A stretch of DNA of 64,000 nucleotides from Trifolium pratense (Eukaryota; Streptophyta; Magnoliopsida; Fabales; Fabaceae): contig NC_060059.1 of the NCBI RefSeq assembly GCF_020283565.1, forward strand, positions 43,980,215-44,044,214, in the 5' to 3' direction. The notes under the pieces are model-generated. The model ran no database searches and was not told the DNA's origin. It was given only the letters and a program-made list of their open reading frames with translations. The translations under genes were made by a program, and so were the position numbers. Positions 1 through 64,000 of this stretch are shown here, piece by piece. How positions within the stretch are numbered: the first letter of the stretch is position 1; each line of letters starts with the position of its first letter.

Positions 1-37
1 TGGAGAAGTAATTTGAAGCCTTTATGTGGCAACAACG

Positions 38-846
38 TTCTTCGGCCACTTTTACGTCATGATAGAGTTTCATCATGGGACATAGAGCCTCTAGTGGCTA
101 CTATACGTCTCTCATCTGTCAGCCTTCTCAAAGGAACATAGAGAAATCGACCTTCCGTTTTATCCACATCAATTCATTAACTTTCCGAGCTTATAAAACT
201 ACTGCTCATATTTCATATCATTGATATGTTTAATTTCTATATCAAAAATGTATATCATTTTAACCATTTTTATCCAAAAAATCTCGATATTTTCGATCGA
301 AGAAATCTTTAACCGTTTCCGACGATTCCACAACAACTGATTTTTATCACAAGATGCAATCACTTGGCACGAGGTCAATATCTGAGGGCAAACGAGCCAA
401 AGATTTCTTAGTTCTCGAAATGTTCAAACTGATCAGCAGGGATGAAAGATGCATCTAATGACTGATTAGTTTGAACATTTCGTTGAACCAAAAGTCTATG
501 ACTTGGTTGCACGCAGTTTTTGACTTCGTATGAAGTGATAGCATCTCGTAATCAAAATTACTTGTTGTGAAACCTTTAGAAACGGTTAAGATTTCTTCAA
601 CCGAAAATATCGAGATTTTTTATATAAAAATGGTTGGAATGATAAACATTCTCATATAAAAATTGAACATATGAATGATATGCAAACGAAACATGATGAG
701 TTGTTTTACCAAGTCCAAAAAGCTCCTGAATTGGTGTGGATAGGTCGACTTCGCTTTTGAGGAGGTTAACAGTTGGGAACGCATAGTAGCCACTAGAAGC
801 TCTATCTCCCATGGTGAAACTCGTACGTAAAATTGGAGAAGACCAA
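38..846. repeat. Long imperfect foldback (inverted repeat), MITE-like
   Basis: The arms at about 38-330 and 578-846 are reverse complements with scattered mismatches and small gaps. The outer part pairs gagtttcatcatggga (65-80) with tcccatggtgaaactc (about 809-824). The inner part pairs cttaaccgtttc-type sequence with gaaacggttaag. The middle (331-577) holds a second, much better hairpin at 416-482. No coding potential was seen. I cannot place the exact ends or a target duplication because the left end lies close to the window edge. The 847-949 stretch to its right is AT-rich with nothing recognisable. It is probably a non-autonomous foldback or MITE-class DNA transposon. Confidence 0.65.
416..482. 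repeat. Near-perfect 21-bp hairpin inside the foldback
   Basis: Positions 416-436 and 462-482 are reverse complements over 21 bp with one mismatch, around a 25-nt loop. The pair sits in the spacer of the larger foldback, so a transcript through the locus would form a nested double hairpin. Confidence 0.7.
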
Positions 847-949
847 TCTAAATTAAAACTGGGTAAAATTCAAAAACATAATAAATATGAAAATATAACA
901 AACAATGAAAATATAATAAATATGAAAATCAAGCCAACACACTATGAAT

Positions 950-1343
950 ATATATAAAAAACAAAGGCTATTGTAGAGTGGTGGAGAAGAAGGTTAGAGA
1001 AACTAGAAAACTAGAAAGACAATAAAGTTTTGGAGGAAGAAGTTATGTTGTTAATTGTTGGATGATACAAGGTACATTGTGAACTCCTATTTATAGTAGA
1101 AGGAGCAACTACATAGCTTACATGCATGAAGGCAAGTGTCAAGAGAAATACATGCAACATGACAAGTGATAAAGAAAATACATGCATCTATACAAGTGGT
1201 AAGGGAAACTACATGCAATAATACAAGTGTGATACTTGCAACAAGCCAAGTGTATCACATACAAAATGTTATGGAGGGATCCTACAATGGATGGGCTTGG
1301 ATCACAATGGATATGGGCTTAAGAAGAACATCAATTTCTAACA
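950..1343 (-). repeat. 3' LTR of copia-A
   Basis: It aligns with 11253-11646 at a constant offset of 10303 bp with few differences. The outer 6 bp do not match the expected terminus, so the element's 3' end is altered. The inner end (TGTTAG on the minus strand) is intact and directly follows the polypurine tract. Confidence 0.85.
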
Positions 1344-1736
1344 CTCCTCCTTGATGTTTTTCTTGAATACTCCAAGCATTGACCTCAACTCTTCAAACTT
1401 TCCCTTGGAAAGAGCTTTAGTCATTATATCTGCAATTTGATTTTCTGAATTGCAATGCTCCAAACTGATTTCCTTTGACTTTTCAGCTTCTCTAATAGCA
1501 TGATATTTAACCTTGATGTGTTTGGTTCTTCCATGTTGGACTGGATTCTTTGTTATGGCAATAGCAGATTTGTTATCCACCCATATGACAGTAGCTTTGC
1601 TTTGAAATTGTCCCACATCTGATAAAATCTTCCTTAGCCAAATAGTTTGATTTATTGCTGCAGCAGCAGAAATATACTCAGCTTCAGCTGATGATTGGGC
1701 TACCACTTCTTGCTTCTTTGAATTCCATGAGAACAC
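1338..1736 (-). pseudogene. copia-A RNase H domain (C-terminal pol fragment)
   Basis: This 132-residue frame carries the end of a copia polyprotein. It has a SWNSKKQ..SSAEAEY motif, then WVDNKSAI, then the HIKVKYHAIRE and QIADIMTKAL blocks typical of copia RNase H. It should be continuous with the RT frame to its right but is in another frame. The break lies about 1736-1760, after DDAKSTS. It ends at the 3' LTR boundary. The domain would degrade RNA in RNA:DNA hybrids during reverse transcription, but here it is detached from RT. Confidence 0.85.
1344..1356 (-). other. Polypurine tract of copia-A
   Basis: On the minus strand an AAGGAGGAG purine run lies immediately before the TGTTAG start of the 3' LTR. 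This is the usual plus-strand primer site. Confidence 0.75.
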
Positions 1737-3715
1737 AGCACTGCCAAATGAGAAAACATAACCAGGTCTGAGGTACTTTTCGCATCATCTACACTTCCAG
1801 CCCAGTCACTATCTGTATATCCTTGGAGGTCTCCACTTTCATTTTTCAAGAAACGCAAACCATAATCAGTTGTACCCTTTATATACCTCAAAACTCTCTT
1901 AGCTGCACCAAGATGAACTTGACTTGGAGAATGCATGAACCTGGAAAGTAAGCTAGCAGCAAACATTATATCAGGTCTTGTTGCTGAAAGATACAACAAA
2001 CTTCCAATTATACTTCTATAAATAGAAGCATCTGCAGCATTATCACCATCATCCTTTGATAATTTTTCATTTACAACCAGAGGTGTGGAAACAGGCTTGG
2101 ATTTATCCATATGAAACTTCTTTAATACCTCCAAAGCATATTTCTTTTGTGAAATGAAGATTCCAACACTTGACTGAAAAATCTCCAATCCAAGAAAATA
2201 TTTCATTTCACCTAAATCTGTCATCTCAAATTCATTCTCCATAGCTTGCTTGAATTGACTTAGAGAATTGGATTCATTCCCTATAACCAACAAATCATCA
2301 ACATACAGGGACACTATTAGCTTCACTTCATTCTTCGACCACTTAACATACAAAGTAGCTTCATTTTCACTTCTTTTAAAACCACTTTGCAGGAGATAAC
2401 CATCAATTCTGTTATACCATGCTCTTGGTGCTTGTTTTAAGCCATAGAGGGCTTTGTGAAGCTTGTAAACTTTATTTTCACTTCCTGCAACCTTAAAACC
2501 TTCAGGTTGGTCGACATAAATGTCTTCATCAAGCAACCCATTTAAAAAAGCTGATTTAACATCAAAATTATAAATTTTACAGCCCAATTTTGCTGCTAAG
2601 GCAACCAACAGCCTAATTGTATCATGTCTTGCAACAGGTGCAAAAGTGTCTGAAAAATCAACACCATGTTGTTGAAAATAACCTTTTACCACCAATCTGG
2701 CCTTAAGTTTATTTATAGAACCATCAGGATTGAGTTTGGTTCTATAAACCCACTTAACACCAATAATCTTTTGATTTTCTAGTTTGTCTACAAGCTGCCA
2801 TATTTGATTTTTCTCTATCATCTTCATCTCCTCATGCATGGCAACTTTCCATCCTTCAACATTAGCAGCTTCAGCATACCGTGTAGGCTCTAATGTAGCT
2901 ATATTGCACATTGCATAAATATCATCCAAGGTTCTAGTACCTCGGATTGGAAAGTCATCATCACTATCATAGTTTGAATTTTCATCTTCCAAACTATCTT
3001 CAGCAGGCAATACCTTACTTGAACCTTCTGCTTGACTTTTCTCCCAATTCCATTTAGAGTACTCATCAAACTTCACATATCTGCTAACCAGAATTTTATT
3101 AGTCTCCAAATTATAAATTCGATACCCTTTGGAGTTACTGTTGTACCCCAAAAAGATACCAACCACAGATTTGGTTTCCAATTTATCTCTTTTCACACTT
3201 GGAACGTGAACATAACACACGCATCCAAATATTCTTAAATGTTCAACCGATGGCTTTCTTTCATACCATGCTTCAAAGGGTGTTTTTCCCTTCAAAGCTT
3301 TGGTAGGCAACAAATTCAACAAGTAAACCGAGGTGTTTACAGCCTCAGCCCAAAAAGTTTTAGGAATACCTTTCTCAAAGAGCAAACACCGGGCCATCTC
3401 CATGATGGTCCTGTTCTTCCTTTCGCTCACTCCATTTTGTTGAGGAGTGTAAGGAACAATAAATTGATATTGAATTCCAGCTTGCTCACAAAAGGTTTTA
3501 AATTCCCCTGCTGTATACTCAGTTCCATTATCAGATCTGAGCTTTTTAATCTGACAATCAGTCTCTCTTTCAACCATAAGTTTGAAACTCTGAAATGCAG
3601 GAAACACATTTAAAAAAGTTTGAAACTTTGTGAAGCTTGTAAACTTTATTTTCACTTCCTGCAACCTTAAAACCTTCAGGTTGGTCGACATAAATGTCTT
3701 CATCAGGCAACCCAT
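1700..3715 (-). pseudogene. copia-A integrase/RT segment continuing through RT (array copy 1)
   Basis: A 671-residue frame. Its N-terminal ~45 residues are out-of-context sequence created by a repeat junction. It then enters integrase (KLRSDNGTEYT, PYTPQQNGVSERKNRT), then the linker, then RT with FDVKSAFLNG and the YVDDLLVIG catalytic motif. It is the only copy in the array that continues past the RT N-terminal third. The frame is lost in RNase H near 1740. The part right of 2452 belongs to the tandem array. Confidence 0.88.
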
Positions 3716-4889
3716 TTAAAAAAGCTGATTTAACATCAAAATGATAAATTTTCCAGCCTAATTTTGCTGCTAAGGCAACCAATAACCTAATTGTATCATG
3801 TCTTGCAACAGGTGCAAAAGTGTCTGAAAAATCAACACCATGTTGTTGAAAATAACCTTTTACCACCAATCTGGCCTTAAGTTTATTTATAGAACCATCA
3901 GGATTGAGTTTGGTTCTATAAACCCACTTAACACCAATAATCTTTTGATTTTCTGGTTTGTCTACAAGCTGCCATATTTGATTTTTCTCTATCATCTTCA
4001 TTTCCTCATGCATGGCAACTTTCCATCCTTCAACATTAGCAGCTTCAGCATACCGTGTAGGCTCTAATGTAGCTATATTGCACCTTGCATAAATATCATC
4101 CAAGGTTCTAGTACATCGGATTGGAAAATCATCATCACTATCATAGTTTGAATTTTCATCTTCCAAACTATCTTCAGCAGGAAATACCTTACTTGAACCT
4201 TCTGCTTGACTTTTCTCCCAATTCCATTTAGAGTACTCATCAAACTTCACATATCTGCTAACCAGAATTTTATTAGTCTCCAAATTATAAATTCGATACC
4301 CTTTGGAGTTACTGTTGTACCCCAAAAAGATACCAACCACAGATTTGGTTTCCAATTTATCTCTTTTCACACTTGGAACGTGAACATAACACACGCATCC
4401 AAATATTCTTAAATGTTCAACCGATGGCTTTCTTTCATACCATGCTTCAAAGGGTGTTTTTCCCTTCAAGGCTTTGGTAGGCAACAAATTCAACAAGTAA
4501 ACTGAGGTGTTTACAGCCTCAGCCCAAAAAGTTTTAGGAATACCTTTCTCAAAGAGCAAACACCGGGCCATCTCCATGATGGTCCTGTTCTTCCTTTCGC
4601 TCACTCCATTTTGTTGAGGAGTGTAAGGAACAATAAATTGATATTGAATTCCAGCTTGCTCACAAAAGGTTTTAAATTCCCCTGCTGTATACTCAGTTCC
4701 ATTATCAGATCTGAGCTTTTTAATCTGACAATCAGTCTCTCTTTCAACCATAAGTTTGAAACTCTGAAATGCAGGAAACACATTTAAAAAAGTTTGAAAC
4801 TTTGTGAAGCTTGTAAACTTTATTTTCACTTCCTGCAACCTTAAAACCTTCAGGTTGGTCGACATAAATGTCTTCATCAGGCAACCCAT
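3570..4889 (-). pseudogene. Array copy 2: integrase-RT frame
   Basis: A 439-residue frame spanning one whole unit. It starts in RT sequence read out of frame, then gives integrase (SDNGTEYTAGEF, YTPQQNGVSERK), the linker with DSDDDFPIR, and RT up to VYKLHK, and stops after the filler-encoded tail. It lacks the YVDD catalytic block and RNase H, so no working RT can result. The same frame recurs in the next copies at +1174 bp steps. Confidence 0.85.
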
Positions 4890-6063
4890 TTAAAAAAGCT
4901 GATTTAACATCAAAATGATAAATTTTCCAGCCTAATTTTGCTGCTAAGGCAACCAATAACCTAATTGTATCATGTCTTGCAACAGGTGCAAAAGTGTCTG
5001 AAAAATCAACACCATGTTGTTGAAAATAACCTTTTACCACCAATCTGGCCTTAAGTTTATTTATAGAACCATCAGGATTGAGTTTGGTTCTATAAACCCA
5101 CTTAACACCAATAATCTTTTGATTTTCTGGTTTGTCTACAAGCTGCCATATTTGATTTTTCTCTATCATCTTCATTTCCTCATGCATGGCAACTTTCCAT
5201 CCTTCAACATTAGCAGCTTCAGCATACTGTGTAGGCTCTAATGTAGCTATATTGCACCTTGCATAAATATCATCCAAGGTTCTAGTACATCGGATTGGAA
5301 AATCATCATCACTATCATAGTTTGAATTTTCATCTTCCAAACTATCTTCAGCAGGAAATACCTTACTTGAACCTTCTGCTTGACTTTTCTCCCAATTCCA
5401 TTTAGAGTACTCATCAAACTTCACATATCTGCTAACCAGAATTTTATTAGTCTCCAAATTATAAATTCGATACCCTTTGGAGTTACTGTTGTACCCCAAA
5501 AAGATACCAACCACAGATTTGGTTTCCAATTTATCTCTTTTCACACTTGGAACGTGAACATAACACACGCATCCAAATATTCTTAAATGTTCAACCGATG
5601 GCTTTCTTTCATACCATGCTTCAAAGGGTGTTTTTCCCTTCAAGGCTTTGGTAGGCAACAAATTCAACAAGTAAACTGAGGTGTTTACAGCCTCAGCCCA
5701 AAAAGTTTTAGGAATACCTTTCTCAAAGAGCAAACACCGGGCCATCTCCATGATGGTCCTGTTCTTCCTTTCGCTCACTCCATTTTGTTGAGGAGTGTAA
5801 GGAACAATAAATTGATATTGAATTCCAGCTTGCTCACAAAAGGTTTTAAATTCCCCTGCTGTATACTCAGTTCCATTATCAGATCTGAGCTTTTTAATCT
5901 GACAATCAGTCTCTCTTTCAACCATAAGTTTGAAACTCTGAAATGCAGGAAACACATTTAAAAAAGTTTGAAACTTTGTGAAGCTTGTAAACTTTATTTT
6001 CACTTCCTGCAACCTTAAAACCTTCAGGTTGGTCGACATAAATGTCTTCATCAGGCAACCCAT
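4744..6063 (-). pseudogene. Array copy 3: integrase-RT frame
   Basis: A 439-residue frame nearly identical to copy 2. It carries one visible amino acid change (TQYAEA instead of TRYAEA, from a CpG-type transition near 5228). It has the same truncated RT and the same terminal stop after the junction. Confidence 0.85.
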
Positions 6064-7237
6064 TTAAAAAAGCTGATTTAACATCAAAATGATAAATTTT
6101 CCAGCCTAATTTTGCTGCTAAGGCAACCAATAACCTAATTGTATCATGTCTTGCAACAGGTGCAAAAGTGTCTGAAAAATCAACACCATGTTGTTGAAAA
6201 TAACCTTTTACCACCAATCTGGCCTTAAGTTTATTTATAGAACCATCAGGATTGAGTTTGGTTCTATAAACCCACTTAACACCAATAATCTTTTGATTTT
6301 CTGGTTTGTCTACAAGCTGCCATATTTGATTTTTCTCTATCATCTTCATTTCCTCATGCATGGCAACTTTCCATCCTTCAACATTAGCAGCTTCAGCATA
6401 CCGTGTAGGCTCTAATGTAGCTATATTGCACCTTGCATAAATATCATCCAAGGTTCTAGTACATCGGATTGGAAAATCATCATCACTATCATAGTTTGAA
6501 TTTTCATCTTCCAAACTATCTTCAGCAGGAAATACCTTACTTGAACCTTCTGCTTGACTTTTCTCCCAATTCCATTTAGAGTACTCATCAAACTTCACAT
6601 ATCTGCTAACCAGAATTTTATTAGTCTCCAAATTATAAATTCGATACCCTTTGGAGTTACTGTTGTACCCCAAAAAGATACCAACCACAGATTTGGTTTC
6701 CAATTTATCTCTTTTCACACTTGGAACGTGAACATAACACACGCATCCAAATATTCTTAAATGTTCAACCGATGGCTTTCTTTCATACCATGCTTCAAAG
6801 GGTGTTTTTCCCTTCAAGGCTTTGGTAGGCAACAAATTCAACAAGTAAACTGAGGTGTTTACAGCCTCAGCCCAAAAAGTTTTAGGAATACCTTTCTCAA
6901 AGAGCAAACACCGGGCCATCTCCATGATGGTCCTGTTCTTCCTTTCGCTCACTCCATTTTGTTGAGGAGTGTAAGGAACAATAAATTGATATTGAATTCC
7001 AGCTTGCTCACAAAAGGTTTTAAATTCCCCTGCTGTATACTCAGTTCCATTATCAGATCTGAGCTTTTTAATCTGACAATCAGTCTCTCTTTCAACCATA
7101 AGTTTGAAACTCTGAAATGCAGGAAACACATTTAAAAAAGTTTGAAACTTTGTGAAGCTTGTAAACTTTATTTTCACTTCCTGCAACCTTAAAACCTTCA
7201 GGTTGGTCGACATAAATGTCTTCATCAGGCAACCCAT
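5918..7237 (-). pseudogene. Array copy 4: integrase-RT frame
   Basis: A 439-residue frame that matches the copy 2 protein over its length by eye, including the WKIYHFDVK variant. It is truncated before the RT catalytic motif. Confidence 0.85.
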
Positions 7238-8411
7238 TTAAAAAAGCTGATTTAACATCAAAATAATAAATTTTCCAGCCTAATTTTGCTGCTAAGGCAA
7301 CCAACAGCCTAATTGTATCATGTCTTGCAACAGGTGCAAAAGTGTCTGAAAAATCAACACCATGTTGTTGAAAATAACCTTTTACCACCAATCTGGCCTT
7401 AAGTTTATTTATAGAACCATCAGGATTGAGTTTGGTTCTATAAACCCACTTAACACCAATAATCTTTTGATTTTCTGGTTTGTCTACAAGCTGCCATATT
7501 TGATTTTTCTCTATCATCTTCATTTCCTCATGCATGGCAACTTTCCATCCTTCAACATTAGCAGCTTCAGCATACCGTGTAGGCTCTAATGTAGCTATAT
7601 TGCACCTTGCATAAATATCATCCAAGGTTCTAGTACATCGGATTGGAAAATCATCATCACTATCATAGTTTGAATTTTCATCTTCCAAACTATCTTCAGC
7701 AGGAAATACCTTACTTGAACCTTCTGCTTGACTTTTCTCCCAATTCCATTTAGAGTACTCATCAAACTTCACATATCTGCTAACCAGAATTTTATTAGTC
7801 TCCAAATTATAAATTCGATACCCTTTGGAGTTACTGTTGTACCCCAAAAAGATACCAACCACAGATTTGGTTTCCAATTTATCTCTTTTCACACTTGGAA
7901 CGTGAACATAACACACGCATCCAAATATTCTTAAATGTTCAACCGATGGCTTTCTTTCATACCATGCTTCAAAGGGTGTTTTTCCCTTCAAGGCTTTGGT
8001 AGGCAACAAATTCAACAAGTAAACTGAGGTGTTTACAGCCTCAGCCCAAAAAGTTTTAGGAATACCTTTCTCAAAGAGCAAACACCGGGCCATCTCCATG
8101 ATGGTCCTGTTCTTCCTTTCGCTCACTCCATTTTGTTGAGGAGTGTAAGGAACAATAAATTGATATTGAATTCCAGCTTGCTCACAAAAGGTTTTAAATT
8201 CCCCTGCTGTATACTCAGTTCCATTATCAGATCTGAGCTTTTTAATCTGACAATCAGTCTCTCTTTCAACCATAAGTTTGAAACTCTGAAATGCAGGAAA
8301 CACATTTAAAAAAGTTTGAAACTTTGTGAAGCTTGTAAACTTTATTTTCACTTCCTGCAACCTTAAAACCTTCAGGTTGGTCGACATAAATGTCTTCATC
8401 AGGCAACCCAT
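7092..8411 (-). pseudogene. Array copy 5: integrase-RT frame
   Basis: A 439-residue frame like copies 2-4, but with YYFDVK in place of YHFDVK. At the DNA level it has ccaacagcc rather than ccaataacc near 7301, features shared with copy 6. It is truncated before the RT catalytic motif. Confidence 0.85.
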
Positions 8412-10146
8412 TTAAAAAAGCTGATTTAACATCAAAATAATAAATTTTCCAGCCTAATTTTGCTGCTAAGGCAACCAACAGCCTAATTGTATCATGTCTT
8501 GCAACAGGTGCAAAAGTGTCTGAAAAATCAACACCATGTTGTTGAAAATAACCTTTTACCACCAATCTGGCCTTAAGTTTATTTATAGAACCATCAGGAT
8601 TGAGTTTGGTTCTATAAACCCACTTAACACCAATAATCTTTTGATTTTCTGGTTTGTCTACAAGCTGCCATATTTGATTTTTCTCTATCATCTTCATCTC
8701 CTCATGCATGGCAACTTTCCATCCTTCAACATTAGCAGCTTCAGCATACCGTGTAGGCTCTAATGTAGCTATATTGCACCTTGCATAAATATCATCCAAG
8801 GTTCTAGTACATCGGATTGGAAAATCATCATCACTATCATAGTTTGAATTTTCATCTTCCAAACTATCTTCAGCAGGCAATACCTTACTTGAACCTTCGG
8901 CTTGACTTTTCTCCCAATTCCATTTAGAGTACTCATCAAACTTCACATATCTGCTAACCAGAATTTTATTAGTCTCCAAATTATAAATTCGATACCCTTT
9001 GGAGTTACTGTTGTACCCCAAAAAGATACCAACCACATATTTGGTTTCCAATTTATCTCTTTTCACACTTGGAACGTGAACATAACACACGCATCCAAAT
9101 ATTCTTAAATGTTCAACCGATGGCTTTCTTTCATACCATGCTTCAAAGGGTGTTTTTCCCTTCAAGGCTTTGGTAGGCAACAAATTCAACAAGTAAACTG
9201 AGGTGTTTACAGCCTCAGCCCAAAAAGTTTTAGGAATACCTTTCTCAAAGAGCAAACACCGGGCCATCTCCATGATGGTCCTGTTCTTCCTTTCGCTCAC
9301 TCCATTTTGTTGAGGAGTGTAAGGAACAATAAATTGATATTGAATTCCAGCTTGCTCACAAAAGGTTTTAAATTCCCCTGCTGTATACTTAGTTCCATTA
9401 TCAGATCTGAGCTTTTTAATCTGACAATCAGTCTCTCTTTCAACCATAAGTTTGAAACTCTGAAATGCAGGAAACACATCTGACTTCTGCTTAAGAAAAA
9501 ATACCCAGCTTATCCTTGTAAAATCATCTATAAATAGCAGAAAATACTTGCTGCCATTTAAAGATGTCGTTGGCATCGGACCACACACATCAGTGTGTAT
9601 CAGCTGTAACTTTTCAGAAGCTCTCCAGGTTGACGCAGCGGGAAATGACAATCTACTTTGTTTTCCATATTGACATACATCACACATGTCAACAACATCT
9701 TCGATGATTGGTAAATTTTCAACCAATTCATGAGAACTCATTTGTTTCAAGGTTGAGTAACTAAAGTGACCCAACCTTTTATGCCACAAGGAGGAATCAT
9801 TAACACTACTTGGAAAAGCATGCATGGTTGTTTGCTTCCACTCAATTTGAAAACTTTTACCCCTCATTTCAACAGTCATTAACATAGATCCAGCAGGATC
9901 TAGAATAGTGCATCTCTTGTCTTTGAAATGCAATGAATAGTTCTTCTCCATCATTTGCCCCACACTTAAAAGACTTTGATTTATTTCAGGTACAAATAAA
10001 ACATCTGAGATATATTTGATACCTGAGGGAGTTTCAACAGCTACAACACATTTTCCTTTGACATCAACATGTTCTCCATTGCCAATAGTAACTTTAGAGA
10101 AGAAGGACTTATCAAGTTCCTTAAAAATGCCAACATTATGAGTCAT
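8266..10146 (-). pseudogene. copia-A protease (partial)-GAG_pre-integrase-integrase-RT frame (array copy 6)
   Basis: A 626-residue frame. It begins just after the protease active-site loop (TNHMTHNVGIF). It runs through the protease body (SLLSVGQM) and the GAG-pre-integrase zinc-binding region (LWHKRLGHFS ... CDVCQYGKQSR). It then enters integrase (IHTDVCGPM, FIDDFTR, KLRSDNGT, PQQNGVSERK) and the N-terminal part of RT, and stops after the first array junction. It is the only array copy joined to genuine upstream pol sequence. Just upstream, an in-frame TGA and an Asp-to-Tyr change in the DSG protease motif (reads IYSGC) inactivate the protease. Confidence 0.88.
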
Positions 10147-10173
10147 GTGATTGGTGCACCCACTGTATATTAG

Positions 10174-10536
10174 TCATGTTTCTTTGCTACTTCCGGATGA
10201 ATAGCAAGAAGCCATGAATAATTGCTCCTCTTGTTGGTGGTGTTCGACAACTTGGGCTTGTTGTCTCTGCTGGTTTGCTTTGTTTTTGCAAACCTTCTCC
10301 ACATGACCAAGTTGATTGCAGGCTCTGCATTTAACATCTGGTCTATACCAACAATGCTTCTCTAAATGAGTATCTTTTTTGCAATGTTGACAAGTTGGAA
10401 ACTTTCCAGCTCTCTCCTTTATTGTTGACATCCTCCTTTTTTCCTTTCCCTTTCTTCTCACCAAAAGGTTTTTTCCCAAAACTATTGTAGCTTTGGTTTT
10501 TGTCTTTGGTGTTTGCCACAAAAGAATCTTCAACAC
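10174..10536 (-). pseudogene. copia-A gag C-terminus with two zinc-knuckle-like motifs (frameshifted)
   Basis: A 120-residue frame containing CQHCKKDTHLEKHCW and CRACNQLGHVEKVC, the CX2CX4HX4C nucleic-acid-binding knuckle pattern of gag nucleocapsid. It overlaps the N-terminal gag frame in a different phase, so a frameshift near 10430 separates them. It ends at the TGA that precedes the protease. Confidence 0.82.
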
Positions 10537-11161
10537 TTTCTTCCAACCTTAAATATCTTCTCTGCTCAGTAGCTTGCAAAGCATTAACAAGCTCTCCAAG
10601 TGTGATTTGAGAAAAGTCCTTAGTTTCTTCGAGAGAAGATATTTTTGCTTCAAACCTCTCGGGAAGACACACTAAATTTTTTTCCACAACTCTTTGATCA
10701 CTGAGATCCTCTCCCAGCAATCTGATTTGTGAAACCACCTTCGAAATTCTGTCAGAAAATTCCCTAACAGTTTCGGTTTCTTTCATTTTTAGTGCTTCAA
10801 ACTCTCTTCTCAAGTTCAACACTTGCATCTTCTTTGTTCTTTCACTCCCTTGGAACTCTTCCTTCAGCTTGTCCCAAGCTTCTTTTGCGGTCTCAAGATT
10901 CAAGATCTTGATAAATATATCATCATGTAGAGCTGCATGTATTATGGCAAGTGTTCTTCCTTCTTTTGCCACTTCCTCATTGTGATTTCTTATTTGAGCT
11001 ACTGTTGGGTTGTTTGGAAGAGCCGGTGGGGTGCTTCCATTTTCCACAACATCCCATAAACTTTGAGCTCTCAAATAAGTTTTCATTTTTGCAGCCCACA
11101 AATGATAGTTTTCTCCTACAAACATAGGAGGTGGAGGTAAAGAACTATTGTTGGAAGCCAT
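10343..11161 (-). pseudogene. copia-A gag N-terminus
   Basis: A 272-residue frame starting MASNNSSLPPPPMF. It has the ENYHLWAAKMKTYL and AKEAWDKLKEEF blocks found in copia gag proteins (UBN2/DUF4219 type). The start codon lies about 80 bp inside the PBS, as expected for the first codon of the genomic RNA. The true frame is lost near the knuckles, so the last ~30 residues are spurious. Confidence 0.85.
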
Positions 11162-11239
11162 TTATGGTGTATAAAGGTTTTTTTTATGAATGTTTTCTTG
11201 CTGGTTTTGTTTCCTCACAGACCCGTTAAGATCAATGAA

Positions 11240-11252
11240 GCTCTTGATACCA
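11240..11252 (-). other. Primer binding site of copia-A
   Basis: The minus strand reads TGGTATCAAGAGC directly after the 5' LTR end CTTACA. This is close to the complement of the 3' end of initiator methionine tRNA (TGGTATCAGAGC), with one inserted A. Confidence 0.8.
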
Positions 11253-11646
11253 TGTAAGAAAAAACAAAGGCTATTGTAGAGTGGTGGAGAAGAAGGTTAG
11301 AGAAACTGGAAAACTAGAAAGACAATAAAGTTTTGGAGGAAGAAGTTATGTTGTTAATTGTTGGATGATACAAGGTACATTGTGAACTCCTATTTATAGT
11401 AGAAGGAGCAACTACATAGCTTACATGCATGAAGGCAAGTGTTAAGAGAAATACATGCAACATGACAAGTGGTAAAGAAAATACATGCATCTATACAAGT
11501 GGTAAGGGAAACTACATGCAATAATACAAGTGTGATACTTGCAACAAGCCAAGTGTATCACATACAAAATGTTATGGAGGGATCCTACAATGGATGGGCT
11601 TGGATCACAATGGATATGGGCTTAAGAAGAACATCAATTTCTAACA
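11253..11646 (-). repeat. 5' LTR of copia-A
   Basis: 394 bp. On the minus strand it begins TGTTAG and ends CTTACA, giving the canonical TG...CA. It contains a TATA-like tatttatagt stretch at about 11391-11400 that could be the promoter. It abuts ARF-like exon sequence at 11647. Confidence 0.88.
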
Positions 11647-11921
11647 CTTAGAATCTGGCTATCTTGCTGATGTTTTTTCACCAACACCGACTATTGTTCC
11701 ACCGAACCTGCATGATCAAAGACAAATATACTGAGCAAAACAAAGAAAATGAATTCAGAAGATTATACGACAATAATAGATGCACATGATGTATGCAGCA
11801 CCTCCTCTCAGGAACTTCATCGCCCTCAAATCCCATCTTAAACCTCATGCCAACAGATAGCTTGTGACTTTGAGCTTCAAGGTATTTGTTCCCACTAACA
11901 ATAAACTCAGATCGACTAGTC
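11647..11921 (-). pseudogene. Auxin response factor (ARF) fragment, two exons
   Basis: Exon A (11802-11921) follows a TTACAG acceptor. It encodes [14 protein letters not shown], then [19 protein letters not shown]. After an intron, exon B (11647-11707) encodes [11 protein letters not shown] and ends PDSK exactly at the copia-A LTR. These are the conserved Auxin_resp region blocks of ARF transcription factors, which bind auxin response elements. There is an in-frame stop before PDS where ARFs have Trp, and the fragment has no B3 domain or C-terminus here. The remainder is not found on the far side of the copia element, so this is a fragment rather than a simply interrupted gene. Confidence 0.8.
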
Positions 11922-12372
11922 CTGTAACAAGATTGTTAGTTTATTCCGGTAAAGAACACTATTTGTAGTCTAAATTACATATGTTGAGAACGTGATAAAG
12001 TTTACAAAAGTGAACGACCACAAGGTAAGTGGTAAAAAAGGTTGAAATTATTTTAACAAGGACCACAATAATGTGTAACATAATAACATCACAACTTTAT
12101 AAGATGGCACTACTTTATATATTTAAAATCGAATAAAAAATTGAGCGGGGACTGAAACCACTATACCCCTTCCCTAGGAACCGGAGGCTGAAAACTGTTA
12201 GAAATAAAAAATCGAATAAAAAATGCAGCACATTATAACACAACGATTGAAGCAGAGATCAGTTTCGACAGCAACAAGAGGTACCCAGCTGACCAGCTCC
12301 ATTAATGGTGGTTATTTTTTGGTTTAATAGAGGTTGAAGGTGGTGGTTGTGATGTGTTTGTAGTTAAAAATG

Positions 12373-12379
12373 GTGGTAG

Positions 12380-12429
<50 letters not shown>

Positions 12430-12437
12430 GTGATGAA
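12373..12437. repeat. (GAT)n microsatellite
   Basis: About 17 uninterrupted gat units, flanked by imperfect gtg/gat units. Confidence 0.95.
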
Positions 12438-12908
12438 TAGGTAAAGGTTGTGTGATTGTTGTGTGGTGGTTGGAGTAGTAATTAGATAGAGGGAGGAGAA
12501 GTGATTATGATTGGTGGATTGAATGATTATTTGTTCATTGTTTCTTTCTTTTTTCTTGATTTTATGTGTTCTTGATACTCTTGTTCCGCCTCTATTTTTC
12601 TCTCTTGTTTTTGCTCAATTTTGGCTTGAATTTATACCCAAGGAAATTAGGGTTTGGTGTACAAGAGGGGAAAGATAGAGAAACCATTTTGCTCTTGGTG
12701 AATGCTTGGTTTGATTTGGGAAAATGTTCAAAATTGAAGTTGAAAGAATGGAGGTTGAGTGAGGAGTGAAAAACGCAGCACATGCTGCAGCTGTTGTTTT
12801 TGGTCCTTGCTATTTTTTTATTTTATATTCTTTGTTTTAAATGAATACAACAGTAATAATAATTTATAATAGTAAGAAAAATCTTGTAAAATAAAAATAG
12901 TAAGAAAA

Positions 12909-12910
<2 letters not shown>

Positions 12911-12952
<42 letters not shown>
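12911..12952. repeat. (AAT)n microsatellite
   Basis: About 14 consecutive aat units in AT-rich spacer. Confidence 0.95.
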
Positions 12953-13743
12953 GTATTACCAAATCATTTTAGTTCCTCTATTGTTTTTTGTTTTAAAAAA
13001 GTTCTTGAATCAGCAAATCATTTTTGTTTTAATTTCTACTGTCAACTTCCGTTTCAAAAAAGATGACTTGGCAAACATTTTGACATTTGACAGGTATAGT
13101 AGAATCCACAAATATAAATACCTTTATAATCTCAGATAGGCCTCCACAAACAGTAAGAGTTGTATTGTCGTTCGTGATGTTGTGATTCATTAACTTAAAT
13201 CTGAGCCTGTGAACAATGAAGTTTGAATTTTTCGGAACTCCAAAATTTTGATTTTTCCAAAACGCACTGTGTACTGTAAAACTCACTAATCGTATATTCT
13301 ATAAAATTGGAAAATGAGAAATATTCATGTTTATGAATCTCATGATGTAAAACTTGGATATGAATTAACAGGTGCATCCAATATTATAAAATTGAATCAA
13401 CTCAGATAGAATATATCAGATAGAATATCCTTACAGAGAAAGGACCATCGATAGGCACTGTTTGATCATGGGGATAATTGAACCCCATGAACATGTAGAA
13501 CCTTATCCAGAAGTCTTTGAACCACTGTCCAACCAACATTGGCTATCTAAATGGCATCCAGTAGAATAGTGTTTCTGAAAATTTTAATATTCTACATACA
13601 ACTACATCTCCAATATTACAAAAGATTTGGATTAATACATTGAAGTTTTCAGTCCCCATAGAGGCTCCACAATTAGGATAACCATGTTTCATAATGACAA
13701 ACATATTTTTCGTTATTTAAAACAACCATACAGTTCATCTAAA

Positions 13744-16700
13744 TTACAGAGGCCCAGTTCTAAATGCATTGTCTAGATCAGCAATCAGATCATCCACATC
13801 CTCAATACCAACGGATATACGAACAAGATCTTCGGTTAAACCTCTGGCCTCGCGGACTGCAGCAGGTATGCTAGCATGTGACATGAAGCAAGGCAAGCTG
13901 ATGAGGGATTTTACACTGCCTGCCAATCAGAAAAATAACCAGGTCAGCAGCAGAAAAGCGTATATAGTGTTTTCATCATGTTGACCACTATTTCACAAAT
14001 CTTAACCACTAAATCAGAACACCGAACCATCATGAAGAAAAAACAAAGATCGACAATAATGAAGAAAATGTTGATGGCATATTCAGTAACAGAAGAAGTT
14101 AAAAAACCTAGGGAGGATGGTAGGCTATAATGAACAAACTTGGTACCACTAGAATTATTAATCCTCTAATGCTGAAGAATCATTACTAGTGATCTGTGAT
14201 TATGTGAAATATATTGCTAACATTTCCCAAGCATCTTGGACCGTAGATGTTGGTGGACAGTGGGTATTTTGGGAAATGAAGTCTCATTATCGCTACATGC
14301 TCCAGACAAATATAATAGGATTTAAGATTGAGTGTTTAAATGGGAATTGCTGCCATGGTTTAGTGCATGGAGTAAATAAGCTAGAAGTGAGAAAAAGTTT
14401 GAGATTGAGAGTGATTGATTACATGTTTGGTGTCCAAGCAAGTGTAGTCTTGAAAGTTATCATGTATAAAGTGTGTTAAGTAAAATATAATCCCTATTTT
14501 TCACACCCTACTCTCTTTCTTTACTCATAATTTGCCATTAGAGGATGATCACTTAGTCTGAGACGATAAAGCTATTGGTCTCGGACCAAAGTAGCATCGT
14601 AGAAATTCCATTCGGTAACAATGGTGGATAGTAAAGTTACTGGAGTTATCAAGAAGCTTTATTTGAAATGTAACAAAATAAAGCTAACGCAAATGGAGTC
14701 GTATCCAGTGTTGTTAAATAACCGGTATAGTGCCTCAAAATAAGGATAAGGATTATGTTGTGGAAGAAATGAATAATTAGATATTTTATCTTTTATCACT
14801 AGTTAGAACTACCGGTTATTAGTTGTTTTGAACAATTTAGATTGAGTTTTAGGTCACTTTTAATTTCCGTGTCTGGTTTTGAACTATTGAGATTTTGAGT
14901 TTTATGTTAGTCACTATTTTAATTTCTGTTGATGCTTTATTTTATATACAATAATTTATTTATATCAACTGTTTTGCGGCTTTCACTATTTGCCCGCTTC
15001 ACTATCCTCTATTTCTCATAGCAGACTTGTTGCGATCTGCTATTTTCCACTATCGTTATTAATAACACTGGTCATATCTTCAAGGTAAAGATAACTAGTG
15101 GGTGGTAGTGAAATGAAGACACCAGATTATCTGCTATTTTCCGCTATCCGTTCAATATCTCAGGCCATAACTATTGGTCCATAGTTTGGCAAAATAAAAC
15201 CTCTAACAAACATATATGATATATATATTTTGAAAGTAAGATTTCAGAAGAATCGAATTAAAAGAGAAATATTATTATTGGATCGAAGCCTAAATAATTA
15301 TAGAGTCGGTCAACAGGAGCTTTACTTTGTAGAATGGGAAATTCTATTGGTTGATCAATCAAGGAAGATACAACAAACTAAGCCACTGTCCCGAATCTGG
15401 CAAGTCACTTGTATGATGAGACCAACTCGACCAGGAGATCAAGAAGATTTTATTTTACTAAAGAAGACCCCATCAAGATGGCCATATTGCCACAGCTTTA
15501 ACACACAACATTGCATCCATGTCAGCACATGACACTAACCAAAACAGCTTCATCCAAACTAGCACTCAAGAGAATTAATGACTAGAGAAGTAAAAAAGAG
15601 AGAAGCGGTCAAAGGAAAGAAACCTGTGTAAGCATATATTTCCAAGGAACCCACAGCACATGTTAGGGTGTTGCAAATTGCTAGAGTACTCTTCAGCATT
15701 TCAGAGAACACTATGGTGAGGGCATATGAGAGATCCTTCCTAGTTTAGGTGCAGAACTCTCCTCCACCTATTACCTAGACATACTTGGTGCATTGTGGTA
15801 TCGCTGCTCTAGATGGTACTTGAAATGCCAAAGATCCTCATGAGTCTTCCAAATTGCATTGCTCTCTAATAATCATTTAATATATTTCCATTTGGATTAC
15901 ATATCATGTACTTGGACATAACTCTTCCCTTTTTATGACTTAGTTTATCAACATCACTTCACCTCACTGTCCTTAAATATTATTTGGTGGTGCCCACACT
16001 AAACCTCCTCAACTTGTACCTCCAAACCACCTCATCTTTGAAGCACCGACCCTCCTGAGTTTAGGCGTGTCTGACATGCCCGACATGCGACGGAAACTAA
16101 CACCAGAATAACACATTTCAAACACCTCAAACAAGTGTCCTACAAAAACTGTCTCCTCCGGGTCTACCTGCTTCAAAAGTTTTAGCTTGTGGGTTCAATT
16201 TTTTTGTGGTGTTCCAAGGGTTTCTTTACTTCTATTTTTCTGGCAAGCTGGTTTTCCAGCCAATTTACCTCCATTGTGCCATTCCTCCAGCGCGTTTAGA
16301 CTTTCATCTGTCATCATTCATGTTGTATGAATATATGCTCCAGCTTGAAGAGTGTTGAAATATATTTATATCTCATTATCTCACTCATCTCTTTCCACCA
16401 CAATAGTACTCTTGGATGTGCTACACTGCTTTGATCACCACTAGAATTCCTATTATTGTTTGTCCCAGTGTGCTTTCATCGTGCTTTATAAGGTGCTTGT
16501 TTTTCGGTCAATGTGTTTTTCTCCTCATTCAGTTATGATTTAACTAGTTGTTCCTTCTCTAGTGAGATCCATCTCCGTAAACCACCAGTCACATTATAAC
16601 CCTCCAGTGAGCCCAATGATCTTCGCTTCAGTACAACTGTGGCTACAGTACACTTCTACAATCATAGAAGGGTGTTTTTGTAACAAGATTAAAGGTTAGT

Positions 16701-19700
16701 AAGGTTTAACTTGAGGGGGAGTGTTCGTAAACACATTTAACATGTGCTTATTGTGTAAACAGTACTTCCTATAAAGTAATGATATAACTAGGGTTGTTAA
16801 AAAAAAATGTTATAACTAGGGATTTGTTTGAGAGATACACTCGTTGTGTAGTCATATGACACAACATTTTACATTTCATTCCTATCGCGATGTTCTGTTT
16901 GCACACAACATCTCCTTCCCTCTTGATATTATGTAAGGCTTCATATGGCCCCTCATACTAATGAACCTGCCCTTTATAAACCCTCCAAAATGACCTTGAC
17001 GAGGTAGAAGCTTCGGTGCTACATCGAAGAAATGGATGTCATGATTGTACAACAGATCTATGTGGTCTAGAAATGTTTTTGTGGATACCACAATGAATGG
17101 CTTTACCAAATTCAAAGGCAATTGAAGATAGGGCTTAAGAAATAATAGGAGAACAAGAAGAACCTTCAAGTAAGCAAGACATGACTTTATCAAAGAGAAC
17201 ATGTGTGTCAACATGATGACAAATAAGTTGACCACAACTCAAAAGATCGACAAAGCAAAGAAAATAGAATCCTAAGAATGTAAGTGGCAAATAAGTTGAC
17301 TTACGTTTTGCTACCACCATTGTGGAAGGAGTGATGACACAAGAAGAAGTGATATAGTGAAATGAGTGATGGATGACCAATAGAAAATACATTTTATTTT
17401 CTATTCACTACTACTAACTCCTTACTCAAAAATTATGCTCTATATTTAGTATGTTTTGGTTATTTGTCTACCTACATTCATATAGGTTCAATCAAATTAA
17501 ACAATACGCGTACATGCAAAACATAACATTTGAATCATACACAAGGAAAATCTATTATCTATTAATGTTGTTAAAAATAATGAGCACGGGGTAGAAGAAT
17601 TATTACCAAAACTAACGGTTATGCTATAGTATTTGGTGGTTTCAACAATATGCTTTGAGAGGGCAAGTGAACCTGTCAAAAAGCTAAACACAGATCCTGC
17701 ACCTTTTGCCTGGAAAGGGGCCATATATACATGAGAAAATGAATGCTGGGCATAATAAACGTTATCTGAAATTTCAATTTATCAAAAAAGCACCTGAGAA
17801 TAGTGTAAATCCCGTCCAGGATGACCAGGCAAACCAGCATAGTTTACTTTCTTCACTCGCGGATGGGAAGCAAGAAACTCGGCAATCTTCTGTGCATTCT
17901 CCTGCAAGAGGTTTTAATTTCCCAAATTAAAAATTGAATAGAAGAAATGGTTATTGATCAAATGTGTATCTGCTAAAAAAAATTGGGCATAATGATAACA
18001 GAAAAGGCAAAGAGCGTGAAAGATTAAAATCTAATTTCAAAACTCCAAAAGCATAACAAAATATTACTAGAATAAGCTATAAGCTACAATGTTTTGACAG
18101 ATTTAAGAGCATAGTAAAGGGGCCTAAAACATCAGATCGACATTTAAATTTACCAATTCCTAGGAAATGTCCTTGGCACACAACTCTTTCATTTGTGCTT
18201 CACTAAATCTTATTTGAACAAAATTATATATATCGAGAGAAACAAGACATGACACTAATGGCATTAGATAAATAGAAGCACTTGAAATAATGAATGAAAC
18301 AACACCTGTTGCTTCTCAACTCGAAGGGACATTGTCTTGATTCCTCGCAAACATAGCCAACAGTCAAATGGAGCTAAGCCTGAGCCCTCCGCATTTTGTA
18401 AAAAATATATTTCTTTTGCCAACCTTAAGAGAATCAAGAAAGGACATAAGCATTTAAAGGAGAAGGTCACTAAAAATAGGGGGGAATGAAAGACGTGTTT
18501 GATTTATGAAAAATAATTAAAATTTTGACAAAAATTTGATAACAAATCGATAACAATTTGAATAGTTAACATCTTTCAAATATGTAGTTAATTATGTTCA
18601 ATAGATGGTTAATGAATATAACAAGGTCTCACGACTCATTAATCACCCAGTAAACATAATTAACCATCCAATAAACATAATTAACCACGATTTTGAACAT
18701 CATCAACCATGATAAGCATACAAATATGTTCAGATAGACATGATTTTCAAGTTTCCAAATGTTTTTTTTTTACTTAAAATATATATGATATCTATAAATC
18801 ATAATTTGTGTTTAAACATATACATGATAATCATTGTTAATAACCATAGTAGTTAATCCCGGATCCCGGAGCGGAGCGGCCAGCCCCAAAACTGGGATAG
18901 CGGCATCGCGGGGAGCGGGATGGCCGGGATGCTGCTATTATTTTTTATTTATTTATAAATTACATAAATAATACTATAAACATATAATTAATGTAAAATT
19001 AAACAAACATCTCAAAATCCATAAAACATTCATAAATTAAAAATTAAAAACACAAATCTCAAGTCTACAACACCTTCATCTTTGTCAAAAAAAAAAAAAA
19101 AAACACCATCATAAAATAACTAAAAATTACCAACAAAAGTCAAGCAAAATAAATAAGCAAAAGTCAAGTCTCCAACACTTAGATTAATAAAGTAACTAAA
19201 AATTAAAACTCGAGTTCATCACCAAAGTCTAAGTCTAATCATCCGAGGTTGAAGAAGAAACAACAGATGAAGGTTGAAGAAGAAACAGCAGATGAAGGTT
19301 GAAGAAGTTTGGATCTTGAGAGTGAGAGAAGATAGTACGATAGCGTGAGAGAAAGAATGAATTGCGGCTAGGGTTTAGTTAGGAGTAACAGTTTTAAAGG
19401 TAAAAAACCAATTTTACCCTTACTAAAATGAGTGAGATTTCAAAAACGGCCTTTAAAACCCATGAAAACAAAATCTCAGTCCTAACCCGGGATGGCAACC
19501 CGGGACCCGCTCCGCTCCGGTCCACTGGGAACCTGCTGGGATCCCACCGAGAAGCTTAGCTGCGCCGCTCCATCCCATCCCGTCCCGGCAGAGCTCCGCT
19601 CCGCTCCACCGGGATCCCACTGGGATCGCCCGGGATTGACTACCATGTTAATAACATTTAAAATCCTGGTTGTGTTTTGTGGACGATCTAATGAGTTGAG

Positions 19701-22700
19701 ATTTGTGACACCTTGGTATTCATAAACTATCCACTAAACATAATTAACCATGTATTTAAATTGCATTAACTATCTAAAATATTGTCAAATTTTGTGTCAA
19801 AATAACACACAACTCTTTATGAAAATATTTTCGCTAATAATTACAAATATTTGTACAGGAATAATGAAAACAACATTTTGTTGTTTTTATTATTTCCTAT
19901 ACAACTTTTGAAAATATGAAGAAAAAAAATTGACATCAATGTGGTATTTTTGTAATTATTACTGAAGAAGTAAAACGAGAAAACATCTCCACAAAAGTAA
20001 TTAAGATGCATTAGTTCACAACAAATATACAGAGTCATGATTTACAGTCAGCTCATGAAATTTTTCACAACAAATCTTTTGAAGTAATTTACACAAAAGT
20101 AATTAAGATGCATTAGTTCGCATCCTGCAAAAGAGCTTGTGAAAAATTTCCAACCCCTTCAATAAATGAACAGAGAACATTTCGCAATTGTACTCAGTAA
20201 CAAAAAATGATACAATCAAAATTTATACAGCTTTCCAATAAATGAATGAAATTCAGACTAAAAAGTAACAATGTAAAAAATATATTAATATATTTAAAAT
20301 CTGAAGATCTGATAATATAAATAAGAGCTACAACCTTTCACCTTTCACAGCAAGCACACCAGCCATAATATCACTATGCCCAGCAATAAACTTTGTTGCT
20401 GAGTGCATGACAATATCTGCAGGAAAAAATTGCCAGCTTCAACTGTGTAAAGTTTGGGCATTAATAATAAAGACAAATGTTTTGCTTTAACTTTTTTTTG
20501 GGGGGGAGGTGGGGGATTGACATAGAAATCAGGAGTGAAATTTGATTTAAGCCCAATCAGCTGGTGAGGTAAATTTTGGGGTTCGTGTAATGTACATTTT
20601 TGCATAGAAGGTCAGGATAGCTCCTTCGGAAATTTAAATTCTTTCATACATAAAGAAACATGTAATGAAGAGAGAAAATGAGAATTTCCATTAATCTTAC
20701 ATGGATAAATATTTCTACTCAAATGTAAAGCAAAAAATGCAAATATTTATCTTCGCTGTTTGTAACTTCAAATTTTTCCCTTTAATTGCACACCTCAATT
20801 TAAAGGAGTTAATCCTTTTTTCTTCAAATAGATTGTCACATCTATTGAAAAATGGTCTGATCATTTCAAAATTCAAAACTATGACTATGATATCAAAACA
20901 CAGCCTTTCTGAAAATAAGAAAGCATTGATAGCAACTGCACCAATGTAGTTCATTATTATGAAGTATTAATTAATCATTTAAAAGTTAAAACAATGCCTT
21001 TTTCCTCTCAATTTTGGTCAGCTTAACACGCAATTAAGTTAACTGGCGTGTAATCTGTTTTATACTTCATATCTATACTATGCCTATACCTGCTCCAAGT
21101 TCCAATGGCTGGGATAATACAGGTGACATTATACTATTGTCCACCAACACAAGAGCACCATGTGCATGAGCCATCTCTGCTATTTTCTGGACATTGATTG
21201 AAAAAAAAAATAAGAAAAAACAATATTTTATGATTTAGTGAAGAACCATTTTAAAAAATAAAAAAGAATACTACAATACAAACTTAGTCTTGCGTCCAAT
21301 AGCATATGCTTACTCGAATATCAGAAATTTGTATCCGGGGATTGGTTGGACTCTCCAGCCATACAAGCTTGGTCTTGGATCCAATGGCAGATGCGACCTC
21401 ATTTAAATCACTTGTATTTACCCGTCTGCAGATGCAAAAATTACAATCCCATCAATGATGGACTTACGCTACACAGAATCAAGAAACTTGGCTGGTTTGT
21501 TTCTATACTTAATCATTGTACAAAAAATTAATGTGCATGACTAACATAAATCACACTAACTTCACCAAAACCCCACTCCTGGGAACTACTTGGGACAGCA
21601 ACCTATCTGCTCCACCATACAGATCATCAGCGGCAAGAATTTCCTCACCTATAAATATATTATTACGAATAATTAGTAAACAAGAAAAATTATGCCTCTG
21701 TCAAAAATAGAAAACTATATGTTAGAATACAGGCACATGGATATTAGAGCCTCTCAATAGCAGAAGATACAACATGTAAGCTTGGTCAGAAAACAATATG
21801 TATGACTGAAAGTGGAAACTTTATGACAAAAGCATAAAGCTATGTAAATTCATTAGTCTAATACTTGTTTAAGATGAGTAGTTGTTGTTCTAGTAAAATT
21901 ATAATTTAAGTATAACATTTAATAAAATAAATTTAGACCTTAATATGAACTACTTACTATTTAGTTAAACCAAAATTTATAACTAACTTAAAGAAATAGA
22001 GATGTCTTTCATAAACATCTGGTGAATAAATAACAACAAACCCAACTGAGCATAGCATATGTACAGTACTTTTTAGCAAACTAAAACACATATTTAATCC
22101 AACAAACTAAGATCAGGTGTTAAGAAAGAAAAGGCACCGCTTTTAAGAAGGTGAACAACAGCGGTCAAAGCAGCCATTCCACTGGTGAAGCAAAAGGCTC
22201 TATCCGCTTTATCAAGTTTTGCAAGAATGCTGAGAATGCAAAACATCAAAAGTTAAAGACAATATGGTCAACAAAACAGATCCACAATTGCAATACAAAA
22301 CATAAACCAACACGTCATGCCAAACCTTTCTAAAGCATCTCTAGTAGGATTTCCACTTCTGGTGTAATCATAGGGACCATTTTCTATTGCAGATGGCTGC
22401 AACAAGAAGACATAAATTACCATGAATGAATATTATAGAATACTACACAACAGAGATAGTAAATATACATACGCTAGACACCAAATGACGATTCAAAGAT
22501 ACCAAAGTGAAAATAAACAGAGAAGATCGTATATGTTAGATTTCACTTCTAAAGGGGCCAAAATTGATTATAGATGTGTATAATTCATATTGACATGTTT
22601 GGTCTCTCTAGAGTAGAATTGATTTTGCCTTCAGAATTGATTCTACTTGAAGCTGGAAATTGTAGCTTCAGATTTCGGAATTGAATTTTACACTCAAATT

Positions 22701-23497
22701 TATGGTTCAACTCACTTTTACATGAATATATGCAAACATAAATCACTCAACCTTCAACACAATTTTAGTTAGAATCTTAGAATCAATTTTACACAATCAA
22801 TTAATTCAAAATCCATTTTTCTCACAGTAGAACCAAACATACACGAAATTCTTTCATGCGATGAAGTACGAAATAAAATTTTCACCTGCTTAAAAGTAGC
22901 AGTCTGGTAAAGCGGTGCACTAACTGCACCATAAGGATCAAACTTATTCTCGAAATTCATCACCATGGTTGAAATACTAGGCTCCCTTAGCTCCACTTCT
23001 ACAAAGTAACAATCAGCATAAAAGAAAAACCACTACATTTTGAAAGATCAAAAGCACAAAACATACCACTTAAACACTCAGAAAAATCATCATCCACCAA
23101 AGCAGAAGTTCTCACATCCATCTCTCTATCAACCGAGCAACTAAGCTTAAACCCGTCGTTGTCCACACGACACGACAGTTTATTTGTTCTAAAATTGGCC
23201 GACTTGCTAAACACCAAGCTATCCCAATTCTTTCCAGAAAGTGTGCTCTATAATTGAACCATAATGCATATATCAATATTAAAAATTAAAAAAAAAAACA
23301 CACAAAAATCAGTTAAAAACAAGAAACTGTGCTCTAAAGTGTATAAATTCAAAAGAGAACAATAACTATCAACATCAGTGAGTGGTAATAAAAAAAAGTA
23401 GTAATAATTAACTGACATTTTGTTATACCTGAGTGGGGTTCGAAATGGAAACAGAATTAGTGAAGGGTTTGAGAGAGATCGAAGAAGAAGAAACCAT
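13744..23497 (-). CDS. CBL: Cystathionine beta-lyase, chloroplastic (13 exons)
   Basis: A PLP enzyme of methionine synthesis in plastids that cleaves cystathionine to homocysteine, pyruvate and ammonia. CDS exons from the ATG: 23497-23429, 23247-23067, 22998-22886, 22396-22326, 22229-22138, 21648-21561, 21425-21314, 21186-21090, 20416-20335, 18423-18306, 17901-17794, 17709-17607, 13919-13744. All have GT/AG borders and phases add up to 470 codons (469 aa), close to the ~464 aa of Arabidopsis CBL. The first ~60 residues are Ser-rich and transit-peptide-like. Conserved blocks: [53 protein letters not shown] and SATKF. The PLP lysine is about residue 283. Then come [20 protein letters not shown] and MSHASIPA. 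The gene fills ~9.75 kb because introns 9 and 12 are long and carry MITEs. No disabling lesion was seen. Confidence 0.95.
14706..15070. mobile_element. hAT-type MITE in CBL intron 12
   Basis: The ends are CAGTGTTGTTAAATA (left) and the reverse complement of CCAGTGTTATTAATA (right). They are flanked by an 8-bp target duplication with one mismatch (gtcgtatc at 14698-14705, gtcatatc at 15071-15078). An 8-bp duplication with CAGTG ends fits the hAT superfamily. It is 365 bp with no transposase. Confidence 0.75.
15079..17606. other. Rest of CBL intron 12, probable repeat debris
   Basis: No exon of CBL or other gene was recognised. At about 16708-16724 the plus strand reads aacttgagggggagtgtt. This is the usual copia polypurine tract plus LTR start (TGTT), so an old plus-strand copia remnant may lie here. 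I could not trace its LTR end or coding domains. Confidence 0.35.
18845..19646. mobile_element. Mutator-type non-autonomous element in CBL intron 9
   Basis: A perfect 9-bp target duplication GTTAATAAC (18836-18844 and 19647-19655) encloses an 802-bp element. Its ends are inverted repeats (CATAGTAGTTAATCCCGG against ATGGTAGTCAATCCCGG). Both subterminal regions are extremely GC-rich with repeated gcggagcgg, gggatcc and ccgctcc motifs; the core is AT-rich. The core at about 19240-19310 has a short repeat of gaaggttgaagaagaaac. The 9-bp duplication suggests the MULE superfamily. No transposase. Confidence 0.75.
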
Positions 23498-23808
23498 TGA
23501 CCTGTTACTGCGCAGATAAGATGAGAGATACGAAGGAACAGAAAGAGCAGAATGAGAACTTCGATAACGAAATTGCGAACGAACGTGATTTTATGGTTTT
23601 GTTGGAGGATAGTTAGTTAAGAGTTAAGAACAATTTTGTGGAAGTAACATAAAACTTTTCCTACTGCATTTTGACTGTTCTCTTTTGCCTTCAGGTTAGG
23701 GATGAGATGACAAGATTTTTGACTGGGCTTTGTTGCTTCAGAAAACAAAACCAACAAAGCCCTTGTTACAAAGCCCACTCAAAATATATACTCTTTTTTA
23801 ATGACAAA
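23498..23808. promoter_or_regulatory. CBL 5' UTR and remaining proximal promoter
   Basis: Only 311 bp separate the CBL start codon from the Helitron 3' terminus at 23809. This stretch must hold the CBL 5' leader and whatever native promoter remains. I saw no clear TATA box or other named element. Confidence 0.4.
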
Positions 23809-24260
23809 CTAGTCACCGCCCCGTGCGATGCATGGGTTTGGAGGAACGTCATATACATAACAATCATGGTTGTTATCAATCATGGATGCTATGAGTCAAA
23901 TGAAGTTAGTCATAAGCATATAAAAATTAATCAAATTGGTTCATTTGGCGGAACACCAAATTTATTTCAATCATGAATGCTGTCAATTAAGTGGGTTAAG
24001 CATAATATATCATTGCAAATATAGGATGTTTTAAATTAAAGACATCATATAATTTAATCTTAATTAAGTGGGTTAAACATAATTGATCATTGCACGGGTT
24101 TTGCAAAATGCCCAATATATATCAATCATGGTTGTAAACAATGAGAGGGGGCAAACATAGGCATCTATATGCCAATCATGGTTGATATGAGCCAAGGGAG
24201 TTAGTCATAAGCATATGAATATTAAGTTAAAGTATGCAAAATATTCTAGTTAAGATAAAG
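23809..24260 (-). repeat. Helitron 3' terminal region with hairpin and subterminal repeats
   Basis: The hairpin is at 23820-23836 and terminal CTAG at 23809-23812. Beyond them the region holds recurring blocks, each seen two or more times between 23860 and 24240: aatcatggttg, agttagtcataagcatat, and attaagtgggtta.cataat. Such subterminal repeats are common in plant Helitrons. Confidence 0.7.
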
Positions 24261-24979
24261 TTTAGAAAAATAATATGGGACATGTATATGATTTTGATAG
24301 AGGTAGAGGCAAGTAGATGAACCAACGCCACAATCAAGACCACTCTAGAGATAGGATTTTTAACCTCCTCACTCCATTTATACTTATACTTCAAGCATCT
24401 CCTATTAAACCCGTAGTTTTAACGATTATCTTAAAAATTAAGAACTTGTTATTAAAGCCCAATATTTAAGTGCTAGGTAGAAATTGATAATTTTTCCGAG
24501 ATTTAAGTGTTGGTTTTATCTTTTGTCGAAAAAAAATTGCTTGTTTTATCTACAGAATAGCAAATGATTCCATATTCTTTCTTAAATTAACTTCACCATA
24601 ATGCGAAACTTAAAGATCCCTATGATAACTTTCAAACATAATACACTAGAGGAACCTTCACCTTCAAGATACATTACAAAGAAGTCATCCAGTGATCAAA
24701 TCAGATCTACACAATACAAATGAATAATGATCCTCTCTTAAATATCACACACAGACCAAAACAAAACAATCACCTATACAATTTAAATGAGCAGGAGTAA
24801 CATTCAGCAACAGGATAACGACATATAATCTATTTTTCTATTGATTATAATAACAATACATATGAGCTATAAACAGATTATTGGCTGCAATTTACATAAA
24901 GTGAATAAAACATAAAAAAACAAAACTATCCACTTAATTCAGCTTGGCTTCAGGGCAAAAGATGTCATTGGTCGTCGCC

Positions 24980-26308
24980 ATTGTTTATCTTGATCTCTAT
25001 AAGCTCCTCGATAGCTTGGCGGCATATAGGGTATTTATCTGATTGTACTCACTGCACATACACTGAAAAATACAACAAATGTAAATGAAAATAATCAAAA
25101 TAGTGAAGAGGATATAATATGCAGCAACATGATTCAGATGTGAAAACCAAAGTTTCTCAAATAATGGTACTATGTTGTGAACAAACTTGCTCCAAATAGT
25201 GAGTGAGATGGTAAGAGTGAGTAGTGTAATCAATAACATGCTTGTTCACAAGCAATAACATGATTACTAATCTCTTTGAACAGTGAGTAGTGTAATCAAA
25301 TCAACACAAAAACCAAACTTAATTCATATATACTATCAGTATAAATGTTTTTCTACAATGGCAATATATCGGTAATCGTTGTACAATCATAAGTTCATAA
25401 ACACTTCTAATTCATATATCCATATTGAACACCCTGTTATTAATGCATCCTCTTTCTGGTTGAATGACCTTGATTGCATGTACTTCACCAACAGCCATCA
25501 AGTGGTACAGGCAAGAAAGTCATGCAGTTTCCCAAAATTTTGTAATCAAACATATATGAACAAAGACTAAGATTAATCATCTTACACATTCATATTATTA
25601 GCTGCTTGATTTGAATAACACGAAGAAATGTTGACGCAATTATTCAATCTAAATCAACTAATAGCTCAAGCAAATAGGCAATGGCCAAAGGCCTTTAGGC
25701 AACAGCCTATATTTGTTTGAAGTGTGGACAAAACACAACGATACATCCATGATCAAAGCAGCTGCGGTGATGGCACCGCAGCAATACAAGCCACATGTTT
25801 CATTACAACACCTTATTCCCCCACATAAAATATACAGGAGACCATAGAATACTACCATGTCAATGTTGAATTTCTTAAATGCAGAGTGTATCTGAGGTGC
25901 TAAAAATATATCTGCCTGCAAATGATCATGAACATGTTAGATTATACTGTACATAATTAAGTAGAAAATATATTCCAAAAAATATGCAAATCGATCTAGT
26001 GCTTGTTCCTACAGCTAACCCTATTAATTTTCAAAAAGATGTGATCATTAACTTTGGAGTTGAATTGCATTATATTCTAAAATATCAGAAGATAAATGCA
26101 TTTATTACATTATAAATCAGTGATCAGACATTCAAATAGTTGACATTGTTAGCAAATATTTTTGGGGTATCGGACCCTTTTGAAAAGATTAATTTATTCC
26201 ATTTATTAGTTTTCAAACGAACAAATTCCAACGATTAGCAATGTACCATGAAAACTTCATCTCCAGTGGCAAACCTCCCAGTGTGTTCTTTCAATAGCTT
26301 TTCAAGAG
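24980..26308 (-). pseudogene. Captured fragment: zeta-class glutathione S-transferase / maleylacetoacetate isomerase, 3 exons
   Basis: Exons from the right are 26308-26247 (ALEKLLKEH.GRFATGDEVFM), 25915-25856 (ADIFLAPQIHSAFKKFNIDM) and a degenerate terminal piece near 25010-25060 (SEYNQINTLYAAK, then a stop). The TGDE.FMADIFLAPQIH run is the hallmark of the C-terminal helical domain of GST zeta, which isomerises maleylacetoacetate in tyrosine breakdown. The N-terminal thioredoxin-like domain with the catalytic Ser/Cys is missing, so the product cannot be an enzyme. Splice borders of the first two exons look intact. Confidence 0.82.
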
Positions 26309-26481
26309 CTGAAACACATTCAAATGTAAATACATTATAGATTAGATTAAGCCAACAACACACTGAAACTTGCATCTATTAGATTACCCCATATGAGCAG
26401 TTCACTGTGGGTTCTCATTCCATAAAATTTAGCATTGAAAATACAATTTTTTTCTGAAAGTGGTAAGAGGCCAGTACCAAC

Positions 26482-26571
26482 CTGAAAGCATTGAGCACCA
26501 AGATAGCTTTGCAGCATCCTAATAACAGATGCACCTTTTCTATAACTTATTGCATCAAATATTTCATCAAT
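26482..26571 (-). pseudogene. Captured fragment: aminopeptidase M1 / puromycin-sensitive aminopeptidase exon
   Basis: One 90-nt exon with AG and GT borders encodes IDEIFDAISYRKG followed by ASVIRMLQSYLGAQCFQ. This is the conserved block just after the zinc site in M1 aminopeptidases (APM1). The catalytic HEXXH exon is absent. It lies 174 bp from the GST zeta fragment in the same orientation, although the two source genes are unrelated. Confidence 0.83.
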
Positions 26572-27204
26572 CTAGCGAGCATTATTTATCTCCACCTTCC
26601 TTGTCCATGCCACACTCCAATTATCCAGCATAAAATTGTCCACATAGATAAAAAGTTCATGAATAAGAAGTAACTCCAGTTGATCATATAATTAGAAAAA
26701 CAAAGGGGTCAAGGAAACATAGGTTGGAAAAGCTAACAGAAATCTCATACCATTTTAAAGCAAGTAAAAATAATGATACAAAGTTTGGATAAAAGATGCA
26801 ACTTTAGCAATTATGCAGAAGCAGGATATACTAACCATATTTAAAAGCTACAAACAATTGAAGGGGTAAGGTAGAAAACAGCTCTTCAAAAGAAATGTCA
26901 CTAAAATTGACAGAGGAGAAAAACATTCAAACATATGGAAATCGTATACAATCCGAATTAATTTTGTTGACAAATTAAGTCCAAAAATAATAAAATAAGA
27001 TTTATTATTGTCTTAAATCTTAACAAAGATTTATTATTGTCCAAAAATAACACATGAAAAAAAAAATGATAGAGATAGTAATCATACAAAACATGTCAAT
27101 CTTCCTTGAGACCATTGTGGTAGCATATGACAGAAAATGGATGAGGATATGCAAAACTACAAAGAAATCAATCTTTTATATATAGAGAAAGATGTATATA
27201 GAGA

Positions 27205-27305
27205 TTATACTTACATTGTAAGATCATATTCCATCCGATAAGTGTGAATCTTGTCAAGAACATTGTGCACACATGAACCTTGAGCATGATCAATCTCCTT
27301 GCAAA
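27205..27305 (-). pseudogene. Possible captured exon, source not recognised
   Basis: After an acceptor-like TTTTTGCAAG the minus strand reads EIDHAQGSCVHNVLDKI then HTYRMEYDLTM before GTAAGT at about 27210-27216. The open reading frame and splice-like borders suggest another captured exon. I cannot name the parent gene, and it could be chance. Confidence 0.4.
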
Positions 27306-27842
27306 AATAATGAAGGAGTGATTGGTTGAAGATGATAGATGGGAATGGATGGTTTTGGATGCAAGAAAATTAAGGGATTTGGGTTGTCTGATGGTGGAGT
27401 TAACCATTCTTATATTATTGAAGTATTAAATGAGGAGAGGATGCAGATAACAGAATTGATGTCAAGAGAGGAAGGATTAGCGCATACATTCATCAATTTT
27501 AATTTGTTGATTGGCCATGGATATGTAGATGTATACACATACATCATGATCAAAACACTAGCCATTAAGATACAGCATATCCCAAGGCATGCATACATAA
27601 ATATGAATACATTGATATATCATCATAATGTAAGAGATGCAAGAAGAGAACTACCTATTATAAGAGATGATCAAAACCTTCAAGCTAGATCAAACTCCAC
27701 CCTTTATCTGCAAAAAAACACAATCTCATCAAATGTTTGAAAATAAATCATTTTTCATTCTACAAACATAAAAAAGAGATATTTAAAAGCTGAAACTGTA
27801 ACACCCAAACCCCTTAACGCGTATTTATTGAATATAAATAAA

Positions 27843-28114
27843 TAAAACACTTAAGAAAATTCAGGCGTCACATGTTATAATACAAAACCACGGCATAATT
27901 AAATCAATCATGCTAGCACAGCGGAAATTAAAAATGATATTTATCATAATGTATATCATACAATGATCATAATTGTTATAAAACACTTAAGAAAATTCAG
28001 GCGTCACATGTTATAATACAAAACCACGGCATAATTAAATCAATCATGCTAGCACAGCGGAAATTAAAAATGATATTTATCATAATGTATATCATACAAT
28101 GATCATAATTGTTC
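27843..28114. repeat. 136-bp tandem duplication present in only one LTR
   Basis: The block from taaaacacttaagaaaattc through tcataattgtta occurs twice head to tail here and once in the other LTR (from about 34548). It arose during or after the last transposition. Confidence 0.93.
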
Positions 28115-29105
28115 ACACAATATCCCTAGGCTCTAGGCCATATCAACAAAGGATATTATGTTTACAACCCAAAAGATAGGATTAGCAAAGTTAAATATGT
28201 CATCACGGGCTTAGATACAAATCAAGCGAATATCCCATCACGGTATTACACCTAATCAGAGCAACTCTATACAACCCGTCAAAAGAGATATACAAATATA
28301 TCTAAAGGAGTAGTCTAAGCTAAACTCCTCACCAAAAAGCGCACTACACGAGCACGAGCAACCTCTAACTTTGATCGGGATCCTCAACCTGAGAATCTGA
28401 ACCCCCAACGGTCCAGCACATAACACAAAGCATGAGAGTTAGATCACATAATCAAAATATAAGTGTAAGCAAAAGGTACTTAAACACTCCTTCAACAACA
28501 ACAAGCATATTCATAATTTATAAACATGCATCGCCATTAACTACTCAATTACAAGTTCTAAACATGTATAATCAAGTACCAAATAATCAATCTACAATTC
28601 ATTACACTTAGCCAAATTATATGTCACATATCACTTATCAAGTAATGCACACACATATAACCTAATGCAACTCTAATGCTTCAACTTCATGAATGTCAAT
28701 CCTAGACATTACTAATGCATGTGGTACCATCTTCTTTATTAGAGTATCTCACCTCTAATATCCTTCTTTATCGGATAAATATAATCCGATATACTTCTTT
28801 ATTGGAATATCCAATATCCTATTTAATTCATGAATGCATGTATATGTGTTCATGAATTCACTCACAAATAATTAGCATAAGCTCTTCATTTACTATGTGG
28901 AACACTATCCAACATACTTCATCATTAAGATTTAACAAAACCTTAATATTCTTCATTTATACTTCATACATGATTAACAATCATTATAAGCTTCAACAAG
29001 CATCAACAAGCATCAACAATCATCAACAATCATGTAAGAATAAGCCACTGATTGAAAATACATGCAAAGGAAGACAGCAGATGAAAAATTGGTGAAAACT
29101 GCAGT

Positions 29106-29126
29106 ATTTCCGCCTGGGGCGGAAAT
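29106..29126. promoter_or_regulatory. Perfect 9-bp palindrome arm pair in LTR, with GAGGCG repeats
   Basis: ATTTCCGCC-TGG-GGCGGAAAT. It is followed up to about 29260 by recurring acgtttgaggcg, acgttttaggcg and gcctgaggcg units. The same block is at 35675-35695 in the 5' LTR. TTTCCGCC resembles an E2F-type site, but binding is not shown. Confidence 0.55.
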
Positions 29127-29973
29127 TTTTACGTTTGAGGCGTAAGTTTACGTTTTAGGCGCAAAAATTTACGTTTGAGGCGCAGAAAAGTCTGAAAGGT
29201 TGGCTGCTCACTGCTCTTCCGTTTCAGGCGGAAATTATTGCGCCTGAGGCGAAAAAACATGCGTTTTCTACACAAAAACGCCCAAAAATCTCATTTTTCA
29301 TGATATAAATCCCAAAAGAGTTTGTATTCAAGCAAAACAAACATATCTAAACACAAAAGGACGGTTCATTTCTCAGATCTACGCCATAAACATCGAAAAA
29401 GTAAAGATTGACACTTTTTCATCAAAACTCTCAAGAACACAAAGTTCTTGAGTTTAATCCATTAGAAAACTCGTTTTAACCATTATCTTCGTTCATTAAT
29501 CATGTTACAAGCATGTTAAACATATTAAGAACCTTAGGAACGATTTCCATCAAGAAAATCCATTCCAATCTAAAACGAAAATGGGGTGGAGGAAGTTCGG
29601 GTAAGGAGAAATCGACATTCTCCCCTTCCTCGAATCACCCACGACTATGGAACCTACTCTCATACCTGGATTCGAAGAAAACTCGAAGATTTGATCTTGA
29701 TTCTCCTCACTTTCCCTTGCCCTAGCTCTTGAGCTCTCTTCTCTCTCCAACTTGTCAAGAACAAGAACAAATGAAATGTTCTCTCTTGACTTGGCCATAT
29801 GGCCGCCCCACTCATGCTCACAAGGCCCGTTGGGCCTCAAGCCCAATTGGCTTGGCCCAATAACACGATAACTCTCACTACTCGCTTAATAACTAAAGTA
29901 TTCGATAAATAACTCTAGTTATTAACTTAATTAAATTTCTACGTTAATAAAATACTTTAACACATAAAAATTA

Positions 29974-32900
29974 TTAATTTGAAAATTGGGTCGTTACAAC
30001 TCTACCCTCCTTAAAGAATTTTCGCCCTCGAAAATTACCTGGAAATAACTCTGGATACGAACTCATCATCTTGCTCTCCAATTCCCAAGTCGCATTCTCA
30101 CCAGCGGGTCCTCCCCATACCACCTTCACCGAGGCGATATCCTTGTTTCTCAACCTCTTCACTTCTCTACCTTCGATCCTCAAAGGTACAACATCGACCG
30201 TTAAGTCATCCCTCACTTGAACATCATCCGATTCAATCACATGTGACGGGTCTCTAACATATTTCCTCAATTGTGACACGTGAAACACATCGTGCAAATT
30301 CGCCAATGATGGCGGCAAAGCAATCCTATACGCCACTTTCCCCACTCTTTTCAAAATCTGATAAGGACCAATAAACTTCGACGTCAACTTCCTCGACTTC
30401 AAAGCACGTCCAATTCCGGTAGTCGATGTAACTCTTAAGAAAACATGATCACCTTCTTGAAATTCAATGTCCTTCCTCCTCTTGTCATGATAACTCTTTT
30501 GACGACTCTGAGACGCTTTCATCTTCTCTCTAATCATTCTAATCTTTTCCGTAGTCTCTTGCACAATCTCCGGACCAAGAATCATACTCTCTCCGGATTC
30601 AAACCAACAAAGCGGTGTTCTACACCTCCTTCCATACAAAGCCTCAAAAGGTGCCATTCCAATACTCGAATGAAAACTATTGTTGTACGTGAACTCGATC
30701 AACGGCAAACACGAATCCCAACTTACTCCTTGCTCCAAAACACAAGCTCTCAACAAATCTTCCAAAGATTGTATCGTCCTTTCCGATTGGCCATCCGTTT
30801 GAGGATGATAAGCCGAACTCAACCTCAACTTAGTCCCTAAAGCCTCTTGCAAACTTTTCCAAAATCTCGAAGTAAACCTCGGATCTCGATCCGAAACAAT
30901 ACTCGACAGAATACCGTGCAACTTCACAATTTGCTCCACATAGATCTCGGCCAACTTAGGCACCAAGGTACCTTTCTTAATAGCAATAAAATGCGCACAC
31001 TTCGTCAAACGATCCACTACCACCCAAATCACTTCATAACCTTTCGTAGTCTTGGGTAAACCTCCCACAAAATCCATCGCAATACTATCCCACTTCCATT
31101 CCGGGATAAACAAAGGTTGCAACAAACCAGACGGTTTCTGATGCTCAATCTTCGACTTCTGACACACTAGGCAAGCATAAACAAACTCAGAAATTTGCCT
31201 CTTCATTCCTGGCCACCAAAATAACTTCTTCAAGTCTTGATACATCTTGGTTACTCCCGGGTGAATACTCATTCCACTCCTATGACCTTCTTCCAAAATC
31301 ATCTTCTTCATCTCGGGCACATCGGGCACGCACACTCTTCCATGAAATCTCACAACTCCATTCTCGTCAACTTTGAAATTAGCTTCTTTTCCTTCCTCAA
31401 CTACTATTGCCAACTTCTCCATTAACTTCTTATCCGTCTTTTGACATTCTTTGATATTCTCCAGAAAAGGATTCGTCAACTTCAACATTCCCAATTTAAC
31501 ACTCTTAGGAGTCACTTCACATACTAGACTCAAGTCTCGAAATTCTTCAATCAACTCTAACTCTTTCACCATTAGTGATGACATGTGCAACGATTTCCTA
31601 CTTAACGCATCGGCCACCACATTAGCTTTTCCGGGGTGATAACTCAAATCAAAGTCATAGTCCTTCAAAAATTCGAGCCATCTTCTTTGTCTCATATTCA
31701 ACTCCTTCTGATCGAATAGATACTTCAAACTCTTGTGATCACTAAAGACTTCAAACTTCGATCCATACAAGTAATGCCTCCATACCTTCAATGAAAACAC
31801 AACTGCGGCTAACTCAAGATCGTGTGTCGGATAGTTCCTCTCGTGAACCTTCAGTTGTCTCGACGCATACGCTACCACTTGACCTTTTTGCATAAGCACA
31901 CCTCCTAGTCCCATCTTCGAAGCATCACAATACACGACGAAAGATTCCTTAGCATCCGGTAAAATCAACACAGGCGCGGTAGTCAACCTCTTCTTAAGCT
32001 CTTGAAAACTTTCTTCACACTTCACATCCCAAACAAACGCTTGATCCTTCCGAGTCAACTGCGTCAAAGGCAAAGCCAACTTCGAAAATCCTTCAATGAA
32101 TCTCCTATAATAACCGGCCAATCCAAGAAAACTTCTTATCTCAGAAACAGACTCCGGCGTTCCCCATTGCAATACGGCATCAACTTTCGCTGGGTCAACC
32201 GCTATTCCTCCACTTGAAATCACATGACCAAGAAAACTTACTTCTTTCAACCAAAATTCACACTTCGACAATTTGGCATACAACTTCTTCTCCTTCAAAA
32301 CTTGCAAAACAATCCGCAAATGCTCCTTATGTTCCTCTTCGGACTTTGAGTAAACTAAAATATCATCGATGAATACCACTACAAACTTATCCAAGAATGA
32401 ATGAAAAATCCTATTCATGTACTCCATAAAAACACCAGGTGCATTGGTCACACCAAAAGGCATCACCGAATATTCATAATGACCATACCTCGTCCTAAAA
32501 GCAGTCTTTGGTATATCCTCCGTTTTCACTCGAATCTGATGGTATCCGGATCTCAAATCAATCTTACTAAACACGCAAGCTCCAACCAATTGATCCATTA
32601 AATCATCTATCCTCGGAAGTGGATACTTATTCTTGATCGTCACTTTGTTCAACTGTCGGTAGTCAATACACAACCTCATACTCCCTTCTTTCTTCTTAAC
32701 CAACAACACAGGTGCACCCCACGGCGATACACTAGGTCGAATAAACTTCTTCTCAAGTAGTTCTTCTAGTTGCTTCTTCAACTCATTCAACTCTGACGCT
32801 GACATTCTATACGGTGCCATAGATATCGGACTAGTACCAGGTACCAAATCGATCGTAAACTCTACTTCTCTCTTCGGCGGTACATCTGACACGTCTTCCG

Positions 32901-34377
32901 GAAATACATCGGGAAATTCACAAACAACCGGTAACTCTTCCACCTTAACTTCACCTTCCATCTTCAAGGATGCAAACAACGCATACACCTCTACAGGTTC
33001 CTTCAACGACTCTACTACTTCCTTCTTACTCATCAAATGCAAACTCTCCTCCGGTTTAGGAAATACAACGGTCTTCTCGCAACAATTGATATGGACTCGA
33101 TTAAATATCAACCAGTTCATACCAAAAATAACATCTATTCCACTAAGTTGGATACACACTAGGTCCATTCCAAAGTGTCTACCAAACACGGTTACGGGAC
33201 AGTCACGACATACGAGACGGGTAGTTACAGAACCATTAGCAGGAGTTTCTATTTCCATACGACCAGACATTTCAGACACAGGTATACTAAGACGCTTCAT
33301 GCAATCAACGGATATAAAAGAATGTGTTGCTCCCGTATCAATAATCGCAATTAAATGAGTGTTATAGATGAAACACGTACCTCTAATGAGATTATCTCCC
33401 TGATCCGCATCATCTCCACTCAAGGCAAACACCTTTCCCATAGTCTTCTTCGGCTTCTTGCACATAGGACTCTTGTGACCCTCTTCGCCACAATTGAAAC
33501 AAGTCACTTTCACTTGACACACATCCGACTTGTGTCCCAATCTCCCACAATTAAAACACTTGTCCACCTTCTTTGGGCACTCATAAGACTTATGACCCAA
33601 CTCACCACACTTGTAGCATTGTCCACCACCTCTCTTCTTTCCCCCACTATTCTCAACAACTTTCTTCCCCTTGTCACCATAGGGCTTCCCACGGTCTTGA
33701 CCTCTTCCTCTTTTGTCACTCATGGCCTTGTAGTAGTTAGTCTTGGCCTTTCCATCATCATCACAAATACGGCATTTATCCACCAAAGTTGCAAAGTCTC
33801 GGATTTGAGAAAATCCGATAAGATGCTTGATGTCCGGGCGCAACCCACTTTCAAACTTGACACACTTAGCCTCCTCAGCGTCCACGGTGTTGTAGTGTGG
33901 ACTAAACGCACAAAGTTCTTCAAACTTCACGGAATACTCTGCCACAGACATGTTCCCTTGCTTGAGTTCCATGAACTCCACCACTTTCTTGTTCCTAATA
34001 TCAGCCAGAAAGTACTTCCTTAAGAACTCTCCCTTGAACATCTCCCAAGTGATTACCACACCACCAATTCCCATCCTCAGCTTAGCATTCTTCCACCACT
34101 TGTTAGCTTCCTCACGAAGTACATAAGTACCCAAGGTCAACTTACTCTCCTCGGTACACCTCATAGCCTCAAAGACAATCTCAACTTCCTCTACCCACTT
34201 GACAGCAGCATCTGGAGCATAGCCTCCAGTGAAAAGTGTCGGATTATGCCTCATGAATCTCTCTAACCTCATCTCATCTTCCCTCCCGGGTTGATGATCT
34301 CTAGCCACGATGTTGGTCAAAGTAGCTATCGCATCTGCCATCTGATTGTTAGCCCTTCCAGCCATGATCCTGAACAA
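29974..34377 (-). CDS. Ty3 gag-pol polyprotein, 1467 aa, uninterrupted
   Basis: Domains in order: gag (about residues 50-200, with [13 protein letters not shown]); three CCHC knuckles around 255-305 ([42 protein letters not shown]); aspartic protease with [11 protein letters not shown] with FIDDILVYS; RNase H with [11 protein letters not shown]. Integrase follows with an HHCC zinc finger (HPGVTK ... CLVCQKSK), core Asp residues in [10 protein letters not shown] and SDRDPRFTS, and Glu in TDGQSERT. Last is a chromodomain-like tail ending [19 protein letters not shown]. The likely working start is the second Met (MAGRANNQ, 34365). The stop lies 24 bp inside the 3' LTR, so the last codons overlap PPT and LTR. 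No stop or frameshift was seen. Confidence 0.96.
29999..30014 (-). other. Polypurine tract of the Ty3 element
   Basis: The minus strand reads AAGGAGGGTAGAGT immediately before the TGTAAC start of the 3' LTR. Confidence 0.8.
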
Positions 34378-34485
34378 CCAACCAATCCAAGAACAGACTT
34401 AGAAAGGTAATATCAACAGTGTTATCTCTACACAAGTTGAATATATGGGCAACTAATCCTAATTGGTTCCACATGAACCGACCTT

Positions 34486-34497
34486 GCTCTGATACCA
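34486..34497 (-). other. Primer binding site of the Ty3 element
   Basis: TGGTATCAGAGC on the minus strand, 4 nt after the 5' LTR. It is a perfect 12-nt complement to the 3' end of initiator methionine tRNA. Confidence 0.9.
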
Positions 34498-34501
34498 CTA
34501 T

Positions 34502-36567
34502 TGTAACACCCAAACCCCTTAACGCGTATTTATTGAATATAAATAAATAAAACACTTAAGAAAATTCAGGCGTCACATGTTATAATACAAAACCACGGCA
34601 TAATTAAATCAATCATGCTAGCACAGCGGAAATTAAAAATGATATTTATCATAATGTATATCATACAATGATCATAATTGTTCACACAATATCCCTAGGC
34701 TCTAGGCCATATCAACAAAGGATATTATGTTTACAACCCAAAAGATAGGATTAGCAAAGTTAAATATGCCATCACGGGCTTAGATACAAATCAAGCGAAT
34801 ATCCCATCACGGTATTACACCTAATCAGAGCAACTCTATACAACCCGTCAAAAGAGATATACAAATATATCTAAAGGAGTAGTCTAAGCTAAACTCCTCA
34901 CCAAAAAGCGCACTACACGAGCACGAGCAACCTCTAACTTTGATCGGGATCCTCAACCTGAGAATCTGAACCCCCAACGGTCCAGCACATAACACAAAGC
35001 ATGAGAGTTAGATCACATAATCAAAATATAAGTGTAAGCAAAAGGTACTTAAACACTCCTTCAACAACAACAAGCATATTCATAATTTATAAACATGCAT
35101 CGCCATTAACTACTCAATTACAAGTTCTAAACATGTATAATCAAGTACCAAATAATCAATCTACAATTCATTACACTTAGCCAAATTATATGTCACATAT
35201 CACTTATCAAGTAATGCACACACATATAACCTAATGCAACTCTAATGCTTCAACTTCATGAATGTCAATCCTAGACATTACTAATGCATGTGGTACCATC
35301 TTCTTTATTAGAGTATCTCACCTCTAATATCCTTCTTTATCGGATAAATATAATCCGATATACTTCTTTATTGGAATATCCAATATCCTATTTAATTCAT
35401 GAATGCATGTATATGTGTTCATGAATTCACTCACAAATAATTAGCATAAGCTCTTCATTTACTATGTGGAACACTATCCAACATACTTCATCATTAAGAT
35501 TTAACAAAACCTTAATATTCTTCATTTATACTTCATACATGATTAACAATCATTATAAGCTTCAACAAGCATCAACAAGCATCAACAATCATCAACAATC
35601 ATGTAAGAATAAGCCACTGATTGAAAATACATGCAAAGGAAGACAGCAGATGAAAAATTGGTGAAAACTGCAGTATTTCCGCCTGGGGCGGAAATTTTTA
35701 CGTTTGAGGCGTAAGTTTACGTTTTAGGCGCAAAAATTTACGTTTGAGGCGCAGAAAAGTCTGAAAGGTTGGCTGCTCACTGCTCTTCCGTTTCAGGCGG
35801 AAATTATTGCGCCTGAGGCGGAAAAACATGCGTTTTCTACACAAAAACGCCCAAAAATCTCATTTTTCATGTTATAAATCCCAAAAGAGTTTGTATTCAA
35901 GCAAAACAAACATATCTAAACACAAAAGGACGGTTCATTTCTCAGATCTACGCCATAAACATCGAAAAAGTAAAGATTGACACTTTTTCATCAAAACTCT
36001 CAAGAACACAAAGTTCTTGAGTTTAATCCATTAGAAAACTCGTTTTAACCATTATCTCCGTTCATTAATCATGTTACAAGCATGTTAAACATATTAAGAA
36101 CCTTAGGAACGATTTCCATCAAGAAAATTCATTCCAATCTAAAACGAAAATGGGGTGGAGGAAGTTCGGGTAAGGAGAAATCGACATTCTCCCCTTCCTC
36201 GAATCACCCACGACTATGGAACCTACTCTCATACCTGGATTCGAAGAAAACTCGAAGATTTGATCTTGATTCTCCTCACTTTCCCTTGCCCTAGCTCTTG
36301 AGCTCTCTTCTCTCTCCAACTTGTCAAGAACAAGAACAAATGAAATGTTCTCTCTTGACTTGGCCATATGGCCGCCCCACTCATGCTCACAAGGCCCATT
36401 GGGCCTCAAGCCCAATTGGCTTGGCCCAATAACACGATAACTCTCACTACTCGCTTAATAACTAAAGTATTCGATAAATAACTCTAGTTATTAACTTAAT
36501 TAAATTTCTACGTTAATAAAATACTTTAACACATAAAAATTATTAATTTGAAAATTGGGTCGTTACA
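34502..36567 (-). repeat. 5' LTR of the Ty3 element
   Basis: 2066 bp, TGTAAC...GTTACA, flanked on the outer side by target duplication gaaac (36568-36572). It carries the promoter-side palindrome at 35675-35695. Confidence 0.95.
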
Positions 36568-36860
36568 GAAACTATTTTACCAAACTCAAAAACATAGTAA
36601 CCTTAATCACCAAAAATAAAAAATTAGGTCCAAAATAATATACTTTCTTGTTAAATCTAAATCAACAGAAATAGAATAGCAAAATATTCACCTCTTGAAA
36701 CCTACAAGCTTTCACTCATTCAATTATCATAAAATCAGCTGCACCATCTTTTTTCACTGCAAAATCATAATAATCGTTATTGTTATTAGTATTAATTTAA
36801 TTAAAACTAAACATAATGTTCATGCTGGCAAAGAAAGGATAAATACACATCAATTGTCAA

Positions 36861-37185
36861 GTTATAGAACCACTAACAGCTCTATTCAGTCCTTGAAGAT
36901 TTCGATGCTCAAAAACAATAGTTCCGCCAGGTTGAAGTGAGGCCTGAACAAAAATTGAGCAGCAAATAATCAGATTAATTGAGCAGGAAAGATCCATCAG
37001 TTGTTGAAGAAAATTGATGTTTAATTTTATGGAAATACCATGGTGGGATACCCTCCTCATCCAGGAACAATACTCCATTTAGTATTGACTTCAGCTGTCT
37101 TCTGATCCAACTCTTTTACCTTAATTTCAACAATTATGCCTCCCTCACTATTCTCATCAGGCCGTGGATTAACCTCAATATTCAA
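36861..37185 (-). pseudogene. Captured fragment: chloroplast outer envelope protein OEP80 (Toc75-V), 2 exons
   Basis: The upstream exon (about 37185-37039) encodes IEVNPRPDENSEGGIIVEIK, then KELDQKTAEVNTKWSIVPG, then a stop where the family has Arg, then GGYPTM before a GT donor. The second exon (36943 to about 36861) encodes ASLQPGGTIVFEHRNLQGLN and RAVSGSI. This is the POTRA-to-barrel linker region of OEP80/Omp85 proteins, which assemble envelope beta-barrels. The barrel itself is missing and a nonsense change is present, so it is non-functional. Confidence 0.85.
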
Positions 37186-37829
37186 AAACAAAGCAAGAGA
37201 ATTTATGTTTGGATAAACTTCCCGTAAAAATTTATGAACAAAAAGTATTAAAAAAATCTTGTAATAACCATGAGTATTTTAAACAGAGCTACTTGTATAA
37301 TTTAAAACTACATTTGACATCTTACTTTTTCAAAAATTCTCTTATTCAATGATAGAATCAACTGGTATCTATGGAAAATAATTGGAAGAAAAAAAAAACA
37401 GGAACTTATTGTTAATCCCTCAGAACAATGTGATCATGAGCAATGAATGAGTACATTTTTTAGGGCCCATTTGAGAGTGCATCATCTCTACTTGTTCTGA
37501 CTATCTTATCTAAAACTAACTCTAACCCCCTCCCTTCTGTCTATTTAGTAAATTCTATTACAAAATATGGTAGTTACAGCTTACAATCAATTAGTTTCCC
37601 CTTACTCTCACCCCTCCTTTCACATATACATTTCTGATAAAAGGCCCCCTATCATTTAACTGTTCAATAAACACTTACAAGCCCGTAAAAACTTTATCAT
37701 AAGTAAAGAACCATACAAGCTATTAATTAATTCAAACTTAGGAAATCATGCAGCAATAATCCCAAAAATACAGACTTGACTTCCATAAAGACAACAAACA
37801 TAATGCTTAATTGTAATTTAAAAAGAGCA

Positions 37830-37988
37830 AACAGGGTTAGCAGTGATAAGCTTCTCCTCCACAGCCCTTACTGCATTAATCAGAGCTGTAGCCTGGTTTG
37901 TTTGAGGCACCCTTTGCTGTGAAATCACAGACCGAAGCAACTCTGCTGTCTGCTTTGCTGTGGCCTGAGAACCTTCAATGATAAGCTT
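37830..37988 (-). pseudogene. Captured fragment: translation initiation factor eIF2B subunit beta exon
   Basis: After a TTTCAG acceptor the exon encodes IEGSQATAKQTAELLRSVIS, then QQRVPQTNQATALINAVRAV, then EEKLITANPV. This matches the N-terminal helical part of eIF2B-beta, a subunit of the GDP-GTP exchange factor for eIF2. The homology ends at about 37830 without the next exon. The orientation is that of the other captured pieces. Confidence 0.8.
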
Positions 37989-38197
37989 CTGAAATTTACT
38001 ATTAATTAAAGTGTGGCTTGATAAATTTAACCATATAAATAGTCAAATCAAATTATGTGGGATCTTACAGTTTGATATTTGTTTGGGTCTGCAAAAAATG
38101 AATCTAAGCTCTGAAATTCACTATTAATTACACATACGACGAAACAAAAGCTGCAATTATTTTTTTTTAAACAAACACTTTGAAGAGAAAAACGAAC

Positions 38198-38277
38198 CTT
38201 CTTCTGCTTGCCACCACCAGATTTGGCTAGCTTGGAGGAAGATGGAGTTCTAGAGGAGCCTTATCCTTCCATGGAGC
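38198..38277 (-). pseudogene. Captured fragment: 40S ribosomal protein S25 N-terminal exon
   Basis: Between a TTTGCAG acceptor and a GTTCG donor-like site lies an 80-bp piece. It reads APWKDKAP in one frame and SSKLAKSGGGKQKK in another. Together they match the basic N-terminus of ribosomal protein S25, with a frameshift between. It is the first captured piece from the Helitron 5' end. Confidence 0.75.
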
Positions 38278-38689
38278 CTGCAAAAATACAACACAGAGAG
38301 GAGAGCTTGCCATTAAGCCACAAAAACACATCAATATTTCCAAATTCAAACACCAACCTTCTTCAACACACAAATTAATCAAAAAATATCATTCTCAAAC
38401 CAAACCACCATTTTCAATCAATAAAACAAACATCATTAAAGAGTGAAAAAATCACCACTATCACCATCCACCGTATTTAAGTTCAATGTTGGGGTTTTTT
38501 GCAGAGCATAAAATTGATAGGGGAAGAACAGAAAAAACCTAAAAAAAATCATCACTATCACCATCCACCATAACTACCACACATCACCACCACCTCCAAT
38601 CTTCAACCATCCTAACAAAAAAAAAAAGCAACACAAAAAAATAAAATAAAATAAATAGAGTATAGAAAGTAAGGGATCTAACCAGAGGA

Positions 38690-39020
38690 AAGAATGAGAA
38701 ATTGTCGCCGCCGTCGCCAAGCACCGCCGCCGTCGCCAAGCACCGCCGTGTCACCGCCACAAGAATTCTCTCGACCGGAACTCCTCCTCCTCGCCGGAAC
38801 TTCTCTCCCGCCGGCAAATCTTCTTTCACTCGGCAAAAAATCACTCTCACGAGTGATTGATTTGTAGATGGTGGTGGAGGTTAGGATTAGATGGGAGAGG
38901 GCAGAGAGAAAGAGATTGGGAATGGTTGAGGTTAAAGAGAGATGAGAGTGTTAGTGAGGATGGTGAGAAAAGAGAGAGTACGAGAGAGAGAAAAGAGAGA
39001 AGAGAGAGAAAAACACTTGA
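38690..39020. repeat. GC-rich and GA-rich low-complexity part of the Helitron 5' region
   Basis: 38700-38860 is unusually GC-rich, with a direct repeat of gccgccgtcgccaagcacc (two copies about 38707-38745). 38885-39010 is a long GA-rich tract. I cannot assign a source gene; it could be a captured 5' leader. Confidence 0.5.
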
Positions 39021-39539
39021 CAAATGAAAAAAATTTGGGAAAAAATAAATATATATTTTATTGGGCCCAATGCATGTGTTTCATGTAGCTATCCATGTGT
39101 AAGTTTCTAGTTCTCACTTCTCAACATGTGGTCATTTGATAGCAATTAGGGTTACCAAGGGAGAAGGGAATTAGGGATGCAAACCTAGAGGTGTCAACAT
39201 TTTATTGGCTAATACACAAAAATGTCAAGTGACAATTGGACAAAAAATTAGGGCTTCAAATCACCATAGAATTAGGGCTGACAAAGCAGCCTTGCTTTTA
39301 GTATAATAAGATATATTATTATAAATAATCAGGTCTATGTACAAAACGGATACATAGCCGTAAAAGAGAAAAAGATGTTGTATATAACCGAAACACTAAT
39401 AAAAATATCAAAACAGACATCACCACCTAATAGATGTTAATACAAAAGAAGGAAAATTGAGAATAATTGGTGAGCGATAAACATAAACATTGCTATATAT
39501 TTTCAAGATAATTATATATTAATAAGAGATTGACTGACA

Positions 39540-40086
39540 TTTTAGCAGCCGCACAACAACAACTCTTCTTGCCTTCTCTTCCTGTTTATCTTTTAAAGAT
39601 GGGTGGTTTAGGGTCAATTGATTCAAAATCACCCCTCTTGATCGTTTTACATTTACTTTTATTTAAATAAGTGAAATTTCACATAGATTAGAGTTTTCCT
39701 GTTTTATTTTGTGATTTCTTTGCCTCAGTGTGTGGCGTTTTCGTGCGGTGTTTGTTTGATCTCTGTCTTCGTGCGGTGCTTGTTTGCTTTCTTGTTTTTT
39801 GCGGCGTTCGTTTGGTTCAGATTGACATATCAACTTTGGTCAACTACTGATTCAATCAATGACAAGGTCATCAACGATGAAGATCCGAAGGCATGGGTAT
39901 TTCGGTTACTTTTATTTTGTCATATTATTTGTAGGCTTAAGCATGCTGTTTTATGCTATTAACTTGGATGCTGTGAATTTGTTCGCAGATTTATCCTTTA
40001 CGTTTTTAGCGACATTGAATTTGTGCTTGTATCTGATGTATCTATCAATTTGAATGAATGAATATTTTATTTTAGGAAAAAAATAA
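39540..40086 (+). mobile_element. LINE-like retroposed insertion with 19-bp target duplication
   Basis: aataagagattga(c/t)tgaca occurs at 39521-39539 and 40087-40105, 18 of 19 bases equal. The insert ends in an A-rich tail (ggaaaaaaataa). Long duplication plus A-rich tail indicates target-primed reverse transcription. No protein domain was recognised in the 547-bp insert; it may be a LINE 3' UTR or another retroposed transcript. Confidence 0.65.
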
Positions 40087-40739
40087 AATAAGAGATTGAT
40101 TGACAACAAATTTGAATATCAATTCAATTATTAAAGTTCTATAAAAAAAAAAATCAATTATTAAAGTTAACAACACATTTATTACAACTAGGGTTGGGAA
40201 TAGGTCAAGCCAGACTAGGCTTTGATAGGCCTGAGCCTGGCCTACGAATTTTTTTCAATCCTAAGTCTAGCCTACGGCCTATCAAATGCAATTTTATTTG
40301 GCCTGACCTGAGTCTGTTTAAAGTCTGTCCTGATTTTGTAGTCTGTTTAAAAGTCCGTGTTATATAAATGTCTCTATATAGTCTTTTTAAAAAGGCTAAA
40401 CAGGCCTTAAAGCCTATTTGACATATAAATTTTTATAATTTCTACAACATTAAGAAAAAACTAATAAAATGATTAGCACAAGAATTAAAAGCTAATAAAA
40501 TAACAAATACGGTTACGACAAAGTCTATTAAGTATGCCATAATACAATTATTATATAAATAATTATTAAATATAAACAGGCGGGCCTATCAGACTTTGTA
40601 AGCATTTTTAAAAGCCTGAGTCTGACCTATTTATGTAAATAGGCTCTTTTCAAAGATTGAGTCTAGTATTTTTAATAAACAGGCAGGCCAGGTCAGGCTT
40701 AAACAGGCCAGGCCGAAGGCGCCTGTAGACCGTCTGGCC

Positions 40740-41517
40740 CAGTGTTTTAAAAATCGGACCGGACCGGCCGGTCGAACCGGGAACCGGAGCCTGTCCGGTC
40801 TGGTTCATACGTTGGACCGTCCATGTTATTGGACCGGAGAGAACCGGAAAAAACCGGAAAAACCGATGAACCGGCGGTTTTTCCGAACCGCCGGTTTGAT
40901 TGCACGAGTTTTTTTTTTTGGTTTTTTCCGCCAAAAACGACGTCGTTTTGTAAAATATTAATATTTAAAATTAAAAAAAAAGAAAAACATACCAAAGTAA
41001 CAGTAGCATCGTTCATAAGTCATAACATAGAAAAAAACAAAAATTAGAAAGTTAAACCCATCACACAGCAGCCACATCTTCTTCACCGTTCGTCATTGCA
41101 AATTGTCTTAATAGAAGAACTTAATAAGAACAAAGGAGGTGAAGATTAGAACTATAACATAGATTTAATCTTATAATTTTAGAGTCAAAATTCTCTATTT
41201 CATGATTATGTTATTAATTCTCATAAGTTTTAATGATATATGCTTGTGGGAATAAAAATAGCAGCAACAAATAAGGGAGAAGTGAAAAAGAAATTTTGGA
41301 GAAGTAGAAGAAGATGAGTAGGTAGGCGGGTGACAACACAAAGATAATTAGGGTTATTTCAATTGGTAGTCTTATTTAAGAGATGAGTACTAGATTGTTA
41401 CTTATTTAAGCCCATATATTATTTTTTTGAAGCAAAGCTCATTTGTTAAAAGATGAGTAATTTATTCAAAAAGTAAAAGGACAACATATTAAGAGGAGTA
41501 ATTTATATAGAAATTTA

Positions 41518-41575
<58 letters not shown>

Positions 41576-41830
41576 GTGGTACATGACCTTATTTTATAGA
41601 ATTTATGGCATTATTTTTATATTTTCATATTTTTTATGATTTTTTTAAAGACCGCGTTATCTGATTCGACCGGTTTAATAACTATATACTTTTATTATAA
41701 AGACCGGTTTATTCTATCGGTTTAATCTGGTTTATCATGCGGTTCGACCAGTGACCTAGTGGTTCGACCAATGAACCAGTGACCCAGTGTCCTTGCCGGT
41801 TCAATGACCGGTCCGATTTTTAAAACACTG
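40740..41830. mobile_element. hAT-type non-autonomous element nested in the previous one
   Basis: The ends are inverted repeats CAGTGTTTTAAAAATCGGAC / GTCCGATTTTTAAAACACTG. They are flanked by an 8-bp duplication gtctggcc/gtctgacc (one mismatch) that lies within the outer element's right terminus. It is 1091 bp, rich in accgg motifs, with a palindrome aaaacgacgtcgtttt near 40935-40950. No transposase. Confidence 0.83.
41520..41576. repeat. (TTA)n microsatellite
   Basis: About 18 consecutive tta/att units inside the nested hAT element. Confidence 0.95.
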
Positions 41831-42174
41831 GTCTGACCTATTCCCAACCCTAATTACAACCCAAAAGCAACAATTACAATAAATATACACACAAACATAT
41901 TATAAAAAAAAAATAAATACACACAAACCATTTTTTTTTGTAACATAAGGAAAGACAAAAGATAAAAAAAGAATACAAAATAACAAAGCTCTAGGGTAAC
42001 CAATCCCCATCTTGTCTGCTAGAAGATAAGTAGAGAGGTTTAACCGGAGGATTATTCACCATCTTCGTCTTATCTATTTGAGAAGATCTCCACTTTGTCA
42101 AAAAATCAACACATCAAGTTTAATACACTACTTTGACAATCTTGTTTTTTATTTTATTTTATAAATTAAGAGTA

Positions 42175-42894
42175 CTACTTAGACAATCTTTTCTTACTCC
42201 CAAATATAAAAGGATATAACCAAATTACAATCACAACCCCTACTGCCTTTACACATCGTTTCCAATTTTTTACATCTTCCATCTTCACTTGCATTTCAAT
42301 TATTTGAGTTTTAGTGACTTCCATATCCCACTCAAATTGCTTAATTTTGACTTCCATATTTTTCTCTAATTGATTAATTTTGACTTCAATATCATTCTCT
42401 ATCTTAATTTTCATAACTTTCACATCTTTCTCCAATTGATTAATCTTGGCTTCAAGCAACTCAACCATTGTAGGTTTTGACTGCAACTCAACCATTGTAG
42501 TTTGTGACTCAAGAAATTTATCCTTTTGCACGAAGTAGTTACAATGCGGTCTTTGTTGCTGTAAAAAATAATAAAAATTTATACATTTTATTAAAATTGA
42601 AGCATCAACAAAAAAAAAAAAAAATTAATACAACTTGTTATTCAACCATTAAAAATTATCTAATATTTGGAGTGTTCAAAATAAGTGTTGATTTACCTTA
42701 AAATAAGGACACCTAAAGAAGTGTGTGTTAGGATTTTTAGATGTCTTTGAGATGTATAGGATACACTTTTTCCCACATTTGCATGTAGGAGTAGCAACAC
42801 TTTCATAAGTATCAACACTTGAAACACTTCCCTTCCAACTCACTTCACGTTTCGAGAGTAATGGTGAAGTCTCAAACTTAACAACATTCTTCAT
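42175..42894 (-). CDS. GRF-type zinc finger, coiled-coil, membrane-anchored small protein (2 exons)
   Basis: Exons 42894-42697 (66 codons) and 42558-42175 (128 codons) join in phase at GT/AG borders to give 193 aa. Residues ~37-75 form a GRF zinc finger: TCKCGKKCILYISKTSKNPN, then THFFRCPYF, then HCNYF with its last Cys contributed by exon 2. GRF fingers are known to bind single-stranded nucleic acid in some proteins. Residues ~85-165 are strongly heptad-like (repeated INQLEK.MEVKI), so a coiled coil. The last ~20 residues hold a hydrophobic segment (AVGVVIVIWLYPFIF) followed by GSKKRLSK, a likely C-terminal membrane anchor. The role is unknown. No lesion was seen. Confidence 0.8.
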
Positions 42895-44183
42895 CTTGTG
42901 TAAAAATTAAGAGGATAAAAAGGAAATATAACTTGGCCAAGAACCAATTAAGGTCGGTCAATGAAGATTATTGAAAGAGGGATGGCGAAAAAAGAAAAAA
43001 AAAAAAAAGATGAAATGATTTGAAGATTAGGGATTTAGTGAAACACAAACAACCAAGATGAAGATTTATAATTACATGTATTTTAGTTCTTTTTAAATAA
43101 AATATCATATTGAAAAGGAAAATAAAAAACTAACGGCCAACCGAGTATCTTAGTGATCATTAATATTTACAAGTAAATGAAGGGACTAATATGTTTTATT
43201 TTTTAATTATTGTAGACAAATTTTCATATTAATATGTTTAACCAGTATATCGGATGAGCTATTTAATATTTTTCTTAGTTTTATTGGAGATCAAATTGGG
43301 TTCTTTTATATTCTTTTTCAAGAGTTTTTTTTTTTTTTTTGACAAGCAAGTATTGAATTATAAGGAGGTATTATGTGTACTCAAACTTTACACCAATTAG
43401 AGAATTACACCAATTAAATCAAACATTCCTCTATGGCAAATAATTAAGTGTGGTGTAGTACACTAATTTGATGAACTACATGAATGCTATTATTATATAC
43501 TAACAATATAAAATTATTTTACACAATTTGTACATATCTTATTTTTCTCTTATTTAAGTTCTTCATCCATTATCAATAACGAAACACTATTCATTCAACA
43601 AAACTAAAACATAAAATGAAAATAGTTAACCAAGTTTAATTTTGTATTCCTTAAAAAAAAGATTAATTTTGTATTAAAATAAACGGTTCAAATTATTTAT
43701 CATATGGAAATAAAAGGTTATACGATGTTGTACACACACAAAAAAAGGTTATATGATGTTTTATTGGAATGCACATTTAAACTACCTTCCTAATATTGCT
43801 AAGAGCCATTCTAAAAAGTTTTAAAAATAATTAACCATGGTTAGAAAGACAATATGTTTTATTAAAATAACAAGATAATAGTATACTATGAATTTTCTCC
43901 AAAACAAAAGTAATAGAATAACTTCACGAAGATGTCACCATTATTTTTCAAAAGGACAAATTACTCTCTCCATCTTACAAATCTATGTCAATTTTAGAAA
44001 TTTAATTTGTTCAAATTATTTATCCTTATCGTGAGGATCGGCAGCACAAGTTGCGTTCGCTCAACTTTCAAAAAGAAAAACCATCATCGGACTACATCAT
44101 GACGTTAAAATTTTGGACGAAATTTTAAAATTTTAATTACTTCATGATACTGACTTCAGATTTTAGTTACCATATATTTTTAA
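42895..44183. other. AT-rich intergenic spacer upstream of the GRF gene
   Basis: It should hold the GRF-gene promoter next to 42895. No coding exon was recognised. Poly-A and poly-T runs (about 42990, 43327) are the only marked features. Confidence 0.4.
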
Positions 44184-44529
44184 GGGTAAATAAGTTTTTA
44201 CCCCACGCAAAGTAGGTGAGTTTTGATTTTCCCCTGCAAACTTTTTTTTTGGATTACTCCCATGTAATGTGAAGATTCTCTGATTGATTTCCCTCATGAA
44301 AAATATTTACCTAAGATTCCACAAAAATGATGACATAGCATGGTTAGTCGGGGTAAACCAAAACTCGCTAACATTATCGGGGGCAAAATGACGAAATCTT
44401 AAGTCAATATTTTCCATGACGGGGGTAAACCAGAGAACCTTCAAATTACAGAGGGTAATTAAAAAAAAAATTTGCAGGAGGGTAAAACAAAACTCGCTTA
44501 GTTTTCAGGTGGTAAAAGTCTATTTACTC
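44184..44529. mobile_element. Mutator-type MITE (346 bp)
   Basis: A 9-bp target duplication tatttttaa (44175-44183, 44530-44538) encloses an inverted-repeat element. Its left end is GGGTAAATAAGTTTTTACCC and its right end is the reverse complement of GAGTAAATAGACTTTTACC. The element is almost a full foldback. A related copy starts near 63251. Confidence 0.78.
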
Positions 44530-44941
44530 TATTTTTAAATTCAAATTTGAATTAGGTTTGACTTGCTAAGATTGGTTTAAAAATTATATTGTATTACGTA
44601 CATATTCTTTTCAAAAAAGATTATATTACATTATATTTAAAATTGAAATTAGGATTAATATTTTTTATTTAATTCAAATTTAAAATTAGAATTAAGTTCA
44701 ATTATTTTATTATGTAAAAAATTATATAATTGTATATAGAAGTGAGTGAGTTTTGGCACTAGACTCTTTAAAACAATAAAAAAAAAGTGTTTTTGAAAGG
44801 AAAAAATGATACCTTTTATATTTTAAAATTTATTCATGTATATAAATGGAATTTATAAGCTAAGAGCATTCAAATATCAAGAAGTGAGTAGGCATCCAAC
44901 TCAGTTGATATATTTAAACACTTTCATCGTATACATATAAC

Positions 44942-45133
44942 TCATAATAATACAAATAAAAATAGAAAATAATATGCACATTGCTGGAGGTGACATAGTC
45001 AAGCAAAAGCAACCAAGAGACATGTATTAATAAAATGGATCATAATAATACAAATAAAAATAGAAAATAATATGCACATTGCTAGAGTATAGTCAAGCAA
45101 AGCAACCAAGAGACATGCATTAATATAATGGAT
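44942..45133. repeat. Imperfect tandem duplication, about 100 bp unit
   Basis: Two head-to-tail copies of a block running from cataataatacaaataaaaa to ccaagagacatg(t/c)attaat. They differ by small indels and substitutions. Confidence 0.85.
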
Positions 45134-45250
45134 TTTGTATTTCCTCTGTCTCCTTGTCTACGTAGGACTCCTTATAAAAAAATGTGTCAAATTGGAGAAT
45201 CTGCTCAACAAAATTTTGCTCTTTTTCAGAAAGCTTGTCGTCCTCATGAG

Positions 45251-47063
45251 TAGGGGTGGACAATGGGTCGGGTTGGGCTGGTATGGGCTCAAAAGCTCCA
45301 CCCAGCCCAATCCACGGGTGAGTACACAAGGCCCATATCGACTCAATTTACATTTCGGTTTTGGCCGGTTTGGTTTTAACGGGTCGCGGGTCATGTCGGA
45401 TGGGTTGACACGGTTGAATAGAAATCAACACAAGATGAATTATTTGAGATCTCAGGGATGAAAAAAACCTCAAAGCTTGAAATTTAAAGGGAAAAAAAGG
45501 CATAAACTATAGTAGTAGAAGAAAACAAAACAAAACACAACTTGTTGGACTACTGCAAAAAAGCGAAGGAGATCATTCATCTAATAAGAAAACAAATCAC
45601 AAAATGGAAAGAGATTAAAAGGCAAATATCTTTGCATTTATGGCTTAATGTTAAACCATTGATGAAGAAAAGGGAAGAGAGAAACAAGTATAAGGTAGTT
45701 TCAATGTATCAAGAGATTTGTAGAAAAATCAGAAGTAGAAAAGGCAAGATTTGTTTACAAGAGTAGAAGATAAAGGGTTAAAGAAAGAAAGAACCAAAAA
45801 ATTGAACAAAAAAGAAAACCAGAAAGAACCAACAATAATATTAGACTAGTTACAATGATGGGTATTAAACCCCAAAATAGGAGTTGATTGTGTGCATTGG
45901 TGGGTATTAATACTATGGTTGAATGAGTTGGAGGTGAGAGAGGATGAAAAATTCAACTCGGTTGAATTGGGAGAAAAGGTGAGAAAGTGAAAAAGAGGGA
46001 AAGTGGGAGAGTGAGAAAGTGGAAAGGTAGTGGAGTGGAATGGACACGTGGCGTAAGCTGAGAGGCCACCTCCAGCAAGTGTGGTTCACTTGCTCAAGAG
46101 GGAGGTGGTTCTTGTTTTTTAATTTTATTTTTTTAAATGTATATATATGTGTAATATTTTGATTGGTTGTGTATATTTTTATTTATTCTAAAACTTTCAT
46201 GGCAATTATTGCATAGCATATTTTTTTCAATTTTTTTTTTAATACCAAAATTCATAATTTTAAAAACTCTATAAATAGAGTTATGGTTTGCTATACTTTC
46301 AACATAAAAAAAAAAAAAACTCATTTTAAGTATAATCGAGTTGTTTTTGCGTATCTTAATTAAGTTAATAATAAAAAAAAATTATTGTCATTTTTAGTTG
46401 ATAAATTAAGGAAGAATAATAATTTTAAATATTAAATATATAAAAATTAAAATATTCATTATTTAAAAAAATATAAATAATTATTATTATTATACAAAAT
46501 TAAATAATATAAATAAAGAATAAAGAATGTGGGGTATATGAAAGTGAGTTGGAAGAGAGAGTATTTGGTTTAAACTAAACTATTGTAGGAGTAAAAGTTG
46601 AATAATAGTTTAATTGTTATGTGAAAGAGAGAGAAAATGATGTGGAGTATTGGGAAGTGAAAAATGTGGGGTTTAAACCTTAAACCATTGTTGATAGTCT
46701 TACTATACTCCCATGAATGACCCATCTATGTTTTGATGGAGAGAGAACACATTCATTTGTGTTTTCAATGCTAATAAATAATAATAAATAATAAATAAAG
46801 GTGAATACTAGTGGGTGGTGGTGTGTGTCACGAGATACTGGTAGTTTCTAGACAAGCTATTGAATATTGACAGAACCTAGGCACGAGTAGGTTTTGGTTA
46901 CCCATGAATGGGGAAAACTTAACCGAACCCGACCATTACAAACCTCAAGAAACCGAATTTATTAACTTTTAGACCCGTTTTACATATTCAACCCGACCCG
47001 TCTCGGGTTTAAAACTTCGGTTTGAGCGGATTGGGTCGGGTTTCGGGTCCTTGTCCACCCCTA
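45251..47063. mobile_element. hAT-type non-autonomous element carrying a nested MITE
   Basis: Terminal inverted repeats TAGGGGTGGACAA / TTGTCCACCCCTA with flanking 8-bp sequences ctcatgag and gtcatgag (7 of 8). Subterminal regions are rich in gggtcgggt/acccgaccc. It is 1813 bp including the insertion at 45844-46699. No transposase. Confidence 0.8.
45844..46699. mobile_element. Harbinger/Tourist-like MITE nested in the hAT element
   Basis: Imperfect inverted ends (GACTAGTTACAATGATGG against GACTATCAACAATGG) flanked by TTA on both sides (45841-45843, 46700-46702). A 3-bp TTA duplication is typical of PIF/Harbinger MITEs. It is 856 bp, AT-rich. Confidence 0.6.
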
Positions 47064-47528
47064 GTCATGAGTCATGTGCTTGTGCCCTTTGTTGAAGTGT
47101 TCACGAGTCAAAGTGAACCTCCAAGTCAAAGGGCGGCTTAAATAGACGTGTGTGTCGCTTTAGAAATTGATCTCACTAGCACACATCGATATTTAAAGTT
47201 CTTTAGTGTAGATGTCAAAGACGCTGGTAGACTATTTAAAAGACAATTTAAATATGTGCTTAATTACATCAAATTATTGATTAAAGAATATAATAAGGTA
47301 TATTTTAAATGTGATTAACCATAATTTAAATGTGTTTAACCATTATTTGAAAATCATGTATATTTGTATACAATTTGGATTATTAATGTTGACGATCTAA
47401 AATTGTGTTTACTTATGATCTACTGAACATAATTAATCACATATTTAAAATGTAATATATATTTTGTGGTCAAACTTTGATGTCAAAATTGTGTGTTAAA
47501 ATAACACAACTCTTTTTCTTTTAATATA

Positions 47529-47761
47529 CTCCATCCGGCCTTATTTATAAGTAAAAGTTACCAAAATCAACTTTATTTAATGTTATTCTTCCAAAAGTAC
47601 CATCATTAATTGTTCTACTTTTAAACATAATTGTAGAGTTCCAATGCAAATTATAAGGTCATTTTAGGAATTTTAATAGAAATATCACATGAAATTAAGA
47701 CAAAAAAACTACTCTTAATAAGTGTGCAAAAGAGAATTTTGGCTTATAAAAGAGATCGGAG
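47529..47761. mobile_element. Stowaway-like (Tc1/mariner) MITE
   Basis: CTCCATCCGGCCTTATTTAT at the left and an inverted ...ATAAAAGAGATCGGAG at the right, each flanked by TA. It is 233 bp; the CTCC start and TA duplication fit Stowaway. Confidence 0.65.
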
Positions 47762-47949
47762 TAGTACCAATTATGGTGATAGACAGAAAACAAAAGTGAT
47801 GTCCAATAAAAGACTCCAACCAAATATATATCACACCCTAATGTGTGTGGCTATTTACTAAGTTTGACATTTTTTTATACACAAAAACTTATACCATTTC
47901 ATTATTCAATAAGGGAGTAATACAAAGAGGTAATACATCAAAGACATAA

Positions 47950-48298
47950 CGACTAGCCTAAGAAATGGCCACCCTAGCTAATGTATGAGCCACCATGTTC
48001 GTTTGTCGCTTAATAAACTTTACCATAAAGTTTGTATTTAAAGACAATGCATTCCTAATATTACAAATAATGGTGCTAAACTCTGAATTACCAACACGTA
48101 AATTGTAAATAGCGTCCACTACATTCTTAAAATCCGTTTAAAAAACGACATGAGTGATGTCTTTATTCTCCATTTCTTTCATTGCTTCCCGTAAGGCTAT
48201 TGCTTCTCCTTCAATTATAGAGCAATTACCTTGGATCCAAGAAGTTCCCGCCATTACAAATTGACCCGTATGATCACGCAAAATCCCGCCATTACATT
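47950..48298 (-). pseudogene. LINE-type RNase H domain fragment, interrupted
   Basis: The minus strand reads GGILRDHTGQFVMAGTSWIQ, then GNCSIIEGEAIALREAMKEM, a stop in VVF*TDFKNVVDAI, and FIKRQTNMVAHTLAR. This is the RVT_3/RNase H domain found at the 3' end of plant LINEs and related orphan genes, with the Glu and Asp active-site positions visible. The part upstream is separated by the hAT at 48307-49438 and copia-B at 49468-54122; residual flank lies at 49447-49467 and from 54123. The remnant has at least two in-frame stops. Confidence 0.75.
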
Positions 48299-48306
48299 TT
48301 GTTAAC

Positions 48307-49438
48307 TAGGGGTGTGCATGGTTTGGAAACCACACCACACCACACCTAATTGATGGTTTTGGTTCTAAACCAAAACCATTTCAATGATAAACCGGTTATT
48401 TTTTAAAACTAATTTGGATTTGGTTATTAACCGGATCAAAACCAATTTATAACCGGTTTGTAATAAAATTTAGGTTATTCACATGATCCAATTTTAAATA
48501 GGTTTTTTACTTAAACTAATTTTTTTTATTAGTTGATTAAAAAAAATAGATTTATTAATTATTTTAAAAACATAATTTTTCATTAATTTTATGATTGAAT
48601 TGGTTTATAATCAACCTACAAAGTTTTTTTTCTAAACCCAAATTATTTTTTACTTAGCCAAAAACTTGCTTTTTATATTGTTTTAAAAATATTTTTTATT
48701 ATTTAAAAAAAGAGTAATTTTTAAAATTAAAAAATCTGATTTTTAAATACAAAAAAAACTAATATTTATTATAGGAAAAAAATTTAAAATACTAAATTTT
48801 TGAAAAACTAAAATCATTAAAAACTGATTTTTTAATTATTTTTAAAAAAACTGATTTTTTTAATTATTTTTAAAATTAAAATACTGATTCCATTGTGATA
48901 CAATTTTGTTTATCTCAAAATACTGATTTTTTTAAAAAACTAAAAACATTAAAAACTGATTTTTTTAATTATTTTAAAAATAATTATTAAAAGTCTAGTT
49001 TTTAAAATAAAATAATAATAAAATAGTATGGGTGGTTGGTGGTGGCCGGAGCACCACCACCGGCCGTCGTGAAAGTCGCCGGAGGCCCGCCGTCCGTCGT
49101 GTCGGTCGTAGCGCCGCCGCGCCGGCCACCGGTGGTCCGGCGTTGACCGCTGTGTTGACCACCGGTCCTCCACCACCTCTTTTAATTAATTATTTTATTA
49201 TATAATAAATAATTTAAAGAATTTTAAAAAATTGAAGATTGAGCCTGAATTAGCTATTGGGCCTGAATTTTCAAACCAATTCCAAACCAAATTACAAAAT
49301 GTGGTTATGGTTTATAATTGGTGCTTTTTTATTGGAGTTGTGTGATTTTTTTTTTTAAAATGGATTTTGCAAACTAAAATTGGATATGGATTGGTTAGTA
49401 ATTTGGTTAAAGATAGCCAAATTTTTTGCACACCCCTA
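48307..49438. mobile_element. hAT-type non-autonomous element in the LINE remnant
   Basis: A perfect 8-bp target duplication ttgttaac (48299-48306, 49439-49446) and 12-bp terminal inverted repeats TAGGGGTGTGCA / TGCACACCCCTA. It is 1132 bp. The subterminal part repeats aaccggtt/accaaatt motifs. A GC-rich block at 49030-49165 (gccggagcacc, gccgccgcgccgg) stands out from the AT-rich rest. No transposase. Confidence 0.9.
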
Positions 49439-49467
49439 TTGTTAACACTCTAAATTAAGTGCAGTTT

Positions 49468-49611
49468 TGTTAAGGTTCAAACTAACCTTCTTGGTATTAT
49501 TCATCATCCATAATGGTCTTATATAGGCAACATACCTAATACAAGCCAATGGGCCAAAGTACACCAATTACACAATGGGCCTAAGTCTATAATGAGGCCC
49601 AATACACAACA
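49468..49611 (-). repeat. 3' LTR of copia-B
   Basis: 144 bp, one transition relative to the other LTR (t versus c in ggcaaca(t/c)acc). A tcttatataggc TATA-like stretch is present. Confidence 0.95.
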
Positions 49612-49623
49612 TATCCTCCCTTA
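49612..49623 (-). other. Polypurine tract of copia-B
   Basis: AAGGGAGGATA on the minus strand directly precedes the TGTTGTG start of the 3' LTR. Confidence 0.75.
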
Positions 49624-49803
49624 ATTGTATAATTATACAATTATCAATCAAAGGAAGTAAACAAGATAACAAAACTAAAACAAAAACAAGCTACAAAAAC
49701 AGATGATTCTAGTGTGCTCATAGGCGTGCTCAACTGCTGATAGGCCTAAGAAGCAGACAGGCCAGACAAGGTAAGCCAGGCAAGGCAGGTTTCACACGCA
49801 GGC

Positions 49804-51519
49804 TTACTTTTGAGCAGCTATCATTCCAAACTCTTTCTTTAACTTCACAAAAGTGTCTAGCTTCAATGGTTTTGTCATCAGATCAGCTAATTGTTCTTGA
49901 GAAGTGCAATACTTAAGCTCCACAATTCCTTCTCTTGCTAGATTTCTCAAGAAGTGAAATCTCACATCTATATGTTTGCAACGACCATGCATAATGGGAT
50001 TCTTTGACAATTTGATAGATGAGCTGTTATCACAGTAGATCATAGTAGTATTACCCTGAACAATTTTCAAATGCTTCAGAACACTCTTCAGCCATATACA
50101 TTGACAAGCACAATGTGAAGCTGCAACATACTCAGCCTCAGTTGTAGATAGTGTTACAATGGGCTGCTTCTTTGATGACCACGATATAGCACCTGATCCA
50201 AGCATAAACACATAGCCTGATGTGCTCTTTCTATCATCCAAATCTCCTGCATAGTCAGAATCTGACCATCCAACTAGTTCAATTTCTTCAGCAGAGTGAT
50301 TATACATAATACCATCTGTAAGTGTGCCTTTCGAGTACCTCATGATTCTTTTTATGGCTACAACATGCATCTCAGTTGGCCTATCCATAAATCTAGCAAC
50401 TAAACATACAGAGTAAGCTAGGTCAGGTCTTGTAGCAAGCAGATACATTAAGCATCCAACCATGTGCTTGTACTCTCTAACATCAGTAGCAATTCCACTT
50501 TCATTCTTGACAAGCTTGCATCCAGGCACAATTGGGCTGCATACTTCATTGCAATTCTCCATTCCAAATCTCTTTAGAATTTCAACTGCATATTTGTATT
50601 GGTTTTTGAATATACCTTTCTCAGATTGGATGACTTCAACTCCAAGAAAGTATTTCATTTTTCCTAAATCAGTCATGGCAAATTTCCTTTTCATTGATTC
50701 TTTGAAGGAATGAACCATATCCATGTCATTACCAGTACAAATTAAGTCATCAACATATAAACTCACAATCAAAATTTTCCCACCATCACCAAATTTCACA
50801 AACAATGTATATTCTTGAGAGCACCTTTCAAATTTTTCTAGGTTGAAGTAGCTTTCAATTTTACTGTACCATGCTCTGGGAGCTTGCTTCAAACCATACA
50901 AGGCCTTTTTCAGTTTGCATACCTTGTTCTTGCTGCCCTTTTGATAGCCAAGAGGTTGCTCCACATAGATATCTTCATCCAATTCACCATGTAAAAAGGC
51001 ACTTTTTACATCTAATTGAAACACATTCCAGTTTTCCTTGGCAGCTAAGGCAAAAATAGTTCTTATAGTATCCCACCTTGCAACTGGAGCAAAGACCTCA
51101 TTATAATCAATTCCATACTTTTGACTGTATCCCTTAGCAACCAGCCTAGCTTTATGCTTCTCTATCTCTCCCTTTTCATTATACTTTGTTTTGAAAATCC
51201 ATTTAACACCAATTGCATTGGCTCCACCTGGTAAGCTAGTCAACTGCCAAGTATCATTGTTTTTAATTGACTCCATCTCTTGATCCATTGCAATTTTCCA
51301 AATGTCAAGTTTTGCAGCTTCTTCATAGTTTTTTGGATCTTCTGCAGGAGTGTAGATGGCAAGGTTGTGTAATTCTTCTTCATTGTCAAGTTCACTTCCT
51401 GACACATAATCACTAAGACCTGCAGGTGGTCTTCTGTTTCTTGGAGCTAGTGAAGTTGATGCTTGATTCTCATTATCAGAGTCACTTGGAGTTTGTATTG
51501 GATTCAAAGGTTCACTCAT
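49804..51519 (-). pseudogene. copia-B RT and RNase H (intact 571-aa stretch of a broken polyprotein)
   Basis: RT has WIFKTKYNEKGEIEKHKARL, FQLDVKSAFLHGELDEDIYV, LYGLKQAPRAWY and catalytic YVDDLICTGND. RNase H has WSDSDYAGDLDDRKSTSGY, STTEAEY, YCDNSSSI and HIDVRFHFLR. Both domains look complete to the natural stop at 49804. The Met at 51519 is internal, not a true start: the same frame continues upstream to the stop at 51640. Confidence 0.9.
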
Positions 51520-51639
51520 ATCAGAGTCACTCTCATCATCATTGTCACTTGTCTCAACTGTGACTAGTTCATTTGTTTCTGCTTCAAATTCATCTATAGT
51601 AACTTCACTAATTTTCTTAGTGTCAGGTTTACTCCACTC

Positions 51640-51855
51640 TCAACCTTTCTTTTCTTCAAATATCACATCTCTGCTGACAATAATTTTTTGCTTCTTTGGA
51701 TCATATAGCTTGTAGGCTTTTGATTCCTCACTAACTCCCAGAAGGATACATTTGATACTTTTGTCATCTAGTTTGGTTCTTTGAGCATCTGGTATGTGAG
51801 CAAATGCTAAGCAAACCAAACACTCTAAAGTGATGAACAGCAGGCTTGTTTCCAC
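51640..51855 (-). pseudogene. copia-B integrase C-terminal part, after the frameshift
   Basis: Reads LAFAHIPDAQRTKLDDKSIK, then CILLGVSEESKAYKLYDP, the usual post-core integrase block, ending at an in-frame TGA (51640-51642). Its first ~12 residues are out of frame. Confidence 0.85.
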
Positions 51856-51994
51856 TCCAAGCTTCTTCTGGTGTCATGTTTATGACAGACAAAGTAGGGC
51901 TTCTGTTCATGACATAGGTAGCCCATTTAACTGCTTCAGGCCAGAAAGTTTTAGGTACATTCCTTCCAGCTAACATGCTTCTAACCATATTCAT
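51764..51994 (-). pseudogene. copia-B integrase core C-terminal part, before the frameshift
   Basis: Begins at the Met after the lost PQQNGV block and reads GRNVPKTFWPEAVKWATYVM and NRSPTLSV, up to HHFRVFG. Then the frame is lost through one extra T in a short T run near 51817. Confidence 0.85.
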
Positions 51995-52030
51995 TAATTT
52001 CCTATTCTTTCTTTCAGATACCCCATTCTG

Positions 52031-53476
52031 CTATGGAGTATAAGCAGTGGTCAACTGTCTTTTGATTCCTTGCTTGCTACAAAAGTCATTAAAAATAGTT
52101 GATACAAATTCACCACCCCTATCTGTTCTTAGGCATTGTATTACACATTCAGATTCTTTTTCAACTAATGCTTTAAAAGTTTTGAAAGTATCTAATGCAC
52201 TAGATTTTTCTTTCAAAAAATAGATCCAAGTTTTTCTTGAGAAGTCATCTGTGAAGGTTATAAAGTACCTGTTCCCTCCATTGCTCCTTGGATTGATGGG
52301 GCCACATATATCAGAGTGAACCAGTTCCAATCTCTTGCTGGCTCTCCAAGTAGCCTGTTTAGGAATGTTTTCTCTGTGTTGCTTGCCAGTCAAGCAATCT
52401 ACACATTTTGCATCAATCTTAGCCAATGTTGGTAGACCTTTTACCATTTCTTTTTTGGCCAAAATGTTCAGACCTTTGATGCTCAAATGAGCAAATCTAT
52501 CATGCCATATTCTGGCTAGATCATCATTTGAAGCTTTCAAGCACTTAGGGGTTATTACTGCAGCATTAACAATATACATTATGTTGGCTGACATCTGAGT
52601 AGAGAAGAGTAAACCTTTGTCATCATAAAAAATCCTGCAACTGTCATTTTTGAAAATGATGGTTACATTCTTTTGTTGAATTTGTCCAATGCTGAGTAGA
52701 TTAGTTTTAAGGCCTGTAATGTAATATACTTCAGTTATTACAGTTATTCTACCATTGATGTTCAGCTTGATATTTCCCTTGCCCATAACATTCATTTTTG
52801 AGTCATCTCCAAGTTTCACAACATCTCTATAGCTTTCATCAAGCTCATATAACCACTTTTTATTTCCAACCATGTGGTTGCTGCATCCTGAATCTAAGTA
52901 CCATTTTTCATATTCAGATTCATCTTGATTGGTGTTGGCCATGAGAAGAAATTCTTCTTCACCATCAAACTCAGCATACTTTGCAGCCTCTTCCCAAGTG
53001 GGGCACTCATTTCTATAGTGTCCTAACTTGTGACACTTAAAGCATTCCACAGTTTCCCTATTAATTCTTCCTCTGCCACGCCCTCTTGAAGAGCTTCTTC
53101 CCTTCCCTCTGCCTGCATTGGCAGCCTTCAGGGCTTGTTCATCATGACTAGTATGTTTCCCTTCCATTCTCTGCTCATGAACAATGAGACTGCTTTGAAG
53201 TGCATCAATTGAAAGTTGGGTAACATCATTAGATTCTTCTATCGAGCAAGTAACATAGTTGAATCTTTCAGGCATAGAACGCAAAATCTTTTCTACAATT
53301 GTGACCTGTTCCATTCTTTCTCCATGGGAAGTCATCTTGTTTGCAGTAGCCATCGTTCTTGCAAAGAATTCATTGACTGTTTCACTCTCCCCCATCTCAA
53401 GAACTTCAAACTCTTTGCGCAAGGCTTGAAGTTGAGCTCGTTTCACCTTGGTGGAACCTTTATACTTCAATCGCAT
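52031..53476 (-). pseudogene. copia-B gag (C-terminal part)-protease-integrase (N-terminal part)
   Basis: Contains the gag CCHC knuckle CFKCHKLGHYRNEC after an RGKGRSSSRGRGRGR basic stretch. The protease has WYLDSGCSNHM with the catalytic Asp present. The GAG-pre-integrase has IWHDRFAHLS and CVDCLTGKQHRE; the integrase core has HSDICGPI, FTDDFSRKTW and LRTDRGGEF. It ends at a TAG (52031-52033) where a Gln of the PQQNG motif is expected. The 5' limit is set by the upstream gag stop. Confidence 0.9.
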
Positions 53477-53482
53477 AGCATC

Positions 53483-53764
53483 CTAGATATCTTTCGAGGT
53501 ATCTTTAGACAGAATGGTTTCAAGAATCTCACGATCAATGGAATGGAACAAGTAATTCTTTACCTTCATATCAGTGATCTTTCTAGCATTGGCTGCCTGA
53601 ACCTGCTCTGCTGTTGCATTCGGTGGTGCCACTGTGACACCATTCTCAATTAAAGACCAGTACTCCCTTGATCGGAGTAAATTCTCCATCAACATCGCCC
53701 AATGATCATAAAAGCCATCAAATCTTGGAATTGATGGTTTATGAAAGTCAGAGTTCTCCGCCAT
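53483..53764 (-). pseudogene. copia-B gag N-terminus
   Basis: 94 codons from MAENSDFHKPSIPRFDG with DHWAMLMENLLRS. It ends at a TAG (53483-53485) at a position where gag proteins carry Trp (AKDIWDAM-type context). The downstream gag frame resumes in the same phase. Confidence 0.88.
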
Positions 53765-53963
53765 TGATGATTGATGAAATCAAGCAAGGAGGAGGAATAC
53801 ACCGGAGAAGAAAGAACAATGCTTGTGTTTTGACACTGGTGGATGAACGAATCGTGAAAGAAAGGATGAAGATTGATGAAGAAAGTTGCAAAGAAAACGG
53901 CTGCAACTGTGTAACTAACTTTTGAGTTGGTTTTGCTAAACCGGGTCGGGTCCTTGGGTCTGA

Positions 53964-53976
53964 GGCTCTGATACTA
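53964..53976 (-). other. Primer binding site of copia-B
   Basis: TAGTATCAGAGCC on the minus strand, just after the 5' LTR. It has one mismatch to the initiator methionine tRNA complement TGGTATCAGAGC. Confidence 0.8.
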
Positions 53977-53978
53977 CT

Positions 53979-54122
53979 TGTTAAGGTTCAAACTAACCTT
54001 CTTGGTATTATTCATCATCCATAATGGTCTTATATAGGCAACACACCTAATACAAGCCAATGGGCCAAAGTACACCAATTACACAATGGGCCTAAGTCTA
54101 TAATGAGGCCCAATACACAACA
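53979..54122 (-). repeat. 5' LTR of copia-B
   Basis: 144 bp, TGTT...AACA, outer flank agttt matching the other side. Confidence 0.95.
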
Positions 54123-54502
54123 AGTTTTTATCAAAATTTCGGTGGCTCACCGTGATTTTTACATTTCCACTATTAATTTAAACATGCCTTTAAGTGTTTC
54201 TTTGGTTACTATTGGATAAGTTGAAATTGATTTTACAAGTATAAAATCAATTTTGATATTGATTAGATGTGCTTGAATAAAATTGAATTTATATGAATTA
54301 CTTGTCTGTCTAAGTAAAAAGTCAATAATGCATTCAAATTAAGAAAATAATAGAAGATGGAGTTGAACAAAATCTCCACTCGTGAGCTATATATATACTT
54401 TTCAGTGAACATTAACAAGTACAATGATTTGGTTTTTCATTCATGGTGTGAATTAAATTGTATTCTATTAATTGATTTTCTAGCTACTACTAGATTGTAA
54501 CA
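54123..54502. other. Spacer between copia-B and the NPH3-like gene
   Basis: The left part is probably leftover LINE-remnant flank. The right part should hold the NPH3-like gene 3' UTR. No other gene was seen. Confidence 0.4.
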
Positions 54503-57500
54503 CTAGGAGGAATTTTTTCTAAAGAAAATTCTTGGAAAAATGCTCCAACCTCTCTTAGTTTTAACAAGCTTCTTAAGCTCATTTTTAATGTTTGAACATT
54601 CTTTTTCTAGCTCTGATACACGATCCCTCAAGTTTTCACCACCTTGTGTAGGGTCCACTTGACCATTTCCATTACTTCTTGTGAATCCAAGGTTTCCACC
54701 TTGTGTGTTCTCAAGATTGTCTGAAACAAACAACCAACTAGAAATTGATGTACGAAGTCTAAGTTGTTCAAAAAATAGGACTTGCACTATTACTCTTAGC
54801 GGTACTCTTTCATTTTGTGCAGCATGTGTGCTTGCTTCTAATGAGAGCTTTTGGCAATTCATGAGTCTGCAAAATTGCTCCCTTTCAGAATCTATCAGCC
54901 ATGGATGTGCCTACACTTTGTCATAAAATTTGTTACATTAGAATCATCGTATGAAAAAAATATGGTTGTACAAATGAAATGTAGAACAAAAGTAATAACA
55001 ACTGACATGGTTATTGTACTCTATAAAATAATCTTGAATAAGCCACCAATTTAGTCCACGAGTTATCATTCTCTCTCCAATTAATTTCCTAATAGTATAT
55101 AAAATTTGTCAATTTAGTCTTTACTATATATTAAGATATTAAGGACTAAATTATAGATTTTCATATGAGTGACTAAATTGACGAATTTCATATATTTTAG
55201 TAATACTTATTATTATATTTATATACTTTAGAGACTAAATTGATTGTTTATTCTTTTTGGTGAGCATTGAAAGATGCATCTATATATAATTTTCAGATAA
55301 CTAAATCTAAATTCAAAATGAGAAGCATGCATCACCTTAAGGTATATATCAATAGCATGATATAAACCATCATCCAATGGCCTAGCATAATCAGGAATTG
55401 AAGCAGCAAGAGCTTGAAACTTAGGCAACTTCAAATTAACATCAAGAGCCACTTCAGCAAGATAAGCATCCAACAAATTAGCCACAATTGTCATAGGTGT
55501 CAATGCATCAACTCCACCTATCAAAGACCCCTCTTCAGCTATACATAAAGGGGAAGTTGCTGCTGTAGTTGAAGGCTGATACATTGACATAAAATGATCA
55601 ATAATCCTTTGAAAACAATCTATATCATAAAGTGTCTCAACTGAGTATCCCATATTTGGAATCAAAAGATCAACAAGTTCAACTTGATCTAGCTGAGAAC
55701 CAATCCTTTTCTCTAAATTTTCAATGCATGATGAACTTGCATGTAAGATCATAGCTGTCTTTAACAACCTAAGGAGATATTTTGATGGTGTGACACATTT
55801 TTTATTAGGAATCAACCCTACAATTTCTTCCAATAGTGCCCTTTGAGTTGCTTCTGACCCTCTACTTGGTGTTGTCCCTTGACTAACACTAGTTTTGTCA
55901 TTGAAACTTGATTGTCTATTCATCATAGGTATAAATCTTCTAAGATAATATATTAATGATGCAGCAACATTCTCGGGTTTCATACCTTTTGATTCGATTG
56001 ATACAATAAGTCTTTTATATAAAGGTAAACTTAACAAACACAAATCTTCATACCACCAATCATCACTTGAAGCTTGTGACTTAGTTTCAGAACACAAAAT
56101 ATCCTCAGAACATGCCTTGATGGTCAAGGAATCAATGCATCTTGAAACAATGCGAAGATCTTCTGCATATGGTTTAACTTCTTCACATGTTTGAAGAACT
56201 TTTATTGAGTCTGTCCAATTGCTAAAAACTTCGTTGAGAAACGTTTCTGCTACTTCTACTAAGTTCCCTTCACCATATTTTTCATTCATCTGTAAATGCT
56301 CTGCTGCACATCTTAGTCTAACAACATTTAATGGTGTGATTTCTAGTTTTACACCGTAGCAAAATTTTGTTATCATCTCAAATGTTTTGTCTCCACCAGG
56401 TACATCATGAAGTTGCAAAGAAGAACTTGACCCATCTTCGTTGGAGGAATCGGCAAAGAGTTTCTTTAGTAATCCACTTCTAGAAAGCAATGGGAACTGC
56501 AACATCAAAACTACATATTTAGAAATACATTAATTAAAAAAGATATATAATTAATGGATATGAGCCATAGTTTATTGATAAGTGGGAAGTCGTTCGAGTT
56601 GGCAAGACCATTCGTTTGTTGGGCTGCAATTGGGGTGCAGTGGCCGGCAGATGCCCTGGCGATAAGGTTCATAGGTAATCTTGTAAACTAGACAATATTT
56701 CTAGTATGTAAACTCTATGCTTGAATAACTTAAAGGTCCAACAACTATTTTACAATATGTGACATAATCACAATAAGCTAAATTCTTTTATCAAAATGTG
56801 TCTGTTCTTTATCTCTATTTTCTTTTAAACCAAAGTTATTGTTCTAAAAATATATAGTGAAAACAAATCCTAAATAGATTCAAACAATCATTTTCAACTA
56901 AGTTCAATTCAAACATGCACCTTGTGGAGAAAAAAAGATGTTTCCCCTACTTCAATGGTAACATCACTTGCAAGTCCAGTTGTACAAAGCCTGCAACAAT
57001 ATATAATATGTTCAAAATTCAAGGCAACCAGTTTTTGAAATTGCATATTACTGAAGAATGAGACAAATAAAGATAATATACGAGTTAAGTTGATGATATA
57101 TCACTTAAACACGCTGAATATTTTTGTTGATGGTGATTAATATAAATTCAAAATTAATCTCATATGTTCATCTCAAAATATGAGTTCAGATATATTCTTA
57201 AAATATGCTATATTGAGTAAAACAACTATTTACCAAATATGACTAAAAAAAGCCCTGGTTTTAAATTGTGTTTCAACGCGATTATTGTTGCAAGCCGTTG
57301 CAGAGACCTCAAAATCTTTTACAATACGGCTACAATTTAAAACCGTGCCTAAAAACCTATGAATATAAATTATTTGATGTTTGTTCTTTATTTTACAACT
57401 ATGTTTCTTTCATCGTAAAATCAGTTCCACAAAAAAAAAAAAACATAAAATGTAATGTAGGATCATATATATTTCTCCTTGATATATCAATGTCATTTGT

Positions 57501-57716
57501 TGATATATAGTAAATGGTATACATTATTGATATATAGTAAAAAAAAACATACAAATCAGAAAACAAACATATATAATTAGAAGATGCATTTGATTCACTA
57601 ACACAAGTTTCAAATGGTTTGATATGATTAAAACCAATAAAAAAAATTCCTTACCATGTTTGTCCTTCACGACGAAATATATCATCAGATTTGGATCCAA
57701 GCTTCAACAATGCCAT
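54503..57716 (-). CDS. BTB/POZ NPH3/RPT2-like (NRL) family protein, 4 exons
   Basis: Exons from the ATG: 57716-57655, 56990-56921, 56496-55336, 54910-54503. Phases close to give 566 aa. NRL proteins are plasma-membrane-associated adaptors and putative CUL3 substrate receptors, the founders acting with phototropin. N-terminal block: MALLKLGSKSDDIF.REGQTW. BTB domain about residues 25-120 (DVTIEVGETSFFLHKFPLLS, FCYGVKLEITPLNV). NPH3 domain from about 190 (DDWWYEDLCLLSLPLYKRLI, LLIPNMGYSVETLYDIDCFQ, ASIPDYARPLDDGLYHAIDI, NCQKLSLEASTHAAQNERVP). The C-terminus is a short coiled coil (RVSELEKECSNIKNELKKL). By pattern it resembles Arabidopsis At5g03250. No lesion was seen; an ORF running on past 55336 reads into intron 3. 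Confidence 0.94.
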
Positions 57717-58344
57717 TTATTGGAACATGGATTGAAATGTGAGATAAATTAAGAGTTATATGGTTGTTGCTGTTGTTGTATGAAGAATAGAAATGCAAAA
57801 CATGATGCATGAGAGAGAATAGTAGAGAATTAGGAAAATTGGCAGAGTGATAGCAGAGTCAGATTGTTCTTACATTGAGATTGTGATAAATGATTCTTGT
57901 CCACAACACAACATCGCGAGTCTAAAGCTCACATAACTGAAATAACCGAAACATGTGCTTCTGCATTTTTATCAATATATAATAATTTTTTATTAAAAAA
58001 TTCATAAATTTTGTTATTTGAGAGATGATGTTTGTTACGAAGGATTTATGAGAAGAAATCAAAGTATCAACACATGGCAATATCTTAAAAGATGATGTTA
58101 CTTTAATCTCCTTCTTTTTTGAATATGATTGCTCACTACCTTATATGAGCGGCTATTTTTTGATCTTGTCTCAATGTTATTGAGTTATTCCTTCTTATAC
58201 CGAATATTATTGGAATAATGAGATAAACTAGGTTGATTTTGGTGTAAAAAGTATTGATTTTATATATAAAAGATAGTCATACATTTTCCTTTTGTTGCTT
58301 TAAAAACAATAATAAAAGACAGCAATATTTCTTGACTAAGTAAG
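57717..58344. promoter_or_regulatory. 5' flank of the NPH3-like gene
   Basis: It should contain the 5' UTR and promoter. I saw no unambiguous TATA box or named motif. Confidence 0.35.
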
Positions 58345-58730
58345 TTGCCTAGGTACGGGTACGGTACCGGTATTGGTATTGATACGCAGTACGACATTTT
58401 TAGAAAATTTAAGGTATGGGTTCGTTAGTATAAAATATTAGAAAAATTATTTTTAAGTGAATTATTATCATCATGCTTTGAAGTTTTTTTTTTTTTCTAC
58501 TGTCTCAACTATTTTCATAAAAAATGAGAGATAATTGAAATATAATAAAAAATTATAATATTTTAAGAGATTTTTCAACAACCAATATGTTTTTTCCGTA
58601 TTCATCATCATAATCAACCAAATAACAATGAGTACGGAATCGGTGCGTACCATACGAGTACCATGGAGTATCCGGTACTGGTACGTACCCGAAGCGGGTA
58701 CTTCACCATTTTAGGAATACCCATGCTACA
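58345..58730. repeat. Probable MITE with tacgggtacggtaccgg-type ends
   Basis: The left side repeats tacgggtacggtaccggtat and the right side carries the inverse (ccggtactggtacgtacccg). The AT-rich centre lacks coding potential. Exact ends and target duplication were not resolved. Confidence 0.45.
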
Positions 58731-58919
58731 TAGTTTCTTGACAAAAAAAAAAAAAACTACAGTATTTTATTAAAAAAGAAAGTAGTACATACTCTAATCC
58801 AATTTTTTTTACAATTACATAGTAAAGTTAGTTATTTATAGTTTCAATTTACCAACTCAAATCCCTCAGATAAATTATTATCTTAAAACTATTTTTATGT
58901 TTTCCTTTTTGGTATATTG

Positions 58920-59240
58920 AGAAAATATAACAAAGAGAATTTGTCTGGGTCAAAGGCCCATTACATTAAAGTTCAAATATACATTGAGATCCAAGATAGC
59001 TCGTCATAGTATAAGAATATCCATTGCATAATATTATTCCTTATTCCACTCACGTAGTGGAATTGTCATTCTTCATGCATATTCATTAGTGAACTTGCCT
59101 ATATATACACCCATGAATCAACACTCAAGGTACACACAATTCACCCAATTCATATACATTCCCCTTAAGCAAATACTGACTTGAGCGTTAGAGTGCTAAC
59201 TTTTTGCAGGTATTTTTTCTCTCCGTGTCTTAAGCTCTTC
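58920..59240 (+). repeat. Possible LTR fragment (solo LTR)
   Basis: A TATA-like cctatatatacac (about 59098-59110) is followed ~75 bp later by gacttgagcgttagagtgct and ttttgcagg. That combination is frequent in the R-U5 part of plant LTR retrotransposons. No termini or second LTR were found. Confidence 0.35.
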
Positions 59241-61198
59241 TCCACCGCAAGCAACACTTTACTGTCACTAAAGAAGCTATTATGTTGTGCCCGTTCAGAG
59301 CAGAAACACTATATAAAATATAAATGAGTGATTTAAAAATGCAAAACTGAGGTTTATATTTATAGAATTTTAAGGTGCATGTGATTGGTCAATGATATGT
59401 CATAGCTTCTATGGTTGCCAACCAAAATTGACCAAACATACAAATGGGTAAAAATGAAAATACAGAAGGCGCGCAAAAAGGGTGAAGGGCGCAAAATAAA
59501 AAATTCTCCAAATCAAATGGTCATTAGGCAGTAGCCCAAAAAAAAGGGGCTATATGCTCCATTAAAATGGGCTATAGCCATTTTACTTTTCCTTTCTTTC
59601 TTTTGTTAGTGACTGATATTTTTTTTGTATCCCCACACTTGATTTTTACACCCCACATAAATACATCTAAAATGTTCACATATATTGTATTTTTAAATTT
59701 TTCACTTCTTTATTATGAAACTCGCACTTTGAAGTTTGAACCATAAAAAATAGAATTTGATTTTTTACGAAATATTGGTAAACTTAAATTTTAGATTTTA
59801 TAGTACAATAATTTTTTCTTCTTTTAAAACGATTGGATTGTATGTGTTGCATTTATTGAAACACTGGTAATTTCAATCTAAGTTAATAAAGTGATATATA
59901 TATGTATGTTTCTTGCAGTAAAACGTGTAAACATTTAGATGTGAAAGACTTATTTTGACCACATTCAGATGCTGTAAATTTGTTAAAAACACATTTTACA
60001 TTGTCTTAGTTATTGACAACATATAAAATTAACATATAAAGGCAACAACTACTTGCAAAGTTGTTGGCGTTACTTCAACAAAGCTAACATTTTACGTTGA
60101 ATTTGGCTACTTGATAACTTATGTTATGCGCATTGCAACATTTTTTTTTCCCATTTACAATATTGTCAATGAAGATGAAACCTAAAACTTCATGCATATT
60201 ATTCAAAATCTCTCACTATTAGATCAAATTTAGTGGCTTAGCTTGCAACATTTTGAGAAAGTATTTGTTGAGTTGTTTTCATATTTATTGATCGAAGTTG
60301 AAATTCTAGAGAAGATGATCAGGACAAAACAACGTCCAACTCAATGAAAAGAGAGAATAACCAAGAGTCTTAGAAATTAAAAAATGCAAAGAGATGAATC
60401 AATGCACACAATCACACTAAGCCCAAACCAACCATCCAATGGCCCAAAAGCATTTTGAAAACACAACTATACTTGAGTAGTGTCAGACTTGTCACTGATA
60501 GGTATATTTCACACCTTGAACCACCATACTAAAAATCTAACGCCATCGTAACTGTTTTGAGTCTCACGGTTGAAATCATTTCATTTTGATCGAGCGACGA
60601 GAGAACAAAATCAAATGGACTAGATATCATGACTCATTGACTATGTTATTAAAAAAAAAAAATCATAACTCAATCTTAGTATTTTTTTTTTTTACTGCAT
60701 CATTCATTCATGATTGAAATTATTAGTAACAAAAACATCCGGGAAGTTATTCCCCATACATACATACATACATACTATTGATGACCATTTATTCTGAGAC
60801 ACGCATTAAAAATTTGATGAGCACAGAACAAGAATCTTGTTCAGTGGGATTTTATGGCATGAAATTGAAATGTACTACTCCAGTATCACTATCCACAAAC
60901 GTATAGTATAGAGAGAAAGTGTTTGATTGTAGTTTTGGCACTGCCAGAGTGTCAGTGGTACCTACTGCACTAACCTTGTCTATTGTATAGCTATATTAAA
61001 TTATTAATAGGTTGGTCCATATTTCATCCTCCTTTGCGGTGTCTGCATTTTGCATAACTGGTTCTACCTGCCTACATTGTCTGTCAATTACATACATCCA
61101 AATCTAACCAAAGTGAATCTTTTACATTTATTATATACCTCAAGTAAAAACTTTTGTAGTTCGTAGTACTCAAATCATAATAAAAATATAGATAAATT
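59241..61198. other. AT-rich intergenic stretch, nothing recognised
   Basis: No open frame with recognisable domains, no clear inverted-repeat element and no RNA gene were seen on either strand. Confidence 0.4.
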
Positions 61199-61565
61199 CT
61201 AATATGGACTACTTCATCAAGTAATTCATGATGGACCGTCATGAATAACATTATAACGAATATAAATATTACAAAATCCACCGTTGGATTGAAAGTTTAT
61301 ATCATATAGATCATCCATAGAAAATTTTAGAAAAGTTGAAAATCATTTGATATGTTATTGAGACACATCAAGATTAATGGTTTATTAAATAACGTAAATC
61401 TTGATAGGTCTCAATAACATATCAAATGATTTTCAAAAAAATTTCAAAAATTTATGGATGATCTATACGATATAAACTTTCAATCCAACATTGAATTTCG
61501 TAAAATTCATATTCGGTAGATTACTTGTCCATGATGGATCACTTGTGAAGGTGGTCCACCGTAGC
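61199..61565. repeat. Foldback MITE with arms of about 160 bp
   Basis: Positions 61205-61370 and 61395-61560 are imperfect reverse complements. Matching blocks include tggactacttcatcaagta, ttggattgaaagtttatat and atcatttgatatgttattga with their inverse. The loop is only ~25 nt. The target duplication was not resolved. Confidence 0.75.
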
Positions 61566-61575
61566 ATTGGCCTAA

Positions 61576-61884
61576 GGGTCCGTTTGGCCTAGTTTTTTTT
61601 CCTCTTCTTTTTACTTAAAAGTAAGAAGCTAGGCCAAACAACAATTTCTAGAAGTTACAGTTAAAAAAAAAAAAACAGTTTCTATATTTTAGGAAAAATT
61701 ATAATATATTATCAAATATATCTTTTAACACTATTATAATAAAAAATCAACAAATTTTAAATTTTATTTTATAAAAAAAATTAAGATTTACCAAACAATT
61801 TTAACTTTAGTTAAAAAGCTATTATTTCTAGCTTTATGATTAAAACAGCTTCTACACCTAAAAAAAGCTAGGCCAAACAAGCCC
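61576..61884. mobile_element. Tourist-like (PIF/Harbinger) MITE
   Basis: Inverted ends GGGTCCGTTTGGCCTAG / CTAGGCCAAACAAGCCC with TAA on each side (61573-61575, 61885-61887). It is 309 bp. Confidence 0.75.
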
Positions 61885-62055
61885 TAAAAATAAAATACTA
61901 TGTATAAGTGTCTAATTAATAATTCAAAGAAAAAATAAGTATAATTGTCTTCATACAATTTTAGCAGGTGAAAATTTCGCCATTTTAGGTTCCCTCTAGT
62001 ATAGAGTAAAAAAAAAGAAGGTTCCCTCTAGTATATAGGTGGGGCTGGCTCAAAA

Positions 62056-62765
62056 AGCATATTAATTTCTGGAAAAAAAGTTTTCGATTTTATTTTCAAA
62101 AACAAGTTCCCGGTTTTTTGGGGGAAAGTTTTATCGATTTCAAATAAAAACAATTCAGACATCCTCAGACATACTACTCGCAGAGTTATTTGCCATCTAC
62201 CAGGGCCTCACTTTGGCGAAAAATATGGCTATTGATGAGTTAGTCTGCTACTCCGATTCTCTCCACAGCATCAACCTCCTTAAAGGTCCCAATATCAAAT
62301 ATCATGTTTATGTTGTGTTGATTCAAGACATCAAAGAGTTGATATCTCAAAGGAACATTACTCTTTTCCACACTCTCAGAGAGGGAAATAATTGTGCGGA
62401 TTTCTTAGCTAAGCTTGGAGCCTCTTCAGATTCTGATCTCACGATTCATGCATCTCCCCCAGAAGATTTCTTTGATATATTTTTCGGAGCGACGCGACTG
62501 GAACTTTCTACCTTAGAGAATAGTTTTCTTTTCTTTTTTCTGTTTGTTTTTTGTTTTGTTTTGATTAGCCTTGTAACAAAAAAAAATATAAAAACAATTC
62601 CAGAGTTTTTTTGGAAAAAAGTTCCGATATTTTATTCTGAAAAAATTTTCGGATATTTTCCGGGAAAAATTTTTTTGATCTTTTTTTCTGTGAAAAGTTC
62701 CGATATTTTATTCGGGAAATATTTTTTGGAAAAAAAAGTTCTCAATTTTTTCAGGAAAAATTAAT
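62056..62765. repeat. Degenerate ttccgatattttattc tandem-repeat field, split by a LINE
   Basis: Recurring gttccgatattttattc(t/g)ggaaa and tttttcgggaaaa-like units occur at 62060-62156 and 62601-62765, on both sides of the LINE insertion. Confidence 0.6.
62157..62587 (+). mobile_element. 5'-truncated LINE (non-LTR retrotransposon) 3' end with RNase H domain
   Basis: A perfect 13-bp target duplication ataaaaacaattc (62144-62156, 62588-62600) and an A-rich tail at 62578-62587. The insert starts in frame within an RNase H domain: LLAELFAIYQGLTLAKNMAI, then YSDSLHSINLL, then TLREGNNCADFLAKLGAS. After that comes a T-rich 3' UTR-like part. Only about 430 bp of the element is present, as usual for target-primed reverse transcription. 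The frame has no stop of its own and reads on into the flank to 62764. Confidence 0.88.
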
Positions 62766-63250
62766 TTAAATTTGGACCCCGAAGAATTTGGACATAAAAT
62801 TTGGTTGCAATAATCCACCAATATCGCTGATACAAAATAGAGTGAAAAAAGAAAATTATATAATACTAACAGTACACCATAATATCATGCTTCTCATTCA
62901 ATCCACTTCATGAAATCCATAAAAAATATCTAGAATCCGCCTAGATATGAAACCGTTTGAACACTAACAAAAACAATTTGAAATCAACGTTGATAGGAAT
63001 ATATGTAAATCTAGCTGTCTTTGATTGGTGTAATAATATTTTAATGTGTTTTCAAAGCAAAGCACATAAGGTGTTTGTTCTTGAATAAGGTGTTTATTCT
63101 TGAATTGTAAGGGTTGAGTATTCCTTATAATTCATTTTTGCTTATAAAAAAATATTGCTAGGAAACGACACTGACTTGTTGGAGGCAAATCCGAAACTTC
63201 AATAACCACAGATCTCAACATATCACATATCTGAACAACTATTAGAGAAT
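62766..63250. other. AT-rich spacer, nothing recognised
   Basis: No gene, RNA or transposon signature was identified. Confidence 0.4.
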
Positions 63251-64000
63251 TAAGGGTAAATGATCATTTACCCCCCTGCAAAATAAGCAAATTTTCGTTT
63301 ACCCCCCTATGTAGATTTTTTTTCTGTTTACCCCCCTGCAAAAAATAGATTCACTCATTTTGCCCCCTGTGTGTACAGCAGGACATGTGATTGTGCAAAT
63401 TTGCTGACGTGGCTTGTACACGTGGAAAAAACATTTATATTTATTTTTAACTTCCACGTCAGATAATATTTTTTTCAAAAAAAAAATTTAAAATTTTTTT
63501 CCTACAAAATTAATAAAACGAATTTTTTTTCCAAAATAAAAAGAAAATCCTACAAATAAAATTTTTTTCCCTACAAAATTTTTAAAAATTCCTACAAATA
63601 GTTTTTTTCGTACAAAATTATTATTTTTTTCCTAAAATAAAAAAACGAATTTTCATATTTTTCTCCCAAATAAAGTTTATTTTTAAGATATTAAAAAAAT
63701 ATTTTCAAATCTTTTTTATTTAAAAAAAACAGAATCTTCGCCGGTTTGCTTCCACCGTCGTGATCATATTCGTCGTCATCTTCTTCAATCACCGGAATCG
63801 TCTTCTACTTCGTTATTGTCTTCTGCTTCCTTCTATTTTTCTAGTTCTAGGACAAATGATTTTGGTATAAGAGGAAAATACGAATAAACTTCTTTTTCTA
63901 TTTTTTTTAATTCAAAGAGATTAACAAAAAAATAATGTTTTGTTTTTAAAAAATAAAGATCATGTTTTTTTAATTCAAAAAGATTTGAAAATAAATCTTT
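63251..64000. repeat. Start of a second gggtaaa-type Mutator-like MITE, running off the window
   Basis: Begins gggtaaatgatcatttaccc and has repeated tttacccccct(g/a) and tttgccccctgtg motifs like the element at 44184-44529. It also has tgacgtggc, cacgtgg and ccacgtcag motifs at about 63404-63460. No matching right end is present before 64000, so the right limit is unknown. 63480-64000 is AT-rich, with a short codon-like ttcgtcgtcatcttcttc stretch that I do not recognise. Confidence 0.45.

Follow-up and report, generated by a model that had tools for sequence, protein, structure and literature searches.

The window analysed here, a stretch of 64,000 nucleotides from Trifolium pratense (C1:43980215-44044214), contains a minus-strand Ty1/copia element whose pol region holds a tandem array. 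The LTRs are about 390 bp long and 99.2% identical, with mismatches at 3 of 390 aligned bases; ten other LTR pairs that we compared have 0 to 5 differences each. TG..CA ends are present in the 5' LTR, and the 3' LTR lacks its outer end. Pfam domains follow the copia order, with copia-type gag, Pol_BBD, pre-integrase, rve and SH3_retrovirus upstream of the reverse transcriptase domain RVT_2. A 132-aa ORF after the reverse transcriptase (RT) has no Pfam match at E 0.001 and presumably represents the copia RNase H, which it resembles on reading. Between positions 2452 and 9479 lie five complete head-to-tail units of 1174 bp, each made of 1158 bp of integrase-to-RT coding sequence and a 16-nt filler, followed by a sixth unit of 1158 bp that lacks the filler. 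With a single unit the element would come to about 4.8 kb, as long as relatives such as L010. In window coordinates, the features are as follows.

956..1343, minus strand: 3' LTR, at the left on the plus strand; its outer terminus (~6 bp) and the left target-site copy are lost
1344..1352, minus strand: putative polypurine tract adjoining the 3' LTR, AAGGAGGAG on the minus strand, its role assigned from LTR-element anatomy
2452..3609, minus strand: unit 1 core, 1158 bp, running on into the element's native RT/RNase H part; at 3 sites it retains the base usual in the family, whereas units 2-6 have another
2539..2550, plus strand: 12-mer equal to filler patch 1, unit position 88-99
3570..4889, minus strand: 439-aa chimeric ORF created by the array, given as an example
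3578..3589, plus strand: 12-mer equal to filler patch 2, unit position 1127-1138 of 1158
3610..3625, no strand assigned: 16-nt filler, junction 1
3626..4783, minus strand: unit 2 core, identical to unit 4
4744..6063, 5918..7237 and 7092..8411, minus strand: further 439-aa chimeric ORFs
4784..4799, no strand assigned: 16-nt filler, junction 2
4800..5957, minus strand: unit 3 core, which differs from units 2 and 4 at 1 position
5958..5973, no strand assigned: 16-nt filler, junction 3
5974..7131, minus strand: unit 4 core
7132..7147, no strand assigned: 16-nt filler, junction 4
7148..8305, minus strand: unit 5 core, differing from unit 2 at 3 positions and from unit 6 at 5
8306..8321, no strand assigned: 16-nt filler, junction 5
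8322..9479, minus strand: unit 6 core, running on into the native gag/integrase part of the element
11241..11252, minus strand: primer binding site, TGGTATCAAGAG on the minus strand, which we take to be of the initiator-tRNA-Met type
11253..11646, minus strand: 5' LTR
11647..11651, no strand assigned: surviving right target-site copy CTTAG, at the matching point of the empty-site paralog
11681..11935, minus strand: auxin response factor exon (ARF_AD, PF06507), host sequence adjoining the insertion

An earlier note, made by reading the sequence, had described a six-copy array with a 1174-bp period at this place, and its coordinates, period and copy number all proved right. Identity at a lag of 1174 extends from 2452 to 8305, whose partner is 9479, and measured per 100-base step it is 0.96-1.0 within the array versus 0.2-0.4 beyond it. 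The five junctions are identical, as had been claimed, and the junction string occurs exactly five times in the window at the same spacing. Pfam also bears out the description of the repeated segment as integrase-to-RT copia sequence, in that it codes for the end of the integrase core, an SH3-like domain and the first half of RVT_2. Pairwise identity among the units is 98.7-100%, with 18 variable sites among 1158 shared positions, and chance is not a credible explanation of such an array. Tandem Repeats Finder (TRF) missed it because the longest period it reports is 500.

The insertion site can be compared with an empty counterpart. The right flank contains an auxin response factor exon (PF06507 match, E = 1.9e-10), and immediately left of the window (C1:43978258-43979697) there is a tandem paralog of the site that lacks the element; it shares 75% identity with the site in the window over its left part and 93-94% over its right part. 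This paralog retains the empty site, with CTTAG at the point of insertion, and over their length the host parts of the flanks match only this place and the neighbouring paralog. The target-site duplication is incomplete, with the right CTTAG alone present. Relative to the paralog, the left edge has lost CTTAG together with some 25-30 bp of flank and the terminal ~6 bp of the 3' LTR. We read the missing CTTAG as the result of a normal insertion that probably suffered a later left-edge deletion, not as the lack of an integrase-made insertion.

We searched the assembly (413.6 Mb in 90 contigs) with one unit plus its junction. At least 46 matches were found, the counts being lower bounds with 40 of 564 first-look candidates scored. 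Six of these are the array itself, and 17 are other full-length unit copies, 96-98% identical and located on C1-C6. The rest comprise one partial copy (95%), four pieces of two interrupted-unit copies, and 18 distant matches (65-73%). A genome-wide pattern search allowing up to 3 mismatches recovered the junction five times, always without mismatch and always inside this array; a reversed control pattern gave 0 matches in the same search. In 20 other family copies that were retrieved there is no second unit, and the junction is absent even with up to 5 substitutions allowed. Native sequence spans the left breakpoint in all 20 of them and the right breakpoint in 19, the exception (L026) being a copy with a truncated unit. 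The array is thus confined to a single locus in this assembly. Transposition of the array within this genome was considered and rejected, given that the junction was found neither elsewhere in the assembly nor in the 20 family copies.

A tree was built from the six units (U1-U6) and 17 of the 20 family copies, with L026-L028 omitted because their units are cut or interrupted. The array units form a single clade (support 100/99), which indicates that the array arose once, in this copy, and independent duplications in several copies were rejected on the same grounds. Within the clade the units branch as (U1,(U6,(U5,(U3,(U2=U4))))), where the fork joining U5 to U2-U4 has support of 89/84, under the tool's star. 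Derived bases, polarised by the 17 family copies, are shared by units 2-6 at three sites (2532, 2585 and 2941), by U2-U5 at two (2828 and 3008) and by U2-U4 at two more (2609 and 2611). Seven changes are specific to U1 and three to U6, which has one more in common with U5, and both edge units lie at roughly the same distance from their common ancestor (~7 changes each). The derived bases are nested from U6 through U5 to U2-U4 at every site except 2569 (unit position 118), which requires a reversal or a conversion on this tree. The derived bases at 2585, 2611 and 2828 and the private base of unit 3 at 2880 also turn up in some of the 17 family copies (1 to 4).

The distribution of changes separates the inner units from the edges. 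U1 and U6 differ at 13 of 1158 positions, and U2-U4 at 0-1. The three inner units together have 1 terminal change, versus 10 for U1 and U6 (p = 7e-4), and 1 of 3474 inner bases has changed versus 3 of 780 LTR bases (p = 0.02). The inner units are therefore younger than both the edge units and the LTR pair, which suggests that a two-unit state came first and that growth to six units followed later in at least two steps. From the 0-1 base separating U2-U4, growth to six appears to be more recent than the first duplication. One feature of satellites, inner-unit homogenisation, is thus present (0-1 differences in U2-U4 versus 13 between the edge units); long homogenised arrays with many copies or loci are not, with six units at one locus of the assembly. 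The earlier idea of a satellite in formation holds for the recent growth, seen in the near identity of U2-U4, but six units at one locus leave it unproven. We conclude that this is a nascent, young, single-locus tandem array derived from a transposable element (TE), a known kind of thing, and not yet a satellite.

The age of the first duplication can be set against that of the insertion. Divergence between U1 and U6 (13/1158) is not below that of the LTRs (3/390), which probably places the first duplication early, whether in reverse transcription, on integration or within the earlier half of the time that the element has resided here. If duplication and insertion were simultaneous, the probability that at least 13 of the 16 changes fall in the unit is 0.40; it is 0.22 for a duplication at three quarters of the residence before now, 0.06 at half and 0.002 at one quarter. 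The first duplication thus probably occurred around the time of insertion or early in residence, which counts against a simple story of an old insertion and a recent accident. At 1.3e-8 substitutions per site and year, a rate from rice, rough dates are ~0.3 My for the LTRs, ~0.4 My for U1-U6 and ~0.02 My for U2-U4.

Six changes are found in all units and in none of the 17 family copies. Five are nonsynonymous and one is synonymous, a hint of unselected change before the duplication, but comparison with older family variation (18 nonsynonymous to 22 synonymous) gives p = 0.19. Had all six arisen after insertion, more LTR differences would be expected than are observed (p = 0.025), and this argues in the opposite direction. 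No change is both common to the two LTRs and absent from the family LTRs compared.

The junction filler carries a trace of how the first duplication may have been made. Together with its borders it is covered by two exact, same-strand 12-mers of the unit, taken from ~90-100 bp inside one unit end and ~20-31 bp inside the other. The patches are chained by overlaps of 3 nt (CAT), 3 nt (AAG) and 2 nt (CT). Among 100,000 fillers drawn from an order-1 Markov model, 2 were wholly covered by two anchored patches and 0 at the observed patch lengths. With anchors, the observed patch sum was reached by 0 of 20,000 random fillers, whether patches were sought in the unit or in the whole element. Without anchors, it was reached by a fraction of 0.0002 of 20,000 for the unit on the same strand and 0.0057 of 20,000 for the whole element on both strands, all of these values referring to a statistic picked after the filler had been seen. 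Templated patchwork insertion near the ends, with microhomology, is a known mark of polymerase theta-mediated end joining, and the 16-nt filler, with this feature, resembles such a scar.

The reading that we favor, at a probability of roughly 60%, is a tandem duplication by theta-type repair in a new insertion, followed by unequal exchange or conversion, with no demonstrated function. A recently inserted Ty1/copia element would have undergone a 1158-bp tandem duplication inside pol when a break was repaired by end joining, presumably by polymerase theta and probably with involvement of the sister chromatid. The joining step would have copied two short patches from beside the broken ends into the junction, leaving the templated 16-nt filler and its 3-, 3- and 2-nt microhomologies. 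The resulting two long direct repeats could then undergo unequal exchange or conversion, with a sister chromatid or a homologue as partner, and two or more further steps, the last one recent, would have raised the copy number to six and homogenised the inner units. This growth would have taken place in situ; the paralog with its empty site, like the CTTAG that survives, points to an ordinary insertion here. The array itself would be a by-product, with the pol frame broken at each junction. Counting against this explanation, 1158 bp exceeds the tandem duplications known from paired-nick repair; the early timing of the first step, the misfit of site 2569 and the recurrence in the family of the four bases named above also speak against it. 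More tentatively, and with less confidence than in its opposite, we suggest that such a scar in pol seeded an array whose growth is not only readable unit by unit but ongoing, with copy number varying between individuals.

Two other origins of the first duplication have to be weighed against end joining. An abnormal strand transfer during reverse transcription in the virus-like particle could have made the duplication, which would then have been integrated with the cDNA and grown later in the chromosome. The early timing leaves this origin some weight, as the U1-U6 age fits the LTR age at the probability of 0.40 given above, and Vondrak et al. (PMC7004042) cite, as a hypothesis for the repeats in the 3'UTR of Tat/Ogre elements, abnormal strand transfer or illegitimate recombination in the course of replication. 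It nevertheless requires three successive jumps on 2-3 nt of homology, the junction was found in no other insertion of this genome, and a patchwork sourced beside both ends looks more like end joining than reverse-transcriptase jumping; we regard it as unlikely, yet worth keeping in view. Template switching at a replication fork (MMBIR/FoSTeS-like), producing the duplication and the filler ahead of unequal exchange, is a poorer candidate still. It would account for patches that are both same-strand and chained by microhomology, but short-range sources beside both sides of the join fit end joining equally well or better.

That the assembly looped or miscounted a repeat is very improbable. U2 and U4 are identical and unit 3 is one base off, so the exact number of inner units rests on the assembly; against an artefact stand the 18 variable sites with their mostly nested pattern, a filler found nowhere else, edge units 13 bases apart, and flanking host parts that match only this place and the neighbouring paralog.

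Tandem repeats derived from retrotransposons are well known, and passages of three studies (PMC3648361, PMC7004042, PMC11963269) agree with the earlier note that they come mostly from LTRs and untranslated regions. That note's further claim, that amplification of pol coding sequence is unusual, holds as a matter of degree; passages of a review (PMC9659126) already list satellites with TE coding sequence, namely a gag-like frame in a rye satellite and LINE ORF2 sequence in others, and state that any part of a TE may serve for satellites. A search of the literature on retrotransposon coding-sequence arrays, covering titles and the starts of abstracts with few terms, showed no copia pol tandem array among the papers listed, which is weak evidence of absence.

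The closest parallels, as described in the same passages, are the CRM1TR and CRM4TR repeats of maize (Sharma et al. 2013, PMC3648361), which like the present array are wholly derived from LTR retrotransposons and for which a start by illegitimate recombination and growth by gene conversion were proposed, with unequal exchange possible. They differ in consisting of LTR and UTR sequence of Ty3/gypsy centromeric elements, in or near centromeres, with onsets at least ~4 and ~1 My ago (PMC3648361), whereas the present array has copia pol coding sequence, six units, one locus and an identifiable patchwork starting scar. The Ogre/Tat 3'UTR repeats of Lathyrus sativus and the satellites derived from them (PMC7004042) offer another short array within an LTR element as a possible satellite seed, but they lie downstream of gag-pol and are dispersed by their carrier elements, while ours is inside pol and was found in one element only. 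The rye gag-like and LINE ORF2-related satellites share the use of TE coding sequence in the tandem unit; these are named satellite families (PMC9659126), and the six-unit array is still enclosed by its parent element. Tandem arrays seldom retain traces of their earliest stages. In this genome the seed scar and the parent element are still there, together with an empty site and relatives that have a single unit, so that the order of events, one end-joining-like scar and then expansion by recombination, can be read. The locus captures an early and datable stage in the way that satellite-like DNA can arise, and shows that the coding middle of a copia element, besides LTRs and UTRs, can seed an array.

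Because the period of 1174 is not a multiple of 3, the reading frame shifts at every junction, and the array creates four 439-aa chimeric ORFs, all open, that sit between two longer ORFs. Each has an out-of-frame start, the integrase end, SH3 and half of the RT, and an out-of-frame tail past the junction, as judged for the domains from a Pfam scan of 3570..4889 alone, one of the four. A functional array, serving as an siRNA template or a selected set of ORFs, might draw on these open frames, but it deserves hardly any credence: youth accounts for the frames, the 11 nonsynonymous and 8 synonymous changes against a neutral ratio of ~2.7:1 show no clear constraint when read by eye, and direct repeats make no hairpin. 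The earlier suggestion of a template for long dsRNA or siRNA is accordingly unsupported, and a foldback dsRNA role was rejected, the repeats being direct and not inverted. The ORFs of the element are also split at the gag/pol border and in the RNase H region, so this copy looks broken outside the array too. When the chimeric ORF was searched against proteins, 4636 of the 7964 candidates scored were matches; none of the best 120 of the 4636 covers more than 90% of the query, so no whole junction tail is found among them, and the top protein among the matches listed is a copia protein of Cajanus cajan, at 78%.

The region flanking the array-bearing copia element is itself duplicated, and other repeats lie nearby:

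C1:43978258-43979697 and window 46-959 + 11647-12302, auxin response factor gene region, tandem duplicate
Window 65-822, also C1:43978299-43978941, long inverted repeat
Window 27797-29998 and 34502-36567, second LTR element, Ty3/gypsy type
Window 49467-54122, further copia element or remnant

The auxin response factor duplicates, of which the C1 one lies directly outside the window's left edge, are 93-94% identical in their right parts and 75% in their left parts. Because the long inverted repeat is common to both tandem paralogs, it predates the copia insertion. Its arms are about 75% identical in the window and 70% in the paralog, and, adjoining the copia element, it is a possible source of a hairpin.

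Two other genomic copies of the array-bearing element's family, L009 (C3:40941244) and L010 (C3:40903589), have identical units and lie 37.7 kb apart; they are perhaps a segmental duplication.

The Ty3/gypsy element has a single open frame of 1467 aa. In its left LTR a 136-bp stretch is perfectly duplicated in tandem (27842-28113); the right LTR has no such duplication, so it probably arose after insertion. The further copia element or remnant carries a long ORF encoding RT, and its direct repeats of 145 bp stand at 49467-49611 and 53978-54122.
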